Origin: Tubulanus polymorphus
Lineage: Eukaryota > Nemertea > Palaeonemertea > Tubulaniformes > Tubulanidae
Direction of reading: 5' to 3'
Assembly: GCF_964204645.1 (NCBI RefSeq)
Contig: NC_134027.1
Coordinates: forward strand, 15,612,485-15,676,484
DNA length: 64,000 nucleotides
The notes beneath the pieces were generated by a model. It was not told the origin of the DNA. It saw only the letters and a program-made list of their open reading frames with translations, and did no database searches. The position numbers and the translations under genes are program-made. Positions 1 to 64,000 of this stretch are shown here, piece by piece; position 1 is the first letter of the stretch; each line of letters begins with the position of its first letter.

Positions 1-533
1 TAATTTTAAAACCAGGATTATATAATTTAGAAACATTAGCCCAAGAAATTAATCGAAGAGCACGGTTGAAAATTAGAAGAGATGATAAATTTTCAATTAG
101 ATTTATAAAAAAGTGATAGCACAAATAAAATTAAAATAAAGGTATATGATGAAAGTCAACATGCATTTATGGTAAAAAAAAAACCATTAGCCAAATTGCT
201 AGGAATTGCACCAGATACTGTTACAGGAAACATAGATGGTAATTCAAATATAATACCTTTTACACACTTTTATATTTATTGCAATTTAATCGAGCCTACA
301 AAAACTTTCGAAGCAACTAAAGAAACAATTTTTAGTTCTAGTATACTAAATATTTTACCGCTAAAAAATGTTAAACAATTTGGAACTCAAATAAATTATA
401 ATTTAACAGAATGTGATTTTAAACCTTGCATTCCTAAATATAATAATTTTAAATTAGAAATCATAATGGTTATTTAATTGATTTGAATAACTTTCCTGTG
501 ATATATGAATTAGTTATAAGATGTAAAGAGTAA
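1..533 (+). pseudogene. Minor capsid (penton) protein, 5'-truncated by window and frameshifted
   Basis: Aligns with the last two thirds of the intact copy-B penton gene at 33146-33901. It includes the GLYNLETLAQEIN-type segment at the window start and the THFYIYCNLI segment. Two breaks are visible: one in an A-run near 113, and a short deletion next to a repeated TTAGAA near 450. The reading frame is therefore split into at least three pieces, the middle one spanning about 169-477. The original stop falls at 531-533, directly before the promoter-like T-run of the next gene. In the family this protein is the single jelly-roll subunit of capsid vertices. Confidence 0.75.
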
Positions 534-552
534 TTTTTTCACTATAGAAATG
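534..552 (+). promoter_or_regulatory. T-run start element, 550 gene
   Basis: T6 then CACTATAGAAATG; weaker variant of the T-run/TAAATG element. Confidence 0.45.
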
Positions 553-906
553 AATATAACTGTTGGGCCGAGTATATGTTTTGGGTTTGATTTTAAACAT
601 GAGAAAGAAATGAAATTTAACGTTAATGATGTAATTACACATATCAAAAATATTACATTTTCTAATGAAACAACATTTGAGTATGAAACAACAATAGATA
701 AAGAAACTTTAAATGTAGAAAAGATTACTAATTTAATTAGAGAATCTTTAAGATTTTATGAATTAGATGAAGATTTTATCATCGATGATATTACAAAAAT
801 AATAATTGAAATATATACAAATGAAACTAGTAATGAAATAAATGTTGATTTAATCATCACTAAGATAACTAAATATTTTGATGATAGTAATTTTTTTGAT
901 AAATAA
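550..906 (+). CDS. Conserved Polinton protein of unknown function (118 aa)
   Basis: A 118-residue acidic protein without recognisable domain. It begins MNITVGPSICFGF and has a leucine/isoleucine-rich helical C-terminal half (residues ~60-110, containing SLRFYELDEDFIIDDI). Homologues occupy the same place after the penton gene in copy B (33918), C2 (50744), C3 (44812) and C1 (right window edge), so the gene belongs to the element. The start codon follows a T6 run at 534-539. Its stop codon overlaps the TAAATG start context of the next gene, suggesting independent monocistronic transcripts rather than an operon. No function is proposed. Confidence 0.75.
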   Translation: MNITVGPSICFGFDFKHEKEMKFNVNDVITHIKNITFSNETTFEYETTIDKETLNVEKITNLIRESLRFYELDEDFIIDDITKIIIEIYTNETSNEINVDLIITKITKYFDDSNFFDK

Positions 907-909
907 ATG
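891..909 (+). promoter_or_regulatory. T7 + TAAATG element, 907 gene
   Basis: T7, GATAAA, TAAATG. The T-run encodes the Phe-Phe end of the upstream gene. Confidence 0.6.
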
Positions 910-1128
910 AGTGATAATAAGTGGATAATAACTGGATTATATAATGGAGCATTACTATCAGTTGGAACTGTTGGTTATTCAATGGTATTAAAAAAAGTAT
1001 TTAAAATGGGAAGTGTTAATGTTGATAGATTTGATATAAATGATATTTTAAAATTAACATTAGCAGTTACTTTACCTAATTTAACTATTGATTATTTAGA
1101 AAAACAAAAATATATTCCTCCCATATAA
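907..1128 (+). CDS. Small membrane protein, conserved in Polintons (73 aa)
   Basis: A 73-residue protein. Residues ~7-28 (ITGLYNGALLSVGTVGYSMV) form a glycine-rich hydrophobic segment that could span a membrane, and a second hydrophobic stretch ILKLTLAVTL lies near residue 50. The C-terminus YLEKQKYIPPI is almost invariant between copies. Homologues are intact in C3 (44247-44468) and C1 (63573-63794) and broken in B and C2. The size, the position between the penton and the KRHNLALEK-type gene, and the GTVGYSMV motif match a small protein I associate with metazoan Polintons; its role is not known to me (possibly virion membrane or core). The start lies inside TAAATG at 904-909. Confidence 0.75.
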   Translation: MSDNKWIITGLYNGALLSVGTVGYSMVLKKVFKMGSVNVDRFDINDILKLTLAVTLPNLTIDYLEKQKYIPPI

Positions 1129-1136
1129 ATGCATAA

Positions 1137-1155
1137 TTTTTTTGCTAAATAAATG
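1137..1155 (+). promoter_or_regulatory. T7 + TAAATG element, 1153 gene
   Basis: TTTTTTTGCTAAATAAATG; T-run ends 6 nt before TAAATG. Confidence 0.65.
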
Positions 1156-1575
1156 GCTTCTGCAATTATAGCTATTATAGGATCGGCAATTGTTAACGCT
1201 TTAGCATTTACTGGTGGTGGTTATTTATTTAAGCATATTGATAAAAATGGATCATTAACAGAACAAAAAAGACATAACTTAGCATTAGAGAAATACAATA
1301 AAGCAGCTGAAGAATACAGAGAAAAACGACAAAACTATATGGATTACATCAATAAAGAATTATATGATCAGAAGATTTCACACAGAGATTTTCAATCAGT
1401 TGATGATGCAATGAGTTTATATAACGCGGTAACCAAGAAAGAAAAATTACATCTATACAAACCTAAATTATCAGATTATTATACCTCAAGTAATGAACAG
1501 AAGAAATATGAAATAATATGGATTTTAGGCGGAACTAATATTGTTATATTTGTTGCTTATAAGTTTACTAATTAG
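1153..1575 (+). CDS. Two-TM conserved Polinton protein (140 aa)
   Basis: An N-terminal hydrophobic segment (residues 2-25, SAIIAIIGSAIVNALAFTGG) is followed by a charged coiled-coil-like centre containing KRHNLALEKYNKAAEEY and KRQNYMDYINKEL. A C-terminal hydrophobic segment (IIWILGGTNIVIFVAYKF) ends the protein. The KRHNLALEK and INKEL blocks are typical of a conserved accessory protein of animal Polintons. Homologues of exactly 423 bp exist in C1 (63126-63548) and C2 (49723-50145), both with nonsense codons; copy B has lost the first TM segment by deletion. Start context T7 then TAAATG at 1150-1155. Probably virion-associated; molecular role unknown. Confidence 0.75.
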   Translation: MASAIIAIIGSAIVNALAFTGGGYLFKHIDKNGSLTEQKRHNLALEKYNKAAEEYREKRQNYMDYINKELYDQKISHRDFQSVDDAMSLYNAVTKKEKLHLYKPKLSDYYTSSNEQKKYEIIWILGGTNIVIFVAYKFTN

Positions 1576-1578
1576 TAA

Positions 1579-1596
1579 TTTTTTTCTAAATAAATG
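1579..1596 (+). promoter_or_regulatory. T7 + TAAATG element, 1594 gene
   Basis: TTTTTTTCTAAATAAATG; identical in copy B before 34839. Confidence 0.65.
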
Positions 1597-2028
1597 GAAG
1601 ATAAAATTGATAGTATTGATATCATTCCTCATGATATAAATAAAACTAAATTAAACATATATTTAGAAAAACAAATATTAGAATTTGAAAGTGACTTAAA
1701 GATAAAAAAGAAAAAATATCTAAAAAGTAAAATTATATATTATCTTATTATCAGTGGTTCGGTTACAATTAGTTCTGTGATAACATTTCTAGCAATATTC
1801 AGTCCATTAACACCTTCAGCTATATCAATTGGTGTGTTAGGATTAAGTTCAAGTGTTTTAACCGGTATAAGTTCAAAATTAAATATAAAAAGTAATAAAG
1901 AAAAAATTAAAACTAATATAAAAGAAATTAATAGATTAAAGAATACACTAGATTATATAATAAGTTTAAATGGCCATATAACAGTTGAAGAACAAGATAA
2001 ATTATTAAAAGAATTAATAAATTATTAA
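1594..2028 (+). CDS. Membrane protein with coiled-coil flanks (144 aa)
   Basis: A lysine-rich helical N-terminal half (residues ~18-45) is followed by a hydrophobic hairpin of two segments (IIYYLIISGSVTISSVITF and SAISIGVLGLSSSVLTGI, ~50-95) and a lysine/asparagine-rich helix to the C-terminus. The architecture looks like a membrane hairpin between two helices facing the same side. It is conserved nearly residue for residue in copy B (34839-35273), intact in C2 (49263-49697), and interrupted in C1 by a 0.7-kb repeat. T7 at 1579-1585 and TAAATG at 1591-1596 mark the start. Function unknown; family membership rests on synteny. Confidence 0.75.
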   Translation: MEDKIDSIDIIPHDINKTKLNIYLEKQILEFESDLKIKKKKYLKSKIIYYLIISGSVTISSVITFLAIFSPLTPSAISIGVLGLSSSVLTGISSKLNIKSNKEKIKTNIKEINRLKNTLDYIISLNGHITVEEQDKLLKELINY

Positions 2029-2047
2029 TTTTTTAATTATATAAATG
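2029..2047 (+). promoter_or_regulatory. T6 + TAAATG element, 2045 gene
   Basis: TTTTTTAATTATATAAATG; the same sequence precedes 35290 in copy B. Confidence 0.65.
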
Positions 2048-3370
2048 GTAGATAGTTTTCCAAAAGCTTTCCAATATAATAAATCAATTAAATATAATAT
2101 TCCTGCAATAGATTTTAATAAAGATATTACATATAGAAATGAAGTTTTAGATTCATTAACTGATTTATATATTTATGTTACTGAAAGTAATAATTTTTAT
2201 GTAAAGATGGAAAATATATTTCATGTGTATACAATTAATTTCAAAAATTTAAATGAGGCAAAACAATGGTTATTAAAATCTAATATGAAGTATTGGCAGA
2301 ACCAATTAAATTGTGCTGTTTATTGCGCAACAATAGGATGTGGAATTAGTTGGAATGATCATTTAAACAAACCAAGTTTACCATTGATGTTATCACTTTT
2401 TAGATTTCATACTTATTTTCAAATAAAATTAATATTAGATGAATTAGAATGTCCTTTACCAGGTTCAAAATATTTTAAAGAATTGAATAATAATATTAAT
2501 TTTTCTAAGTTTTATAAAATATGTAATGAATTTAATATTAATTCAAATAAAGATTTTAGAGCAAAAATTGGAACAATGGGTGGATTAAGAATATTATATA
2601 CTAAAGAATTTGGAAAAATAATGACAAATTCAGATATAAGAACACTAAATTGGAATGAATTACCAAAATATTATAATAATATACAACAACAAAATAATAA
2701 TGGTTGGGTTAATTTCATTTTAGAAAATAGTGAAGGTTTTACTAAAGCTGGTATACAAAGAATAAATCAATCTATTAGAACTTATTTGATATGTATTTTA
2801 GGTGCGCAAGTTGAAACAAGATCCCCAATAATTGGAAATGATAACACTTCATTCGATGCGCAGAAACAATTCAAAGTATTATTTGAAGACTCAATTCATA
2901 ATGATAAAAATAGATCGATTCCAGAAAACATTGTAAGATATCAAAATTATTTAGATAAATCACATATTAGATTAAATTATTGTATAGGTCCTAATCTATT
3001 TATTATTTCTAATGATTTAGTATTAAAGATCGGAAACATAATTGGTTACAATAATCTAATTAAAACTGCAACAATAAATAATTCATTTGGATTAAATGAT
3101 ATAAATAAAAAGATTATGACTGCTCCAAAATTAATGGAAGGTGAAAAAAATAAAAAACACATTCAATCAACAGAAACTAAAACTAAGAATATTAAATTAA
3201 ATAATGATTCTAAAATAAAAGATTACAATACATCAGAAAATATAAAAACTGATAATATTCAACATGATATAATTAAACTGAATGATGATAATAAATCCCA
3301 TGAAAATACTAAATTAGCTTTAACTTGTATAGGAATTGTAATCGGAGGAATATTATATTTTAAATTTTAA
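2045..3370 (+). CDS. Conserved Polinton structural-type protein with C-terminal TM anchor (441 aa)
   Basis: Starts MVDSFPKAFQYNKS. It contains a conserved core with SNMKYWQNQLNCAVYCATIG and GCGISWNDHL (residues ~75-105) and RFHTYFQIKLILDELECPLP (~118-137), then GWVNFILENSEGFTKAGIQR and the strongly conserved ICILGAQVETRSPI. The last ~20 residues (CIGIVIGGILYFKF) form a tail-anchor-like hydrophobic segment. The CATTGCGISW and RFHTYFQIRLIL blocks are what I recall from a long, unnamed protein found in many animal Polintons. Copies B (462 aa, intact), C1 (broken) and C2 (N-terminal fragment) all have it. Probably a virion protein, by inference from the tail anchor and constant presence. Confidence 0.75.
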   Translation: MVDSFPKAFQYNKSIKYNIPAIDFNKDITYRNEVLDSLTDLYIYVTESNNFYVKMENIFHVYTINFKNLNEAKQWLLKSNMKYWQNQLNCAVYCATIGCGISWNDHLNKPSLPLMLSLFRFHTYFQIKLILDELECPLPGSKYFKELNNNINFSKFYKICNEFNINSNKDFRAKIGTMGGLRILYTKEFGKIMTNSDIRTLNWNELPKYYNNIQQQNNNGWVNFILENSEGFTKAGIQRINQSIRTYLICILGAQVETRSPIIGNDNTSFDAQKQFKVLFEDSIHNDKNRSIPENIVRYQNYLDKSHIRLNYCIGPNLFIISNDLVLKIGNIIGYNNLIKTATINNSFGLNDINKKIMTAPKLMEGEKNKKHIQSTETKTKNIKLNNDSKIKDYNTSENIKTDNIQHDIIKLNDDNKSHENTKLALTCIGIVIGGILYFKF

Positions 3371-3388
3371 TTTTTTATTATGTAAATG
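3371..3388 (+). promoter_or_regulatory. T6 + TAAATG element, 3386 gene
   Basis: TTTTTTATTATGTAAATG. Confidence 0.6.
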
Positions 3389-3721
3389 GCAGAAGGTGGA
3401 GAAGATCATGAAATGGAAGGCATGGGAAATAATAATGAAGGATATATTGATGATGATGATTATAATGATGCAGAAACTAATATTGATGATGGTAATGAAT
3501 CAGCATATAATTCTAATTTAGCAGATAGTGGTTCTAAAGCCCCATCAACAGATGAATTTGATAGAAGAACTAGATCGAGAATACCTCCTGAAAATTTAAA
3601 TCAAGGTTTTTTAAGACAAGATTTAGAATATAATAAAATTATTTATAAATTCAAACCTGTATTTGAAAGATCTGGGTATAATATAAGTGATAGAGATGCT
3701 GAACTTTTAGTAGAAAATTGA
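3386..3721 (+). CDS. Acidic N-terminal part of coiled-coil membrane protein, or separate small gene (111 aa)
   Basis: A very acidic, low-complexity start (MAEGGEDHEMEGMG, then runs of D/E/N) leads to a conserved tail, KFKPVFERSGYNISDRDAELL. The stop TGA at 3719-3721 is in the same reading frame as the following coiled-coil gene, and only nine sense codons separate that stop from the next annotated start. In copy B the equivalent stop is TAA at the equivalent place, again in frame. It may be the first part of one larger protein with recoding at the stop, or a separate gene. Start context: T6 at 3371-3376, TAAATG 3383-3388. Confidence 0.65.
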   Translation: MAEGGEDHEMEGMGNNNEGYIDDDDYNDAETNIDDGNESAYNSNLADSGSKAPSTDEFDRRTRSRIPPENLNQGFLRQDLEYNKIIYKFKPVFERSGYNISDRDAELLVEN

Positions 3722-3751
3722 AAACTTTTTAAAGGTAAATATTATTATCAT

Positions 3752-4968
3752 TTGGATGGTGATTATTATATTGATATCACTAATCAAAGGACAAAACTAA
3801 ATAAAATATTAGCGGAATCAACTTTGAAAAATTTAGAAACATTTAGAATTAAGAGAATAAGTAATAGTAATGAAATAACTGATGTTAGACAAGAAGAAAG
3901 AGATGATAATATAACAGAATTTAGTGAAAGAATTGATGACTTATTAAAAATAATCAATAAAAATTCAGATACAGAAATGGAAGAGTATAGAGATCGATTA
4001 GATAAATTAAGATCTTCAACGCCCGAAACATCGAGAAGAGATATTCAACAAATTGATAATGATTCAAGTCAATTACAATTAGTAAAACATTTTGATAACA
4101 TGTTAGATACAGTTCATTCATTTGAAGAAGAGATGAATAGTGTTTTAGATACGCCCGGTGCTGAAACTGGAATAAATCGAATACAATCTTTACTAGAAAA
4201 AAGATTATTTGATTTAACTGATGATGAATTAGAAGCATTTCCTGAACAAACACGTAGAGAAATTAAAGGTATGCAAGAATCGGCTGATAAAATTGCGCAT
4301 GAAAAAAGTAAAAGAGATATTAAAATTAGAACTTTAGAAAAAGAATTAACTGATAAAAATAAAGAAATAGAACAACTAAAATTAGATAGAGATAATAAAG
4401 TTATTGAAGAAATCGAATTTAAAAAAAGAAATGCATATTTAGAAAAAGAAAAAGATGATTTAGAATATAACATAGAATTACAAAAAGAAGAAATTAAATT
4501 ATTATTAAAATCATATGATTATAATATAAATAGATTAAAAGTTATTTTTAAAGATTTGTTGATAAAACCAGATTCTAAAATATCATTGAAAGATAGAATA
4601 AATTAGAAGGAATAACAATTCTTTCAATTCTAACAGCTGTAACTATGTTATTTACAACAATTGGTTTAGCAATATCAAATGCTTTAAAATCTACTCCTAC
4701 TCTCAATAAACCAGATAAACCCCCGAATGATAATAATTCTATACAAGTTAAAGTTAAGGATGGTTTAAAGAAATTAGCAAAATATTTATGGGAACTATCT
4801 AAAAAATCTGCTGCAGCATTACCAGGAATTATTGCATCAATTGTTGGTTTTATATTGAAATCTGCAGGAAACATAATTAACTTTGCTGCTGAACATATTA
4901 TTTTATTTTTAATTACAGTTGTAAGTGCTATTATTTTTGGGTTAGTAAACATGATAAAAAATAAATAA
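3752..4968 (+). pseudogene. Coiled-coil protein with C-terminal membrane segments, frameshifted
   Basis: The N-terminal part has GDYYIDITNQ. A long coiled coil follows (KEKSKRDIKIRTLEKELTDK region and on to about codon 270). The C-terminal part, in another frame from ~4609, carries ILTAVTMLFTTIGLAISNAL and then KKSAAALPGIIASIVGFILK. The AAALPGI(I/V)ASIV block is typical of a Polinton protein that ends in membrane segments. The frame breaks at ~4602 because 13 bp present in copy B are missing, flanked by short direct repeats (taaa). No TAAATG precedes the 3752 ATG, and it shares a frame with the upstream ORF, so the true start may be upstream. The copy B counterpart (37037-38152) is intact in this region. 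Confidence 0.7.
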
Positions 4969-4972
4969 TTAA

Positions 4973-4987
4973 TTTTTTAAATAAATG
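4973..4987 (+). promoter_or_regulatory. T6 + TAAATG element, MCP gene
   Basis: TTTTTTAAATAAATG; the copy B MCP has T7 then GTTTAATAAATG. Confidence 0.65.
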
Positions 4988-6232
4988 AGTGGGAGTTATA
5001 TCAATCCTTCTAAGAATCATAGAATATCTAATGCTATTAAAGCAGAAAGATCACATCATATAATTACACATACTCCTTCTAACATTAATCCTGATGAAAC
5101 TTTATATGTTAGAATCCCTCGATTAAAACAAAATACTTTTTACGTTCCAAATAGTATTTATTTATCTGCCTATATAAAAGTAATCGGTAATAATAATAAT
5201 TATGTTGTTGATAATGTTGGAAGATATTTGATTAAAAAATTAACTATAAAGATTGGCCCAGAAACAGTTTTCTCATTAGATGATTATAATTTATTTATGC
5301 ATTATAAAGATTTATGGTTAACTAAAGAAAATAGAAATAATATGATATTTCAAGGAATCCATTCAGAAAACCAAAATAAATTTAGATCAGAAGCACATAA
5401 TGCAATATTAACTAATGCTGTAGATAAATTGATAAAAAGTATATATGGAAGCAAATATAAAATTCCATTAGACTTTGAATTGATAAATAACAATGCACCT
5501 TTATATAAATACGCAATTCAAGAAGACGTTATATTCGAAATAACATTTGCTCCTGTAACTGAAATTGTAATATCTAGCGTTAATAAAGATATGAGTTATA
5601 AATTATCGAATATATGTTTAGAATATGATACAGTAACTGATGAAAATATTTCAAGTATAATTCAAACTAAATACAATCAAGGATTTTCATTATTATATGA
5701 TTATATTGATAAATTTAAAACTGTAACTATTAATGCAAATGATGAAATTATTAATGAGAATATTAACTTCCCAAGAAGATCTATTAAAGGTATATTAATA
5801 TTTTTTACCATTGCAACATATACTAATGGTGCAATAAATGTTGATAATTATTATAATCCTGAAATAACAAAAGTAGAAATAACTATCGAAGGAATAGCAA
5901 ATAAAATATTTTGTCAAGGAATGAGAATGATTGATCAATGGCCAGAAATTAGAAAACATTTTATGAATGAAAAAGTGAAATCATCTGAAAATTGTAATAT
6001 TAATCAAATTGATTATTATACCGGTAATAAATATGCATTATGGTTAGATTTTAGAACAACAGAGGATAATTCATTACATGGTTCTGGAAAAAAATTACAA
6101 AACACTAAAGATGGAATACAATTATTCATGACAAAGAATAAAGGAATCAAAAATTTCAAAATGCACATTTATATTATATCTGACGCGCAATTAAATATTG
6201 TAAATTCTCAATTGAATAGTGTTATGTATTAA
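4985..6232 (+). CDS. MCP: Major capsid protein, double jelly-roll type (415 aa)
   Basis: Recognised from blocks I know from Polinton hexon-like capsid proteins: ETLYVRIPRLKQNTFYVPNS (residues ~38-57), VGRYLIKKLTIKIGPE (78-93), KDLWLTKENR (108-117), a GxKYKIPLDFELI block near 155-170 and EDVIFEITFAP soon after. The family forms pseudo-hexameric capsomers from two stacked jelly rolls, the basis for regarding Polintons as virus genomes. It is intact and ~85-90% similar by eye to the copy B protein (38177-39424); a rearranged fragment is in C1 (53403-54060). T6 at 4973-4978 and TAAATG at 4982-4987 define the start. Identification is by sequence recognition, not structure. Confidence 0.88.
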   Translation: MSGSYINPSKNHRISNAIKAERSHHIITHTPSNINPDETLYVRIPRLKQNTFYVPNSIYLSAYIKVIGNNNNYVVDNVGRYLIKKLTIKIGPETVFSLDDYNLFMHYKDLWLTKENRNNMIFQGIHSENQNKFRSEAHNAILTNAVDKLIKSIYGSKYKIPLDFELINNNAPLYKYAIQEDVIFEITFAPVTEIVISSVNKDMSYKLSNICLEYDTVTDENISSIIQTKYNQGFSLLYDYIDKFKTVTINANDEIINENINFPRRSIKGILIFFTIATYTNGAINVDNYYNPEITKVEITIEGIANKIFCQGMRMIDQWPEIRKHFMNEKVKSSENCNINQIDYYTGNKYALWLDFRTTEDNSLHGSGKKLQNTKDGIQLFMTKNKGIKNFKMHIYIISDAQLNIVNSQLNSVMY

Positions 6233-6264
6233 AATTTTAACTTTAATAAAAATTTATATAATAA

Positions 6265-7104
6265 ATGGAAGGTAAAGTATATAAACATATTCCATACATC
6301 GATACACATGAAAATAATGATGGTTTATATTATGTAATACCTTGTAATATAGCTTTGATATTTGATCCTATTTTCAAAATTTATAAAACTAAACTAATAG
6401 AAATCGATAATAATAAAAGTGGTGTTGTTGATAATTTAAGTAATGTAATACCTTCTACATCTAATAATGTAATACCTACTACATCTAATAATGTAATACC
6501 TACTACATCTAATAATGTAATACCTTCTACATCTAATAATGTAATACCTTCTACATCTAATAATGTAATACCTTTTACATCTAATAATGAAATAATATTA
6601 AATGTTAGTGAAAATAGAAATTATTGTGGATATTGTAAAAGTGAATTTTCAAACGCTACATCAAATTGGAATAAAAATATGAATACAAGGGTACATATAA
6701 ATAATGTTATAGAACGTGTTGGTTTAAAAGAATTTATAGAACACCCATTTAGATATGTTACAAAGTTTGTTTCAAATCAAAAAGTAAATGGTGAAAAAAT
6801 ATATGAAGATTTATTATTAGCAACACCTAATAAAGATGAATTAGATCTAACCGATGCTAATGAAATATTAGGATCAAACACTGTAAATGAAATATTAGGA
6901 GCAAACACTAATAAAGATTCTATGAAACATAAAGTAGAAAATAATGATAAATTTGATTGGATGAATAAGCATAACAATGAAACAACTATTAATGATGCGG
7001 TAAAAAGGATGAAGAATAAGTATAAAAATAATAAAGAATTTGAAGAAGAAAATTCGGTAGAGAATTTGAATAAATTGTTAGTGTCTGATAGTGAAAGAGA
7101 TTAA
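6265..7104 (+). CDS. Asn/Ser/Thr-repeat protein with short Cys motif (279 aa), unique to copy A
   Basis: The N-terminal ~50 residues are ordinary. Then six near-identical 8-residue repeats (NNVIPSTS, with T or F variants) occupy residues ~59-107. A YCGYCKSEF CxxC half-finger follows near 120, then an Asn/Lys-rich tail with two NEILG(S/A)NT repeats. There is no counterpart between the major capsid and integrase genes in copy B. The start has TAAATG at 6262-6267 but only a weak T-run. The repeat region could be a surface-exposed or flexible linker. I do not recognise the family. Confidence 0.6.
   Translation: MEGKVYKHIPYIDTHENNDGLYYVIPCNIALIFDPIFKIYKTKLIEIDNNKSGVVDNLSNVIPSTSNNVIPTTSNNVIPTTSNNVIPSTSNNVIPSTSNNVIPFTSNNEIILNVSENRNYCGYCKSEFSNATSNWNKNMNTRVHINNVIERVGLKEFIEHPFRYVTKFVSNQKVNGEKIYEDLLLATPNKDELDLTDANEILGSNTVNEILGANTNKDSMKHKVENNDKFDWMNKHNNETTINDAVKRMKNKYKNNKEFEEENSVENLNKLLVSDSERD
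6441..6584 (+). repeat. Coding tandem repeat, 6 x 24 bp
   Basis: Six head-to-tail units of about TAATGTAATACCTNCTACAT plus CTAA, differing at one or two bases, in frame within the 6265-7104 gene and encoding NNVIPxTS repeats. There are no spacers between units, so this is not a CRISPR array. Near-identity of units points to recent slippage or unequal exchange. Confidence 0.9.
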
Positions 7105-7499
7105 AATATTAATTATATTTAACACAAATAATAATATTGGTTGAAAATTGTATAAAATAATAGTAAATAAAAAAGGGGGTTTTAAGTATTTAAGGTATTT
7201 AAGGTATCTAATACATATCTAATACAATCTAATACAATCTAATACATAAAATATCTTATTTTATAAACTGATATTCATATGGAAATTGAAACCTCAGTAA
7301 TAATAAATAACCTTTATTATTTTCAAACTTATTCATTTATTAGTTGAAAAAATAAAAATAAATTGGTTGAAAATTGTATAAATAATATTTATTTCAAAAA
7401 AGGGGGTTTTAAGTATTTAAGGTATCTAATAGGGTATCTAATAGGGTATCAGGTATTAGGGTATCTAATAGGGCATCTAATACATAGATATATAAATAG
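7105..7499. repeat. Intergenic repeat region with duplicated ATPase 3' end
   Basis: Lies between the convergent genes 6265-7104 (+) and the ATPase (-). A unit containing TTGGTTGAAAATTGTATAAA, then an AAAAGGGGGTTTTAAGTATT-like block and TCTAATA-rich runs appears twice (about 7138 and 7362). The stretch 7256-7345 is a diverged copy of the ATPase 3' end at 7500-7590, so ~225 bp were tandemly duplicated. The tract 7420-7485 repeats GGTATCTAATAG several times. No RNA gene or ORF seen. Confidence 0.7.
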
Positions 7500-8081
7500 T
7501 TATTTTATAAATTTATATTCATAGGGAAATTGTAGTCTCAGTAATAATTTTGAACCTTTATTATTCTTTAATTTATTCATATATTCATCATGTAATTCAG
7601 TAGGTATAATTTGATTTTCTTTGTTATAAAATAAAACTAGAAATCTTATATTCTCCCTAAAGTCTTTAACAATTGAATTATATTTTTGATTTAAGACCCA
7701 TGTTGTTATCCCAAAATGTCTCCCAGAGAAAGCTAGATAACATAACTCACTTTCTCTCACTTTTGAATCATGTAGATTAGCACAATCATCTATAATGAAT
7801 AATGTATTTGATCCTTTATAAGTATCAATTGCTATCTTTATACAATTATCTAAATTTTCTTTTACTGTTTTAGGATCTAATATAATAAACTTTTTTATCT
7901 TAACTATATCTCTATTATATGTTTTATTCATTTCATAAGTAGGACAGAATAATATCATATTATCAAAATGATTCTTATAAATAGTTTCTAACAAGTCTAA
8001 TATGAAATGTGTTTTACCACAATTGGTTACTCCAGTAACTAACATATTATGCGGTTCAAATATAAATAAATCTTTATTCAT
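7500..8081 (-). CDS. ATP: Genome-packaging ATPase, A32/FtsK-HerA type (193 aa)
   Basis: Walker A is GVTNCGKT at residues 17-24. Walker B is TLFIIDDC at 93-100, where the acidic pair follows a hydrophobic strand, and the sensor-like segment SGRHFGITTWVLNQ lies at ~119-132. Length (~190 aa) and the order of motifs match Polinton/NCLDV A32-type ATPases, which pump DNA into preformed capsids. The gene is complete here, whereas the copy B homologue is frameshifted near its end. Its start overlaps the stop region of the integrase gene, with TAAATG at the junction, and the two lie in the order integrase-ATPase exactly as in copy B. No promoter other than the TAAATG context is visible. Confidence 0.88.
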   Translation of the reverse strand: MNKDLFIFEPHNMLVTGVTNCGKTHFILDLLETIYKNHFDNMILFCPTYEMNKTYNRDIVKIKKFIILDPKTVKENLDNCIKIAIDTYKGSNTLFIIDDCANLHDSKVRESELCYLAFSGRHFGITTWVLNQKYNSIVKDFRENIRFLVLFYNKENQIIPTELHDEYMNKLKNNKGSKLLLRLQFPYEYKFIK

Positions 8082-9008
8082 TTATTCTTTTAATTTTACT
8101 AGATAAAATCCATTCATTAAATTTATCATCGTATCCTTTATATTTCACCAAAGAATACTTTTTTCCTTTAAGAGTTTTTGATTTCAATACTTTTTCTATT
8201 TTGTATTCTATTTCATCTTGATTTGGTACAAGTGATAATTCTTGTTCATAGAAATAACCTAATATTTCTTCATCTTTTAGATCTTCTAATTTATAAACAA
8301 AAGGTTTAGTTAATATTATCTTCTTAATTTTAAATATTTCTTCTGTAAAATTAGGGGTATAACCTTTATAAAATGTTTTTCTATATTTAGATATTCTTAC
8401 GTGTTGTCCTATTTTAAATTTAGGTTCTCCGAAATCATGTGTAACAAACGCTCCATATAAATTATTCCAAACTATTTCTGAATTATCTTCTTTTCTAGCT
8501 TGTATAGGTTTCATATTTATAGAACTATGTTTAGATTTATTATAACCTTTCACTAAATCATCTAACACATCGATATATTTATATGTTTCATTAGCAGTAA
8601 AATATTTCCACATTCTAGTTTTCAATGTTTTATTAAATCTTTCTATAATAGATGCTTTTTTATCTGAATGTGTTGAAAAATATTTCAAAATCGTTATCAG
8701 ATAATAGTTTTTTAAAATGTTTGTTATAGAATTCCTTACCTTCATCAAATTGTATCTTATCTGGAATAGCTTCTTTAAATATAGATTTAAAAGCATTTGT
8801 CACTTCTATACCAGTTTTATTTTTGATTGGAATTGACCATGCGTATCTACTGAATATGTCTATAACATTCAGTGTCCAGAAATATCCTTTGTTGTATTCC
8901 TCTAAGTTCTTCATGTCAATTAAATCTGCTTGCCATTGTTGATCAATATATGAAACCATAACTTTTCTTGTTAAATAAGTTTTATCCATTTTCTTGTGGA
9001 TTTGATTT
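8074..9008 (-). pseudogene. INT: Polinton integrase, 3' part (split by retrotransposon and frameshifted)
   Basis: Retroviral-type rve integrase: D in WQADLIDM, D in IQFDEGKEF and E in IIERFNKTL give the D,D-35-E catalytic triad. A C-terminal chromodomain follows (YKIEKVLKSKTLKGKK to WILSSKI). The family inserts Polinton DNA with a 6-bp duplication, and the chromodomain may guide target choice. Two breaks are visible: the Bel/Pao insertion at 9009, and a frameshift near 8690 between the second Asp and the Glu. The first ~63 codons lie at 15312-15501. Confidence 0.88.
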
Positions 9009-9171
9009 TGTGGATGACACTTCACACTTCTGCAATAGCAGTGGGAACAAACAGACGACAGCAGAGAGCCAGTTAAATCATATAACTTTATTCAGTAAGA
9101 CCACCAAATATGTTATGACCGCGACCGTGCACAAATAACAAAGTCAGTGAATGTCAATTCTGTCTATCACA
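9009..9171 (-). repeat. Bel/Pao 3' LTR, internally deleted (163 bp)
   Basis: Matches both ends of the 342-bp LTR at 14970-15311 but lacks about 180 bp between two TATGACC direct repeats, so the deletion was probably repeat-mediated. Terminates in TG...CA. Confidence 0.9.
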
Positions 9172-9179
9172 TCCTCCCC
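9172..9179 (-). other. Polypurine tract of Bel/Pao element
   Basis: On the minus strand GGGGAGGA lies immediately upstream of the 3' LTR, the expected place and composition for the plus-strand DNA primer. Confidence 0.7.
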
Positions 9180-9217
9180 AGCATCAGTTGATGATTATAC
9201 AGTCTATTAACAGTTAT

Positions 9218-12200
9218 TTATAAGTCCTTATCATCACACGGTAACAACACGCAGACCTTTGTTGCAGGTCTTCGATAAACTCCGGTTTTAGTTTTCAGTT
9301 CGACAGATCGTACTCGACCGTCTGCAGCAGGAAATGTTTTTGTAATTCGAGCTAACGGCCACATTCCACGGGCAACATTGTCCTCAGCGACTAGCACAAC
9401 ATCGTTCACTTTTAAGTTGCGCTGCTCCTTGGTCCATTTTCGGCGAGAAATCAGCGTAGGAATATACTCCTTGGTGAACCTCCTCCAGAAATGATCTGTG
9501 ATAATCTGCGCTTGACGCCATCTTTTCCGTTTCACCAAGTCGACATCAGTAAACACTCCTGGCGGCAAGTTGACACTACTTCTTCCAAGTAAGAAATGAT
9601 TTGGAGTCAGTGCTTCCGGTTCATTCACATCAGAGTTTACGTAGGTCAGCGGCCTACTGTTCAGCAGCGACTCAACCTCTGTGAAGATCGTGTGTAGTAC
9701 TTCATCGTTGACAGTCTGGTTTCCCAGTACAGCGTAAAGACATCTTTTAATGGACTGCACCATACGTTCCCAAATACCGCCCATATGCGGTGCGGATGGT
9801 GGCTGAAAGTACCACTCAATACCAAGTTGTGTAAGTTCGTCGGATATCTTCTGTTGATTCCATTCAGCTATGGATTCTCGAAGTTCGCGTTCACCACCTT
9901 TCAGATTGGTATCATTGTCAGAGTGGATTTTTGCAGGATGACCACGTCTAGCCATGAATCTTCTCAGCGACAGCAGAAAACTATCTGTGTCCAACTTCTC
10001 CGCTAATTCCAAATGGACAGCCCGAGTTGTTAAGCAAGTCATCGGAACACCATAACGTTTCTCGGTTTTCCGGAACCTTCTAACAGTGAAGGGTCCAAAG
10101 TAATCAATACCAGTGTTGTAGAACGGGTAGCTTCGTTCAAATCGTACAGCAGGCAAGTCGGACATCAATGGAGGTTCTGGTTTAACTCGTCTCTCCTTGC
10201 AAAGCTTGCAGTCAAACACCAACTTTCGTAGTCTCGATCTTCCTTTCGGAACCCAGTACGTTTGACGGACTTCATTTAATGTGTGCTCAACACCAGCATG
10301 AAACAGCAAATAGTGTTTATTCATCAAAACGAGTCTTGTAACTTCATGTTTCGTCGGCAACAGGATCGGGTGCTTAGCAGAATAAGCAATCGGAGCATTC
10401 TCAAGACGACCTCTTGCGCGTAGCAGACCATCATCAGTTATAACTGGTGTTAACTGCAGAATATGACTTCGTCTGGGAATGTATTTCTTCTGCTTCAAAG
10501 CTTCTATCTCTGCGGGAAACAAATTCGCTTGAACATCTTGAAGAATCAATAATTCAGCTTCCTTCAACTCCTCAGCCGTCAAGGGGCTTTTCAAAGGAGA
10601 CATCTTCTGAGTTAGTTTCTTCAAATTCTTCTGATAACGACAGATCCACGAGACAACACGTTTGTACCCCACCCAAGATGAAAATCTTGCCGGGTCAGGT
10701 AGAACTTCAGTTCCAACGACATTGATATGATACATCTGTCTTCTAACTTCTGGATCTTCATCTTGTAATTTCGGAAATTCTTCCTCACGCTGTGGCCAGT
10801 CTTCAGGCTGCGACAACAGAAAACTTGGACCGTTCAACCATTCATCATTTGCCACAAGTTCTGATGCTGAGGAACCACGGGAACATACATCTGCAGGATT
10901 CATACAACCAGGGATGTGATGCCACTGGTCTGGTTTCGACTCGTCACGGATCTCTGCAATTCTGTTGGCAATGAAGACGTGGAAACGACGACTTTCATTA
11001 GTGATATACCCCAGTACTATCAGACTATCACTCCAGTACACAGTGTCATCGGCGGCAAACGTCAGTTCTGTTTTTAAATTCTTGGCCAATCTAACAGCTA
11101 ATACCGCAGCTTGCGTTTCCATGCGTACAATTGACATCTTTTTCAGAGGAGAGACACGGACTTTAGACATCACAAACGACAGTCGGACTTCTCCAGATTC
11201 TGACACCAGTCTCAAGTATGCAACAGCACCAAATGCTTTTTCAGATGCATCGCAGAATACGTGAAGTTCTCGAGTAACAGGAATTATCGTCTGTAGACAT
11301 CTTGGAATTCGTAACTGGGTGACATTCTGCAACTGCTCCATCCATCCCTGCCACGCCACGAGTTCGGGTCCTGTCAATTCTGCATCCAAGTCGATCTTTT
11401 CACTCCATAAACGCTGTACCAGTATCTTCGCTACCAGAGTAAATGGTGCAGCAATACCAAATGGATCAAACAATGATGAAGCTTTACTCAGCAGACCACG
11501 CTTAGTAGCCGGGACATCAGTCACCTGGACTTTAACTCCAAGGGTATCTTTTTCACAATCCCACAGTACCCCGAGGGCTCGAACAGTCGGTAAACACTCA
11601 TCAGGACTGAGTGACTTGACAGCAACTTCGGAATCTGGTACACTGGCTAACAGCTCTCTTGAGTTACTTTGCCATTCTGTCAGACGGAAACCACCTTTCT
11701 TGACCATTTCTGTTACAGCAGACTGCATCTGACTTCCTGAGGCAACATCTTCTTCCGATTTTAAGAAGTCATCCATGTAGAAGTTAGACTTAACAGCCTG
11801 AGCAGCAGCTACAGAAACAGGATCATCTTCTTGGCAGTGGTCTTCAGCTGCTTTTCTCAGTGCATAGTTTGCCATCGCTGGTGAGCATTTCGCGCCAAAT
11901 ATCGTCACCATCATCTGGTAAACATCAGGACTCCGGTCAACGTTCATATCACGCCAAAGGAAACTTAATGCAGGTTGATCGTCTACGGCTACTCTGACTT
12001 GATGGTACATTTTTTCGACATCAGCCATCATCGCAACAGGATTCTCTCTAAAACGTAGCAGGATTCCTGGTAAACTCTGCAGTAAATCTGGACCAGTTAG
12101 AAGTTTGCTGTTTAATGACTTTCCTTCACAGGTGGCACCAGCATCAAAAACAACTCTCAACTTCTTCTTGTTTGGATTCACTACTGCGTGATGAGGCAGG

Positions 12201-13459
12201 AACCATCTTTTAGTGTTCGGCTTAGCAGCTTCTTCTGGACTTAGTTTACGAGCGAAACCTCGATCAACATAGTCTTTGAACGTCTTGTCATAAGCAGCAG
12301 CTCTTTCAGGGTTCCGTTGCAGACTCTTTTCGGTGGACATCAATCGCTTCATAGCCATCAGACGATTATTCGGCATCTGAACGTCATCTTCGTTCCAGAG
12401 CAGACGGGTCTGGTAACGATCTTGACCTTCTATCTTCACTGTACTCGATTTTAAGATGCTCAAGGCTCGGGCATCTTCTTTCGATTCAGAGACTGGTTTC
12501 TCGTATTTCACTCCAAAGGCTTCAGTGGACCACCATTCTTCAACCATTTTATTCAATTGGTCGTCACTGGACATCTTCTGGATAAAATGTACTCCACGAT
12601 CAGCATCAGATACCAGATTAGTCGTCAGACCGGTTAATGACCAGCCGAAATCAGTCTTCACAGCAAACGGCTGACCAGGTCGACCTTTTCTTTCATCATG
12701 CTGAACGACAGCTTCCATTACATTAGCCCCAAGAAGAACTTCCACTTGTCCACGCCCAACATCAGGTATCGGAATATCAGCCAGGTGGCACCATTTGGAT
12801 CTGTTCTTCTGTCTTAACTGCGGCATTGAGACATTCAAACGTGGTATGGACCATATTTCGTCTACTTCGATCTTCTTATCAGTAGCATCTCTTGCAAGAG
12901 GAGTCAATTCAAGTTTCAGCTTCGTGGTTGACTTCACTTCACCGCCAGACTCAAAAGTACCAAGTCGTAACATCTTCTTCTCACCACAGAGATTCAGCTG
13001 ATTTGCTAGTGCATCAGTACACAGCGACGTCTGGGACCCTGGATCCAGTAGAGCAAACGTATCTCGGGAAGCAGTTTCACCATGGACTCTCACAGGAACA
13101 ATCTGCAGTAATGTAACACCGTTGGTTTGAGTTACAGCATTCGTCTCTCTTTTTTCGGTATTAGTGAAACTGTCGACTTTTGACATCTGACCAGCGGACG
13201 AGTCATCTTGTTTAGTAGGTTGACTTCCAGGCTTCGGGTCAGCAGGCTTAGTAGAAGTTGCGTTTTTTCTTCGTCTTCTTGAGTATACAGGTTTACTACC
13301 ATGCAGCAAAGGGTGATGATTAAACTTACAACCGTCTTCATCACAGGGCTTCCGATTTCTGTCTTGATCTGTGACCCACTCGAAGGCAAGTAAAACATCT
13401 GTTATTTTCTGCAACATACACAGCTCGATCATCAACCGTCTTCTTCTTAAACACTTCAC
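9218..13459 (-). CDS. Bel/Pao Pol region: protease, RT, RNase H, integrase
   Basis: A 1,413-codon open frame. Its first ~25 residues are probably not native, because the gag frame enters by frameshift around 13350-13385. In order: a zinc-knuckle remnant; retropepsin-like domain with LLDPGSQTS (usual DSG/DTG replaced by DPG); Peptidase_A17-type region; reverse transcriptase with MADVEKMYHQV and YMDD; RNase H starting at LHVFCDASEKAFGAV; an integrase with zinc-binding N-terminus (LFHAGVEHTL, CKLCKERR) and D/D/E residues in DYFGPF, HSDNDTN and GGIWERMVQ; and an SH3-like C-terminal tail. Pol itself has no internal stop, so the insertion is fairly young. No env-like ORF follows. Confidence 0.92.
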   Translation of the reverse strand: MKCLRRRRLMIELCMLQKITDVLLAFEWVTDQDRNRKPCDEDGCKFNHHPLLHGSKPVYSRRRRKNATSTKPADPKPGSQPTKQDDSSAGQMSKVDSFTNTEKRETNAVTQTNGVTLLQIVPVRVHGETASRDTFALLDPGSQTSLCTDALANQLNLCGEKKMLRLGTFESGGEVKSTTKLKLELTPLARDATDKKIEVDEIWSIPRLNVSMPQLRQKNRSKWCHLADIPIPDVGRGQVEVLLGANVMEAVVQHDERKGRPGQPFAVKTDFGWSLTGLTTNLVSDADRGVHFIQKMSSDDQLNKMVEEWWSTEAFGVKYEKPVSESKEDARALSILKSSTVKIEGQDRYQTRLLWNEDDVQMPNNRLMAMKRLMSTEKSLQRNPERAAAYDKTFKDYVDRGFARKLSPEEAAKPNTKRWFLPHHAVVNPNKKKLRVVFDAGATCEGKSLNSKLLTGPDLLQSLPGILLRFRENPVAMMADVEKMYHQVRVAVDDQPALSFLWRDMNVDRSPDVYQMMVTIFGAKCSPAMANYALRKAAEDHCQEDDPVSVAAAQAVKSNFYMDDFLKSEEDVASGSQMQSAVTEMVKKGGFRLTEWQSNSRELLASVPDSEVAVKSLSPDECLPTVRALGVLWDCEKDTLGVKVQVTDVPATKRGLLSKASSLFDPFGIAAPFTLVAKILVQRLWSEKIDLDAELTGPELVAWQGWMEQLQNVTQLRIPRCLQTIIPVTRELHVFCDASEKAFGAVAYLRLVSESGEVRLSFVMSKVRVSPLKKMSIVRMETQAAVLAVRLAKNLKTELTFAADDTVYWSDSLIVLGYITNESRRFHVFIANRIAEIRDESKPDQWHHIPGCMNPADVCSRGSSASELVANDEWLNGPSFLLSQPEDWPQREEEFPKLQDEDPEVRRQMYHINVVGTEVLPDPARFSSWVGYKRVVSWICRYQKNLKKLTQKMSPLKSPLTAEELKEAELLILQDVQANLFPAEIEALKQKKYIPRRSHILQLTPVITDDGLLRARGRLENAPIAYSAKHPILLPTKHEVTRLVLMNKHYLLFHAGVEHTLNEVRQTYWVPKGRSRLRKLVFDCKLCKERRVKPEPPLMSDLPAVRFERSYPFYNTGIDYFGPFTVRRFRKTEKRYGVPMTCLTTRAVHLELAEKLDTDSFLLSLRRFMARRGHPAKIHSDNDTNLKGGERELRESIAEWNQQKISDELTQLGIEWYFQPPSAPHMGGIWERMVQSIKRCLYAVLGNQTVNDEVLHTIFTEVESLLNSRPLTYVNSDVNEPEALTPNHFLLGRSSVNLPPGVFTDVDLVKRKRWRQAQIITDHFWRRFTKEYIPTLISRRKWTKEQRNLKVNDVVLVAEDNVARGMWPLARITKTFPAADGRVRSVELKTKTGVYRRPATKVCVLLPCDDKDL

Positions 13460-14911
13460 AGTCCTTCAACAAGTGACGTTTTTGACAACAGGGAGAGACT
13501 TCTGGATTCACATTGACGAACATCACACCAGACTGAACTTCACCATACGACTCTTCTTGAACACCAGTAGTATGGACGGACCTTGTCACTCCAGACTTTT
13601 GTTTCGTCTTCGTCTGACCAGAGTCCGGCTTCGTCTCATCAGCATAATTCAGGCTAATTCTGACTTGAAGGGTCAACCACTCATCAAAATGCATCAAATT
13701 GGGTCTTCTCTTCTGTTGTTCTAGCTCAAAAACTTGTTTTCCCCAATCTCGGCGCAATTCAATGGGCAGCTTTTGCAGTACTCTTCTCAGATTTTCAGCG
13801 CTTGCCAAATCTCCAGCAAAATCGAGCGTATCAAGAGTCGTCACAGCTGAGTGAACAGTAGCTTGAAAATTCTCCAGGGCCGAGACATCATGAAGACCAA
13901 TGGCTGGCAAAATAAAAATCTTCTGCAGACACGCATGAACAATGTCTTCTTCTTTTCCATAACGATCTTGAAGAACTTTCAGGGCATCTCGGTACTGTCT
14001 TCCATCAAACATCATTCCAGAAATTAGCTTCTGTGCAACACCAGCAACACTTGACTGTAAATGAGTCATCTTCTCAACGTCGGTTAGGGCATGCTGTTCA
14101 TCTACCAGTGCTCTAAACAGCGACAACCATCTTGGCCATTCTGCTGTATCGCCCTTGAATGTCGGCAACTTGACTTTCGGCAGTGATTTCAGAACTCTGG
14201 CATCATGATGACGATCAGGTCTGGGTATTCTCGGCTCATCACCTCTGGGTCTGGGATGGAATCTCCAAGGATCGCCTTCATCTTCTTCATCTGGATCAGG
14301 AACAAGTGGCGGTCTTCTGGGTGCCGATGGCCTCCGGGTGTCAGAGTCTTCATCGTCAAAATCATGCATCCGGTCTGCTTCCAGCCCACTGATTCTGGAA
14401 ACCATCAACTGTGCTTGAAGGGCTGCCATCTCAGCACCATCTCTAGCCTCCTGAAGTAAACGCTGGCGATGGAGTTCCTGTTCTTGGCGTTCTTGGTCAA
14501 GTCTTCTCTCAAGCTGTTTCACCTCAAGGGCCTTCAGTTTTGCTTGGACATCAGCAGCTTTTGATGCTTCGGAACCTCTAGAAGACACCTTCGATACGCT
14601 GGACTCACCGCCCCCTCGGAAGGCTAAATAACCACGTATAGATGACACAACCTGACGTTGGCGTGTCTCTACTTCGGCAAGGTATGCGTCGGCTTCAATA
14701 ATTTCCGGTTCGGCAGTCAGCAAAGCAACCACGCCTTCATTGGTCTTCTGGACGTCTTCAACAGCAACATCAATCTCGGATATGAGCTCAATTCCCGTCG
14801 ACTTCCATTTACAGCAATGAGGTCTTCTGATTTGTTACACTTCCGTGTGAAACCAGCCTTCGCCACACCTCTGGCTCGTCTTCTCTCCTTCAAGGCAACG
14901 TCTGTAGACAT
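13341..14911 (-). pseudogene. Bel/Pao Gag region, frameshifted twice
   Basis: The start ATG at 14911 lies shortly after the primer-binding site; the first ~35 codons (RRRARGVAKAGFTRKCN) are read until a frameshift near 14800. The main Gag frame (to 13341) has a coiled-coil segment (ERRLDQERQEQELHRQRLL) and a DUF1759-like capsid region with LPTFKGDTAEWPRWLSLFRA. It ends in a partial CCHC knuckle (CFTCLRVGHRS), where a second frameshift near 13350-13385 separates it from Pol. In intact relatives Gag and Pol form one continuous frame. Confidence 0.85.
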
Positions 14912-14947
14912 TTTCCCTGCTTTCTCTCATTCATCAGTGGACAGACA

Positions 14948-14964
14948 TCCGGCTCGAGGGACCA
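14948..14964 (-). other. tRNA primer-binding site of Bel/Pao element
   Basis: The plus strand reads TCCGGCTCGAGGGACCA, a tRNA 3' end finishing in CCA, five bases inside the 5' LTR. The tRNA isoacceptor was not determined. Confidence 0.75.
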
Positions 14965-14969
14965 ATAAA

Positions 14970-15311
14970 TGTGGATGACACTTCACACTTCTGCAATAGC
15001 AGTGGGAACAAACAGACGACAGCAGAGAGCCAGTTAAATCATATAACTTTATTCAGTAAGACCACCAAATATGTTATGACCAACCATGTAAAAATCCCCC
15101 AACCTTTATACAAAAATCTAAGTCACAGTATGTAATTTCCTTTGTCCAAATAGTTCAAATTCCCTGGTTATTCATAAAACCCTCTGAATGCAAATCGGTG
15201 CATTGTATTGTGTTATAACATGCATCCAGATGAATGCAAACTATGACCATGACCATGACCGCGACTGTGCACAAATAACAAAGTCAGTGAATGTCAATTC
15301 TGTCTATCACA
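14970..15311 (-). repeat. Bel/Pao 5' LTR (342 bp)
   Basis: The full-length LTR. It shares its first ~110 and last ~50 bases with 9009-9171 and has TG...CA ends; a tract of ATGACC repeats lies at ~15240-15262. Confidence 0.9.
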
Positions 15312-15501
15312 GATATGTTGGTTGATTTTGTAACCATGATTTCAATTCACTATATTTTATACCACCATGTGGGTGCCGTACGGCGCCATCACCATTTTCA
15401 TTATCAGATTTAATTTTACCCCATAATTCTGCAACGTTAGAATATGATACTTCACTTTCTGGGTTATAATATAAATCTCTTAAATATTGTTCTTTTTTCA
15501 T
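15312..15501 (-). pseudogene. INT: Polinton integrase, 5' part
   Basis: Encodes the N-terminal ~63 residues of the integrase (KKEQYLRDLYYNPES motif, ending NQPTY), matching KEQYLRNLYYNPESSVAYSS of copy B. The continuation is at 8074-9008 on the other side of the Bel/Pao insertion. The ATG at 15501 follows the stop of the 15508-15861 gene at only 6 bp. Confidence 0.88.
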
Positions 15502-15507
15502 CTTCTT

Positions 15508-15861
15508 TTAATCCATTAATAATAATTTAGATTTAGTTTCAATGGCTTTATGATTTGACTTATTTTCTGGTATGATAGGTTTATTGTCATTGGAATCATC
15601 ATCAGATTTGAATTTTGATTTATATATTACACCGGATAATATAATAACTGTTACTAATCCAATTGTAATATATAATTTATAATTACTTCCAGCATTAGAA
15701 GAATCAGATGGATTATTATTTGAATCAATATCAGGTGATTCATTTATATCAGTTAATTTCTTTTTCTTAGCTTTTTTTAATTCTGAAGACCTTTTACCTA
15801 ATTCTCTTGCCCATTTAATTTTTTTCTCTGATCTAGCCTTTTTCTTAACTCCATCACTCAT
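15508..15861 (-). CDS. Small basic single-TM protein (117 aa), homologue of copy B 41930-42313
   Basis: A basic N-terminus with KKARSEKKIKWARELGKRSS resembles the KKPRSQKQIEWSRQLGIKSQ block of the copy B gene. A Ser/Asn/Asp linker follows, then one hydrophobic segment, YKLYITIGLVTVIILSGVIY (~residues 65-84), and a hydrophilic tail. This (K/R)-W-(S/A)-R-x-L-G motif followed by one TM is a pattern I associate with a small Polinton protein, probably a membrane-bound DNA- or core-binding component (inference). Its ATG overlaps the end of the upstream gene (ATGAGTGA), in both copies A and B. Confidence 0.7.
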   Translation of the reverse strand: MSDGVKKKARSEKKIKWARELGKRSSELKKAKKKKLTDINESPDIDSNNNPSDSSNAGSNYKLYITIGLVTVIILSGVIYKSKFKSDDDSNDNKPIIPENKSNHKAIETKSKLLLMD

Positions 15862-16456
15862 TTATTTTAGTTAATTTTTGTTCTGATTCATTTTCTGTTT
15901 CGACGTTTGGTTGTAGTACATCTGTTTCGTTCTTACCTGATTTATATTCCATAGGCTTGATGCTCGAAAATGTTATGACGCCAGTAGAAATTAATGTCAT
16001 AACCGATCCTAATTGAAATGAAGCATAACCAACCCATTATTGTAATTCAGTCATAACTAAGTAGTCATTTTTCAAATCACTATATAATTTATTTTCATCA
16101 TTAATTGGTATTAACCGGTTACATAACTTAGAATAACATTTGACAATACCATCTGAAATAGAATCATTTATTCGGGCCAATCTTGCCTCTTCATAAATCT
16201 TAAAATATTTTATTACTTTATCTGGTTTCATAGCATCTAATTCTTGAAAAGTTATTATTTTCCCGATAAACTGATTACATTTCCCGCCAGCAATTAATAA
16301 TTGAAGATGATGCTTACAATATAAATAGTATTCATAATCAATATTGTTATTAACTTGAATAGAATTAGAAACAACTGTATCTTTATTATCACTTATGCCC
16401 AAATCATCTAATATTTTTTCAATATCAATACTATTCTTACTCGATTTCTTTGACAT
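15854..16456 (-). pseudogene. Conserved Polinton protein, homologue of copy B 41392-41997, with nonsense codon
   Basis: Contains EKILDDLGIS, DYEYYLYCKHHLQLLIAGGK, FKIYEEARLARINDSIS and DLKNDYLVMTEL, all conserved in the copy B homologue. A TAA at ~16037 interrupts the frame; the reading continues in the same frame (WVGYASFQLGS, then a hydrophobic STGVITFSS) to the stop at 15854-15856. It is therefore one gene with a single nonsense substitution. Function unknown; two weak hydrophobic stretches at the C-terminus. Confidence 0.7.
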
Positions 16457-16695
16457 TTATATTAGAGAAATTTAATAAGAAAAATATTATTAGTATTCTG
16501 ATACTAGATAGTTAAAGGTAAATAATTCTAGTATTCACTACTGATACTAGCTATTTGAATTTAAAGAATTTCTATTTGAATCTATTCAAAATATAAAGTA
16601 TTCTCTTTTGAAAAGCAAGTATCAAAAATATAATAGAATTCACTAGCTAGTTGAAGTTATTGTTTTTTAAATACTTTTTATTTAAATTAGGATTT
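16457..16695. other. AT-rich intergenic stretch with ACTAG motifs
   Basis: No ORF of note. Contains several TACTAG / CTAGCTA motifs (16500-16550, 16640-16650), comparable with the AACTAG-rich spacer of copy B at 41187-41363 that also flanks the 41392-type gene. Probably a regulatory or recombination-prone spacer; nothing more can be said. Confidence 0.4.
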
Positions 16696-16790
16696 AGATT
16701 ATCTCACTACTATTGTTTATCTATAGGAGCAGTAATTATAACTGTCCAGATAAGTCATTTCGGATTCTCGATAATAAATCCTCAAACTGA
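16696..16790. other. Conserved non-coding block shared with copy B
   Basis: About 75 bases including ATCTCACTACTATTGTTTAT and TCCAGATAAGTCATTTCGGA match 42335-42405 in copy B with few changes, although the genes on its left are in inverted order. It stands at the border between the gene block and the right-end non-coding module in both copies. Could be a structured RNA or a recombination site; no family recognised. Confidence 0.55.
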
Positions 16791-16833
16791 AAATAAATTC
16801 AAAGAAACGACTGGTGGAAATACTATTTCATAA

Positions 16834-17602
16834 ACACACATATATTTTATTCTACAATCATTATCGATTTCCACATTCCAAGCCGCTCGGCAGCCGAGCG
16901 GTAAGGTATGCGTGGAATGCAGGAATCAATAAAGTATAATACAACATCTGTCACTGTGTGTGACATTAACAACAGCTGAATGACGCAATTGAAATTCCGG
17001 CAAACGTAATGCATTGAAAGCCTATACAGTATGGCTAAACTGCTACAGTCTCATGAGTTGAAATATCCATAATTTCTGATTCCACATCCTCCTATCTTCA
17101 CTTTCTTGATTCAATGGTCTTCATTTTGTTTTCTAAAAGATAAATATCTAACGTAGAATAAAACTAACTTGAAGTTGTAGATGTAAAATATTAATTACAA
17201 CACTTAAACATAACCATTTGTGGCGCATCTTACCAGGATAAGTTTTACATGTTTAACGTTTCCCAACGCCTTAATAACAACAAAAACAGTACTTACATTT
17301 ATAACTGTAAACTCCTAAAATTGTGTTTATAGAGAGAATATCCTATACGTTCCTATGCTTATGTGCTGCGCGTTTATAACTGCCAGTTATTCACTAGCTA
17401 AACACTGTCTGTGCAACAGATGTTCTTTTGTAATGTTATTGATTAATCCTTTTCAACTGAAATAGAACATTCGATCAATATTCAAATGAGGTACACCCCA
17501 TTCAACTGAATATAACGTGCGACAGATGCTTTTGTAAACAACCTAATACAATTACATATAGGCGGTTTGACATAGATCGAGAGTAACCGGTTTTCTAAGC
17601 GT
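16834..17602. other. Right-end non-coding module (copy A)
   Basis: A ~770-bp stretch with higher GC than the element genes and no coding potential. The part 17340-17540 aligns with 43180-43320 of copy B (shared GATCAATATTCAAATGA and TGTGCAACA). A strong stem-loop sits at 16884-16902 (CCGCTCGG arms), inside a longer stem formed by CATTCCA at 16875 and TGGAATG at 16914. Confidence 0.5.
16875..16920. other. Nested hairpin
   Basis: CCGCTCGG-CAG-CCGAGCGG is a perfect 8-bp palindrome with a 3-nt loop (16884-16902). Outer arms CATTCCA / TGGAATG can pair around it. This GC-rich hairpin stands out against the AT-rich surroundings. Confidence 0.75.
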
Positions 17603-18256
17603 TTAACATTCAACGTATTTTTCATTATATGTTGAATTCCATAATTCAACAAATGTCTTTGCTTTATCCAGTTGATCTAAATATAACTGTAAATCTAGTT
17701 TGTTAGATTTAATTATGTTTTCCTTCTTTTCTAAAGGTCTTAAATTCTTCCAACCCCAAATAAGTTTTTTATTGTATTCATCATTCATGTTAAATTTAGA
17801 AATCGGCAACAAATGATCAATATCAAAGTATTCACCATATTTATCTATATTCATTTTATCATCGAATTGATATATTATCCATGATATAAAAAATTCATCT
17901 GAACAACCCAATAAATTAGATAGTGTTTCTGAATGCGTTTCTTTGTTGAATAATTGTGTTAATCTAGATCTTAAACATTGTTTCAATCTAAAATTAAGAT
18001 CTGTTTGATATCTTTCTCTTTTATATTCTGTCATATAATCATTATAAGCTTCTCTATTATCTTCTCGATATTGTTTGGTATATAGTTTAGTACAAGTTTT
18101 ACAGCAATATTGAAAACCATCTTTGCTAATCTTACGCTTATTAAATTCTGTTAAAGCTAATTTATCTAATTCACATTTAGAACACTTCTTGTAGTATATA
18201 TTTATGACGCCAGTGTTATTTGTAATATTGATAGTTTGTGGTTGTTCTGGTTCCAT
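17603..18256 (-). CDS. HNH endonuclease with N-terminal zinc ribbon (217 aa)
   Basis: Residues 25-55 hold two Cys pairs (CSKC and CKTC) around a FNKRKISKDG segment, a zinc ribbon common in viral HNH nucleases. The HNH core has FDIDHLLPISKF (~143-154), WKNLRPLEKKENIIKSNK (~169-186) with the catalytic His and two Asn. Such enzymes nick or cut DNA and are often homing-type or replication/packaging nucleases in large DNA viruses. It replaces, at the same right-terminal place and orientation, the 108-aa gene of copy B. Codon use is as AT-rich as the rest of the element, so it is not a recent host gene. Start ATG follows a T-rich tract in minus-strand sense (TTTATT). Confidence 0.85.
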   Translation of the reverse strand: MEPEQPQTINITNNTGVINIYYKKCSKCELDKLALTEFNKRKISKDGFQYCCKTCTKLYTKQYREDNREAYNDYMTEYKRERYQTDLNFRLKQCLRSRLTQLFNKETHSETLSNLLGCSDEFFISWIIYQFDDKMNIDKYGEYFDIDHLLPISKFNMNDEYNKKLIWGWKNLRPLEKKENIIKSNKLDLQLYLDQLDKAKTFVELWNSTYNEKYVEC

Positions 18257-18461
18257 TTATTATACATATTTTTTTACTAAATTGATTTTAGAAGTTCAAT
18301 GATTTATATCATGTATTATTTCAATCACACTTTACTAACACTTTTAATGTTTAAAAATCTAACTCATACAAATATGAATATTGAAGTAATGTTGTAAATA
18401 TATACTTTTATATTGAATAATCTGTCAATTTAAATGTTATTCATGTACATGATTATTTTAA
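18257..18461. other. AT-rich terminal sequence of copy A
   Basis: No ORF. Similar in parts (AAATTGATTTT, GTTATTCATGTA) to the plus-strand region 44040-44220 read in reverse, which borders the C mosaic. Probably the terminal region of this Polinton lineage. Confidence 0.4.
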
Positions 18462-18873
18462 GAGTAATAGGGGTAATGGGCTTTCAGGTTAAAGGTTGAA
18501 TGGTCGAGTTCATTAAAAACAAATATTAAAAGTAATTTAAAACTATAATATATTTTCATAACCGTGTGTATTTCAGTTGAATAATAGAATAATTATTATT
18601 ATTAAAATATATTTGATTATATGAATTTGTGTATTGTAAATAAATCAATTGGTCGCGGAGCGGAGCGGTAGCGAAGTGGAGCGACCAATTGATTTAATAC
18701 AATATGCTTTTAAAATTAAAATTATTAATATCTTAGAATGAATATTTAGTTATAATATAAAATACACACGGTTATGAAAATATATTATAGTTTTAAATTA
18801 CTTTTAATGTTTTGTTTTTTAATGAGCTCGACCCTTCGACCTTTGGCCTGAAAGCCCATTACCCCTATTACTC
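18462..18873. repeat. Foldback: ~410-bp imperfect palindrome
   Basis: The left arm begins AGTAATAGGGGTAATGGGCT and runs to ~18650; the right arm is its reverse complement, ending AGCCCATTACCCCTATTACT. The centre is AATTGGTCGC ... GCGACCAATT around a GC-rich core of GGAGCGGAGCGG type. Arms differ by scattered substitutions. Could be a foldback transposon, or two Polinton terminal repeats joined head to head. Confidence 0.8.
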
Positions 18874-18892
18874 CTCGCCTATCAGATAGGAA

Positions 18893-20684
18893 TACATGTG
18901 CCTGCAAAAGACAGCAACGTACAACTATTAGCCGATAGGCTGCACGCAGAAGGGGCTCTAACCAATACAAGACCCAGAGAACATGTGTCGTTTCTAGTAT
19001 GTGACATCAATGATAAAGCCTGTATGTGACAAATGTGCGAGGCAAAGACTTCCCCCACTACCGCTGAATTTAGATAAGGAAAAGAAGGTATCTTATTCAC
19101 AGTGGGTAACAGCAGAGAAAGATATAGGATCGGAGCGAGAAAAACGACCAATAAAAGTAACGGTCAAAGAAGAGAGGATGGACTCGTTGTTCGACATGTA
19201 TGATAAATATGAAACTGACCTGAAGCCAAGGTTTACAACCCACATATTTAAGATTAGTCATCAATTTCATTCTCTCCGAGAATTAAAACAGAATCTAGAC
19301 ATAAATGAACTTGTTGTTCACATGGACTTTTCCGAAAACTACAGCTGTTTTAATTCTACAGAGATTCAGAGCACGCACTTCGGTGGATCGCACGCACAGG
19401 CATCCCTGCACACTGGAGTCATGTATACCAAAGAGGGCCACCCGTCATTTTGTAGTATATCGTCGAATACCCGTCATGACCCATCTGGTGTTTGGGCCCA
19501 CGTTCGCCCTGTACTTGTGGATGCAATGAAGATAAATCATGATCTTAATACCGTTCATTTCATTACCGACGGGCCCACGACGCAGTACAGAAGTAAATCC
19601 AATTTTTTCCTAGCCTCTGATATTCCACAAAGGTTAGGCTTCATCAAAACAACGTGGAACTTTTTGGAAGCAGGCCACGGAAAGGGGGGCGGCTGATGGG
19701 ATAGGTGGTTCCGTCAAACGTTTGGCTGATCGTTTAATTGCTGAAGGAATGGATATTCCGAATCCTAGATTGATGTACACCGCCCTGGTCTCAAGAAAGT
19801 CAGATATCAAATACTACTACATCGAGCACGAAGATATAACAGCATTTGACAACAGGATCCCTCAGAATATCATGACTATCAAGGGAACAATGAAGATACA
19901 TCAGGTAGGCCCTAATGTACTACAGAGTATTATCTAAACATAGGCAAAAGCCATGTATACGTCCAGGATAATATTTTTCATTCATTTTCATTTTCAGTTG
20001 CTCTTTGACGATCAAATTACTGTCCGACATCGTCCGTTTAGTTGCTTTTGTAAGAAACCAGAATTCTGTAAATGTTTTGGGTTACAATCATCAAACCTCC
20101 AACCAGCTATAGATAGAGCAACAAATACATATACAGGTAGGGAAACCAGTAAAACTTTTATTTAGTAAATAATCGATGGCGATAGCCTCTCATGGCAATC
20201 AAGGTTTTGTGGTCACGTCAGCCGACATCACCGGAACCTAATGGGTTACATTGACAATATCAGGCTGTCGTTGCAATGAAAAAGTTCTTAACTGAACTTA
20301 ATTGTACTGTACCTTCTATATTTTTGGCATTAAAATACTTAATTAATTATGATCATATTTCGTTTTACAGATGAACTTCATACATGTGTTCTTCAACCTG
20401 TATCAACAAGTGATGAAAACCTCAAAGGAAAGTGGGTCGTGGTATTGTATGATGGTCAACCATATCCCGGAATTATAACTGACTTCGATGAGGACTCCGT
20501 TGAAATTAAATCAATGAGCCGCATAGGTCAAAACAGATTTTTCTGGCTTATGAGAGACTATATTATATGGTATGACTATGAAGCCATCCTATCTCTCATA
20601 CCGCCCCCAACAAATGTTACCTCCCGACATGTTGAGATTGAAAAAAACGTGTGGGAATATATTGCCAATAGGTTAGGCATGTAA
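18893..20684 (+). pseudogene. Spliced gene of an uncharacterised transposase-like family, frameshifted
   Basis: The coding trace starts near 18893 (KDSNVQLLADRL) and is frameshifted near 19025. A 230-codon block contains VHMDFSENYS, THFGGSHAQASLHTG and FITDGPTTQYRSK. A second shift in a G-run near 19690 precedes GIGGSVKRLADRLIAEGMD. A GT donor at ~19903 and an AG acceptor at ~19997 bound an intron; exon 3 runs to ~20135 with CFCKKPEFCKCFG, and exon 4 (~20371-20684) ends in IANRLGM. The DFSENY ... DGPTTQYR pattern occurs in many unnamed invertebrate proteins that I suspect derive from a DDE transposase. Not Polinton-derived: GC content and introns differ. Confidence 0.55.
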
Positions 20685-20791
20685 CATTCCGCCTGATCAC
20701 TTGGGTCAGTTCAAGGTATTTACATTTCACGACATGTATTTGCGTTATTAGTTGATAGATTCCGAATTTTTGACGCCGTAAAAACCATTTA
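20685..20791. other. 3' flank of broken gene
   Basis: Non-coding; no feature recognised. Confidence 0.4.
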
Positions 20792-21558
20792 CAGTAGACT
20801 CCTCCCAACTCGAATCCTATTAAGTCAGCATATCAGCATATGTTGAAATTTTTTTTCTGTCTCCTATGTTAAACCATACATTTGAATTCACTCTACTCGA
20901 AATAGCTTTGTTCAACTCGAACTATTTTCTAACAAAATACGTTAAAACTCCTCTCAACTCGAATATCTGACCGACTTCCCGGCAGCAAACACGAAGTTTC
21001 GAATAAAAACATGCATGTATTTACTGCTTTAATTAGTAGGCTACCAGTAGTAATACGTGTAGTAGAAGATTCACGCTACGCATAAAGACAATACATCGCT
21101 CGCGGAGACATTCAGTCATTCAGTACGTACACAATCTCCAACAGGGCTAGCGATCCAAAAACCCGAAAATTAACAGCCCGTTGCCCGTTACACATGTTTA
21201 TTGATTATCTATCAATGAATGTTAGCATCGTTACGTTAGTTTCGTCTACTTTTTTTGAGCCAAAAAAAGTTCACAGTAAAATGATTCAAGCCGCATTTCA
21301 TGATCGTTCCTTTTTCTTCACACCAAGTAAGTTCTTTGGAGGTAAAAAGAGACTAAACAAGCTTTGCTTCAACGGAATTAATTTTTATTCAGCATCAAAT
21401 TGTCAAACAAGCCATGTAGGATCGATACTGAATCGTTTATTGAGGTTTAATTTCTTAATAATTTTTGGGCAATTTCGTCAAAAACCCCAACTCGAATTCC
21501 GCTTAACTAGTTGATTTTTTCCTGGTCCCAATGAATTCGAGTTGAGCAGAGTCTACTG
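20792..21558. mobile_element. Tc1/mariner (pogo/Tigger)-like MITE, 767 bp
   Basis: Terminal inverted repeats CAGTAGACTC...AACTCGAA at the left and TTCGAGTTGAGCAGAGTCTA at the right, flanked by TA on both sides (the mariner target duplication). The interior has no transposase; short ORFs inside are not protein-like. Confidence 0.75.
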
Positions 21559-21682
21559 TAGTACCCCTTTAATAACGCATACTAATATCATTTATAATGA
21601 TATGATTATGGTACTCGAGTCGAGTGCTCATCGCGATGAGCACTTCGTTGTGAATATTGGTATTTTGAAAAGAAAAAAATTA

Positions 21683-21851
21683 CCGTGGAACCTCGTTACA
21701 ACTCCACAGGACCGAAAGTCTGTCCGTTATAACCGATAGTTCGTTATATCCAGTATGAAATTAATCAAATTGTCTTATTTGGGGCACAACTGTATATTTG
21801 TTATATCTGATGAATCCGTTGTATCATATTCGTTATAACGAGGTTCCACTA
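21683..21851. mobile_element. Short MITE with GTGGAACCTCGTTA inverted repeats
   Basis: The left end CCGTGGAACCTCGTTACAAC and the right end GTTATAACGAGGTTCCAC are reverse complements with few mismatches, next to TA. Matches the Tigger-type CAGTGGAACCTCGTTATAAC terminus. Non-coding. Confidence 0.75.
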
Positions 21852-22623
21852 ATTAAACAATTGTGAATTTTGGCGTTCATTTTGTATTCAAATATGTTTC
21901 ATGTCACGTTCAAATATGTTATATTTTCTATTTTATCAACGTTCGTGTCTTTTTCACAATGAATTTTGTCTGAATAGACCGGTTGCCGGCCAATTCAATT
22001 ATACAACGCTACTGTGGCAATCGTGGATTCCACTAATGGCACGCAAGGATCCAGCAGGTGTCGCTAGTAGTCACTGGTCGGTCTAGCATTCAATTTCATC
22101 TATATTTCAGTTATAGTTGAATGAACTTTTCTCTTAAATTAATTAATCATTTATGAAAACCATACTCACCTAGTAGAAAAATAAATGTTATGTATTTTGA
22201 CGGGTCATGTGATGATATAACTGGTGTTGCAGCTCGATATATCTCAAATTCAATATAGCTTTATTGATCCTTATTTTGATAATATCGGGTAATTCTTTTT
22301 CAAAGCGTCAATAAAGTTAGTTTTCATGTTTTTCAACTGCCCAGTAATTATACTCGACCATTTTTTTCTTACAAGGGTTTGACTGCCTCCAGCATTTGTA
22401 TTGAAGGAAGCTAGCAGAGGCTGACATGTGAGGATGCCCGGTGTGTTTCGAGTCCTGGAATTTCAAGGGATGTATTATATATTGTCGTCAGTTTCTAAAC
22501 ATTTTCTTGAAATGTGTTGTATTGTGTTATCATAGATTAAAACTCGTTTTTACTGTTAAATGATGCTTTTTCTCTAGTTTATCTTGAGTCAGGGATTCGG
22601 CAAACAATCTGAAGTTGAATATT
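21852..22623. other. Host non-coding DNA
   Basis: No gene or RNA recognised. At 22257-22285 a short TTTATTGATCCTTATT segment also occurs at 24462-24482, a shared dispersed-repeat tail. Confidence 0.4.
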
Positions 22624-23027
22624 CAGTCATCTACGTCACGAACTAATCATTTACGTCACATCAAATCATCTACGTCACTATCGATATTTTCATAAAAATA
22701 ATTGTTTACAATAAAAGTACAACAGCCATTCACGGTGGTTAGTCGAAATCTGTGCTAATGAAAAGACTTTGAATGATGAATTGGATTTAATGGATTATTG
22801 GCCGTTTTGCAAATTCATATGAAATGTTGTATTTTGGACTCCAGAACATGTATTATTTTGTAAGACATCTAAAAAAACCTGTTGAAACTCAAGCCCATTG
22901 GCCAAAATCCACCAGTTACATAGCATTTCTTTTAAACTTACGTGTAACATGATGAATTTTAAGATTTGTTACACAATTCTGAATTTAAAGTGTTTCACCA
23001 GTAACATAGAAGGTCGTGACGTAGATG
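22624..23027. mobile_element. Probable MITE with 16-bp perfect inverted repeats
   Basis: GTCATCTACGTCACGA at 22624-22639 and its exact reverse complement TCGTGACGTAGATGAC at ~23012-23027 enclose ~370 bp of non-coding AT-rich DNA. Further CATCTACGTCAC copies lie just inside. Boundaries and target duplication uncertain. Confidence 0.55.
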
Positions 23028-25551
23028 ACCTTACATCGTGACGTCATTAATTGGTGACGTCATAGTGGGCACCGGCTATTCAAAACATCGTGCCAAATAT
23101 CATTCCAATGATGCAGGTCATCATTAGTTTCAATTTTATTAAGTACTTAATGAGAATATTTAACTTGACAAATCAACAAGTGCAACTGTCATTTTCATGT
23201 GTTACTGTAGAATGACCCACGGACTAAATTAATAAAATGTAGAAAATTCAATATTTCTCTCTAAAATTACTCTAAATGTTATTTTTTGTTGATAAGATGC
23301 ATAAATTTTGGTCAATTTTAACCTTAAGAATATGAAACAAGAATAATATCTGCATTGGCATCGATGTCAGTCCATGTTAAAGTTAGAATGGTCGCCTATC
23401 CAATTCTGCGCCACCTGCATTCGCAGTCAGAATAGGACAGGTTTAAACCGTCCGCCATCTTCCGCAGAACTTACGGATCCAATCATATTTCAGTATTTCA
23501 TCACGTGAACAATGTAACACGGCCGCCTCCAGAGTGTCTCGATTTACGTCCCATGGACCTCTTAAAAGTCGATTTTTAACATCAATGAAGAAAGAAACTC
23601 GACCAAAACTATCAGTAACGCCTTTTGTGAGAACCTGTACCTCGTGACCTCGAAAATATCGATATACATCTCAGGATATCTTCGTTACAGCGCCGTCAAA
23701 ATCTACCCTGCTCGAAGGTATGGTCGTCAATCGACAACAAGAACGAACTTGAGATGGAAAAACCAATCTCTACTGACTGACAGTGACATAGATAACTGAA
23801 CTAGCGATGCTGCTGAGGCCACGACACCGGCAATTGGTTTTTTGACGCCTTATAAAACGTTACCATTATGAAACCTAAACAATGTTAACCATTCAGCGTC
23901 ATTTTACAAACGAAAGCCGTAAATCGATGTGCAAAACGTCACAGGTCTATGTGTACACAAACAAGCTATCTGGCAAAATATTATTGACATAGATGTAGAA
24001 TGGCTTCCTGTGATTATATAATGACCTATATTTGAACGTCGAAATGTTATATTGCATTGAATATCATTAGAAGACGTATTGTAATAGTAAAGGATGTATG
24101 ATTATATCAGAAGCGGCAGGCATAAATAGAAATGATAAGTAAATCGGATTATTCGGTTAAATGGCGGATGTATACACGATTTGGAAGACTGATATAAAAG
24201 TCAGACCCTGACGTGGGCATGCCGGTGGAATGACGAAGCTATCTACGATGTGTGTAGGGCCGGCGTGAATTTCATCAGCGGCTACAAGCGGTCAATATGA
24301 AAATGTGTAAACATATAATTTCAATATTCAAACATTTTAGAAAATATGTTTGATATTAGGAGTATGCAGGTTTCGTGAGATTAGCAATTTATAATAGCAT
24401 AGCTATCATATACGGCTCCGCGTCCTCTGATGGCATGTGTATTAGGTGACAATTCAATTCAATTCTTTATTGATCCTTATTACATTGAAATTTCGGGATA
24501 AAATTCCCAAATTCAATAAATGAAAATTTTAAAATAAAATAATACAACATACATGACAGACAGGTAATTCATACAGAACAACATAAGCATGTTATTTTAA
24601 ATGACAATGTCTACTTCAACCCACCCAGACTCTAGGATATCGAGTGACAGCCAAACCCGTGGCCCGGGGTGGCTAGGCCACACGATATGCTCGAAGTCAT
24701 GATGAAGCAGACATCAGAAGAGCTCGTTCTTCAACCATGGAGGCAATGAAGTTGCAGACCAGCTTAGAGGCATAAGTAAATGAAGGCGGTCGCAAGTTCG
24801 CGATCAATTATTGAGAATTTTCAATAAAAAAATTTAAACCACAGAGTAGAAGACCCGCTGTATCATCTACCCAATCGCCAAATCTCATCATTCCCCAAAT
24901 TTCTTAAAACTTCGATTTCAAATTTGCAATTCCACATTAGCTTAGCCCAGAAATTATACATTTTTTCGCAGGCGTCAAATAATTTTCTAAAATTAATTTT
25001 CTTGTTTCACTTAAGATGATTGATTGATTATTCTGAATGTGACACTGGACATTAGCAGTCATTTTCAATGTGGTGAAAATATTATACAAGACACTCGACA
25101 TGACAGGTCCGTAACTTCACTTACTTCACTTCAATGTTTTTTAAAACTTGTGAACAGTAAATGAATACTTATTTACAAATATTCTGTTGATTGTCCATTG
25201 AATCTGTTCATTGTCCCAACTCAGAGAGCTCAACATGCACAGAATGAATTGTTGTTGTTTCATGGTAAGTTTAATAAACGGATGAAACATGGAATTGAAA
25301 AGTCAATCCAGGTTTGATTGTTGGTATATCTATAGTGATTTAATTTCAGAAAGTATCGTCAATCACGAATCAAAGAGATCCAGCACTAATTGTCATGAAA
25401 TGAGATTCCAAATAAAGGTGAAACTCCTAGATTCTGATACAGAGATGAGGTTTAAAGAGCTGGAATTTATGAATTACTACACGAGCGAGCATGCAATTGG
25501 AATTAGGCCTACTTTCTGGTCAAGACTTGGTCTTTGTGATTCGAGTTAAAG
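23028..25551. other. Host non-coding DNA
   Basis: Read on both strands: only short, non-protein-like ORFs. At 24447-24545 there is a dispersed-repeat end with an AATTCAATTCAATTC tract followed by TTTATTGATCCTTATT and TTTCGGGATAAAATTCCC (AAAATTCCC/GGGATAAA), like the 3' tail of a SINE or LINE in reverse. Nothing else recognised. Confidence 0.4.
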
Positions 25552-26163
25552 GGGAACTGCAGTGAAAATTTTTTGTATCTAAATGTGTTAGAAAACTTTA
25601 TAAATACATTTTCAAAACAGCAGAAAAACATTTCATCTAATACTTTATCCAAAAGGAGGGTTTTGTAGAGTGCCTGGCCGCCGCCATTTTCTGCACGTAG
25701 CAGACGCTTTTCTCTCGGCTGTGACGTATTTCGGCCCACTGTGATGCGTGTTACTGCTGCTATTCATAGTGTTTTCGCCAATAATAGTTCTAAACTGCAG
25801 CATAATGCCACATCAGCAATTATTTGGATATGTTTCACACAGTGAGTGGATAAATAAAAGTAAAGACCCCACTGGCAGGAGTATTTTAATCGCAATTTTC
25901 AACTGAGATCTTCAATGAGTGTATCTACTTGTGTACACACTGGAGTGTTTGATGGGTCGGGAAACGTCATCAATGTTTACATGCCTCACTTTGGAATTTA
26001 AATATGGCGGCTCTCATCTGCAGTGAATTCTGCTGATAGCAGTATCAAAATCGTTGTAAACAAGTTAATTAGGAAGAATTGGGAATTTAAACGAGCATTA
26101 TGCATAACAACAACAATAGTAGAAATGAATGGCCAATTATAATTTTTTGACTGCAGTTCCTAC
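25552..26163. mobile_element. MITE-like repeat, ~610 bp
   Basis: The left end GGGGAACTGCAGTGAAAATT and the right end AATTTTTTGACTGCAGTTCC form an inverted repeat of ~20 bp. The interior is non-coding with CpG-bearing GCCGCCATTTT motifs. No transposase. Confidence 0.6.
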
Positions 26164-26236
26164 AGCAGCATCCTGGCGACAATTATATTTATCTTTTTTG
26201 TAGCTCCCAAAAACATGATTATTTTAAATCAAATTA

Positions 26237-26520
26237 ATTTTCTGTGTGAAAAAATCACACAGAAAAATAATCTATATTTATATTTATCATTTTCCTCGAC
26301 GGTGGCCATTTTACTGTGTGAAAAAATCACACAGAAAAATAATTTATATTTATATTTATCATTTTTCTCGATGGCGGCCATTTTTCTGTGTCAAAAAATC
26401 ACACAGAAAAATAATTTATATTTATATTTATCATTTTTCTCGATGGTGGCCATTATATATAAATATAAATATAAATTATTTTTCTGTGTGATTTCTACAC
26501 ACAGAAAAATGGCCGCCATC
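26237..26520. repeat. 72-bp tandem repeat with internal palindromes, plus inverted partial copy
   Basis: Three direct units of ~72 bp each contain CTGTGTGA AAAAA TCACACAG (a hairpin), AATAATTTATATTTATATTT and TGGTGGCCATT. After the third unit the same sequence continues in inverted orientation (26454-26520). The unit ORFs (YLSFSSTVA type) are a by-product. Located ~100 bp left of copy B. Confidence 0.85.
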
Positions 26521-26613
26521 ATGCAGTCCCACGTAACATTGCACAACGGGTCGATGTTGGTAAGCATAATTGGCCCAATGATGGTTACCAATGTCGGACC
26601 AACATTGGACTTA

Positions 26614-26619
26614 CTCATC
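26614..26619. repeat. Target-site duplication CTCATC (left)
   Basis: Directly abuts the left terminal inverted repeat of copy B and is repeated at 43796-43801; 6 bp is the Polinton norm. Confidence 0.85.
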
Positions 26620-26712
26620 GGTAATTGGAAGATGTGGGTTTCAGATCAGAGTACTAGAGTACTAGACACCACTCATCACCACGAGTAATTTTTTTTCCTT
26701 ATAAATGGGAGA
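26620..26712 (+). repeat. Copy B left terminal inverted repeat (93 bp)
   Basis: Begins GGTAATTGGAAGATGTGGGT (right copy begins AG, the usual Polinton terminus) and reads through AGTACTAGAGTACTAGACAC to the start codon of PolB. Matches 43703-43795 inverted with only a few mismatches. It contains a T8 run and TAAATG, so each element end carries a promoter-like start. Confidence 0.92.
26689..26707 (+). promoter_or_regulatory. T8 + TAAATG element in left inverted repeat (PolB)
   Basis: TTTTTTTTCCTTATAAATG within the terminal repeat; mirrored at 43708-43728 for the right-end gene. Confidence 0.65.
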
Positions 26713-29700
26713 GAGTGAGTACCAGACAGAAAACAATAATGTTAATAAAAATCAATATTATTGCCCATATTGTAAAAAATACATCGATAAATCTAATAAA
26801 TCTAAACATGAAAAATCTTCAAATCATATAAAAAATGTAATAGATTTTGAAACTCCAGAAAATTCCAATGAAAGAAAAGAAAGATTAGAAAATATGAATG
26901 TGGATGAAATAAAATGCGAAGTTTGTAATGAATTTATAGTAAAAAGGAATTATAATAGACATCTCGAATCACAAAAACACCACCAAAATTTGAGTAATAA
27001 TGTTTTAGGAAAAGCTTATTTTGACGATAAACCTCAAAAAGTAAAAAAACCAAATTCAAAAACTAAATCCATTTCAAATAAACCTTACATGGAAAATGTT
27101 AGAAATTATATTGATTCACTAGAAATAAAAGATACAATTGAAATTTTAGAAACATTACATAGTAAAATTGGTCCTGCAGCTATTATATTTAGATTTTTTA
27201 AAGGTACAACAATAGAAGATTATAGTACATTTAATGAAATAATAGAAAAAATACTAGATTTAATAACAGATGTTGAATATCCAAAAATTAGTATCTCTGG
27301 GAAAGTAAGTTTTATAAAGTCAGAAGAAAAAATGGATTATAATATTCAAACACACTCTGTGTAATTTCAAAAACACAAATAAAAGAGAAGTTAGAAAAAA
27401 TATTTAATGAATTTAAACGTCATATTGAAGAAAGATATTTTGAGGGTTCTGGCTTAACATTGAACGAAATTATATATTTAGATTTAAATGTTTATAATAC
27501 AAAGAGGAATAAAACATCAAAAAGTAATAAAATGTTTAAAAATGATTCAAACTTTACAACAGAAAAGGATATTAAAGCATCATCTTATATTAAATTACCA
27601 TTTACAACAAAAGCAGTAATAAATGTTCAAAATGAAGATAATAAATGTTTTCTATGGTCAATTATTAGTTGCTTACATCCAACACAGGAAAATGTTTGTA
27701 GAATAACAGATTATCGGAAATGTGAAACATTATATAAAATTGATCAATATCCAGTAACTATAAAAATGACACCCAAAATAGAAAAAATTAATAATTTAAA
27801 AATAAATGTATTCGAATTAATGCAATTACCAAAGACAAAAGGTGAAAATATTAAAGATTATACATTGGATGCTTTATATTTAACAGAATATTATGATGAT
27901 GAAAATGCTATAGATTTGTTATATTATAAAAAAGATGAAAATGAACATTATATGTGGTTAAAACAAATTGATTTATTCTTTAGAACAGAAAGTGATCATC
28001 ATCGTAAAATTTATCTATGTAGAAAATGTTTATCTAAATTTATGACTGAGAATACATTATTAAAACATAAAGAATTATGTGATAATAAAGATTTTTGTAA
28101 ATTAATAATGCCAACAGAAAAAGATTATAAATTGAAATTTACTAATCATAAATTTAAGAATATTGTTCCATTTGTAATTTATGGGGATTTTGAATCGTTG
28201 AATAAAGAATTAACTGATCAAGATAGAAAAGAAATATATAACAAAAAGTAATTATTAAAATCAATGGATAAAGGAAATGAATTAAATGAAGACGCAACAC
28301 AAGACCCACCAATTATAAATACAATTAAAAAAGTTCATCAAAGAGCTGCTGCTTATGGAATTTACATCAAATCAAATTATCCCGAATTATATGAAAGTCA
28401 ATATATTTCTTTTAGAGGTGAAAATGTAGTTAATGATTTTTGTAATAAAATAATTGAATTAGAAAGTGATTTTGCAAAATTATTAAACAAAAATTAAAGA
28501 ATAGTTATGACAAAAGAAGATGAAATTGATTTTAATTATGCAACTCATTGTTGTTATTGTGAAAAAAGTTTTTATTCATTTGATAAAAAAGTTATAGATC
28601 ATGATCATTTAAATTCAAAATATCGTGGAGCTGCTCATGAAGATTGCAATTTACAAGCTAAGAAAGTTAATTTCGTACCAATATTATTTCATAATTTATC
28701 AGGCTATGATACCCATCTATTTATAAAACAATTATCGGGAAAATTGGGAGCAATTAATCAAGAAATAGAAGAATATAATGCTATGAATGAAGCAAATGTA
28801 AGAAAATATGATTTTAAACTATTAGCTAAAACATCTGAAAATTATATTTCATTTCAATTTGGTTGCATTAGATTTTTAGATTCTTATAGATTTCTAGCAA
28901 GTTAATTAGATAATTTATCAAAAAGTTTAGTTGATAATGATTTTGATATAACTCAATATTATTATCCAAATGAACAAGATTTTAAATTATTGAGATATAA
29001 AGGCGCAATTCCTTATTGATTTTATAAAACACAAATTAACAGAATTATTAAAAGATCAATTTTATGATCAATTAAAAGAGGAGTATGTGAAAGACGAAGT
29101 GTTTAATAGAACATTAAATATTTGGAACCATTTTAAGATGAAAAATCATGGTGAATTAGTTGATTTATATTTAAAATCAGATGTTATGATATTGGCTGAC
29201 ATATTTGAAAAATTTAGAGAAGTTAATTTGAATCATTTTAATGTTGATCCTTGTTATTACTACTCTAGTCCTGGTTTAACCTGGCAATGTGGTTTAAAAT
29301 ATACAAATGTAGAATTAGATTTATTAAAAGAACCAGACATGGTTTTATTATTTGAAAAATCAATTAGAGGTGGAATTAGTGGTGTTATGGGAGATAGATA
29401 TTTTAAAGCAAATGATGAATATAAATTATTATATATTGACGCCAATAATTTATATGGTTGGGCAATGATGCAACCTCAACCATATAAAAATTTTATATTA
29501 ACAGAAGTTGAAAATGGTGATAAAACTGATTGGGAAAGCGCAATTGCGAGTTTAAAAGATGAAGCACCAATTGGTTATTTCTTTGTAGTTGATTTAGAAT
29601 ATCCTGAAAATATAAAGTTTAAAACAAGAAACTTACCTTATTGCCCAGAACATTTAACTGTAGATGATAGTTATTTAAGTGAATACCAGAAGAAAATAAA

Positions 29701-31755
29701 ACCGAAAGATCATGTTTTTACAGAAAAATTAATACTTACTCAAAATAATAAATACGATTATATTGTTCATTATAGAATGTTAAAATTTTATCTAAAACAA
29801 GGAATGAAATTAAAGAAAGTACATAGATATATTGAATTTAATCAATCGAAGTGGTTAGAAAAATATATAGATTTCAATACTCAACAGAGAACAATATCAA
29901 AAACAGATTTTGAAAAAGATTTCTTCAAATTAATGAATAATAGTTTTTATGGTAAAACATGCGAAAATATTAGAAATAGAAATGATATTGAATTAGTGAA
30001 TAATTCTGAACGATTAAGACATTTACAATCAAGTCCTAGACATTTAGGAAATAAAAGATTTGAAGATTATTTAACAGCAGTTAAATTAAAAAGAACGTCA
30101 ATGAAATTTAATAAACCTATATTTATTGGTTCAACTGTTTTAGAAGTATCAAAATTATTAATGTATGATTTTTATTATAATGTTTTACAACCACTTTTTG
30201 GGGAAAAGCATATTGAAATATTATATTTTGATTCTGTAACAGCTGACACCCCAATATTATCAAAATGTAATGATAAAATATTGATAAGAAGAATTACAGA
30301 AATAATTCCAAAACAAAATGAATGTTATATTTCATATGGTTAAAAAAAGAATTAATACAAATAAATGGATTAATGAATGTTTGGACAAGAAATGGATGGA
30401 AAAAATTAGAGAATATTATTAGACATAGAACAAATAAGAAAATCTATAGAGTTAGAACTAAATTAGGGTTTGTAGATGTTACAGAAGATCATAGTTTAAT
30501 TAAACGAAATGGCGATGAAATAAAACCAACTGATATAAAAATTGGATATGAATTATTACATAAAAGATTTTTCCAAAGAATGAATCATATGTCATTTGAT
30601 GAAATTATTGATAATATTTTTAATATAGAACCCGAAACATTAGAAGAAAAAGAATATTTGATCAAAGGATTTTTCATGGGTGATGGTTCAGCAGGTGTTT
30701 ATAATTATGTTAATCGCACTCAATATTGCTGGTATTTATGCAATCAAGATTTGAAATTATTAGAAAGAATAAAGAAATTCAGTGAAGAAGTTTATTCACA
30801 TAAAGCATTCAAAATCATAGATGTTATGCAATCATCGCAATGTTATAGAATACATGTGAATAATCCTAAAGATTTTGCTATAAAATATAATGATGAATTC
30901 TATATTCATGCAATAGTGAAAAGTAATACTTCAACTAAAGAAAAAATAGTGCCAGATTATGTATTAAATGCAAAAAATAATTTAAGAAAATGGTTCTCCA
31001 TTGGATTCTATGCCGCAGATGGCACTAAAAAATGTACAAAGGATAAAAAGATAACCTTTGCACAGAAAGGAAAAGTTGCTATATCAGGATTAAATATATT
31101 ATGCAATTCATTAGGATTCAATATGAATATTGGATTGATTAAATCTAAACCAAATTGCTTTAATCTAAGCCACACAGAAAAAGATTTAACAGAAGAAGTT
31201 AAAGATTTATTTGAAATATATAACCCAACAGATTATGTTTATGATTTATCAACTGAAGATGGTACATTTAACTGTGGATTTCCATTAATAGCCAAAAATA
31301 CTGACGCCTACATACTAAAAATCAAGACAAATGACATAACAAAAGACTTAAAAACATTAAAACATTATTTTGATTTTAGCAATTATCCCAAAGATCATGA
31401 ACTATTTAGCAATGATAATAAAAAGATTCCTGGTAAATTTAAAGATGAATTAGGGGGTGATGAAATGATTGAATTTGTTGGGATAAGAAGTAAAATGTAT
31501 AGTTATAGAACAAAAGATCATGAAGCTAAAAAGTTAAAAGGAATAACAAAACATGTGGTTGATAAACATATAGAATTTCAAGATTATATAAAGTGTTTAT
31601 ATAAATCAATTGTAATGAAACACAAAATGAATTGTTAAAGATCAGAAGATCACGAGATGTACATTAATGAAGTTGAAAAAACTAGTTTAAATCCATTTGA
31701 TGATAGAAGGCATATTTTAGATTATGGTATAAAAACATTACCTTATGGTCATTAA
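26705..31755 (+). pseudogene. POLB: Protein-primed family-B DNA polymerase with N-terminal zinc fingers and intein, multiply broken
   Basis: Residues ~17-41 and ~75-97 form two C2H2/U1-like fingers (CPYCKKYIDKSNKSKHEKSSNH; CEVCNEFI...RHLESQKH). Then: exonuclease motif YGDFES (~28180); an endonuclease-VII-like CYC...DHDH...RGAAH..CN insert (28546-28650); NLSGYDTHLF (ExoII); YIDANNLYGWAM (motif A, 29434-29469); KLMNNSFYGKT (motif B, ~29930); and the YxDTDx motif C split by an intein. The C-terminus has FDDRRHILDYGIKTLPYGH. Frameshifts or stops are near 27361, 28251, 28497, 28907, ~29020, 30340 and 31635. It replicates the element from protein-bound termini. The start lies in the inverted repeat. 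Confidence 0.9.
30233..31299 (+). other. Intein with LAGLIDADG homing endonuclease, in PolB motif C
   Basis: Starts at Ser in FDS|VTADTPIL, the S-V-T-x-D-T block A typical of polymerase inteins at the YxDTDx site. It has GFVDVTEDHSLI (block B, TxxH), ends IAKN, and is followed by Thr of the host TDAY. Two LAGLIDADG-type motifs are present, IKGFFMGDGSAG and FSIGFYAADGTKK. The block F equivalent is YVYDLSTEDGTFNCG. Removing two extra bases near 30340 leaves 355 residues, the same length as the C3 copy. The penultimate residue is Lys rather than the usual His. Splicing would restore the polymerase active site YFDTDAY. In this copy a frameshift inside the intein prevents translation. Confidence 0.9.
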
Positions 31756-33077
31756 AACATAAAATCAATATCATCATACTCGAAATCACTATTGGCTTCT
31801 TCATTTTCATTTAATTGTTTAGGTTCTTCTTCCATTTCATTTTTCTCATTTAAATAAAGTTCTATCTTGTTCCACATTTCATCTCGCTCTCTTTGTTTCT
31901 TTTTGTTTGTTAATTCATCAAATGGAATTATAATATCTATGTTTAAATAATTTACAATCTTATTTATAAAGAATTCATAATTTATTGAATCTGTTATTCT
32001 ATTTTCCAAATGATACATTAATATTTGTTTGAATATTTGTTTGAATATTTTTTTAATATTTTTCATATCTTCTGTTAATTTAGGTTTTTCATAATAATCG
32101 TTAAATAATAAATATAAATACATTTTCTTTTGTTTTGTGTTAAATGTTGACGGAATAATTGTTTTTATAATATCTTTTTTAGTTATTTCACCATTTTTAT
32201 GTTCTATTATTTTCATTTTTTCAAGCCATTGCATATATTCTAGTGTATGATCTTCTATAGAAAATATTTTAAAAATTTCATCTAGATAATTTAATTTTGG
32301 ATGTATGAGAAAATTTCTAGTTTTTTCTTCACCCCATAAATTCTTTTGCCATCCACATTCATTACAAAATAACACAGTACCTTCTTGTCTTAAGGTCGCA
32401 TAACTACATTGTGGACATTTTCGTTTATAATTTATTAGTAATAGATCTTCATTAAGCTCTTGGTATTTTCTTACGTTTTCTTTATGTTTTATTGTTCTAT
32501 TATGTAGATTTGAATTACTTGTTGTAATAATCAATTCACAATATTTACAATAATATGTTTTTCTTGTTAATTCATTATATTGTTTTTCTAACTTTTCAAC
32601 TGTTTCTTTATTATCTGGTAACGTTTTCTCATATTTTATTTTTTCTAATAAAATATTTTTTCTTTCATTGAATTCTGCTTCAAATTTCTTAGAAATTTTA
32701 TCTATATGTGCTTTACGAAATTGATGATTCTCCCAATCTTCTGTATTTTCAGGGCTATATTTCATTCGACAAGGCTCACAGAAACGATCTTTTATATTAT
32801 CCTTATCATAGAATAAGAAAGGTCTTTTCCAAATAATTTCAGGTTCAACTTCAACAGAATTACTATTACTTTCGTTACTATCAACATTAGCCGTTGCGCC
32901 ATTAATTTTACACTTCTCTGAATGTTTTTAAACATAATTTCTTGAGAATAATATATTACATTTTGGGCAGTTTAGTTTAGGGGGTTTATAATTTTCATCA
33001 TGTTTTTTCATATGTCGAGCCATATTACTTTTTCTTAGAAGTTCACCATAAATTTCGCATGCTATCTTCTCATCCAT
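31752..33077 (-). pseudogene. Zinc-ribbon protein, candidate VLTF3-like late transcription factor
   Basis: One reading frame of 441 codons with a single TAA at ~32930; the ATG at 33077 is preceded (in sense) by TAAATG. N-terminus: CEICGEL...KSNMARH and NCPKCN...H..KC fingers. The centre has YYCKYCELIITTSNSNLHNR, then a ribbon CPQCSYATL...FCNECGW. The C-terminal half has YMQWLEKM, EITKKDIIKTI, MYLYLLFNDYYEKPKLTED and KKIFKQIF, then an acidic tail. The order ribbon - WL helix - KYY-like - PKLT...F..I resembles poxvirus/NCLDV VLTF3, but the match is weak and from memory. It overlaps PolB tail-to-tail by 4 bp. Alternative: an unrelated DNA-binding protein. Confidence 0.45.
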
Positions 33078-33145
33078 TTATTTAGGAAAAATTTTATTAA
33101 AATTAATTTTTAGTGATGAGCGGTAATTTTTTTATGTTATAAATA

Positions 33146-33901
33146 ATGGTAGAATTAAAAGAATACAGAATATTTGTTGATTGTAGAAAACTTACAAATT
33201 ATAAATCACATAATTTACTAGTACAATTAGATAGAGAATTTAAGAATTGTGTAGATTTAAAATTAGTTAATATAAGTTTATGTAACTCATTTTATAATAT
33301 AACGGCTAAAACTTTTGAACATAGAGACTTTTTAATTCATATTGGAAATAAAAATAAATGGTTTCATCTATTTTTAAAACCAGGATTATATAATTTAGAA
33401 ACATTAGCCCAAGAAATTAATCGGAAAGCACGATTAAAACTTGAAAGTGAAGATAAATTTTCAATTAGATTTATAAAAAGTGATAGTTCTGATAAAATTA
33501 AAATAAAGTTAGCCAATGAACAAAATAAATTTATGGTAAACAAACCAATAGCTAAAATGTTAGGAATTAAACCGCGTATTGTTACTGGAAACGTAGAAGG
33601 TAGCTCAAATATAATACCTTACACACATTTCTATATTTATTGCAATTTAATTGACCCAACAAAAACATTTGAAGCAACTAAAGATACAATTTGTAATTCT
33701 AGTATATTAAATATTTTACCATTAAAAAATGTTAAACAATTTGGAACGCAAATAAATTATAATTTAGCTGAATGTGATTTTAAACCTTGTATTCCGCATT
33801 TTAATAATTTTAGATTAGAAATTAGAAATCATAATGGATATTTAATTGATTTGAATAACTTTCCTGTAATTTATGAATTAGTTATAAGATGTAAAGAGTA
33901 A
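33146..33901 (+). CDS. mCP: Minor capsid (penton) protein (251 aa), intact
   Basis: A single jelly-roll vertex protein by family resemblance: YRIFVDCRKLTNYKSHN (7-23), VDLKLVNISLCNSFYNIT (36-53), the PGLYNLETLAQEIN block (79-92) typical of Polinton/adenovirus-like pentons, THFYIYCNLI (~160), and a C-terminal strand pair ending FPVIYELVIRCKE. The intact frame makes this the reference for the broken copies at 1-533, 44829-45575 and 50761-51526. The gene follows a T7 run at 33127-33133 and an ATAAATAATG start, slightly different from the usual TAAATG. It is divergent from the zinc-ribbon gene, so the 68-bp spacer holds both promoters. Confidence 0.82.
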   Translation: MVELKEYRIFVDCRKLTNYKSHNLLVQLDREFKNCVDLKLVNISLCNSFYNITAKTFEHRDFLIHIGNKNKWFHLFLKPGLYNLETLAQEINRKARLKLESEDKFSIRFIKSDSSDKIKIKLANEQNKFMVNKPIAKMLGIKPRIVTGNVEGSSNIIPYTHFYIYCNLIDPTKTFEATKDTICNSSILNILPLKNVKQFGTQINYNLAECDFKPCIPHFNNFRLEIRNHNGYLIDLNNFPVIYELVIRCKE

Positions 33902-33917
33902 TTTTTTCATTATATAA

Positions 33918-34274
33918 ATGAATATAACTGTTGGACCGAGTATATGTTTTGGATTTGATTTTAAACGTGAGAAAGAAATGAAATTTAACATTAATGATGT
34001 AATTACACATATCAAAAATATTACATTTTCTAATTAAACAACATTTGAGTATGAAACAACAATAGATAAAGAAACTTTAAATGTAGAAAAGATTACTAAT
34101 TTAATTAGAGAATCTTTAAGATTTTATGAATTAGATGAAGGTTTTATTATAGATGATATTAAAAAAATAATAATTGAAATATATACAAATGAAACTAGTA
34201 ATGAAATAAATGTTGAATTAATCATAAATAAGTTAACTAAATATTTTGATGATAGTAATTTTTTTGATAAATAA
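33918..34274 (+). pseudogene. Homologue of 550-906, with nonsense codon
   Basis: Same length (357 bp) and start MNITVGPSICFGF as the copy A gene, but a TAA at ~34036 interrupts it; the rest of the frame is open and conserved. T6 at 33902-33907 and TAAATG at 33915-33920 precede it. Confidence 0.75.
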
Positions 34275-34496
34275 ATGAGTGATAATAAGTGGATAATAAC
34301 TGGATCATATAATGGCGCATTACTATCAGTTGGAACTGGTGGGTATTCAATGGTATTAAAAAAAGTATTTAAAATGGGAAGTGTTAATGTTGATAGATTT
34401 GATATAAATGATATTTAAAAGTTAACATTAGCAATTACTTTATCTAATTTAACTATTGATTATTTGGAAAAACAAAAATATATTCCTCCCATATAA
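34275..34496 (+). pseudogene. Homologue of 73-aa membrane protein, with nonsense codon
   Basis: Exactly 222 bp, aligned with 907-1128; a TAA replaces a Leu codon at ~34413. Retains ITGSYNGALLSVGTGGYSMV and the YIPPI end. Confidence 0.75.
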
Positions 34497-34820
34497 ATGC
34501 ATAATAAACAAAGAAGACATAACTTAGCGTTAGAGAAATATAATAAAGCTGCAGAAGAATATAGAGAAAAACGACAAAACTATATGGATTATATTAACAA
34601 GGAATTATATGATCAGAAGATTTCACATAGAGATTTTCAATCAGTTGATGATGCAATGAGTTTATATAACGCAGTAACAAATAAAGAAAAATTACATCTA
34701 TACAAACCTAAATTATCAGATTATTATACCCCAAGTAAAGAACAACAGAAATATGATATAATATGGATTTTAGGTGGAACTGTTATTGTTATATTTGTAG
34801 CATATAAATTTACTAATTAG
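34497..34820 (+). pseudogene. N-terminally deleted homologue of the two-TM protein
   Basis: Compared with 1153-1575, a ~130-bp deletion removed the promoter region and the first TM segment, joining ATGCATAAT to the RRHNLALEK region. The resulting 107-codon frame is open by chance and keeps the C-terminal TM. Probably non-functional. Confidence 0.65.
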
Positions 34821-34838
34821 TAATTTTTTTCTAAATAA

Positions 34839-35273
34839 ATGGAAGATAAAGTTGATAGTATTGATATCATTCCTCATGATATAAATAAAACTAAATTAAA
34901 AATATATTTAGAAAAACAAATATTAGAATTTGAAAGTGACTTAAAGATAAAAAAGAAAAAATATTTAAAAAGTAAAATTAAATATTATTTGATTATTAGT
35001 GGTTCGGTTACAATTAGTTCTGTAATAACATTTCTAGCAATATTCAGTCCATTAACACCTTTAGCTATATCAATTGGTGTGTTAGGATTAAGTTCAAGTG
35101 TTTTAACTGGTATAAGTTCAAAATTAAATATAAAAAGTAATAAAGAAAAAATTAAAACTAATATAAAAGAAATTAATAAATTAAAGAACACACTAAATTA
35201 TATCATAAGTTTAAATGGTCATATAACAGTTGAAGAACAAGATAAATTATTAAAAGAATTAATAAATTATTAA
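34839..35273 (+). CDS. Membrane protein with coiled-coil flanks (144 aa), intact
   Basis: Differs from 1594-2028 at only a handful of residues, with the same hairpin of two hydrophobic segments (YYLIISGSVTISSVITF; AISIGVLGLSSSVLTGI) between lysine-rich helices. T7 and TAAATG precede the start. Strong conservation in three copies argues for a required virion or membrane role, otherwise unknown. Confidence 0.75.
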   Translation: MEDKVDSIDIIPHDINKTKLKIYLEKQILEFESDLKIKKKKYLKSKIKYYLIISGSVTISSVITFLAIFSPLTPLAISIGVLGLSSSVLTGISSKLNIKSNKEKIKTNIKEINKLKNTLNYIISLNGHITVEEQDKLLKELINY

Positions 35274-35289
35274 TTTTTTAATTATATAA

Positions 35290-36678
35290 ATGGTAGATAG
35301 TTTTCCAAAAGCTTTCCAATATAATAAATCAATTAAATATAATATTCCAGCAATAGATTTTAATAAAGATATTACATATAGAAATGAAGTTTTAGATTCA
35401 CTAACTAATTTAAAAATTTATGTTACTGAAACTAATAATTTTAATGCAAAGATGGAAAATATATTTCATGTATATTTAATTAATTTTAAAAAATTGAAAG
35501 ATGAAAAACAATGGTTATTAAAATCTAATATGAAGTATTGGCAGAACCAATTAAATTTTGCTGTTTATTGTGCAACAACGGGTTGTGGAATTAGTTGGAA
35601 TGATCATTTGAATAATTCTAAATATAAATTAATTCAAAGTTTATTTAGATTTCATACATACTTTCAAATAAGAATAATATTAAATGAATTAGAGTGCGCT
35701 TTACCAGGATCTAGGTATTTTAAAGAATTAGATAATTATATTAATTTATCAAAGTTTTATAAAATTTGTAATGAATTTAACATAGATATAAATAAATCTG
35801 ATTTTAGAACAAAAATTGGAACAATAAGATCACTTCCTTGCCCTAAAAAGATTGCAGAATATTGTGCACTTCCCATACCATCTAATAGCTTTTATAATAT
35901 CTATAGTAATAAATTAGGTTATGGTAAAATAGAAACTAAGGATTTAGAAACATTAAATTTCAATAAATTACCGACATTTTATGATAATTTAAAACAAGAA
36001 AACAATAATGGTTGGGTTTATTTCATTTTAGAAAATAATGAAGGTTTTACAAAATCAGGTATACAAAGAATAAATCAATCTATTAGAACTTATTTGATAT
36101 GTATTTTAGGTGCGCAAGTTGAAACAAGATCCCCAATAATTGGAAATTTAAATACATCATTTGATACACAGAAACAATTCAAAGTATTATTTGAAGATTC
36201 TATTCATAATGATAAAAATAGATCGATTCCAGAAAACATTGTAAGATATCAAAATTATTTAGATAAATCACATATTAGATTAAATTATTGTATAGGCCCT
36301 AATCTATTTATTATTTCTAATGATTTAGTATTAAAGATGGGAAACATAATTGGTTATAATAATCTAATTAAAACTGCAACAATAAATAATTCATTTGGAT
36401 TGAATGATATAAATAAAAAGATAATTACTGCTCCAAAATTAATGGAAGGTGAAAAAAATAAAAAACATATTCAATCAACAGAAACTAAAACTAGGAATAT
36501 TAAATTGGATAATGATTCCAAAATAAAAGATTACAATACTACAGAAAATATTAAAACTGATAATATTCAACATGATATAATTAAAGCTGATAATGATAAT
36601 AAATCCCATGAAAATACTAAATTAGCTATAACTTGTATAGGAATTGTAATCGGAGGAATATTATATTTTAAATTTTAA
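35290..36678 (+). CDS. Conserved Polinton tail-anchored protein (462 aa), intact
   Basis: Full-length counterpart of 2045-3370. It contains YWQNQLNFAVYCATTG, GCGISWNDHL, RFHTYFQIRIILNELECALP, a Cys-bearing CPKKIAEYCALPIPSN segment absent from copy A's version, GWVYFILENNEGFTKSGIQR, ICILGAQVETRSPI and the C-terminal hydrophobic CIGIVIGGILYFKF. The C-terminal third before the anchor is Asn/Lys/Asp-rich and probably disordered. T6 and ATAAATG precede the start. Probably a structural component by constant presence; unnamed. Confidence 0.75.
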   Translation: MVDSFPKAFQYNKSIKYNIPAIDFNKDITYRNEVLDSLTNLKIYVTETNNFNAKMENIFHVYLINFKKLKDEKQWLLKSNMKYWQNQLNFAVYCATTGCGISWNDHLNNSKYKLIQSLFRFHTYFQIRIILNELECALPGSRYFKELDNYINLSKFYKICNEFNIDINKSDFRTKIGTIRSLPCPKKIAEYCALPIPSNSFYNIYSNKLGYGKIETKDLETLNFNKLPTFYDNLKQENNNGWVYFILENNEGFTKSGIQRINQSIRTYLICILGAQVETRSPIIGNLNTSFDTQKQFKVLFEDSIHNDKNRSIPENIVRYQNYLDKSHIRLNYCIGPNLFIISNDLVLKMGNIIGYNNLIKTATINNSFGLNDINKKIITAPKLMEGEKNKKHIQSTETKTRNIKLDNDSKIKDYNTTENIKTDNIQHDIIKADNDNKSHENTKLAITCIGIVIGGILYFKF

Positions 36679-36694
36679 TTTTTTTATTATATAA

Positions 36695-37024
36695 ATGGAT
36701 GTAGAAGGTGGAGAAGATATTGGAATGGATAATTTTGATGAACCTGGCATAACTGATGAACAACCGCCTGATTTTGATGAAACAAGTTTTAATGATGGTA
36801 ATGAGCCAGAATATAATAATAATTTGAATATGCCTGATTATATTAAAAATGCAGAATCACAATTAAATCCTGAAAATTTAGACCCAGATTTAGTAAAACA
36901 AGATTTAGATAATTTAAACAAAATACCTAAATTAGAAGATTTAATTGAAAAATCTAAACTTAACATAAATGATGAAGACGTTGGACTTTTAGCAGATCAA
37001 TTAAAATTTTTAGATAATGGTTAA
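36695..37024 (+). CDS. Acidic N-terminal part of coiled-coil protein, or separate gene (109 aa)
   Basis: Starts MDVEGGEDIGMDNFDEPG; highly acidic and Asn-rich. Ends at TAA (37022-37024), which is in frame with the coiled-coil region that follows after 12 nt, just as a TGA lies at the equivalent place in copy A. T7 and ATAAATG precede the ATG. Either the first cistron or the N-terminal part of a protein made by stop readthrough. Confidence 0.65.
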   Translation: MDVEGGEDIGMDNFDEPGITDEQPPDFDETSFNDGNEPEYNNNLNMPDYIKNAESQLNPENLDPDLVKQDLDNLNKIPKLEDLIEKSKLNINDEDVGLLADQLKFLDNG

Positions 37025-37036
37025 TGTTATTATCGT

Positions 37037-38152
37037 TTGAAAGGTGATTATTATATTGATATCACTCATAAAAATAATAAAAATAAAATATTATCAGAAT
37101 CAACTTTAGAAAAATTAAAACCAGATAGAATTAAAATAATAAGTAATAGTAATGAAATAACTGATGTTACACAAAAAGAAATAGATGATAATATAGACGT
37201 ATTTAAACAAAGAATTAATGAATTATTTGAAATAATCAAAAAGAAATCAGAAACAGAAACAACTTCTGAACAGAATATAACTTCCAAAAATAGTAAACTT
37301 AAATCAAATAAAGTTCCAATTGAAAAAATTTTACCGAATGGATTACTTGATGCAACAGATCAAGAATTAGAAGATTTAGATATATATTCTGATAAAGCAA
37401 TTAGAGAAATTATTAGTATAAGACTTGCATCTGATAAAATTGCACATAATAAAAGTATAAGAGATCAAAAAATTATGTATTTAGAAAAAGAATTAACTGA
37501 TAAAAATAAAGAAATAGAACAATTAAAATTAGATAGAGATAATAAAGTTATTGAAGAAATCGAATTAAAAAAAGGAAATGCATATTTAGAAAAAGAAATT
37601 AATAATTTAAAGGATAATTTAGAAGTACAAAAAGAAGAAATTAAATTATTATTAAAATCATATGATTATAATATAAATAGATTAAAAGTTATTTTTAAAG
37701 ATTTATTGATAAAACCAAATTCTGAAATATCACTGAAAGATAGAATAAAGTTATTATTTAAATTAGAAGGAATAACAATTCTTTCAATTCTAACAGCTGT
37801 AACTATGTTATTTACAACAATTGGTTTAGCAATATCAAATGCTTTGAAATCTACTCCTACTCCCAATAAACCGGATAAACCCCCGAATGATAATAATTCT
37901 ATACAAGATAAAGTTAAGGATGGTTTAAAGAAATTAGCAAAATATTTATGGGAACTATCTAAAAAATCTGCTGCAGCATTGCCAGGAGTTATTGCATCAA
38001 TTGTTGGTTTTATATTGAAATCTGCTGGGAATATTCTTAACTTTGCTGCTGAACATATTATTTTATTTTTAATTACAGTTGTAAGTGCTATCATTTTTGG
38101 GTTAGTAAATATGATATCAAAAAGATATCAAGAAAAAAATAATAAAAAATAA
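37037..38152 (+). CDS. Coiled-coil protein with C-terminal membrane segments (~371 aa)
   Basis: Begins around KGDYYIDITHKN; no ATG or TAAATG is found near, so the true initiation is unclear (TTG at 37037, or readthrough from 36695). Coiled coil from ~100 to 215 (KELTDKNKEIEQLKLDRD), then LTAVTMLFTTIGLAISNAL, a proline-rich linker (TPTPNKPDKPPNDNN), KKLAKYLWELSKKSAAALPG and two C-terminal hydrophobic segments ending SAIIFGLVNMI. The KxxAAALPG-I-x-SIV block is characteristic of a Polinton membrane protein. Complete here, frameshifted in copy A, truncated in C1. Confidence 0.7.
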   Translation: MKGDYYIDITHKNNKNKILSESTLEKLKPDRIKIISNSNEITDVTQKEIDDNIDVFKQRINELFEIIKKKSETETTSEQNITSKNSKLKSNKVPIEKILPNGLLDATDQELEDLDIYSDKAIREIISIRLASDKIAHNKSIRDQKIMYLEKELTDKNKEIEQLKLDRDNKVIEEIELKKGNAYLEKEINNLKDNLEVQKEEIKLLLKSYDYNINRLKVIFKDLLIKPNSEISLKDRIKLLFKLEGITILSILTAVTMLFTTIGLAISNALKSTPTPNKPDKPPNDNNSIQDKVKDGLKKLAKYLWELSKKSAAALPGVIASIVGFILKSAGNILNFAAEHIILFLITVVSAIIFGLVNMISKRYQEKNNKK

Positions 38153-38176
38153 ATAATTAATTTTTTTGTTTAATAA

Positions 38177-39424
38177 ATGAGTGGGAGTTATATAAGTCCT
38201 TCTAAGATTTCTAGAATATCTAATGCTATTAAAGCAGAAAGATCACATTATATAATTACTAATAACCCTTCAAATATTAATCCCGATGAAACTTTATATG
38301 TTAGAATTCCTAGATTAACACAAAATACTTTTTATGTTCCAAATAGTATTTATTTATCAGCCGATATAAAAGTAACTGGCCATGATAACAATTATGTTGT
38401 TGATAATGATGGAAGATATTTGATTAAAAAATTAACTATAAAGATTGGTCCGGAAACAGTTTTCTCATTAGATGATTATAATTTATTTATGCATTATAAA
38501 GATTTATGGTTAACTAAAGAAAATAGAAATGATATGATATTTCAGGGTATTCAATCGGAAAACCATAATAAATTAAGATCAGAAGCTAATGACGCAATAG
38601 TAAGTCGTGCCACAGATAATTTGATTAAAAAGATTTATGGAAGCAAATATAAAATTCCATTAGACTTTGAATTGATAAATAATAATGCACCTTTATATAA
38701 ATACGCAATTCAAGAAGATATTATATTTGAGATAACATTTGCTCCTGTAAATGAAATTGTATTATCTAGCGTTGTTAAAGATATGGGTTATAAATTATCG
38801 AATATATGTTTAGAATATGACACAGTAACTAATGAAAATATTGCTAGCACAATTCAAACTCAATACAATCAAGGATTTTCATTATTATATGATTATATTG
38901 ATACATTTAAAACTGTAACTATTAATGCAAATGATGAAATTATTAATGAGAATATTAACTTCCCAAGAAGATCTATTAAAGGTATATTAATATTTTTTAC
39001 CATTGCAACATATTCTAATGGCGCAATAAAGGTTGATCATTATTATAATCCTGAAATAACAAAAGTAGAAATAACTATCGAAGGAATAGCAAATAAAATA
39101 TTTTGTCAGGGAATGAGAATGATAGATCAATGGCCAGAAATTAGAAAACATTTTATGAATGAAAAAGTAAAATCATTTGAAAATTGTAATATTAATCAAA
39201 TTGATTATTATACCGGCAATAAATATGCATTATGGTTAGATTTTAGAACAACAGAGGATAATTCATTACATGGTTCTGGAAAAAAACTACAGAACACTAA
39301 AGATGGAATACAATTATTCATGAAAAAGAAAAAAGGAAGCTTAAATTTTAAAATGCACATTTATATTATATCTGACGCGCAATTAAATATTGTAAATTCA
39401 CAATTAGATAGTATTCAATATTAG
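38177..39424 (+). CDS. MCP: Major capsid protein, double jelly-roll type (415 aa), intact
   Basis: Same length as the copy A protein, with the same recognisable blocks: ETLYVRIPRL (38-47), GRYLIKKLTIKIGPE (79-93), KDLWLTKENR, KIPLDFELINNNAPLYKYAI, EDIIFEITFAP and a conserved C-terminal region (IEGIANKIFCQGMRMIDQWP, TGNKYALWLDFRTTEDNSLH). The open frame and low divergence from copy A suggest selection until recently. T7 and ATAAATG at the start. Forms capsomers with the penton protein. Confidence 0.88.
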   Translation: MSGSYISPSKISRISNAIKAERSHYIITNNPSNINPDETLYVRIPRLTQNTFYVPNSIYLSADIKVTGHDNNYVVDNDGRYLIKKLTIKIGPETVFSLDDYNLFMHYKDLWLTKENRNDMIFQGIQSENHNKLRSEANDAIVSRATDNLIKKIYGSKYKIPLDFELINNNAPLYKYAIQEDIIFEITFAPVNEIVLSSVVKDMGYKLSNICLEYDTVTNENIASTIQTQYNQGFSLLYDYIDTFKTVTINANDEIINENINFPRRSIKGILIFFTIATYSNGAIKVDHYYNPEITKVEITIEGIANKIFCQGMRMIDQWPEIRKHFMNEKVKSFENCNINQIDYYTGNKYALWLDFRTTEDNSLHGSGKKLQNTKDGIQLFMKKKKGSLNFKMHIYIISDAQLNIVNSQLDSIQY

Positions 39425-39454
39425 AAATATAAAGTTAAAATTAAGGATATATAA

Positions 39455-40576
39455 ATGGGTGGTAAAAAAACTCCTAATACTAAAGAACAATATTTAAGAA
39501 ATTTATATTACAACCCTGAGAGTTCGGTTGCTTATTCTTCTACTAAAAATATATGGCGTCAAGTAAAACAAGATAAATTAGATAAGATAATCCCACAAAA
39601 TTTAGTTAAATATAAAGATATAAATGAATTTATGTTAGAACAACCAACATATACAACACATAAAAAAATTGTTAGAAAATATAAAACTCGTAAAACTATG
39701 GTAAGTTATGTAGATCAACAGTGGCAAGGAGATTTAATTGATATGAAAAATGTTAAGAAAGATAATGATGATTATTGGTGGTTATTGAATATAATTTTTA
39801 GTCGTTATGTATGGAGTTTCCCACTTTATAGAAAAGATGCTGTACAAACATCAAATGTTTTAAGAAAATTTCTTTCGGATGATAAACTAAAACCAGAAAA
39901 AATACAATTTGATGATGGAAAAGAGTTTGATAATTCACTTGTTCATGAACTCTTAGATAATCATAATATTAAATATTTTTCAACAAAATCAGATAAAAAA
40001 GCAGCAGTTGTTGAACGATTTAATAGAACATTAAGAACAAGAATGTGGAAATATTTTACAGCAAATAATACTTTTAAATGGATTGATGTTTTACCAAAAT
40101 TGATAGAAGGATATAATAATTCTTATCATTCTTCTATTGGAATGAAACCTATTGATGCTAGAAAACCTGAAAATGCTGAAATTGTTTGGAATAATTTATA
40201 TGGAGCATTTCTTGTAGATGATTTTGGTGAACCTAAATTTAAAGTTGGTCAAAATGTTAGAATTTCTAAGTATAAAAAGATATTTGATAAAGGATACGAT
40301 CGAAATTTTACCAGAGAAATATATAAAATAAAAAAAGTAATAACAACAATACCATATGTCTATAAATTAGAAGATTTAGATGGTGAAGAAGTTGATGGCT
40401 ACTTTTACGAAGAAGAATTAAGTTTAACTACTGAAAATCTAGAACAAGAATATAAAATTGAAAAAGTATTAAAAACAAAAACTATTAAAAGAAAAAAATA
40501 TTCTTTAGTAAAATGGGTTGGATGGCCAGATAAATTCAATGAATGGATATTATCAAGTAAAATTAAAAATATATAA
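39455..40576 (+). CDS. INT: Polinton integrase with chromodomain (373 aa)
   Basis: rve core: D93 in QGDLIDM, D153 in QFDDGKEF and E187 in VVERFN (34 residues apart). The central hinge WKYFTANNTFKWIDVLP follows. An SH3-like FGEPKFKVGQNVRISKYKK leads to the chromodomain at ~332-370 (YKIEKVLKTKTIKRKKYSLV, WVGWPDKFNEW). Relative to copy A two residues are missing in the strand LNIIFSRY (A has an extra DI), so activity is uncertain. ATATAAATG precedes the start, and the stop overlaps the ATPase start (TAAATG). Catalyses insertion with the 6-bp duplication seen here. Confidence 0.9.
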   Translation: MGGKKTPNTKEQYLRNLYYNPESSVAYSSTKNIWRQVKQDKLDKIIPQNLVKYKDINEFMLEQPTYTTHKKIVRKYKTRKTMVSYVDQQWQGDLIDMKNVKKDNDDYWWLLNIIFSRYVWSFPLYRKDAVQTSNVLRKFLSDDKLKPEKIQFDDGKEFDNSLVHELLDNHNIKYFSTKSDKKAAVVERFNRTLRTRMWKYFTANNTFKWIDVLPKLIEGYNNSYHSSIGMKPIDARKPENAEIVWNNLYGAFLVDDFGEPKFKVGQNVRISKYKKIFDKGYDRNFTREIYKIKKVITTIPYVYKLEDLDGEEVDGYFYEEELSLTTENLEQEYKIEKVLKTKTIKRKKYSLVKWVGWPDKFNEWILSSKIKNI

Positions 40577-41184
40577 ATGAATAAGGAATTATTTATATTT
40601 GAGCCTCATAATATGTTAATTTCTGGCGTAACAAATTGTGGAAAAACTTATTTTATATTAAATTTATTAGAAACTGTTTATGAAAACTATTTTGATAATA
40701 TAGTATTATTTTGCCCAACATATGAATTTAATCAAACTTATGATAGAAATATTACTAGAAATAATAAATTTATTATATTAGATCCTAAAACAGTAAAAGA
40801 AAATTTAGATAATTGTATAAAAATAGCAATTGATATTTATAAAGGATCAAATACATTATTCATTATAGATGATTGTGCTAATCTACATGATTCAAAAGTT
40901 AGAGAAAGTGAGTTATGTTATTTAGCTTTTTCTGGCAGACATTTTGGGATAACAACTTGGGTTTTAAATCAAAAATATAATTCAATTGTTAAAGATTTTA
41001 GGGAGAATATAAGATTTCTAGTTTTATTCTACAATAAAGATAGAAAATCGATGAAAATGCACTTGAGGAAAATGATATTATTCCACATGATTTACATAAT
41101 GAATATATGGATAAGTTGAAAAATATTAAAAGATCAAAATTACTATTTAGATTACAACACCCATTTAAATATGAATTTATTTAA
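40577..41184 (+). pseudogene. ATP: Packaging ATPase, frameshifted near C-terminus
   Basis: Walker A GVTNCGKT, Walker B TLFIIDDC and SGRHFGITTWVLNQ are intact. Near 41045-41075 the frame is lost; the native C-terminus (LHNEYMDKLKN ... FKYEFI) continues in another frame to the TAA at 41182-41184. Last ~45 residues only are affected. Same gene order with the integrase as in copy A. Confidence 0.87.
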
Positions 41185-41186
41185 AT

Positions 41187-41363
41187 TCAACTAGCTTGTT
41201 AATCTAGTTTAATTCTAGTTACATTCTAGTTGAATTCTAGTTGTTAGTAGTTGAAACAAAAATCAACTAGATTTAACTAGAAATAAACAAAAACAACAAT
41301 ATTTCAACTAGCTTGTTAATCTAGTTTAATTCTAGTAACATTCTAGTTGAATTCTAGTTGCAA
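41187..41363. repeat. Duplicated AACTAG-rich spacer
   Basis: A ~57-bp block TCAACTAGCTTGTTAATCTA... ending GAATTCTAGTTG occurs at ~41187 and ~41307 almost identically, each packed with CTAGTT/AACTAG, with a further inverted AACTAG cluster between. Sits upstream of the 41392 gene; could bind a factor or be a slippage product. Confidence 0.8.
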
Positions 41364-41391
41364 CATCACAACTAATTTATTTGTTATATAA

Positions 41392-41997
41392 ATGGGAGGT
41401 GAAAAGAAAAGAAAATCTAAAAATGCTGATGTTCCAATTGAAAAAACTTTAGATGATTTAGGAATAACAGAAAACAAATTAACTCCAGATGATGGTGCTT
41501 TAAATAATGTTACAAAAAATAATAATTATGAATATTATCTTTATTGTAAACATCAATTAGAAATATTAATAGCATCTGGAAAATGTAAAAATTTTGTCGG
41601 TAAAAATTTAACTTATAATGAATTAGATACAATGAAATCAGATGAAATTATTAGATTATTTAAGATTTATGAAGCCGCGAGAACAGCTAGAATTAATGAT
41701 GCGATATCAGAAAATGTAGTAAAAGCTTATAGTAAATTATGTAATTATATACTACCAATTGAAGATGAAAATAGATTATATTCCGATTTAAAAAATTACT
41801 ATTTAGTTATGACTGAATTAAATAAATGGATTGGATATTTATCATTTCAATTAGGCGGATTTATGACATTATTATCAACTGGGGTTATAACATTTTCAAA
41901 TATTGAAAGTAAAAATATTTCTATAATAAATGAGCGAGGTGAAAGAAGTGAAGGAATTAACTGTGAAGAAAAAACCGAGATCACAGAAACAAATTGA
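41392..41997 (+). CDS. Conserved Polinton protein (201 aa)
   Basis: Contains VPIEKTLDDLGI, YEYYLYCKHQLEILIASGK, FKIYEAARTARINDAIS and DLKNYYLVMTELNKWIGYLS, followed by a hydrophobic FQLGGFMTLLSTGVITFS (~155-175) and a charged tail. The helical pattern with a C-terminal DLxxxYxxxxEL...GxLxxxxG motif matches a conserved but unnamed protein in many animal Polintons. Overlaps the next gene by 68 bp. Preceded by TTATATAAATG. Homologue in copy A (15854-16456) has a nonsense codon. Confidence 0.7.
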   Translation: MGGEKKRKSKNADVPIEKTLDDLGITENKLTPDDGALNNVTKNNNYEYYLYCKHQLEILIASGKCKNFVGKNLTYNELDTMKSDEIIRLFKIYEAARTARINDAISENVVKAYSKLCNYILPIEDENRLYSDLKNYYLVMTELNKWIGYLSFQLGGFMTLLSTGVITFSNIESKNISIINERGERSEGINCEEKTEITETN

Positions 41998-42313
41998 ATG
42001 GTCTCGGCAATTAGGAATTAAATCACAAGAATATAAAAAAGCTGTAAAAGAAAAAATAAGTAATAAAAATGGTGAAAATATTGTTATTTCTACTCCTTCT
42101 AATAATAGAATATTTGATAAATGTCTATATTTTACAGTTGGATTTGTAATTGTATTCATTTTGATTGGGTGTAATTGGTATAAGAAATCAAATAAAATTC
42201 ATGATATTAATAATTCTGAAACAACTGCTATCAAAAATGAAAATACTTCTGAAATTCCAAAATTGATAATAAAAAAATGGATTAATATTTTAGAAAAAAA
42301 GCAAAAAAAATAA
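41930..42313 (+). CDS. Small basic single-TM protein (127 aa)
   Basis: The N-terminal KKKPRSQKQIEWSRQLGIKS is a basic, possibly DNA-binding segment. One hydrophobic segment YFTVGFVIVFILIGCNWY lies at ~65-82, then a hydrophilic tail. Start ATAATAAATG lies inside the upstream gene, as in copy A where the two genes also overlap. Family recognised only as recurrent in Polintons. Confidence 0.7.
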   Translation: MSEVKEVKELTVKKKPRSQKQIEWSRQLGIKSQEYKKAVKEKISNKNGENIVISTPSNNRIFDKCLYFTVGFVIVFILIGCNWYKKSNKIHDINNSETTAIKNENTSEIPKLIIKKWINILEKKQKK

Positions 42314-42330
42314 TATTTTTTAATTAATTG

Positions 42331-42418
42331 AATATCTCACTACTTTTGTCTATCTATGCGGAGCAATTAAATTGTCCAGATAAGTCATTTCGGATTCTAG
42401 ATATTCATTATTTTTATT
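42331..42418. other. Conserved non-coding block (copy B)
   Basis: ATCTCACTACTTTTGTCTAT, then TCCAGATAAGTCATTTCGGA match 16701-16780 of copy A in the same orientation. The last 35 bp (42384-42418) are repeated with one mismatch at 43343-43377. Confidence 0.55.
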
Positions 42419-43342
42419 AATTTATTTTGTTTTTACTTGAATATTGTATTACAGTCGTTTCTTATTATTAGTTTTTTCTTAAATTGAAAGATGGCAGCAC
42501 TGGGCGTGTTGCTAAAATGAATATTTGAATTTGAATTTGAATTTGTTTATCAATTAACATAGTAATTTATTACTAATTTGATTAAAAATTATATCATAAT
42601 TAAGTTAAAAATCCATAATTCATTTATCAGTTTTCATTCTTATATTCTTTTCATTCGGAATAATTTATAATTTCAAATTTCACATATTTTTTAGCACCAG
42701 CAACATTTACTTAGGTGTTTTAGCTAAGTATATAAGGCAATTCATTCAACCACTGGAGTAGCTCTGGCCAGCAGAGGCATTTTGAAAATGCACCTTCGTC
42801 CACTCTCCGGGTTTCTCCTTCGGTTTCGAATTTCAAGATTGGTAGAAATTACATTAGGCGCCTTTAATATAATGTGATTTCTGCCAATCATTGAAGGAGA
42901 TCCCGGTTGACGTGGGTCGCGGGGGTGTAAGTAGAAATGACGGGGGATAAGCGTCCCGTGGCGCCTTTCAATAATGGGATGCTTATCCCCTGAAAACTCT
43001 GTAGGTCGAGGATAGGGCAATTTTGCTCAAACTTACCGTAAAAACATTGAAATATTCCTTTTAATCACGAGAGAATGATGACTATCCTTCGTCACGGCCG
43101 AGCTAATTTAAATAAACCTCGCTTTCAGCAACCATTGAAAACGTGGTGGTTCAATGCCGGCTAACTGGCCTGTGTGTGTTGTATGTACTGCGTGCTTATT
43201 ATATAACTGCTAGCTATCCAATATAACAACAACGTTGTGCAACACCTGTTTGATTGATCAATATTCAAATGAAGCACTCTCTTATAATAACATGTAACAG
43301 ATGTTTGACTGTATGATTGTAGTTGTTTATAAAACGACTAAG
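42419..43342. other. Right-end non-coding module (copy B), flanked by 35-bp direct repeats
   Basis: A ~920-bp GC-richer segment without real coding capacity, between the direct repeats 42384-42418 and 43343-43377. Two stem-loops (42837-42889 and 42943-42990) both have GGCGCCTTT in the loop. The 3' third resembles 17340-17540 of copy A. A GAATTTGAATTTGAATTTG tract lies at ~42523. Could be a mobile insertion captured at the repeat or a replication/packaging region. Confidence 0.55.
42837..42990. other. Paired hairpins with identical GGCGCC loops
   Basis: Arms GATTGGTAGAAATTACATTA / TAATGTGATTTCTGCCAATC (20 bp, two mismatches), and GGGGATAAGCGTCCC / GGGATGCTTATCCCC (15 bp, one mismatch). Loops start GGCGCCTTT in both; GGCGCC is self-complementary, so loops could kiss. 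Confidence 0.75.
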
Positions 43343-43383
43343 GTCATTTTGGATTCTAGATATTCATTATTTTTATTTTTTAT

Positions 43384-43710
43384 TTAATCAACAATTTCTA
43401 AATCATGATGACCGTCTTCATTTTTCCCATGATATATTATTTTAAATCCTACTAAATCTTTCAATTCCTCTGTACTCAATGAAACCCATTTATCGGGTAA
43501 AAACACTTTAAATTCTCGTGATGTACTAACATTACAGTAGCTTAAATTAGCTAATACTTTCTCTCCATATTTAGTTTTTATCTTTTCTAATTTCAATATC
43601 TTATGTTCAATTTCTTTTGTAACATCAACTAACTTTTTTATTTCAAATTGTTTTTTTGTTGGTTTAATTCTGTTATTTATTGTTGCTAAGAATGCTTTTC
43701 TATCTCCCAT
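43384..43710 (-). CDS. Small protein at right terminus (108 aa), possible OB-fold ssDNA-binding type
   Basis: A lysine-rich helical N-terminus (KPTKKQFEIKKLVDVTKEIE) leads to a probable beta-barrel half with KTKYGEKVLANL, FKVFLPDKWVSLS and FKIIYHGKN. The KTKYGExVxxxL...VFLPxR pattern is seen in small proteins of arthropod and Polinton origin that I suspect are OB-folds (inference, weak). Its start codon and TAAATG-like context lie within the terminal inverted repeat, mirroring PolB at the other end. No copy in A, where an HNH gene occupies this place. Confidence 0.55.
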   Translation of the reverse strand: MGDRKAFLATINNRIKPTKKQFEIKKLVDVTKEIEHKILKLEKIKTKYGEKVLANLSYCNVSTSREFKVFLPDKWVSLSTEELKDLVGFKIIYHGKNEDGHHDLEIVD

Positions 43711-43795
43711 TTATTAGGGAAAAAAATTACTTGTGGTGATGAGTGGTGTCTAGTACTCTAGTACTCTGATCTGAAACCCACATCTTCCAATTACT
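43703..43795 (-). repeat. Copy B right terminal inverted repeat (93 bp)
   Basis: Inverted match of 26620-26712, ending in ...CCAATTACT (AG terminus in reverse). It includes the start codon of the 108-aa gene and its T7 promoter-like run. Confidence 0.92.
43708..43728 (-). promoter_or_regulatory. T7 + start element in right inverted repeat
   Basis: On the minus strand T7, then CCCTAATAAATG. Confidence 0.6.
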
Positions 43796-43801
43796 CTCAT
43801 C
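43796..43801. repeat. Target-site duplication CTCATC (right)
   Basis: Perfect copy of 26614-26619. Confidence 0.85.
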
Positions 43802-43975
43802 GGCACTGCATTGGCCCATATTTTTTACCGATGAATGACCAATGAACCAACACAATGAGCCAATGAATTCCCAATGAAATACCTATATTTATCCAATGAA
43901 ATGCCATTTATATTCCAGAAGTCAGCCAATGATTTGCCATCCAAGAACTCGTAAAAAATAATAAATAAATTCTCG
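43802..43975. repeat. Host CCAATGA-rich sequence
   Basis: At least eight CCAATGA/CAATGA heptamers in irregular spacing, also seen on the left flank of copy B (CCCAATGATGG, ACCAATG at 26573-26595). Represents the pre-insertion host satellite-like DNA. Confidence 0.65.
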
Positions 43976-44220
43976 CACGCTCGAATTTATTTTTACTTTT
44001 TACTCACTCGCCCCTTCAACCTTTATGAACCCCCATATTCCCTTAATTACTTAATTACTTTATTCCCATAATTACTTTAGTATTCATATATATGAAAAAC
44101 ATATACATGAATAACATATTTAAATGAATAACTTCAAAAATCAATTTTAATAAAAAATATGTTATCAAAATGGAGAGTTAACAAGTACACAAATCATTTT
44201 TAAATAGAATGAAAGATATC
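43976..44220. repeat. Terminal-type repeat related to the copy A foldback
   Basis: Read on the minus strand it contains GTTATTCATGTATATG, GGGGGTTCATAAAGGTTGAA and GGGGCGAGT, matching GTTATTCATGTACATG and GGTTAAAGGTTGAATGGTCG of 18435-18510. Ends with hairpin AATAAATTC TCGCACGCTC GAATTTATT at 43982-44010, next to host DNA. Confidence 0.55.
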
Positions 44221-44246
44221 ATTTATTTAGTAAAAAAATTATGTAT

Positions 44247-44468
44247 TTATATAGGAGGAATATATTTTTGTTTTTCTAAATAATCAATTGTTAAATTAGA
44301 TAAAGTTACTGCTAATGTTAATTTTAAAATATCATTGATATCAAATTTATCAACATTAATACTTCCCATTCTAAATACTTTTTTTAATACCATTGTATAA
44401 CCAACAGTTCCCACTGATAATAATGCTCCATTATATAAACCAGTTATTATCCACTTCTGATCCGCCAT
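44247..44468 (-). CDS. Small membrane protein (73 aa), copy C3
   Basis: Intact homologue of 907-1128, with IITGLYNGALLSVGTVGYTM and the YIPPI end; start inside TAAATGG. Only conservative substitutions, so selection acted at least until recently. Confidence 0.72.
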   Translation of the reverse strand: MADQKWIITGLYNGALLSVGTVGYTMVLKKVFRMGSINVDKFDINDILKLTLAVTLSNLTIDYLEKQKYIPPI

Positions 44469-44812
44469 TTATTTAGAAAAAAATTACTATCTTCAAAATA
44501 TTTAGTTATCTTAGTTATAATTATTTCAACATTTATAGTATTATTAGTTTCATTTTCATATATTTCAGTTATCATTCTTTTAATATCATCAATGATAAAA
44601 TCTTCATCTAGTTCATAAAATCTTAAAGAATTTGTAGTTAAATCAATTGCTTTTTCTATATCATTATTTTCTTCATTAATCATTGATGCATTATTAAATG
44701 ATTTACTTTTAATATCAGTAATCACATCATTTAGTTTAATTCTCATTTCTTTACCACGTTTAAAATTAAATCCAAAACATATACTTATACTCGGTCCAAC
44801 AGTTATATTCAT
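44447..44812 (-). CDS. Homologue of 550-906 with altered C-terminus (121 aa), copy C3
   Basis: Starts MNITVGPSISICFGF and keeps SLRFYELDEDFIIDDIKRMI. A one-base difference after the terminal T-run carries the frame 22 bases into the next gene, replacing the usual DK end. Confidence 0.65.
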   Translation of the reverse strand: MNITVGPSISICFGFNFKRGKEMRIKLNDVITDIKSKSFNNASMINEENNDIEKAIDLTTNSLRFYELDEDFIIDDIKRMITEIYENETNNTINVEIIITKITKYFEDSNFFLNKWRIRSG

Positions 44813-44828
44813 TTATATAGTGAAAAAA

Positions 44829-45575
44829 TTATTCTTTACATCTTATCACTAATTCATAAATTACAGGAAAATTATTCAAATCAATAAAGTAACCATTGTG
44901 ATTTCTAATTTCTAACTTAAAATTATTAAATTGTGAAATGCAAGGTTTAAAATCACATTCTGTTAAATTATAATTCATTTGCATTCCAAATTCTTTAACG
45001 TTCTTCAGTGGTAGAATATTTAATATACTACTATTAGAAGTTATATCTTTAGTTGCTTCAAATGTTTTTGTAGGATCAATTAAATTCCAATAGATATAGA
45101 AATGTGTGTAAGGTATTAAGTTTGGTATAGCATCAACATTTGAATAAAGTTTATCTGGTGTAATTCCTAACAGTTTAGCTATAGGTTTTTTAACTAAAAA
45201 TTGATATTTTTCACCATGAGTTAACCTAATCCTTATTTTATCAGAACTATCACTTTTTAAAAATCTAATGTAAAACCCAGCATTACTACCTAACTTGAGC
45301 CAGGCTTTTCTATTAATTTCTTGTGACAATGTATCTGAATTCTATAACCCTGGTTTTAGATATAAATGATAGCTTTTATTTTTTTCCTGAACCATAAAAA
45401 ATCTATGATCAATAGTTTTATCCGTTATATTATAAAAATTACATAGACTAATATTTACTAATTTTTAATCTACACAATCTCTAAATTCTCTATCTAATTG
45501 TACAAGTAAATTATGTGATTTATAATTTGTAAGTCTTCTTATAACACAAAAAAATTACCTCGAACCACTAAAAAA
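44829..45575 (-). pseudogene. Penton protein, copy C3, broken
   Basis: Codons 1-166 of the open portion (to ~45329) correspond to the C-terminal two thirds of 33146-33901 (THFYIYWNLI, FPVIYELVIRCKE). The 5' third to ~45540 contains stops and shifts. Confidence 0.7.
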
Positions 45576-45602
45576 TAATTTTAAGTAAATTTTTCCTAAA
45601 TA

Positions 45603-46405
45603 AATATGAGAAGATAGAATGTGAAATTCGTGGTGAACTTCAAAGAAAAAGTAATATGGCTCGACATATGAAAAAACATGATAAAAATTACAAACCCCCT
45701 AAAATAAACTGCCCAAATTGTAATAAATCATTCTCAAGAAATTATGTTAAAAAACATTCAGAGAAGTGTAAAATTAATGACTTAACGGTTAATGTTGATA
45801 GTCACGAAAGTAATAATAATTCTGTTGAAGTTGAACCTGAAATTATTTGGAAAAGACCTTTTTTTATTTTATGACAAGAATAATATAAAAGATCATTTCT
45901 GTGAGCATTGTCGAATAAAATATAGCCCTGAAAATATAGAAGATTGGGAGAATCATCAATTTCGTAAAGCACATATAGATAAAATTTCTCATAAATTTGA
46001 AGCAGAATTTAATGAAAAAAAAATAATATATTATAAAAAATAAAATATGAGAAAACGTTACCAAATAATAAAGAAACACTTGAAAAGTTGGAAAAACAAT
46101 ATAGTTAATTAGTAAGAAAAACATATTATTATAAATATTGTAAATTGATTATTACAACAAGTAATTCAAATCTACATAATAGAACAATAAAACATAAAGA
46201 AAACGTAAGAAAATACCAAGAACTTAATGAAGATCTATTACCAAGATATGATAGAAAAAAATGCCCACAATGTATTTATGAGTACTTAAGACAAGACGAT
46301 TCTGTGATATTTTGTAATGAATGTGGATGGCAAAAAATGTATGGGGTGATGAAAAAACTAGATATTCTTATAGAACCAAAATTAAAATATCTAGATGAAA
46401 TTTTA
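45603..46405 (+). pseudogene. Zinc-ribbon (VLTF3-like?) gene fragment, copy C3
   Basis: Start codon damaged (two bases lost after TAAAT). Fingers RKSNMARHMKKH and NCPNCNKSFSRNYVKKH are present, with frameshifts near 45866, 46041 and 46107. Ribbon CPQCIYEYL...FCNECGW is still readable. Truncated at ~46405 where it runs into the PolB 3' end. Confidence 0.6.
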
Positions 46406-46444
46406 AAGACCATCACGCGAAATATATCTTTTATCATCGAACGG

Positions 46445-48838
46445 ATTTAAACTAGTTTTTTCAACTTCATTAATGTACATCTCGTGATCTTCGGATCTTG
46501 AACAATTCATTTCGTTTCATTACAACTGAGTTATATAAACACTTTATATAATCTTGAAATTCTATGTGTTTATGAACCACATGTTTTGTTATTCCTTTTA
46601 ACTTTTTTGCTTCATGATCTTTTGTTCTATAACTATACATTTTACTTCTTATCCCAACAAATTCAATCATTTCATCGCCCTCTAATTCATCTTTAAATTT
46701 ACCAGGAATATTTCTATTATCATTGCTAAATAGTTCATGATCTTTTGGATAATTGCTTAAGTCAAAATGATGTTTTAATGTTTTTAAGTCTTTTGTTATG
46801 TCATTGGTCTTGATTTTTAGTATGTACGCATCCGTATCGACCGCTATTAATGGAAATCCACAGTTAAATGTGCCATCTTCAGTTGATAAATCATAAACAT
46901 AATCTGATGGGTTATATATTTCGAATAGATCTTTAACTTCTTCAGTTATTTCTTTTTCTGTATGCCTTAGATTAGAACAATTTGGCATAGATTTAATCAA
47001 TCCAATATTCATATTAAAACCTAATGAATTACCTAATGGATTCAATCCTGATATACCAACTTTTCCTTTTTGTGCAAATGTTATTACCGGAGAACTCGTA
47101 AATTTTTTAGCATCATCTGCTGCGTAGAATCCAATGAAGAACCATTTTCTTAAATTATCTTTTGCATTTAATACATAATCTGGAACTATCTTTTATTTTG
47201 TTGAAGTATTACTTTTAACTATTGCATGAATATAGAATTCATCATTATATTTTATAGCAAAATCTTTAGGATTATTCACAAGTATTCTATGAACTGCTGA
47301 TGATTTCACATGATCATCGATTCTAAATGTTTTATTTGGATTAACTTCTTCACAGTATTTTTTAATTCTTTCTAATAATTTCAAATCTTGGTTACACAAA
47401 TACCCACAATATTTAGTTCCACTAACAGATTTATACACACCTGCTGATCCATCTCCTATAAAAAATCCTTTTATAGAATATTCTTTTTCTTCTAATGTTT
47501 CGGGTTCTATATTATAAATATTATTAATTATTTCATCAAATGACATATGATTCATTCTTAGAAAAAATCTTTTATGTAATAATTCATCTCCAATTTTTAT
47601 ATCAGTTAGTTTTATTTCATCACCATTTCGTTTAATTAAACTGTGATCTTCAGAAACATCTACAAACCCTAATTTAGTTCTAACTCTATTGATTTTCTTA
47701 TTTGTTTTATGCCTATTAATATTCTTTAATTTTTTCCATCCATTTTTTGTTCAAACATTCATTAATCCATTTATTTGTATTAATTCATTTTCACCATATG
47801 AAATATAACGTTGATTTTGTTTTGGAATTATTTCTGAAATTCTTCTTATCAATATTTTATCATTACATTTTAATAATATTGGGGTGTCAGCTGTTACAGA
47901 ATCAAAATATAATATTCCAATATGCTTTTCCCCAAAAAGTGGTTGTAAAACATTATAATAAAAATCATACATTAATAATTTTGATATTTCAAAAACAGTT
48001 GAACCAATGAATATAGGTTTATTAAATTTCATTGACGTTCTTTTTAATGTTACTGCTGTTAAATAATCTTCAAATCTTTTATTTCCTAAATGTCTAGGAC
48101 TTGCTTGTAAATGTCTTAATCGTTCAGAATTATTTACTAATTCAATATCATTTCTATTTCTAACATTTTCACATGTTTTTCCATAAAAACTATTATTCAT
48201 TAATTTTAAAAAATCTTTTTCAAAATCGGTTTTTGATATGGTTCTCTGTTGAGTATTGAAATCTATATATTTTTCTAACCACTTCGATTGATTAAATTCA
48301 ATATATCTATGTACTTTTTTAAATTTCATTCCTTGTTTTAGATACAATTTTAACATTCAATAATGGGCAATATAATTACATTTATTATTTTGTGTTAATA
48401 TTAATTTTTCTGTAAAAACATGATCTTTCGGTTTTATTTTTTTCTGGTATTCACTTAAATAACTATCATCTACAGCTAAATGTTTAGGGCAATAAGGTAA
48501 ATTTCTTGTTATAAACTTTATGTTATCAGGATATTCTAAATCAACTATAAAAAAAATAACCAATTGGTGCTTCATCTTCTAAACTCATAATTGCGCTTTC
48601 CCAATTAGTTTTATCATCATTTTCAACTTCTGTTAATATAAAATTTTTATATGGTTGAGGTTGCATCATTGCCCAACCATATAAATTATTGGCGTCAATA
48701 TATAATAATTTATAATCATTATTTGCTTTAAAATACTCCCATAACACTACTAATTCCACCTCTTATTGATTTTTCAAATAATAAAACCATGTCTGGTTCT
48801 TTTAATAAATCTAATTCTACATTTGTATATTTTAAACC
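46445..48838 (-). pseudogene. POLB: DNA polymerase B, C-terminal two thirds with intein, copy C3
   Basis: From GLKYTNVELDLLKEPD through YIDANNLYGWAM (motif A), KLMNNSFYGKTCEN (motif B), intein in motif C, and KMYSYRTKDHEAKKLKGI to NPFDDKRYI. Several stops and frameshifts (near 48750, 48570, 48357, 47751). The N-terminal half is missing: 48839 is a junction with another gene. Confidence 0.82.
46836..47900 (-). other. Intein in PolB motif C, copy C3 (355 codons)
   Basis: Same insertion point as the copy B intein, exactly 1,065 bp. Ser1 in SVTADTPIL; first endonuclease motif IKGFFIGDGSAG preserved, second altered (FIGFYAADDAKKF). The C-terminal residues are AVD where copy B has AKN, so the splicing Asn is an Asp here. 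Contains stop codons (for example near 47751 and 47192). Confidence 0.85.
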
Positions 48839-49246
48839 ACATAATTCATTTAATATTAATCTTATTTGAAAGTATGTATGGAATCTAAAGGGCGATAATA
48901 TTAATGGTAAATTTGGTTCATTTAAATGATTATTCCAACTTATACCACACCCTGTTGTTGCACAATGAACTGCAAAATTTAATTGGTTTTGCCAGAATTG
49001 CATATTTGATTTTAACATCCATAATTCTGCTTTACTTAATTCTTTTTCAAAATTAATTTCATAAACATTGAACATATTTTCCATCTTTACATTAAAATTA
49101 TTACTTTCAGTAACATAAATATCTAAATTAATTAATGAATTTAAAACTTCATTTCTATATGTAATATTTTTATTAAAATCTATTGCAGGAATATTATATT
49201 TACTTGATTTATTATATTGGAAAGCTTTTGGAAAATTTTTTTCCAT
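48839..49246 (-). pseudogene. Truncated 462-aa-type protein fused to PolB, copy C2/C3 junction
   Basis: The N-terminal ~135 residues of the 2045/35290-type protein (FPKAFQYNKSSKYNIPAIDF, CATTGCGISWNNHL, RFHTYFQIRLILNEL) run directly into GLKYTNVELDLL of PolB in one 172-codon frame. The fusion marks a deletion or recombination breakpoint. Confidence 0.8.
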
Positions 49247-49262
49247 TTATATAATAAAGAAA

Positions 49263-49697
49263 TCAATAATTAATTAATTCTTTTAATAATTTATCTTGTT
49301 CTTCAACTTTTATATTACCATTTAAACTCATTATATAATCTATTGTAGTTTTCAATTTTTTTATTTCTTTTATACTAGATTTTATTTTTTCCTTATTACC
49401 TTTTATATTTAATTTTGAACTTATTCCGGTTAAAACACTTGATGATAATCCTAGCACACCAATTGGTATAGCTAAAGGTGTTAATGGTGAGAATATTGCT
49501 AAAAATGTTATCACCGAACTAATTGTAACCGAACCACTTATAATAAAATAATATATAATTTTGAATTTTAAATATGTTTTCTGTTTTATCTTTAAATCAT
49601 TTTCCAATTCTAATATTTGTTTTTCTAAATATAATTTTAATTCAGTTCTATTTATATCATGAGGAATAATAACATTATTATCAACTTTATAACCCAT
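49263..49697 (-). CDS. Membrane protein with coiled-coil flanks (144 aa), copy C2
   Basis: Open homologue of 1594-2028 (YYFIISGSVTISSVITF hairpin retained; VIIPHDINRTELKLYLEK at the N-terminus). TAAATGG start context. The most complete gene of C2. Confidence 0.72.
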   Translation of the reverse strand: MGYKVDNNVIIPHDINRTELKLYLEKQILELENDLKIKQKTYLKFKIIYYFIISGSVTISSVITFLAIFSPLTPLAIPIGVLGLSSSVLTGISSKLNIKGNKEKIKSSIKEIKKLKTTIDYIMSLNGNIKVEEQDKLLKELINY

Positions 49698-49722
49698 TTA
49701 TTTAACAAAAAATAATATATAA

Positions 49723-50145
49723 TTAATTAGTGAACTTATATGCTACAAATATAACAACAACTGTTCCACCTAAAATTCATATTATTTCATATTGTTGTTG
49801 TTCTTAACTTGGTGTATAATAATCTGATAATTTAGGTTTATATAGATGTAATTTTTCACGATTTGTTACTGCGTTATATAAACTCATAGCTTCATCGACT
49901 GATTGAAAATCTCTATGTGTAATTTTCTGATTATATAATTCTTTATTGATGTAATCCATATAGTTTTGCCTCTTTTCTCTATATTCTTCTGCAGGTTTAT
50001 TGTATTTCTCCAATGCTAAGTTATGTCTTCTTTGTTCTCCTAATGAACTATTTTTATCAATATGTTCAAATAAATATCCACCAACAGTAAATGCCAAAGC
50101 GTTAACAATTGCCGATCCTATAATAGTAATAATTGCAGATGCCAT
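49723..50145 (-). pseudogene. Two-TM conserved protein, copy C2
   Basis: Exactly 423 bp like 1153-1575; nonsense codons near 49807 and 49779 cut off the C-terminal TM segment. First TM segment and RRHNLALEKYNKPAEEY intact. Start ATG in TAAATGG. Confidence 0.72.
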
Positions 50146-50169
50146 TTATTTAGTAAAAAAATTATGCAT

Positions 50170-50390
50170 TTATATAGGAGGAATATATTTTTGTTTTTCT
50201 AAATAATCAATTGTTAAATTAGATAAAGTAACTGCTAATGTTAATTTTCAAATATCATTGATATCAAATCTATCAACATTAACACTTCCTATTTTGAATA
50301 CTTTTTTAATACCATTGTATAACCAACTGTTCCAACTGATAGTAAGGCACCATTATATAATCCATTTACTATCCACTTATTATCAGTCAT
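50170..50390 (-). pseudogene. 73-aa membrane protein homologue, copy C2
   Basis: 221 bp instead of 222; one base lost in the poly-A run after MVLKK shifts the frame until near the end. YIPPI end recognisable. Confidence 0.7.
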
Positions 50391-50744
50391 TTATTTATCA
50401 AAAAAATTATTATCTTCAAAATATCTAGTTATCTTAGTTTTAATTGTTTCACCATTTATAATATTGTTAGTTTCATTTTCATATATTTCAGTTATTATTT
50501 TTTCAATTTCATCAATGATAAAATCTTCATCTAATTCATAAAATCTTAAAGACTCTCTAATTAAATCGGTAATCTTTTCTACATTAAAAGTTTCTTTATC
50601 TATTGTTTTTTAAAAATCAAATGTTTCATTAGAAAATGCAATATTTTTAATATGTGTAATTGTATCATTAATATCAAATTTCATTTCTTTCTCACGTTTA
50701 AAATCAAATCCAAAACATATACTCGGTCCTACTGTAATATTCAT
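50391..50744 (-). pseudogene. 550-type gene, copy C2
   Basis: Starts MNITVGPSICFGFDFKREKE; a stop codon near 50611 and a lost codon. C-terminal NFFDK as in copy A. Confidence 0.7.
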
Positions 50745-50760
50745 TTATATAATGAAAAAA

Positions 50761-51526
50761 TTACTCCCTACATCTTAAAACTAATTCATAAATTACAGGA
50801 AAGTCATTCAAATAAATTAAATAACCATTATGATTTCTTATTTCTAATTTGAAATTATTGAAATGTGGAATACAAGGTTTAAAATCACATTCAGCTAAAT
50901 TATAATTTATTTGCGTTCCAAATTGTTTAACATTTTTTAATGGTAAAATATTTAAAATACTAGAATTAGAAGTTGTATCTTTAGTTGCTTCAAGTGTTTT
51001 TGTAGCATCAATTAAATTGCAATAAATATAAAGATGAGTGTAAGGTATAAGGTTTGGCGAAGCCTTAATATTTGAACAAAGTTTATCTGGTGTAATTCCT
51101 AACAGTTTAGCTATAGTTTTTTTAACTAAAAATTGATGTTTTTCACTATAAGCTAACCTTATCTTTATTTTATCAGAACTATCACTTTTTAAAAATCTAC
51201 TGTTAAATCCAGCATCACTACCTAACTTGTGCCAGGCTTTTTTATTAATTTCTTGTACCAATGTATCTTAATTATATAACCCTGGTTTTAGATATAGATG
51301 ATACCATTTATTTTTACTTTTATTAAAAATTAAAAAGGCTCTATGTTCAAGAGTTTCATTCGATATATTATAAAAAGAATTACATAAACTTACATTTACT
51401 AATTTTAAAAATACACAATTCTTAAATTCTCTAAATTATCTAATTGTACTAGTAAATTATGTGATTTATAATTTGTAAGTCTTCTAGAATCAACAAATAT
51501 TCTATATTCTTTGAATTCACCCGTTA
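50761..51526 (-). pseudogene. Penton protein, copy C2
   Basis: The region to ~51261 is open and matches the C-terminal two thirds of 33146-33901. The 5' part is frameshifted near 51430 and the presumed start codon reads ACG. Confidence 0.72.
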
Positions 51527-51591
51527 TTTATAAGACAAAAAATTACATCGAACCATTAAAAATTAATCTTAATAAATTTTTTCCAAAATAA

Positions 51592-52666
51592 ATGGATGAG
51601 AAGATAGGATGTGAAATTTGTGGTGAACTTCAAAGAAAAAGTAATATGGCTCGACATGATGAAAATTATAAACCCCCTAAAATAAACTGCCCAAATCGTA
51701 ATAAATTATTCTCAAGAAATTATGTAAAAAACATTCAGAGAAGTGTAAAATTAATGACTCAACGGTTAATGTTGATAGTAACGAAAGTAATAGTAATTCT
51801 GTTGAAACTGAACCTGAAATTATTTCGAAAAGACCTTTCTTATTCTATGATAAGAATAATATAAAAGATCATTTCTGTGAGCCTTGTCGAACAAAATATA
51901 GCCCTGAAAATATAGAAGATTGGGAGAATCATCAATTTCGTAAAGCACATATAGATAAAATTTCTAATAAATTTGAAACATAATTCAATGAAAGAAAAAA
52001 TAAAATATTAGAAAAAATGAAATATGAGAAAACGTTACCAGATAATAAAGAAACACTTGAAAAGTTGGAAAAACAATATAATGAATTAGCAAGAAAAACA
52101 TATTATTGTAAATGATGTAAATTGATTATTACAACAAGTGATTCAAATCTACATAGTAGAACAATAAAACATAAAGAAAACGTAAGTAAATACCAAGAAC
52201 TTAATGAAGATCTTTTACCAAGATATGACAGTAAAAATGCCCACAATGTATTTATGAGTACTTAAGACAAGAAAATTCTGTGATACTTTGTAATGAATGT
52301 GGATGGCAAAGAAATTTATGGGGTGATGAAAAAACTAGAGATATTCTTATAGAACCAAAATTAAAATATCTAGATGTCATTTTTAAGATATTTTCTATGG
52401 AAGATCATACACCAGAATATAAGCAATGGCTTGAAAAAATGAAAATGATAGAAAATAATAATGGTGAAATAACTAAGAAAGATATAATAAAAACAATTAT
52501 TCCATCAACATTTAACACAAATGAAAAGAAAATGTATTTATACTTATTATTTAACGATTATTATAAAAATCCTAAATTAACAAAAGAAGATATGGAAAAT
52601 ATAAAAGAAACATTCACAAACATATTAGAATATTATGTGGATATTAAAATAACAGATTCCTTATAA
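51592..52666 (+). pseudogene. Zinc-ribbon (VLTF3-like?) gene, copy C2
   Basis: MDEKIGCEICGELQRKSNMA begins after TAAATGG. Frameshifts near 51725, nonsense near 51981 and 52114, a shift near 52235. The C-terminal part 52280-52666 is open (YKQWLEKMKMIENNNGEITK, MYLYLLFNDYYKNPKLTKED) but truncated after KITDSL at the junction with PolB tail. Confidence 0.6.
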
Positions 52667-53216
52667 CTTTTTAGCTTCATGATCTTTTGTTCTATAGCTA
52701 TACATTTTACTTCTTATCCCAACAAATTCATGATTAGTAAATTTCAACTTACATTCTTTTTTTGTTGGCATTATTAATTTACAAAAAAAACTTTCCCAGA
52801 GATACTCATTTTTGGATATTCAACATCTGTAATAAAGTCCATTATTTTTTCCATTATTTCAATAAATTGACTATACTTCTATTGTTGCTCCTTTAAAAAA
52901 TCTAAATATAATAGCTGCAGGACCAATTTTACTACGTAATGTTTCTAAAATTTCAATTGTATCTTTTATTTCTAGAGTATCAATATACTTTCTAACATTT
53001 TCCATGTAAGGTTTATTTGAAATAGATTTAGTTTTTGAAACTGGTTTTTTTACTTGTTGAGGTTTATCATCAAAATAATCTGTTCCTAAAACATTATTAC
53101 TTAAATTTTGTTTGTGTTTTTGCAATTCGAGATGTCTTTTATAATTCCTTTTTGCTATTAATTCATTACAAACTTCACATTTTATTTCATCCACATTCAT
53201 ATTTTCTAATTGTTTT
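52667..53216 (-). pseudogene. POLB: PolB remnant: N-terminal finger region fused to C-terminal tail, copy C2
   Basis: 53200-52871 encodes the second finger and following region (KCEVCNELIAKRNYKRHLE, NKPYMENVRKYIDTLEIKD) of the 26705-type N-terminus. A TNH|EFVGIRSKMYSYRTKD fusion at ~52725 joins the N-terminal third to the C-terminal end, so some 3 kb including all catalytic motifs and any intein is deleted. Confidence 0.72.
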
Positions 53217-53220
53217 TCTA

Positions 53221-53366
53221 ATTAGAATAATTTTTTGTGTAATTTATCTTGTTTTACTTGACGCCATATATTTTTGGTTGAAGAATAAGCAACCGAACTC
53301 TCAGGGTTGTAATATAAATTTCTTAGATATTGTTCTTTAGTATTAGGAGTTTTTTTACCACCCCAT
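53221..53366 (-). pseudogene. INT: Integrase N-terminal fragment, copy C1
   Basis: GGKKTPNTKEQYLRNLYYNP as in copy B, cut at the codon ~45 level where the sequence switches to the PolB finger region of C2. Confidence 0.75.
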
Positions 53367-53402
53367 TTATATATTGTTAATTTTAACTTTATATTTCTAA
53401 TA

Positions 53403-54060
53403 TTGAATACTATCTAATTGAGAATTTATAATATTTAATTGCGCGTCAGATATAATATAAATGTGCATTCTGAAATTGTTGACTCCTTTTTTCTTTTTCG
53501 TGAATAATTGTATTTACATCTTTAGTGTTCTGTAATTTTTTACCAGAACCATGTAATGAATTATCCTCTGTTGTTCTAATAACCATAATGCATATTTATT
53601 GCCGGTATAATAATCAATTTGATTAATATTACAATTTTCAGATGGTTTTTACTTTTTCATTCATAAAATGCTTTCTAATTTCTGGCCACTGATCTACCAC
53701 TCTCATTCTCATAATAATTATCAACATTTATTGCACCGTTAGAATATGTTGTAATGGTAAAAAATATTAATATACCTTTAATAGATCATATTGGGAAGTT
53801 AATATTCTCATTAATTATTTCATCATTTGCATTAATAGTTACAGTTTTAAATTTATCAATATAATCATATAACAATGAAAAATCCTTGATTGTATTGACT
53901 TTGAATTATGCTTGAAATATTTTCATCAGTTACTGTATCATATTCTAAACATATATTCGATGATTTATATCCCATATCTTTAACAACGCTAGATAGCACA
54001 ATTTCATTAACAGGAGCAAATGTTATCTCGAATATAATATCTTCTAGAATTGCGTATTTA
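53403..54060 (-). pseudogene. MCP: Major capsid protein fragment, copy C1
   Basis: Covers the region from NNNAPLYKYAI to the C-terminus (DAQLNIVNSQLDSIQ). Frameshifts near 53870, 53790, 53690 and 53580. The first ~165 codons are absent because of fusion to the coiled-coil gene. Confidence 0.78.
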
Positions 54061-54323
54061 TACAAAGGTGCATTATTATTGATTATTTCAAATAATTCAT
54101 TAATTCTTTGTTTAAATACTCTTTTATTTTGATTTATTTCTGTGTCGGTAACATTTTCTATTTCATTACTATTACTTATTCTTTTAATTCTAGATGGTTC
54201 TAAATTACTCAAAGTTGATTCTGCTAATATTTTGTTTTGATTTTTATAAGAGATATTAATATAATAATCATCTTTCAAATGATAATAATATTCACCACTA
54301 TTCATATCTGGCACCTCTATCAT
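54061..54323 (-). pseudogene. Coiled-coil protein N-terminus fused to MCP, copy C1
   Basis: [20 protein letters not shown] to RINELFEII, then directly NNNAPLYKYAI of MCP in the same frame (ORF 54323-53865). Here the [10 protein letters not shown] segment is in a different frame from the upstream acidic ORF tail (DRGARYE stop). Confidence 0.75.
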
Positions 54324-54370
54324 TTATATTATATCCAGATTTTTCAAATATAGGTTTAAAATTATTTATA
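54305..54370 (-). pseudogene. Tail of 3386-type acidic gene, copy C1
   Basis: [21 protein letters not shown] corresponds to KFKPVFERSGYNISDRDAELL in copy A. The head of the gene is at 60242-60520 on the other side of the LINE. Confidence 0.7.
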
Positions 54371-54404
54371 TTCAAGTTCAAGTTCAAGTTCAAGTTTATT
54401 TTCC

Positions 54405-54617
<213 letters not shown>

Positions 54618-54884
54618 GGCAGGATACATGGAAGCCATTATAGGCTGTAAACCCGAGAGTCCCATGCACGCTGACAACAATACAATGCAAGTACAAGTGT
54701 TATGGTTGAGATGAAATGGAATGGGGCGGATGAAGAGAGAAATAGCCTGCCTAAAATTTGATTCCACAAATAGAACATTTTTATCAATGTTTAAAGCGAC
54801 AATGAATTGGAGAATTATTATTTAAGAGTACGATTATTTAATTTCGATTGATTTCAATAAGAGGAAATTGTGATTTTCTTAAAT

Positions 54885-57863
54885 CTATTTATCAGTGTTT
54901 TGATGCTTGCTTCTCAAGGTGTCTGTGCTGTTTTGCCATATCATTGGTATATTTTTCATAAAGGATCTATTATATAAACTTGTGTTATGTAAGCCTATTC
55001 TGGGATGGTTTCTTTGGCGGGTGTTATAATTATGAGTAAATGAATTTCTATTAAATATATCTAGGACCGGTGCCGGTAGTTTGGATTTGCAGAAGTTATA
55101 TGCAGTTTTTAACATTTCAAGATTGATTAGATCATATAGCTTTAATATATTTAATGATTTGAATGCGGGGGACGATGGTGAGCAAATATCTGAATTTTTG
55201 ATCAAACGTACTGCTCTTTTTTGAAGGATGAATATTTTGTCCAGAGTAGATTTGGTAATTAGAGGAAAGTTTAGGCAATATGTTAGATGGCTTTGGATAT
55301 AACTGAAGTATAGGATTCTTTTGGTCCGGGTTGGAACAAAATTTTTAAGTGTTTTAATCATGTATAGATTTTTATTGATTTTGTTAATTACGGTATGGAC
55401 ATGTTCTTCAAAGGACAAATTTTCACTTATATTAAGACCAAGCAGATTGAAATTTTTTTCATTTTTTACGGACTGATTGCCAAATTTCAGATTAATTTCA
55501 TTATGATTAACTTTAAATGAATAAGGCTTAAATAACATATATGCTGTTTTAGTAAGGTTAAGGGTAAGCTTATTGGCTTTAAACCAATTCCATAACAACA
55601 TTTAGGTCATTTTTCATATTAGAAACTAGAACTTTAAGATTTTTATTAATAACAAATAGTGTAGTGTCGTCCGCAAAGAGAACAGCTTTACAATTTTTTA
55701 AATTCAGTGTCAAGTCGTTGGTATAAATGATAAAAAGCAGAGGCCCTAATATTGAGCCCTGTGGTATTCTCAACTCTGAATTATGATTTTTATATTGCAC
55801 AAACATATTTCGATCTGTACGATAGCTTTTAAACCAATCTAAAGCTATTCCACGAACGCCATAATAATTTAATTTTTTGATAAGAATATCAATATCGAGT
55901 GAGTCGAAAGCTTTAGAAAGATCTAAATATACACTTAACATAAAGTTCTTTGTATCGATACTATTAATAGCATGACTCAAAAATTCAGTCAAAGCATGAC
56001 TGGTTGAGTGATTGGCTCTAAATCCGTATTGGCTTTTATAGAGTAAGTTATTTTTATTGACAAAGTCGTAGAGTCTTTAATGTATGATCTTTTCCAGTAA
56101 TTTAGATAAAACTGGTAGGAGGGATATCGGTCTATAATTATTGATGTCCTTTTTGTCTTTAGCTTTAAAAATAGGTACAACTTTAGCGGTTTTCATATTT
56201 GTAGGGAAGTGACCTTCACTCATCGACTTGTTGAATACAACTGTTAAAGGCATAGAAATCTCATGGGCAATTGATTTTATTAGTATGTTATTCAAATTAC
56301 CATGACCACAGCTAGTTTTGTAAGGTAGACTATTTATGAAAGTTTGAACTTCTTTTTGGTCTGTAGGAAAAGACATATTGAGTTATTGTTAGATCGCTTT
56401 AAGTATACATCATAATTATTGGTAGGGCTCTGTATTTTTGAGGCAAATGACTTTCCAACTGTCCTGAAAAAATCATTGAAAGAGTTACATATTTCTACAG
56501 GATCACTTATTACTTTTCCTTTAATTATGAAATTACTAGAAGTTACACATGTTTTATCATTTTGCTTACCTATGACTGTTTTCCAAAAACTCCACAGCTT
56601 TCTTGCATTATTTTCAAACGATGAAATTTTGTCAGCGTAGTAGATTTTCTTGGCCCTACGCTTTATATGATTTAAGTTGTTCCGATAATTTAAGTAGTTT
56701 ACATATCGTGGGTGAGTTTTCTCAAGTCCTATTACTTTTTTATACATTTTATCTTTAGTGCGCGAAGCTATACAAAGGCCTTTAGTCATTCAAGGTTCGT
56801 TAATGTTCAGTTTTCTAGTGGTTTTAAGTTTGCAAGGAGATACTTCATCTACAGAATGTTTTATATTTTGGACAACAAAATCATAACCGGCTTCACAGTT
56901 TAATTCTTGCAGAGTGTGCCAATTTATATTAGACAATTTTTGTTTTATTTTAATGACATTTGCATCAGATAAATCTGTATAATAAAACTGTTCATTGACT
57001 ACTTTGGTTGTATGCTTTTGTGTATCAATTGTAGTGAGGCACGCAAAATGATCAGATACATGATTAGTAAGAATGTAGCTTTCATAATTATTGAACTCTG
57101 AACTAATATATATGTTATCTATTAAAGTTGCTGTTTTAGAAGTTACTCTAGTTGGTCTTATGATAGTTGGTAATAAGTTATGACTAAGATTTGAATTTAA
57201 AAATTCCGCAGTGTTTTTATGCTGATTGATTTTAATTAGGTCAAGATTCTGGTCCATGCCTAATATAGCGAGTTTATTTTCTCGACTTATAGCTTCAAGC
57301 AAGTTGTTGTAGTCGGACAGGAATTCCATTTCACTTGTTCCTGGGATTCTATAGATCTCACCTAGTATTATATTTTTAGAGTTTATTCTTTTTATTTCGA
57401 GGATACACGATTCAAACTGTCTTTCTTTAAAAATTGATAGATCACCTCGAATTTTAAAATCGATTTCATCATTTATATAGATTGCAACTCCTCCTCGAAT
57501 TAGATTGGTGCGGTGCCTTTCTACAAAATTATATCCCGGTATATTATAGAGATCAAAATTTAAATCGTTTAGAAATGTCTCGCATAACATTATTACATCT
57601 ATTTCATAATTGCATTGTCGGCAGCTTTTTATTACATTTTCTAGTTCATCTAGTTTAGACGGTAAATTATGAAAATTCAAATGAAGTACATTAAGACTAC
57701 CTATACAGTCAAGTTGCCCAAGCTCTGATGATTCAACGTAAGGACACAATTTTTCAAACATTTGAAAATCATCAATTAACCTTGAAAAATCAAATTCTTT
57801 ATCATTATAAATTTTCTCCAATCTTGTCGACATATCCATGTTACCTAGACACATATTTATCAA
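54885..57863 (-). pseudogene. LINE ORF2: endonuclease and reverse transcriptase, broken
   Basis: The N-terminal APE-type endonuclease region (56790-57863) contains VLHLNFHNLPSK, DVIMLCETFL, RGGVAIYI and NHVSDHFACLTTI; GMDQNLDLIK replaces the usual GDFN-like motif. RT in pieces to 54885: PLTVVFNKSMSEGHFPTNMK, NNYRPISLLPVLSKLLEKII, VYLDLSKAFDSLD, IPQGSILGPLLF and FADDTTLF (catalytic ADD retained), with a C-terminal HYNTRQR-like end. Breaks near 56790 (stop), 56350, 56085, 55985 and 55600. Confidence 0.85.
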
Positions 57864-59050
<1,187 letters not shown>

Positions 59051-59934
59051 CTATCTAAATAGTACAATAGCCCAACAAAGCACTGGATTTTTCAACCCAA
59101 ATTCAGGATCAAAAATTTTCAGTTTGTGCTTTTCTTCCGTGACGTTATCGATACCATAGACAAAACCATTTTGAGTCCAAACTTTCGTAAATTCATCACT
59201 GTCCGATGCTCTCATTTTACATTTGTACACTTCGGGGCACAAGTCCTCACGAAGAAATAATTCTTTACCCTTCAAATGTTTTCTGTTAGCATAGATATCG
59301 TTTCTAAGTTCCCGATCATTGAATCTGACGATTATCCCATCTGGGGTATTATCGCTGGACTGTTTGTTTTTCCTGGGTACTCGATGAGCAATCTCAATAT
59401 CGATCTTTTTAACCTTTCGCACATATGTACTGAGATTGTTGTTTATTTCATCAATAACTAGTCTTTTACAGTTTTAATTCGGCAGTTCCTGGATGTTGAA
59501 AAAGCGCAAATTATTCCTTCTAGAATACTGATTATTTTCAACAATTTTTGTTTTCATTTCTGACATTTCTTGCTGTACTTTCTTTTTTATTGGCTAGTTC
59601 GCCATCACTACACCTCTTTTCCATTGATTTCAGATCCTCTCTTAGTTTACGATTCTCTGTTTCAATGTCGCTTATCCTCTGATCATATTTAATCATAAGT
59701 TCGTCTTTGAGCTCTTTAATCACGTTTGCTGTAGAAGTTTTAAGTCCTTCGATGCTCGCCAGTATATCTGCCAATGAAATATTTTCTGGATCATCTTCTA
59801 ATGTTGAAGTTCTCCCTCGTTTTGCTGCTGGTTTAGACTTAGATGACTTGGTTGGCTTTACAGCATTCTCAGCTGAGCAATCATCAGAATTTTGGGCAGC
59901 ATCCAGTGCAGTAAAGTCTTTTATGGATGTTTGA
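59051..59934 (-). pseudogene. LINE ORF1-like protein (coiled coil + RRM-like), broken
   Basis: The N-terminal Ser/Lys-rich region (KSSKSKPAAKRGR) is followed by a coiled coil (KELKDELMIKYDQRISDIE), a break near 59540 and 59440, then IEIAHRVPRKNK, GIIVRFNDRELRNDIYANRK and FLREDLCPEVYKCK, matching the RNA-binding domain of L1/CR1-type ORF1 proteins. No ATG is seen at the 5' end before an upstream stop. Confidence 0.7.
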
Positions 59935-60241
59935 CTCTTGTTCTAGAGTTATTGTTGCGCTGTTGTGACTATTTGATAGTTTATTTTAAGATAATTGATT
60001 ACTCACTTGACTGATGTCAATAAAATCAATTCAAATTCACAGAAATTCACAGTTCCACTCCTCTAGATAATGAAGTCCATTCTACACCACTTTAGTCACC
60101 ATGTGTATTGATATATTCCATTTATTGGTAGTCCAATGCATTAGATTTACATTCTACATTACTTTAGAATCCATAACAGTATCCTGGGTGTAGATTTTGG
60201 TGGTTGAAGTTGCCTGTGATTTTAAGACCAAACAACACAGG
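59935..60241. other. Probable LINE 5' region
   Basis: Non-coding; ends near GGCCATTTTCGTATCAAATC, where the Polinton gene sequence resumes. No promoter recognised. Confidence 0.4.
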
Positions 60242-60520
60242 CGGCCATTTTCGTATCAAATCATTTTCATCATATTCTAAATTCTGTCTTACTAAATCTG
60301 GATTTTAATTTTCAATATTTATTCTCCGTCCAGCTCTTCTATCAAAATCGCCTGTTGATATTATATTATCATTAAAACCACTATCTGCTAAATTATTATT
60401 ATATTCCTGCTCATTACCGTCATTAAAACTTGTTTCATTGAAATCAGGCGGTTGTTCTTCAGTTATGCAGGGTTCATCAAAAGTATCCATTCCAATATCT
60501 TCTCCACCTTCTACATCCAT
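60242..60520 (-). pseudogene. 3386/36695-type acidic gene, 5' part, copy C1
   Basis: MDVEGGEDIGMDTFDEPC, then an Asn/Asp-rich part and FDRRAGRRINIEN with a stop at ~60305; in the same frame NPDLVRQNLEYDEN continues to the LINE boundary. T-run and ATATATG at the start. Confidence 0.7.
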
Positions 60521-60542
60521 ATATATTATAAAAAAATTAAAA

Positions 60543-61955
60543 TTAAAAATAAAATATTCCTCCTATTACAATTCCTATGCAAGTAATAGCTAATTCAGTA
60601 TTTTCCTGTGATTTATTATCATTATTACTTTTAATTATATCATGTTGAATATTATCAGAGTTTATGTTTTCTGTAGTATTGTAATCTTTTATTTTAGAAT
60701 CACTATCCAATTTAATATTTTTAGTTTTAGTTTCTGTTGATTGAATATGTTTTTTAATTTTTTCACCTTCCATTAGTTTTGGAGCAGTAATAATCCTTTC
60801 ATTTATATCATTTAATCCAAACTTATCATTTTTTGTTGCAGTTTTAATTAGATTATCATAACAAATTATATTTCCCATCTTTAATATTAAATCATCAGAA
60901 ACAATTAATAAATTAGGTCCTATACAATAATTGAATCTTACATGAGATTTATCTAAATAATTTTGGTACCTGACTATATTTTCTGGAATCGATCTATTTT
61001 TATCATTATGAATGGAATCTTCAAATAAAACTTTAAATTGTTTTTGTGTATCAAATGATGTATTTAAATTTCCAATTATTGGGGATCTTGTTTCAACTTG
61101 AGCGCCTATGATACATATCAAATAAGTTCTAATTGAGTATCAAATAAGTATACCAGCTTTAGTAAATCCTTCACTATTTTCTAAAATAAAATAAACCCAA
61201 CCATTATTATTTTCTTGTTTTAAATTATCATAAGATTTCGGTAATTTATTGAAATTTATTGTTTCTAAATCCAAAGTTTCTATTTTACCATAACCTTATT
61301 TATTATTATAGATATTATAAAAACTATTAGATGGTATGGCAACTGCACAATATTCTACAATTTTTTTAGGGCAAGGAAGTGATCTTATTGTTCCAATTTT
61401 TGTTCTAAAAATCAGAATTATTTATATCTATATTAAATTCATTACAAACTTGATAAAACTTTGATAAATTAATATTATTATCTAATTCTTTGAAATATCT
61501 AGATCCTGGCAAAGGAGTCTCTAATTCATTTAATATTAATCTTATTTGAACACTAATTCATTTAATATTAATCTTATTTGAACATAAGTATGGAATCTAA
61601 ATGAACTTTGAATTAATTTATATTTAGAATTATTCAAATGATCATTCCAACTAATTCCACATCCTGTTGTAGCACAATAAACTGCAAAATTTAATTGGTT
61701 TTGCCAATACTTCATATTAGATTTTAATAACCATTGTTTTTCAACTTTCAATTTTTTTAAATTAATTAGACATACATGAAAAATATTTTCCATCTTTGCA
61801 TTAAAATTATTAGTTTCAGTAACATAAATATCTAAATTAATTAATGAATTTAAAACTTCATTCTTATAAGAAATATCTTTATTAAAATCTATTGCTGGAA
61901 TATTATATTTAATTTATTTATTATATTGAAAAGCTTTTGGAAAGCTATCTACCAT
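60543..61955 (-). pseudogene. 2045-type tail-anchored protein, copy C1
   Basis: MVDSFPKAFQYNK at 61955, a nonsense codon near 61913, then CATTGCGISWNDHL, RFHTYVQIRLILNEL, shifts near 61540, 61430, 61300 and 61125. The C-terminal part from ICIIGAQVETRSPI (61121) to CIGIVIGGIFYF is open. Includes a 32-bp tandem duplication (61519-61582). Confidence 0.75.
61519..61582. repeat. 32-bp tandem duplication
   Basis: CTAATTCATTTAATATTAAT... through TTGAACA is present twice in tandem within the 2045-type pseudogene, breaking its frame. Confidence 0.85.
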
Positions 61956-61971
61956 TTATATAATAAAAAAA

Positions 61972-63106
61972 TTAATAATTTATTAATTCTTTTAATAATT
62001 TATCTTGTTCTTCAACTGTTATATCACCATTTAAACTTATTATATAATCTAATGTATTATTAGGCCATTAATGTATTATTATTGACCTTTTTTGTTCCCA
62101 AAAATGTCAATTTTGGCCTGAATTCTGAGTCCTCTAGCTTTCTAATGGTGTGCCATGTTTCATTGCAATTTGTAATGGGTATTCTTTGGAAAGGGATCTT
62201 TTATATCCGAGAGGGTATTTTTGACCAGGCAATTATGACGCAATTGGCGGCCATCTTGGGGTCATCAGTACTCATTCGTAGGTGGAAAAAAAGTTTTTCC
62301 ACATCATATTGATACTTAAGCATATTTTGCTACCATAATCAATTGGAAAGATGTAGCTCATGACATGTTCTATGATCGAGGTGAGTTTCAAGCTCATTAG
62401 TTTTTGTTTATGGCCACCAGGGGGCGTTGGACAATACAATAACTTAGTATATCTATATTACATTTGTACCTATGCATATTTTGCTACCACAATCAATTGG
62501 AAAGTTGTAGCTCATGACATGGTCCATGATCTTGGTGAGTTTCAAGCTCATTGGTTTTTGTATATGGCCACCAGGGGCGTTGAACAATACAATAACTTAG
62601 TATTTCTATTTTACATTCGTTCCTGCTGTCTGTGTTAACACACGATTTTACTATGTAAATGATATTGAGCAGGGAGTGTTTGATAAATATAACCCACAGA
62701 TTACATCATTTATAAAAAGCAAATCTGACAGGCTGGCCATTGTGCCCCTTGGGGCTCTTGTTTAATTTATTAATTTCTTTTATATTAGATTTCATTTCTT
62801 CTTTATAACTTTTTACATTTAATTTTGAACTTATGCCGGTTAATACACTTGAACTTAAACCTAAAGCTCCAATTGAGATAGCTAAAGGTGTTAATGGTGA
62901 GAATAATGCTAGAAATGTTATTACAGAACTAATTGTAGCTGAACTACTAATAATAAAATAATATATAATCTTACTTTTAAAATATTTTTTCGTTTTAATT
63001 TTAAACCATTTTCAAATTCTAATATTTGTTTTTCCAAATATGATTTTAATTAAGTTGTATTTATATCATAAGGAATAATATCAATATTATCAATTTTATC
63101 ATCCAT
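61972..63106 (-). pseudogene. 1594-type membrane protein, copy C1, split by insertion
   Basis: The 5' part 62765-63106 and the 3' part 61972-62056 flank a 0.7-kb insertion. Hydrophobic hairpin present (AISIGALGLSSSVLTGI) with additional small breaks. KELINY end recognisable. Confidence 0.72.
62057..62764. mobile_element. Unclassified 0.7-kb repeat with internal ~135-bp duplication
   Basis: Inserted in the 1594-type gene. Two copies of a block (CATATTTTGCTACCA..., TCAATTGGAAAG, TGGCCACCAGGG, CAATACAATAACTTAGTAT) lie at ~62320 and ~62466. Ends with a hairpin GCCCCTTGGGGC followed by TCTTGTTT. The left side shows a duplicated TAATGTATTATTA. Possibly a non-autonomous element (Helitron-like 3' hairpin or SINE); not coding. 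Confidence 0.6.
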
Positions 63107-63125
63107 TTATTTAGAAAAGAAATTA

Positions 63126-63548
63126 CTAATTAGTGAATTTATAAGCAACAAATAATACAATAACTGTTCCACCTAAAATCCAAATTATTTCATATTTCTG
63201 TTGTTCACTACTTGGGGTATAATAATCTGATAATTTAGGTTTGTATAGATGTAATTTTTCGTTTTTTGTTACTGCGTTATATAAACTCATAGCTTCATCA
63301 ACTGATTGAAAATCTCTATGTGTAATTTTCTGATTATATAATTCTTTGTAAATATAATCCATATAATTTTGTCTCTTTTCTCAATATTCTTCTGCTGCTT
63401 TATTATATTTCTCTAATGCTAAGTTATGTCTTCTTTGTTCTGCTAATGAACTATTTTAATCAATATGCTTAAATAAATAACCACCACCTGTAAATGCTAA
63501 AGCGTTAACAATTGCTGATCCTATAATAGTTATAATTGCAGATGCCAT
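63126..63548 (-). pseudogene. Two-TM conserved protein, copy C1
   Basis: Exactly 423 bp, in frame with 1153-1575, but two nonsense codons lie near 63457 and 63381. From 63362 the frame is open to YEIIWILGGTVIVLFVAYKF. Confidence 0.75.
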
Positions 63549-63572
63549 TTATTAAGTAAACAAATTATGTAT

Positions 63573-63794
63573 TTATAAAGGAGGAATATATTTTTGTTTT
63601 TCTAAATAATCAATTGTTAAATTAGATAAAGTAACTGCTAATGTTAATTTTAAAATATCATTGATATCAAATTTATCAACATTAATACTTCCCATTCCAA
63701 ATACTTTTTTTAATACCATTGTATAACCAACAGTTCCCACTGATAATAATTCTCCTTTATATAAACCAGTTATTATCCACTTCTGATCCGCCAT
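63573..63794 (-). CDS. Small membrane protein (73 aa), copy C1
   Basis: Intact homologue of 907-1128 (IITGLYKGELLSVGTVGYTM). The hydrophobic segment has an added Lys and Glu, so membrane insertion may be weaker. TAAATGG start context. Confidence 0.7.
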   Translation of the reverse strand: MADQKWIITGLYKGELLSVGTVGYTMVLKKVFGMGSINVDKFDINDILKLTLAVTLSNLTIDYLEKQKYIPPL

Positions 63795-64000
63795 TTATTT
63801 AGAAAAAAATTACTATCTTCAAAATATTTAGTTAACTTAGTTATAATTATTTCAACATTTATAATATCATTAGTTTCATTTTCATGTATTTCAGTTATTA
63901 TTTCTTTAATATCATTAATAATAAAATCTTCATCTAATTCATAAAATCTTAAAGACTCTCTAATTAAATCAGTAATCATTTCTACATTAAAAGTTTCTTT
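63773..64000 (-). CDS. 550-type protein, copy C1, partial at window edge
   Basis: The C-terminal part SLRFYELDEDFIINDI and NFFLNKWRIRSG as in C3 (frame runs into the next gene). The N-terminus lies beyond the window. Confidence 0.65.
   Translation of the reverse strand, partial: KETFNVEMITDLIRESLRFYELDEDFIINDIKEIITEIHENETNDIINVEIIITKLTKYFEDSNFFLNKWRIRSG

What the first reader, a model, noticed from the sequence alone, without database searches (positions are those of the whole stretch)
30233..31299. LAGLIDADG intein in the catalytic YxDTDx motif of a Polinton DNA polymerase
Sequence: the PolB motif C reads YFD, then S-V-T-x-D-T..., ~355 codons, then ...IAKN followed by TDAY. Two LAGLIDADG-type motifs (KGFFMGDGSAG, IGFYAADGT), a TxxH block B and the YDLSTEDGTFNCG block are present. 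Established: inteins at this polymerase site (pol-c position) begin Ser and end Asn with Thr as the next residue. Animals have no nuclear inteins of their own, so a virus-like element inside an animal genome carrying one is unusual. I do not know of a described Polinton intein of this type.
Basis: partly seen in the sequence, partly recalled or inferred. Interest (0 to 1): 0.93.

Follow-up and report, generated by a model that had tools for sequence, protein, structure and literature searches.

The report
Broken intein in a ribbon-worm Polinton polymerase
A virus-like transposon in what is most likely a ribbon-worm genome carries, in the catalytic centre of its DNA polymerase gene, the decayed remains of a self-splicing protein parasite whose nearest relatives outside such transposons sit in giant-virus-type polymerases.

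Summary
At 30233-31299 a Hint + LAGLIDADG intein interrupts motif C of a Polinton-type protein-primed PolB, exactly between D and T (YFD | S...N | TDAY). Intein and LAGLIDADG profiles match, a relative is predicted to fold like known homing inteins, and 118 of 120 listed homologues are uninterrupted there (2 do not show the site). A second copy (46420-48842, minus) has the same intein, broken by other lesions, so the ancestor was probably intact. Element 1 is a 17.2-kb Polinton (95-nt TIRs, 6-8-bp flanking repeat). The host is most likely Tubulanus polymorphus (Nemertea). Ten Polinton-type inteins form one clade (100/99); their closest kin are inteins at the same site in giant-virus-type polymerases, so one lineage crossed between two very different polymerase families (direction unproven). 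Presence is patchy: an intein-bearing and an intein-free pPolB are 92% identical. Homing-endonuclease insertions in Polinton pPolBs are already in print and read there as intein invasions; nine literature searches showed me no LAGLIDADG intein at motif C and none in an animal genome.

The parts
26620..43795 (+). Polinton element 1 (17.2 kb), with 95-nt terminal inverted repeats 26621-26715 / 43700-43794
   Evidence: 96% complementary arms; direct repeat CTCATC at 26614-26619 and 43796-43801, one base outside the arms
27460..31755 (+). pPolB gene, broken (in-frame stops and at least two frame changes); 5' start not determined
   Evidence: ORFs 27460-28251, 28507-28905, 29087-30343, 30322-31638; stops; 2734 homologues of the N-extein piece
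29087..30232 (+). N-extein piece, up to Asp of motif C (YFD)
   Evidence: 68% identity over 93% of the searched part to intein-free P0026, whose motif C is uninterrupted
30233..31299 (+). intein (Hint splicing domain with inserted LAGLIDADG endonuclease), frameshifted near 30340
30233..30340 (+). intein block A region (SVTADTPIL...), frame 2
30343..30560 (+). intein Hint part with TEDH (block B), frame 1; end approximate
   Evidence: PDB 2cw7 match
30610..31179 (+). two-motif LAGLIDADG endonuclease, both motif Asp residues kept; limits approximate
   Evidence: PF14528 on the second half; sequence; I-DmoI-like fold in relative P0003
31220..31299 (+). intein blocks F and G (VYDLSTEDGTFNCGFPLIAKN)
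31300..31635 (+). C-extein piece (TDAYILK...); after a stop at 31636 the polymerase tail goes on to 31752
   Evidence: 85% identity over 71 aa to C-extein of P0005
46420..48842 (-). second pPolB copy with the same intein, separately broken; ends AVD before TDAY
   Evidence: blastn 91.9% over 2433 nt; two in-frame stops in the intein
31752..32765 (-). VLTF3-like protein with zf-U1
   Evidence: PF04947, PF06220
39455..40576 (+). integrase (rve) with chromodomain
   Evidence: PF00665 2.9e-6, PF00385 8e-4, both below curated cut-off
40577..41119 (+). A32-like packaging ATPase
   Evidence: PF04665 9.9e-13
9218..13459 (-). BEL/Pao-type retrotransposon ORF used to identify the host
   Evidence: 98% over 601 aa to P0146, Tubulanus polymorphus LOC141904344

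Best explanation
This is a decayed member of a family of mobile LAGLIDADG inteins that sit in motif C of Polinton protein-primed DNA polymerases. In intact members the whole polymerase is translated with the intein, which separates the catalytic Asp of YFD from TDAY, so the precursor cannot be an active polymerase (inferred). The Hint domain then excises itself: Ser1 attacks at the upstream splice site, Thr+1 takes over the upstream part, the terminal Asn cyclises, and the two polymerase halves are ligated (inferred from the conserved residues and the established intein mechanism). The LAGLIDADG part cuts intein-free pPolB genes at motif C during co-replication and is copied in by repair (homing; inferred from the endonuclease fold and the patchy presence/absence). 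Sitting in the least dispensable codons protects it from imprecise loss (inferred). The lineage shares its origin and its exact site with inteins of giant-virus-type polymerases, so it crossed between the two polymerase families. In this window both copies are dead.
For: Profiles: PF14890 and PF14528 on the window piece; in relatives PF14890 41.7 bits for P0001 (cut-off 35.8) and PF14528 37.7 bits for P0003 (cut-off 22.5), TIGR01445 intein_Nterm 34.9 bits for P0004 (cut-off 24.5). Site: of 120 listed homologues (of 2734), 115 have motif C uninterrupted by pattern and 3 more are uninterrupted with one residue changed; the other 2 end at or depart before the site. Residues: Asp before Ser1 in 5 of 6, and Thr after Asn in 6 of 7, Polinton-type relatives that show that end. 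Fold: AlphaFold2 of P0003 (19-row alignment), pLDDT 87.3, pTM 0.88, matches TliVMA intein 3.1e-20, PI-PkoII, PI-SceI and I-DmoI. Named viral matches by fold: phycodnavirus, Pandoravirus, Megavirus and Marseillevirus DNA polymerases. Tree: 10 Polinton-type inteins one side of a branch, 100/99, against 26 others. Constraint between the two window copies: dN/dS 0.31 over 350 codons, 0.26 in the endonuclease part. Patchiness: 6 intein rows among 115, or 18, empty rows need 5 changes; one clade rejected, p-AU 1.0e-6; P0009 (intein) and P0029 (none) 92% identical over 98 aa.
Against: Neither window copy can splice or home as it stands. Copy 2 ends in Asp, not Asn, and its second LAGLIDADG motif is altered. 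dN/dS of the Hint part alone is 0.52 on few changes (9.5 silent, 20.5 replacing), weak evidence for selection on splicing, and all of it rests on one pair of dead copies. Two relatives are also defective at a key residue: P0009 has Ala where the catalytic Asp should be, P0001 has Ala for Thr+1, so the close pair P0009/P0029 may not be a live pair. Splicing and cutting were not assayed. Direction giant virus to Polinton is not shown: forcing the 17 nearest non-Polinton inteins into one clade is not rejected (p-AU 0.128). The extein clade tests were run after a tree had been seen, and several rows have long branches. Host rests on one retrotransposon match. The genome-wide copy count could not be had (genome search did not complete).
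Confidence: 0.87

Rival explanations
1. A homing-endonuclease insertion that is tolerated or kills the polymerase, with no protein splicing.
For: Other homing-endonuclease domains are reported in Polinton pPolBs (PMC11071308, passage); window copies are dead; Hint part dN/dS only 0.52.
Against: Hint blocks are present with Ser1, TxxH, terminal Asn and Thr+1; Intein_splicing and intein_Nterm profiles; fold of whole inteins. An unspliced insert between the motif-C Asp and Thr would be expected to abolish catalysis (inference).
Confidence: 0.06
2. Contamination: the stretch is a giant virus or a protist in the assembly, not an animal element.
For: Nearest inteins outside pPolBs are giant-virus-type.
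Against: TIRs and a flanking repeat in a window that also holds a BEL/Pao-type ORF 98% identical to a Tubulanus protein on a 27-Mb contig, and several decayed Polinton copies. Reverse-transcriptase-like ORFs at 54.9-57.9 kb were seen by eye only; the one tested had no Pfam hit.
Confidence: 0.04
3. The insert is an intron with an endonuclease ORF, removed from RNA.
For: Homing endonucleases also live in group I introns (recalled).
Against: The coding frame runs from extein into intein and out again with Hint blocks at both ends; boundaries are Ser...Asn/Thr at codon edges; relatives P0004 and P0007 are single open frames through both junctions.
Confidence: 0.02

Closest known systems
Inteins of giant-virus family-B DNA polymerases
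   Same: Hint + LAGLIDADG; in the unnamed PF00136 rows (P0010, P0012, P0016 and others) the same insertion point between D and T of motif C, 33-38% identity over 84-96% of the query for P0010-P0016; named phycodnavirus, Pandoravirus, Megavirus and Marseillevirus polymerases among the best fold matches
   Different: Host polymerase is of the delta-like PF00136 family, not protein-primed; Polinton-type inteins form their own clade; here in an integrated element of an animal. The insertion point of the named viruses was not checked here
Homing-endonuclease insertions in Polinton pPolBs (Jeong 2023, cited in PMC11071308)
   Same: Insertions in pPolB of Polintons, suggested to be intein invasions (passage)
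   Different: Described there as diverse domains at different positions; I recall HNH and VSR types, but the 2023 paper is not held, so whether it has a LAGLIDADG or motif-C case is unknown to me
LAGLIDADG inteins of cells (archaeal PI-PkoII, TliVMA, yeast PI-SceI)
   Same: Two-domain architecture and fold
   Different: 10-20% identical in the fold alignments; cellular genes

Membership tests
LAGLIDADG inteins | Hint splicing domain split by endonuclease | tested here: met
   window piece itself is under the PF14890 cut-off, P0001 is over it
LAGLIDADG inteins | Nucleophile at position 1, block B TxxH, C-terminal Asn, nucleophile at +1 | tested here: met
   Ser, TEDH, Asn, Thr in copy 1; copy 2 ends Asp and its TEDH reads SEDH
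LAGLIDADG inteins | Penultimate His of block G (common, not universal; recalled) | tested here: not met
   Lys in the window; Lys also in P0004, P0005, P0010, P0012, P0013, His in P0001-P0003, P0006, P0007
LAGLIDADG inteins | Two catalytic Asp in the LAGLIDADG motifs | tested here: met
   both present in copy 1; in copy 2 both present, second motif otherwise altered
LAGLIDADG inteins | Same-frame insertion, empty site in homologues | tested here: inconclusive
   118 of 120 empty at the point; frame kept in P0004 and P0007 but broken in both window copies
LAGLIDADG inteins | Protein splicing and homing activity | not testable with these tools
   needs bench work
Polinton/Maverick | TIRs and 6-bp target repeat (recalled) | tested here: met
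   95-nt TIRs, repeat of 6 to 8 bases
Polinton/Maverick | pPolB, rve integrase, A32-type ATPase | tested here: met
   integrase profiles below curated cut-off; PF03175 only on relative P0123 (44% over 235 aa), no Pfam hit on the window polymerase piece, no PDB hit
Polinton/Maverick | Double jelly-roll major capsid protein | tested here: inconclusive
   415-aa ORF 38177-39424, no Pfam or PHROG match; role assigned by size and position only
Polinton/Maverick | Movement and virion formation | not testable with these tools
   -

The most novel reading that the evidence does not exclude
A single intein lineage jumped between giant viruses and Polintons by homing into the same few codons of two very different polymerases, still moves among Polintons, and is live in intact elements of marine animals: a mobile protein parasite inside a virus-like transposon inside an animal genome, and a molecular record that Polintons and giant viruses have shared host cells.
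Probability: 0.33. Interest if true: 0.8.

Novelty: new variant of a known kind. Interest (0 to 1): 0.6.

Why it matters
A 2018 survey states that metazoan genomes lack inteins (PMC5784728, passage). Here inteins enter an animal genome as passengers of Polintons. The shared site and ancestry with giant-virus-type inteins give a testable trace of gene flow between two virus groups. Closely related intein-plus and intein-minus polymerases point to natural pairs for testing homing.

Tried and rejected
Phage records: 2 matches at 27-28%. PDB by sequence for the pPolB: none. Tissue-factor hits are weak and judged chance. Considered and rejected: direction giant virus to Polinton as shown (p-AU 0.128); reading the stops as a changed genetic code (animal host, TAA and TGA plus frameshifts, so decay is simpler; not tested further); the high divergence of the endonuclease part as proof of homing (two copies only).

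Rows dropped: dN/dS left out gapped codons and three codons with stops, one in the N-extein and two in the intein. The tree used 24 of the 25 proteins (P0025, not a polymerase, left out), the window piece and 11 of the 38 loci: 36 rows. Its loci were chosen by hand where both intein ends were readable. The tree used 115 of the 120 listed homologues plus 6 intein rows; searches left out P0001-P0003, P0005 and P0006 for lack of usable N-extein; I picked 24 of those 121 rows by hand. Of P0001-P0009, eight have extein matches to the window polymerase (E 8e-6 or better) and P0003 has none, so its place rests on intein identity (75% to P0001).

Full report
What is there. The window is AT-rich and full of repeats. 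A Polinton of 17.2 kb runs from 26620 to 43795: 95-nt inverted repeats, 96% complementary, flanked by CTCATC on both sides (an 8-base match CTCATCGG runs into the left repeat, so the length is 6 to 8). Its genes include an rve/chromo integrase, an A32-like ATPase, a VLTF3-like protein and a zf-U1 protein. Genes for capsid proteins are assigned only by size and order; no profile matched them.

The host. The BEL/Pao-type ORF at 9218-13459 is 98% identical over 601 aa to a protein of Tubulanus polymorphus on a 27-Mb contig; the next match, also Tubulanus, is 54%. T. polymorphus is a palaeonemertean ribbon worm. I take the window to be from this species or a close one.

The insert. The pPolB frame reads YFD, then SVTADTPIL..., then ...NCGFPLIAKN, then TDAY. 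The first 36 codons of the insert are in frame 2 and the rest in frame 1, so the insert is frameshifted near 30340; the polymerase carries stops at 28249, 28495, 28903, 29017, 29065 and 31636. The gene is dead.

Identity. Pfam gives Intein_splicing and LAGLIDADG_3 on the frame-1 piece. The closest solved sequence is PI-PkoII, 6.5e-5. Of 25 protein matches, P0001-P0009 are Polinton-type: eight by extein match to the window polymerase, P0003 by intein identity alone. Of the other 16, 13 carry PF00136, the delta-like polymerase family; P0014 and P0019 carry no polymerase domain in the listing, and P0025 is a glycosyltransferase protein. I call the PF00136 rows giant-virus-type by domain and by the named fold matches below; they bear no virus names. 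Relative P0003, almost only intein, was modelled with pLDDT 87 and pTM 0.88 and matches whole LAGLIDADG inteins and the intron endonuclease I-DmoI. Against viral models, the best named matches are phycodnavirus, Pandoravirus, Megavirus and Marseillevirus polymerases, with other giant-virus and phage inteins lower in the 50 rows shown.

Site. Of 120 listed N-extein homologues (2734 found), 115 have motif C uninterrupted at this exact point by pattern. The other five were looked at one by one: P0081, P0089 and P0098 are uninterrupted with one residue changed, P0107 ends at the site and P0031 departs before it. So 118 of 120 are empty, 2 do not show the site.

Second copy. Copy 2 (46420-48842, minus) has the same intein; overall identity is 92.6%. 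It has two in-frame stops and other indels in the intein and does not share the frameshift of copy 1. By blastn at 1e-10, these are the only two places in the window with this part of pPolB, and both carry the intein. Different lesions imply an intact ancestor. dN/dS is 0.31 for the intein, 0.26 for the endonuclease part, 0.52 for the Hint part on few changes, 0.28 and 0.19 for the N- and C-exteins. So the endonuclease was probably under selection while the lineage was alive; for the splicing part the evidence is weaker. The endonuclease part differs at 74 of 564 sites against 71 of 1357 in the exteins (Fisher 1.2e-8), the Hint part at 34 of 495 (p 0.18); the excess is also seen at silent sites (dS 0.377 against 0.123), so the copies may be mosaics.

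History. The intein tree has 36 rows, 10 of them Polinton-type: these are one side of a branch with 100/99 support. With the root at the midpoint, next to the distant rows L022, L031 and L038, they lie among giant-virus-type inteins, but a tree with the 17 nearest non-Polinton rows as one clade is not rejected (p-AU 0.128). So common origin and transfer between polymerase families are supported; direction is not. On N-extein trees inteins are scattered: 5 changes among 6 intein and 115 empty rows and on a hand-picked 24-row subset, where one clade of intein rows is rejected (p-AU 1.0e-6). Shuffled labels give 5.9 and 5.5 changes on average, so the inteins are hardly clustered at all. Long branches make some placements unsure. 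P0009 with intein and P0029 without are 92% identical over 98 aa, though P0009 has lost the catalytic Asp next to the intein. In the intein tree the window groups with P0005 and P0009 (100/98), in the extein tree P0009 goes with P0029; holding window and P0009 together is rejected at p-AU 0.023. Repeated loss and lateral homing are both possible.

How it works. Shown: residues, predicted fold, site, patchiness, shared ancestry. Inferred: splicing chemistry, inactivity of the precursor polymerase, homing.

Print. A survey of eukaryotic inteins states that metazoan genomes lack them (PMC5784728, passages). A 2024 preprint says Polinton pPolBs contain diverse homing-endonuclease domains and suggests intein invasions (PMC11071308, abstract, passages and part of the reference list), citing Jeong 2023, which is not held. 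Cryptophyte Polinton-like viruses have GIY-YIG and HNH types (PMC12220804, passages and section 12). Polymerase inteins related among Mimiviridae and Phycodnaviridae are described for Bodo saltans virus (PMC5871332, passages). The passages seen of PMC5718144, PMC3671162 and PMC10120064 held nothing on pPolB inteins. Ten searches were made, nine on this question and one on the host; their listings and the passages named showed no paper reporting a LAGLIDADG intein at motif C of a Polinton polymerase. The other listed papers were not opened, and the library holds open-licence papers only.

Noticed in passing
30610-31179 against 46420-48842 (-): The endonuclease part is about 2.5 times as divergent between the two copies as the exteins, also at silent sites; possible recombination or allele exchange.
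   Followed up: partly
1-9025, 44238-54323, 60390-64000: Further partial, rearranged Polinton copies in the same 64 kb.
   Followed up: partly
9218-13459 (-): Long open BEL/Pao-type ORF, 98% over 601 aa to Tubulanus polymorphus, so probably young.
   Followed up: partly
26238-26520: Tandem and inverted ~60-nt repeats just outside the left end of element 1.
   Followed up: no
17603-18256 (-): 217-aa ORF in an AT-rich island with a Cys-pair pattern that looks HNH-like by eye; no Pfam match.
   Followed up: partly
proteins P0026, P0027: Polinton-type pPolBs filed under Bartonella sp., probably eukaryotic contamination of bacterial records.
   Followed up: no
protein P0033: A pPolB fragment that runs on into a deoxynucleoside kinase domain (PF01712).
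   Followed up: no
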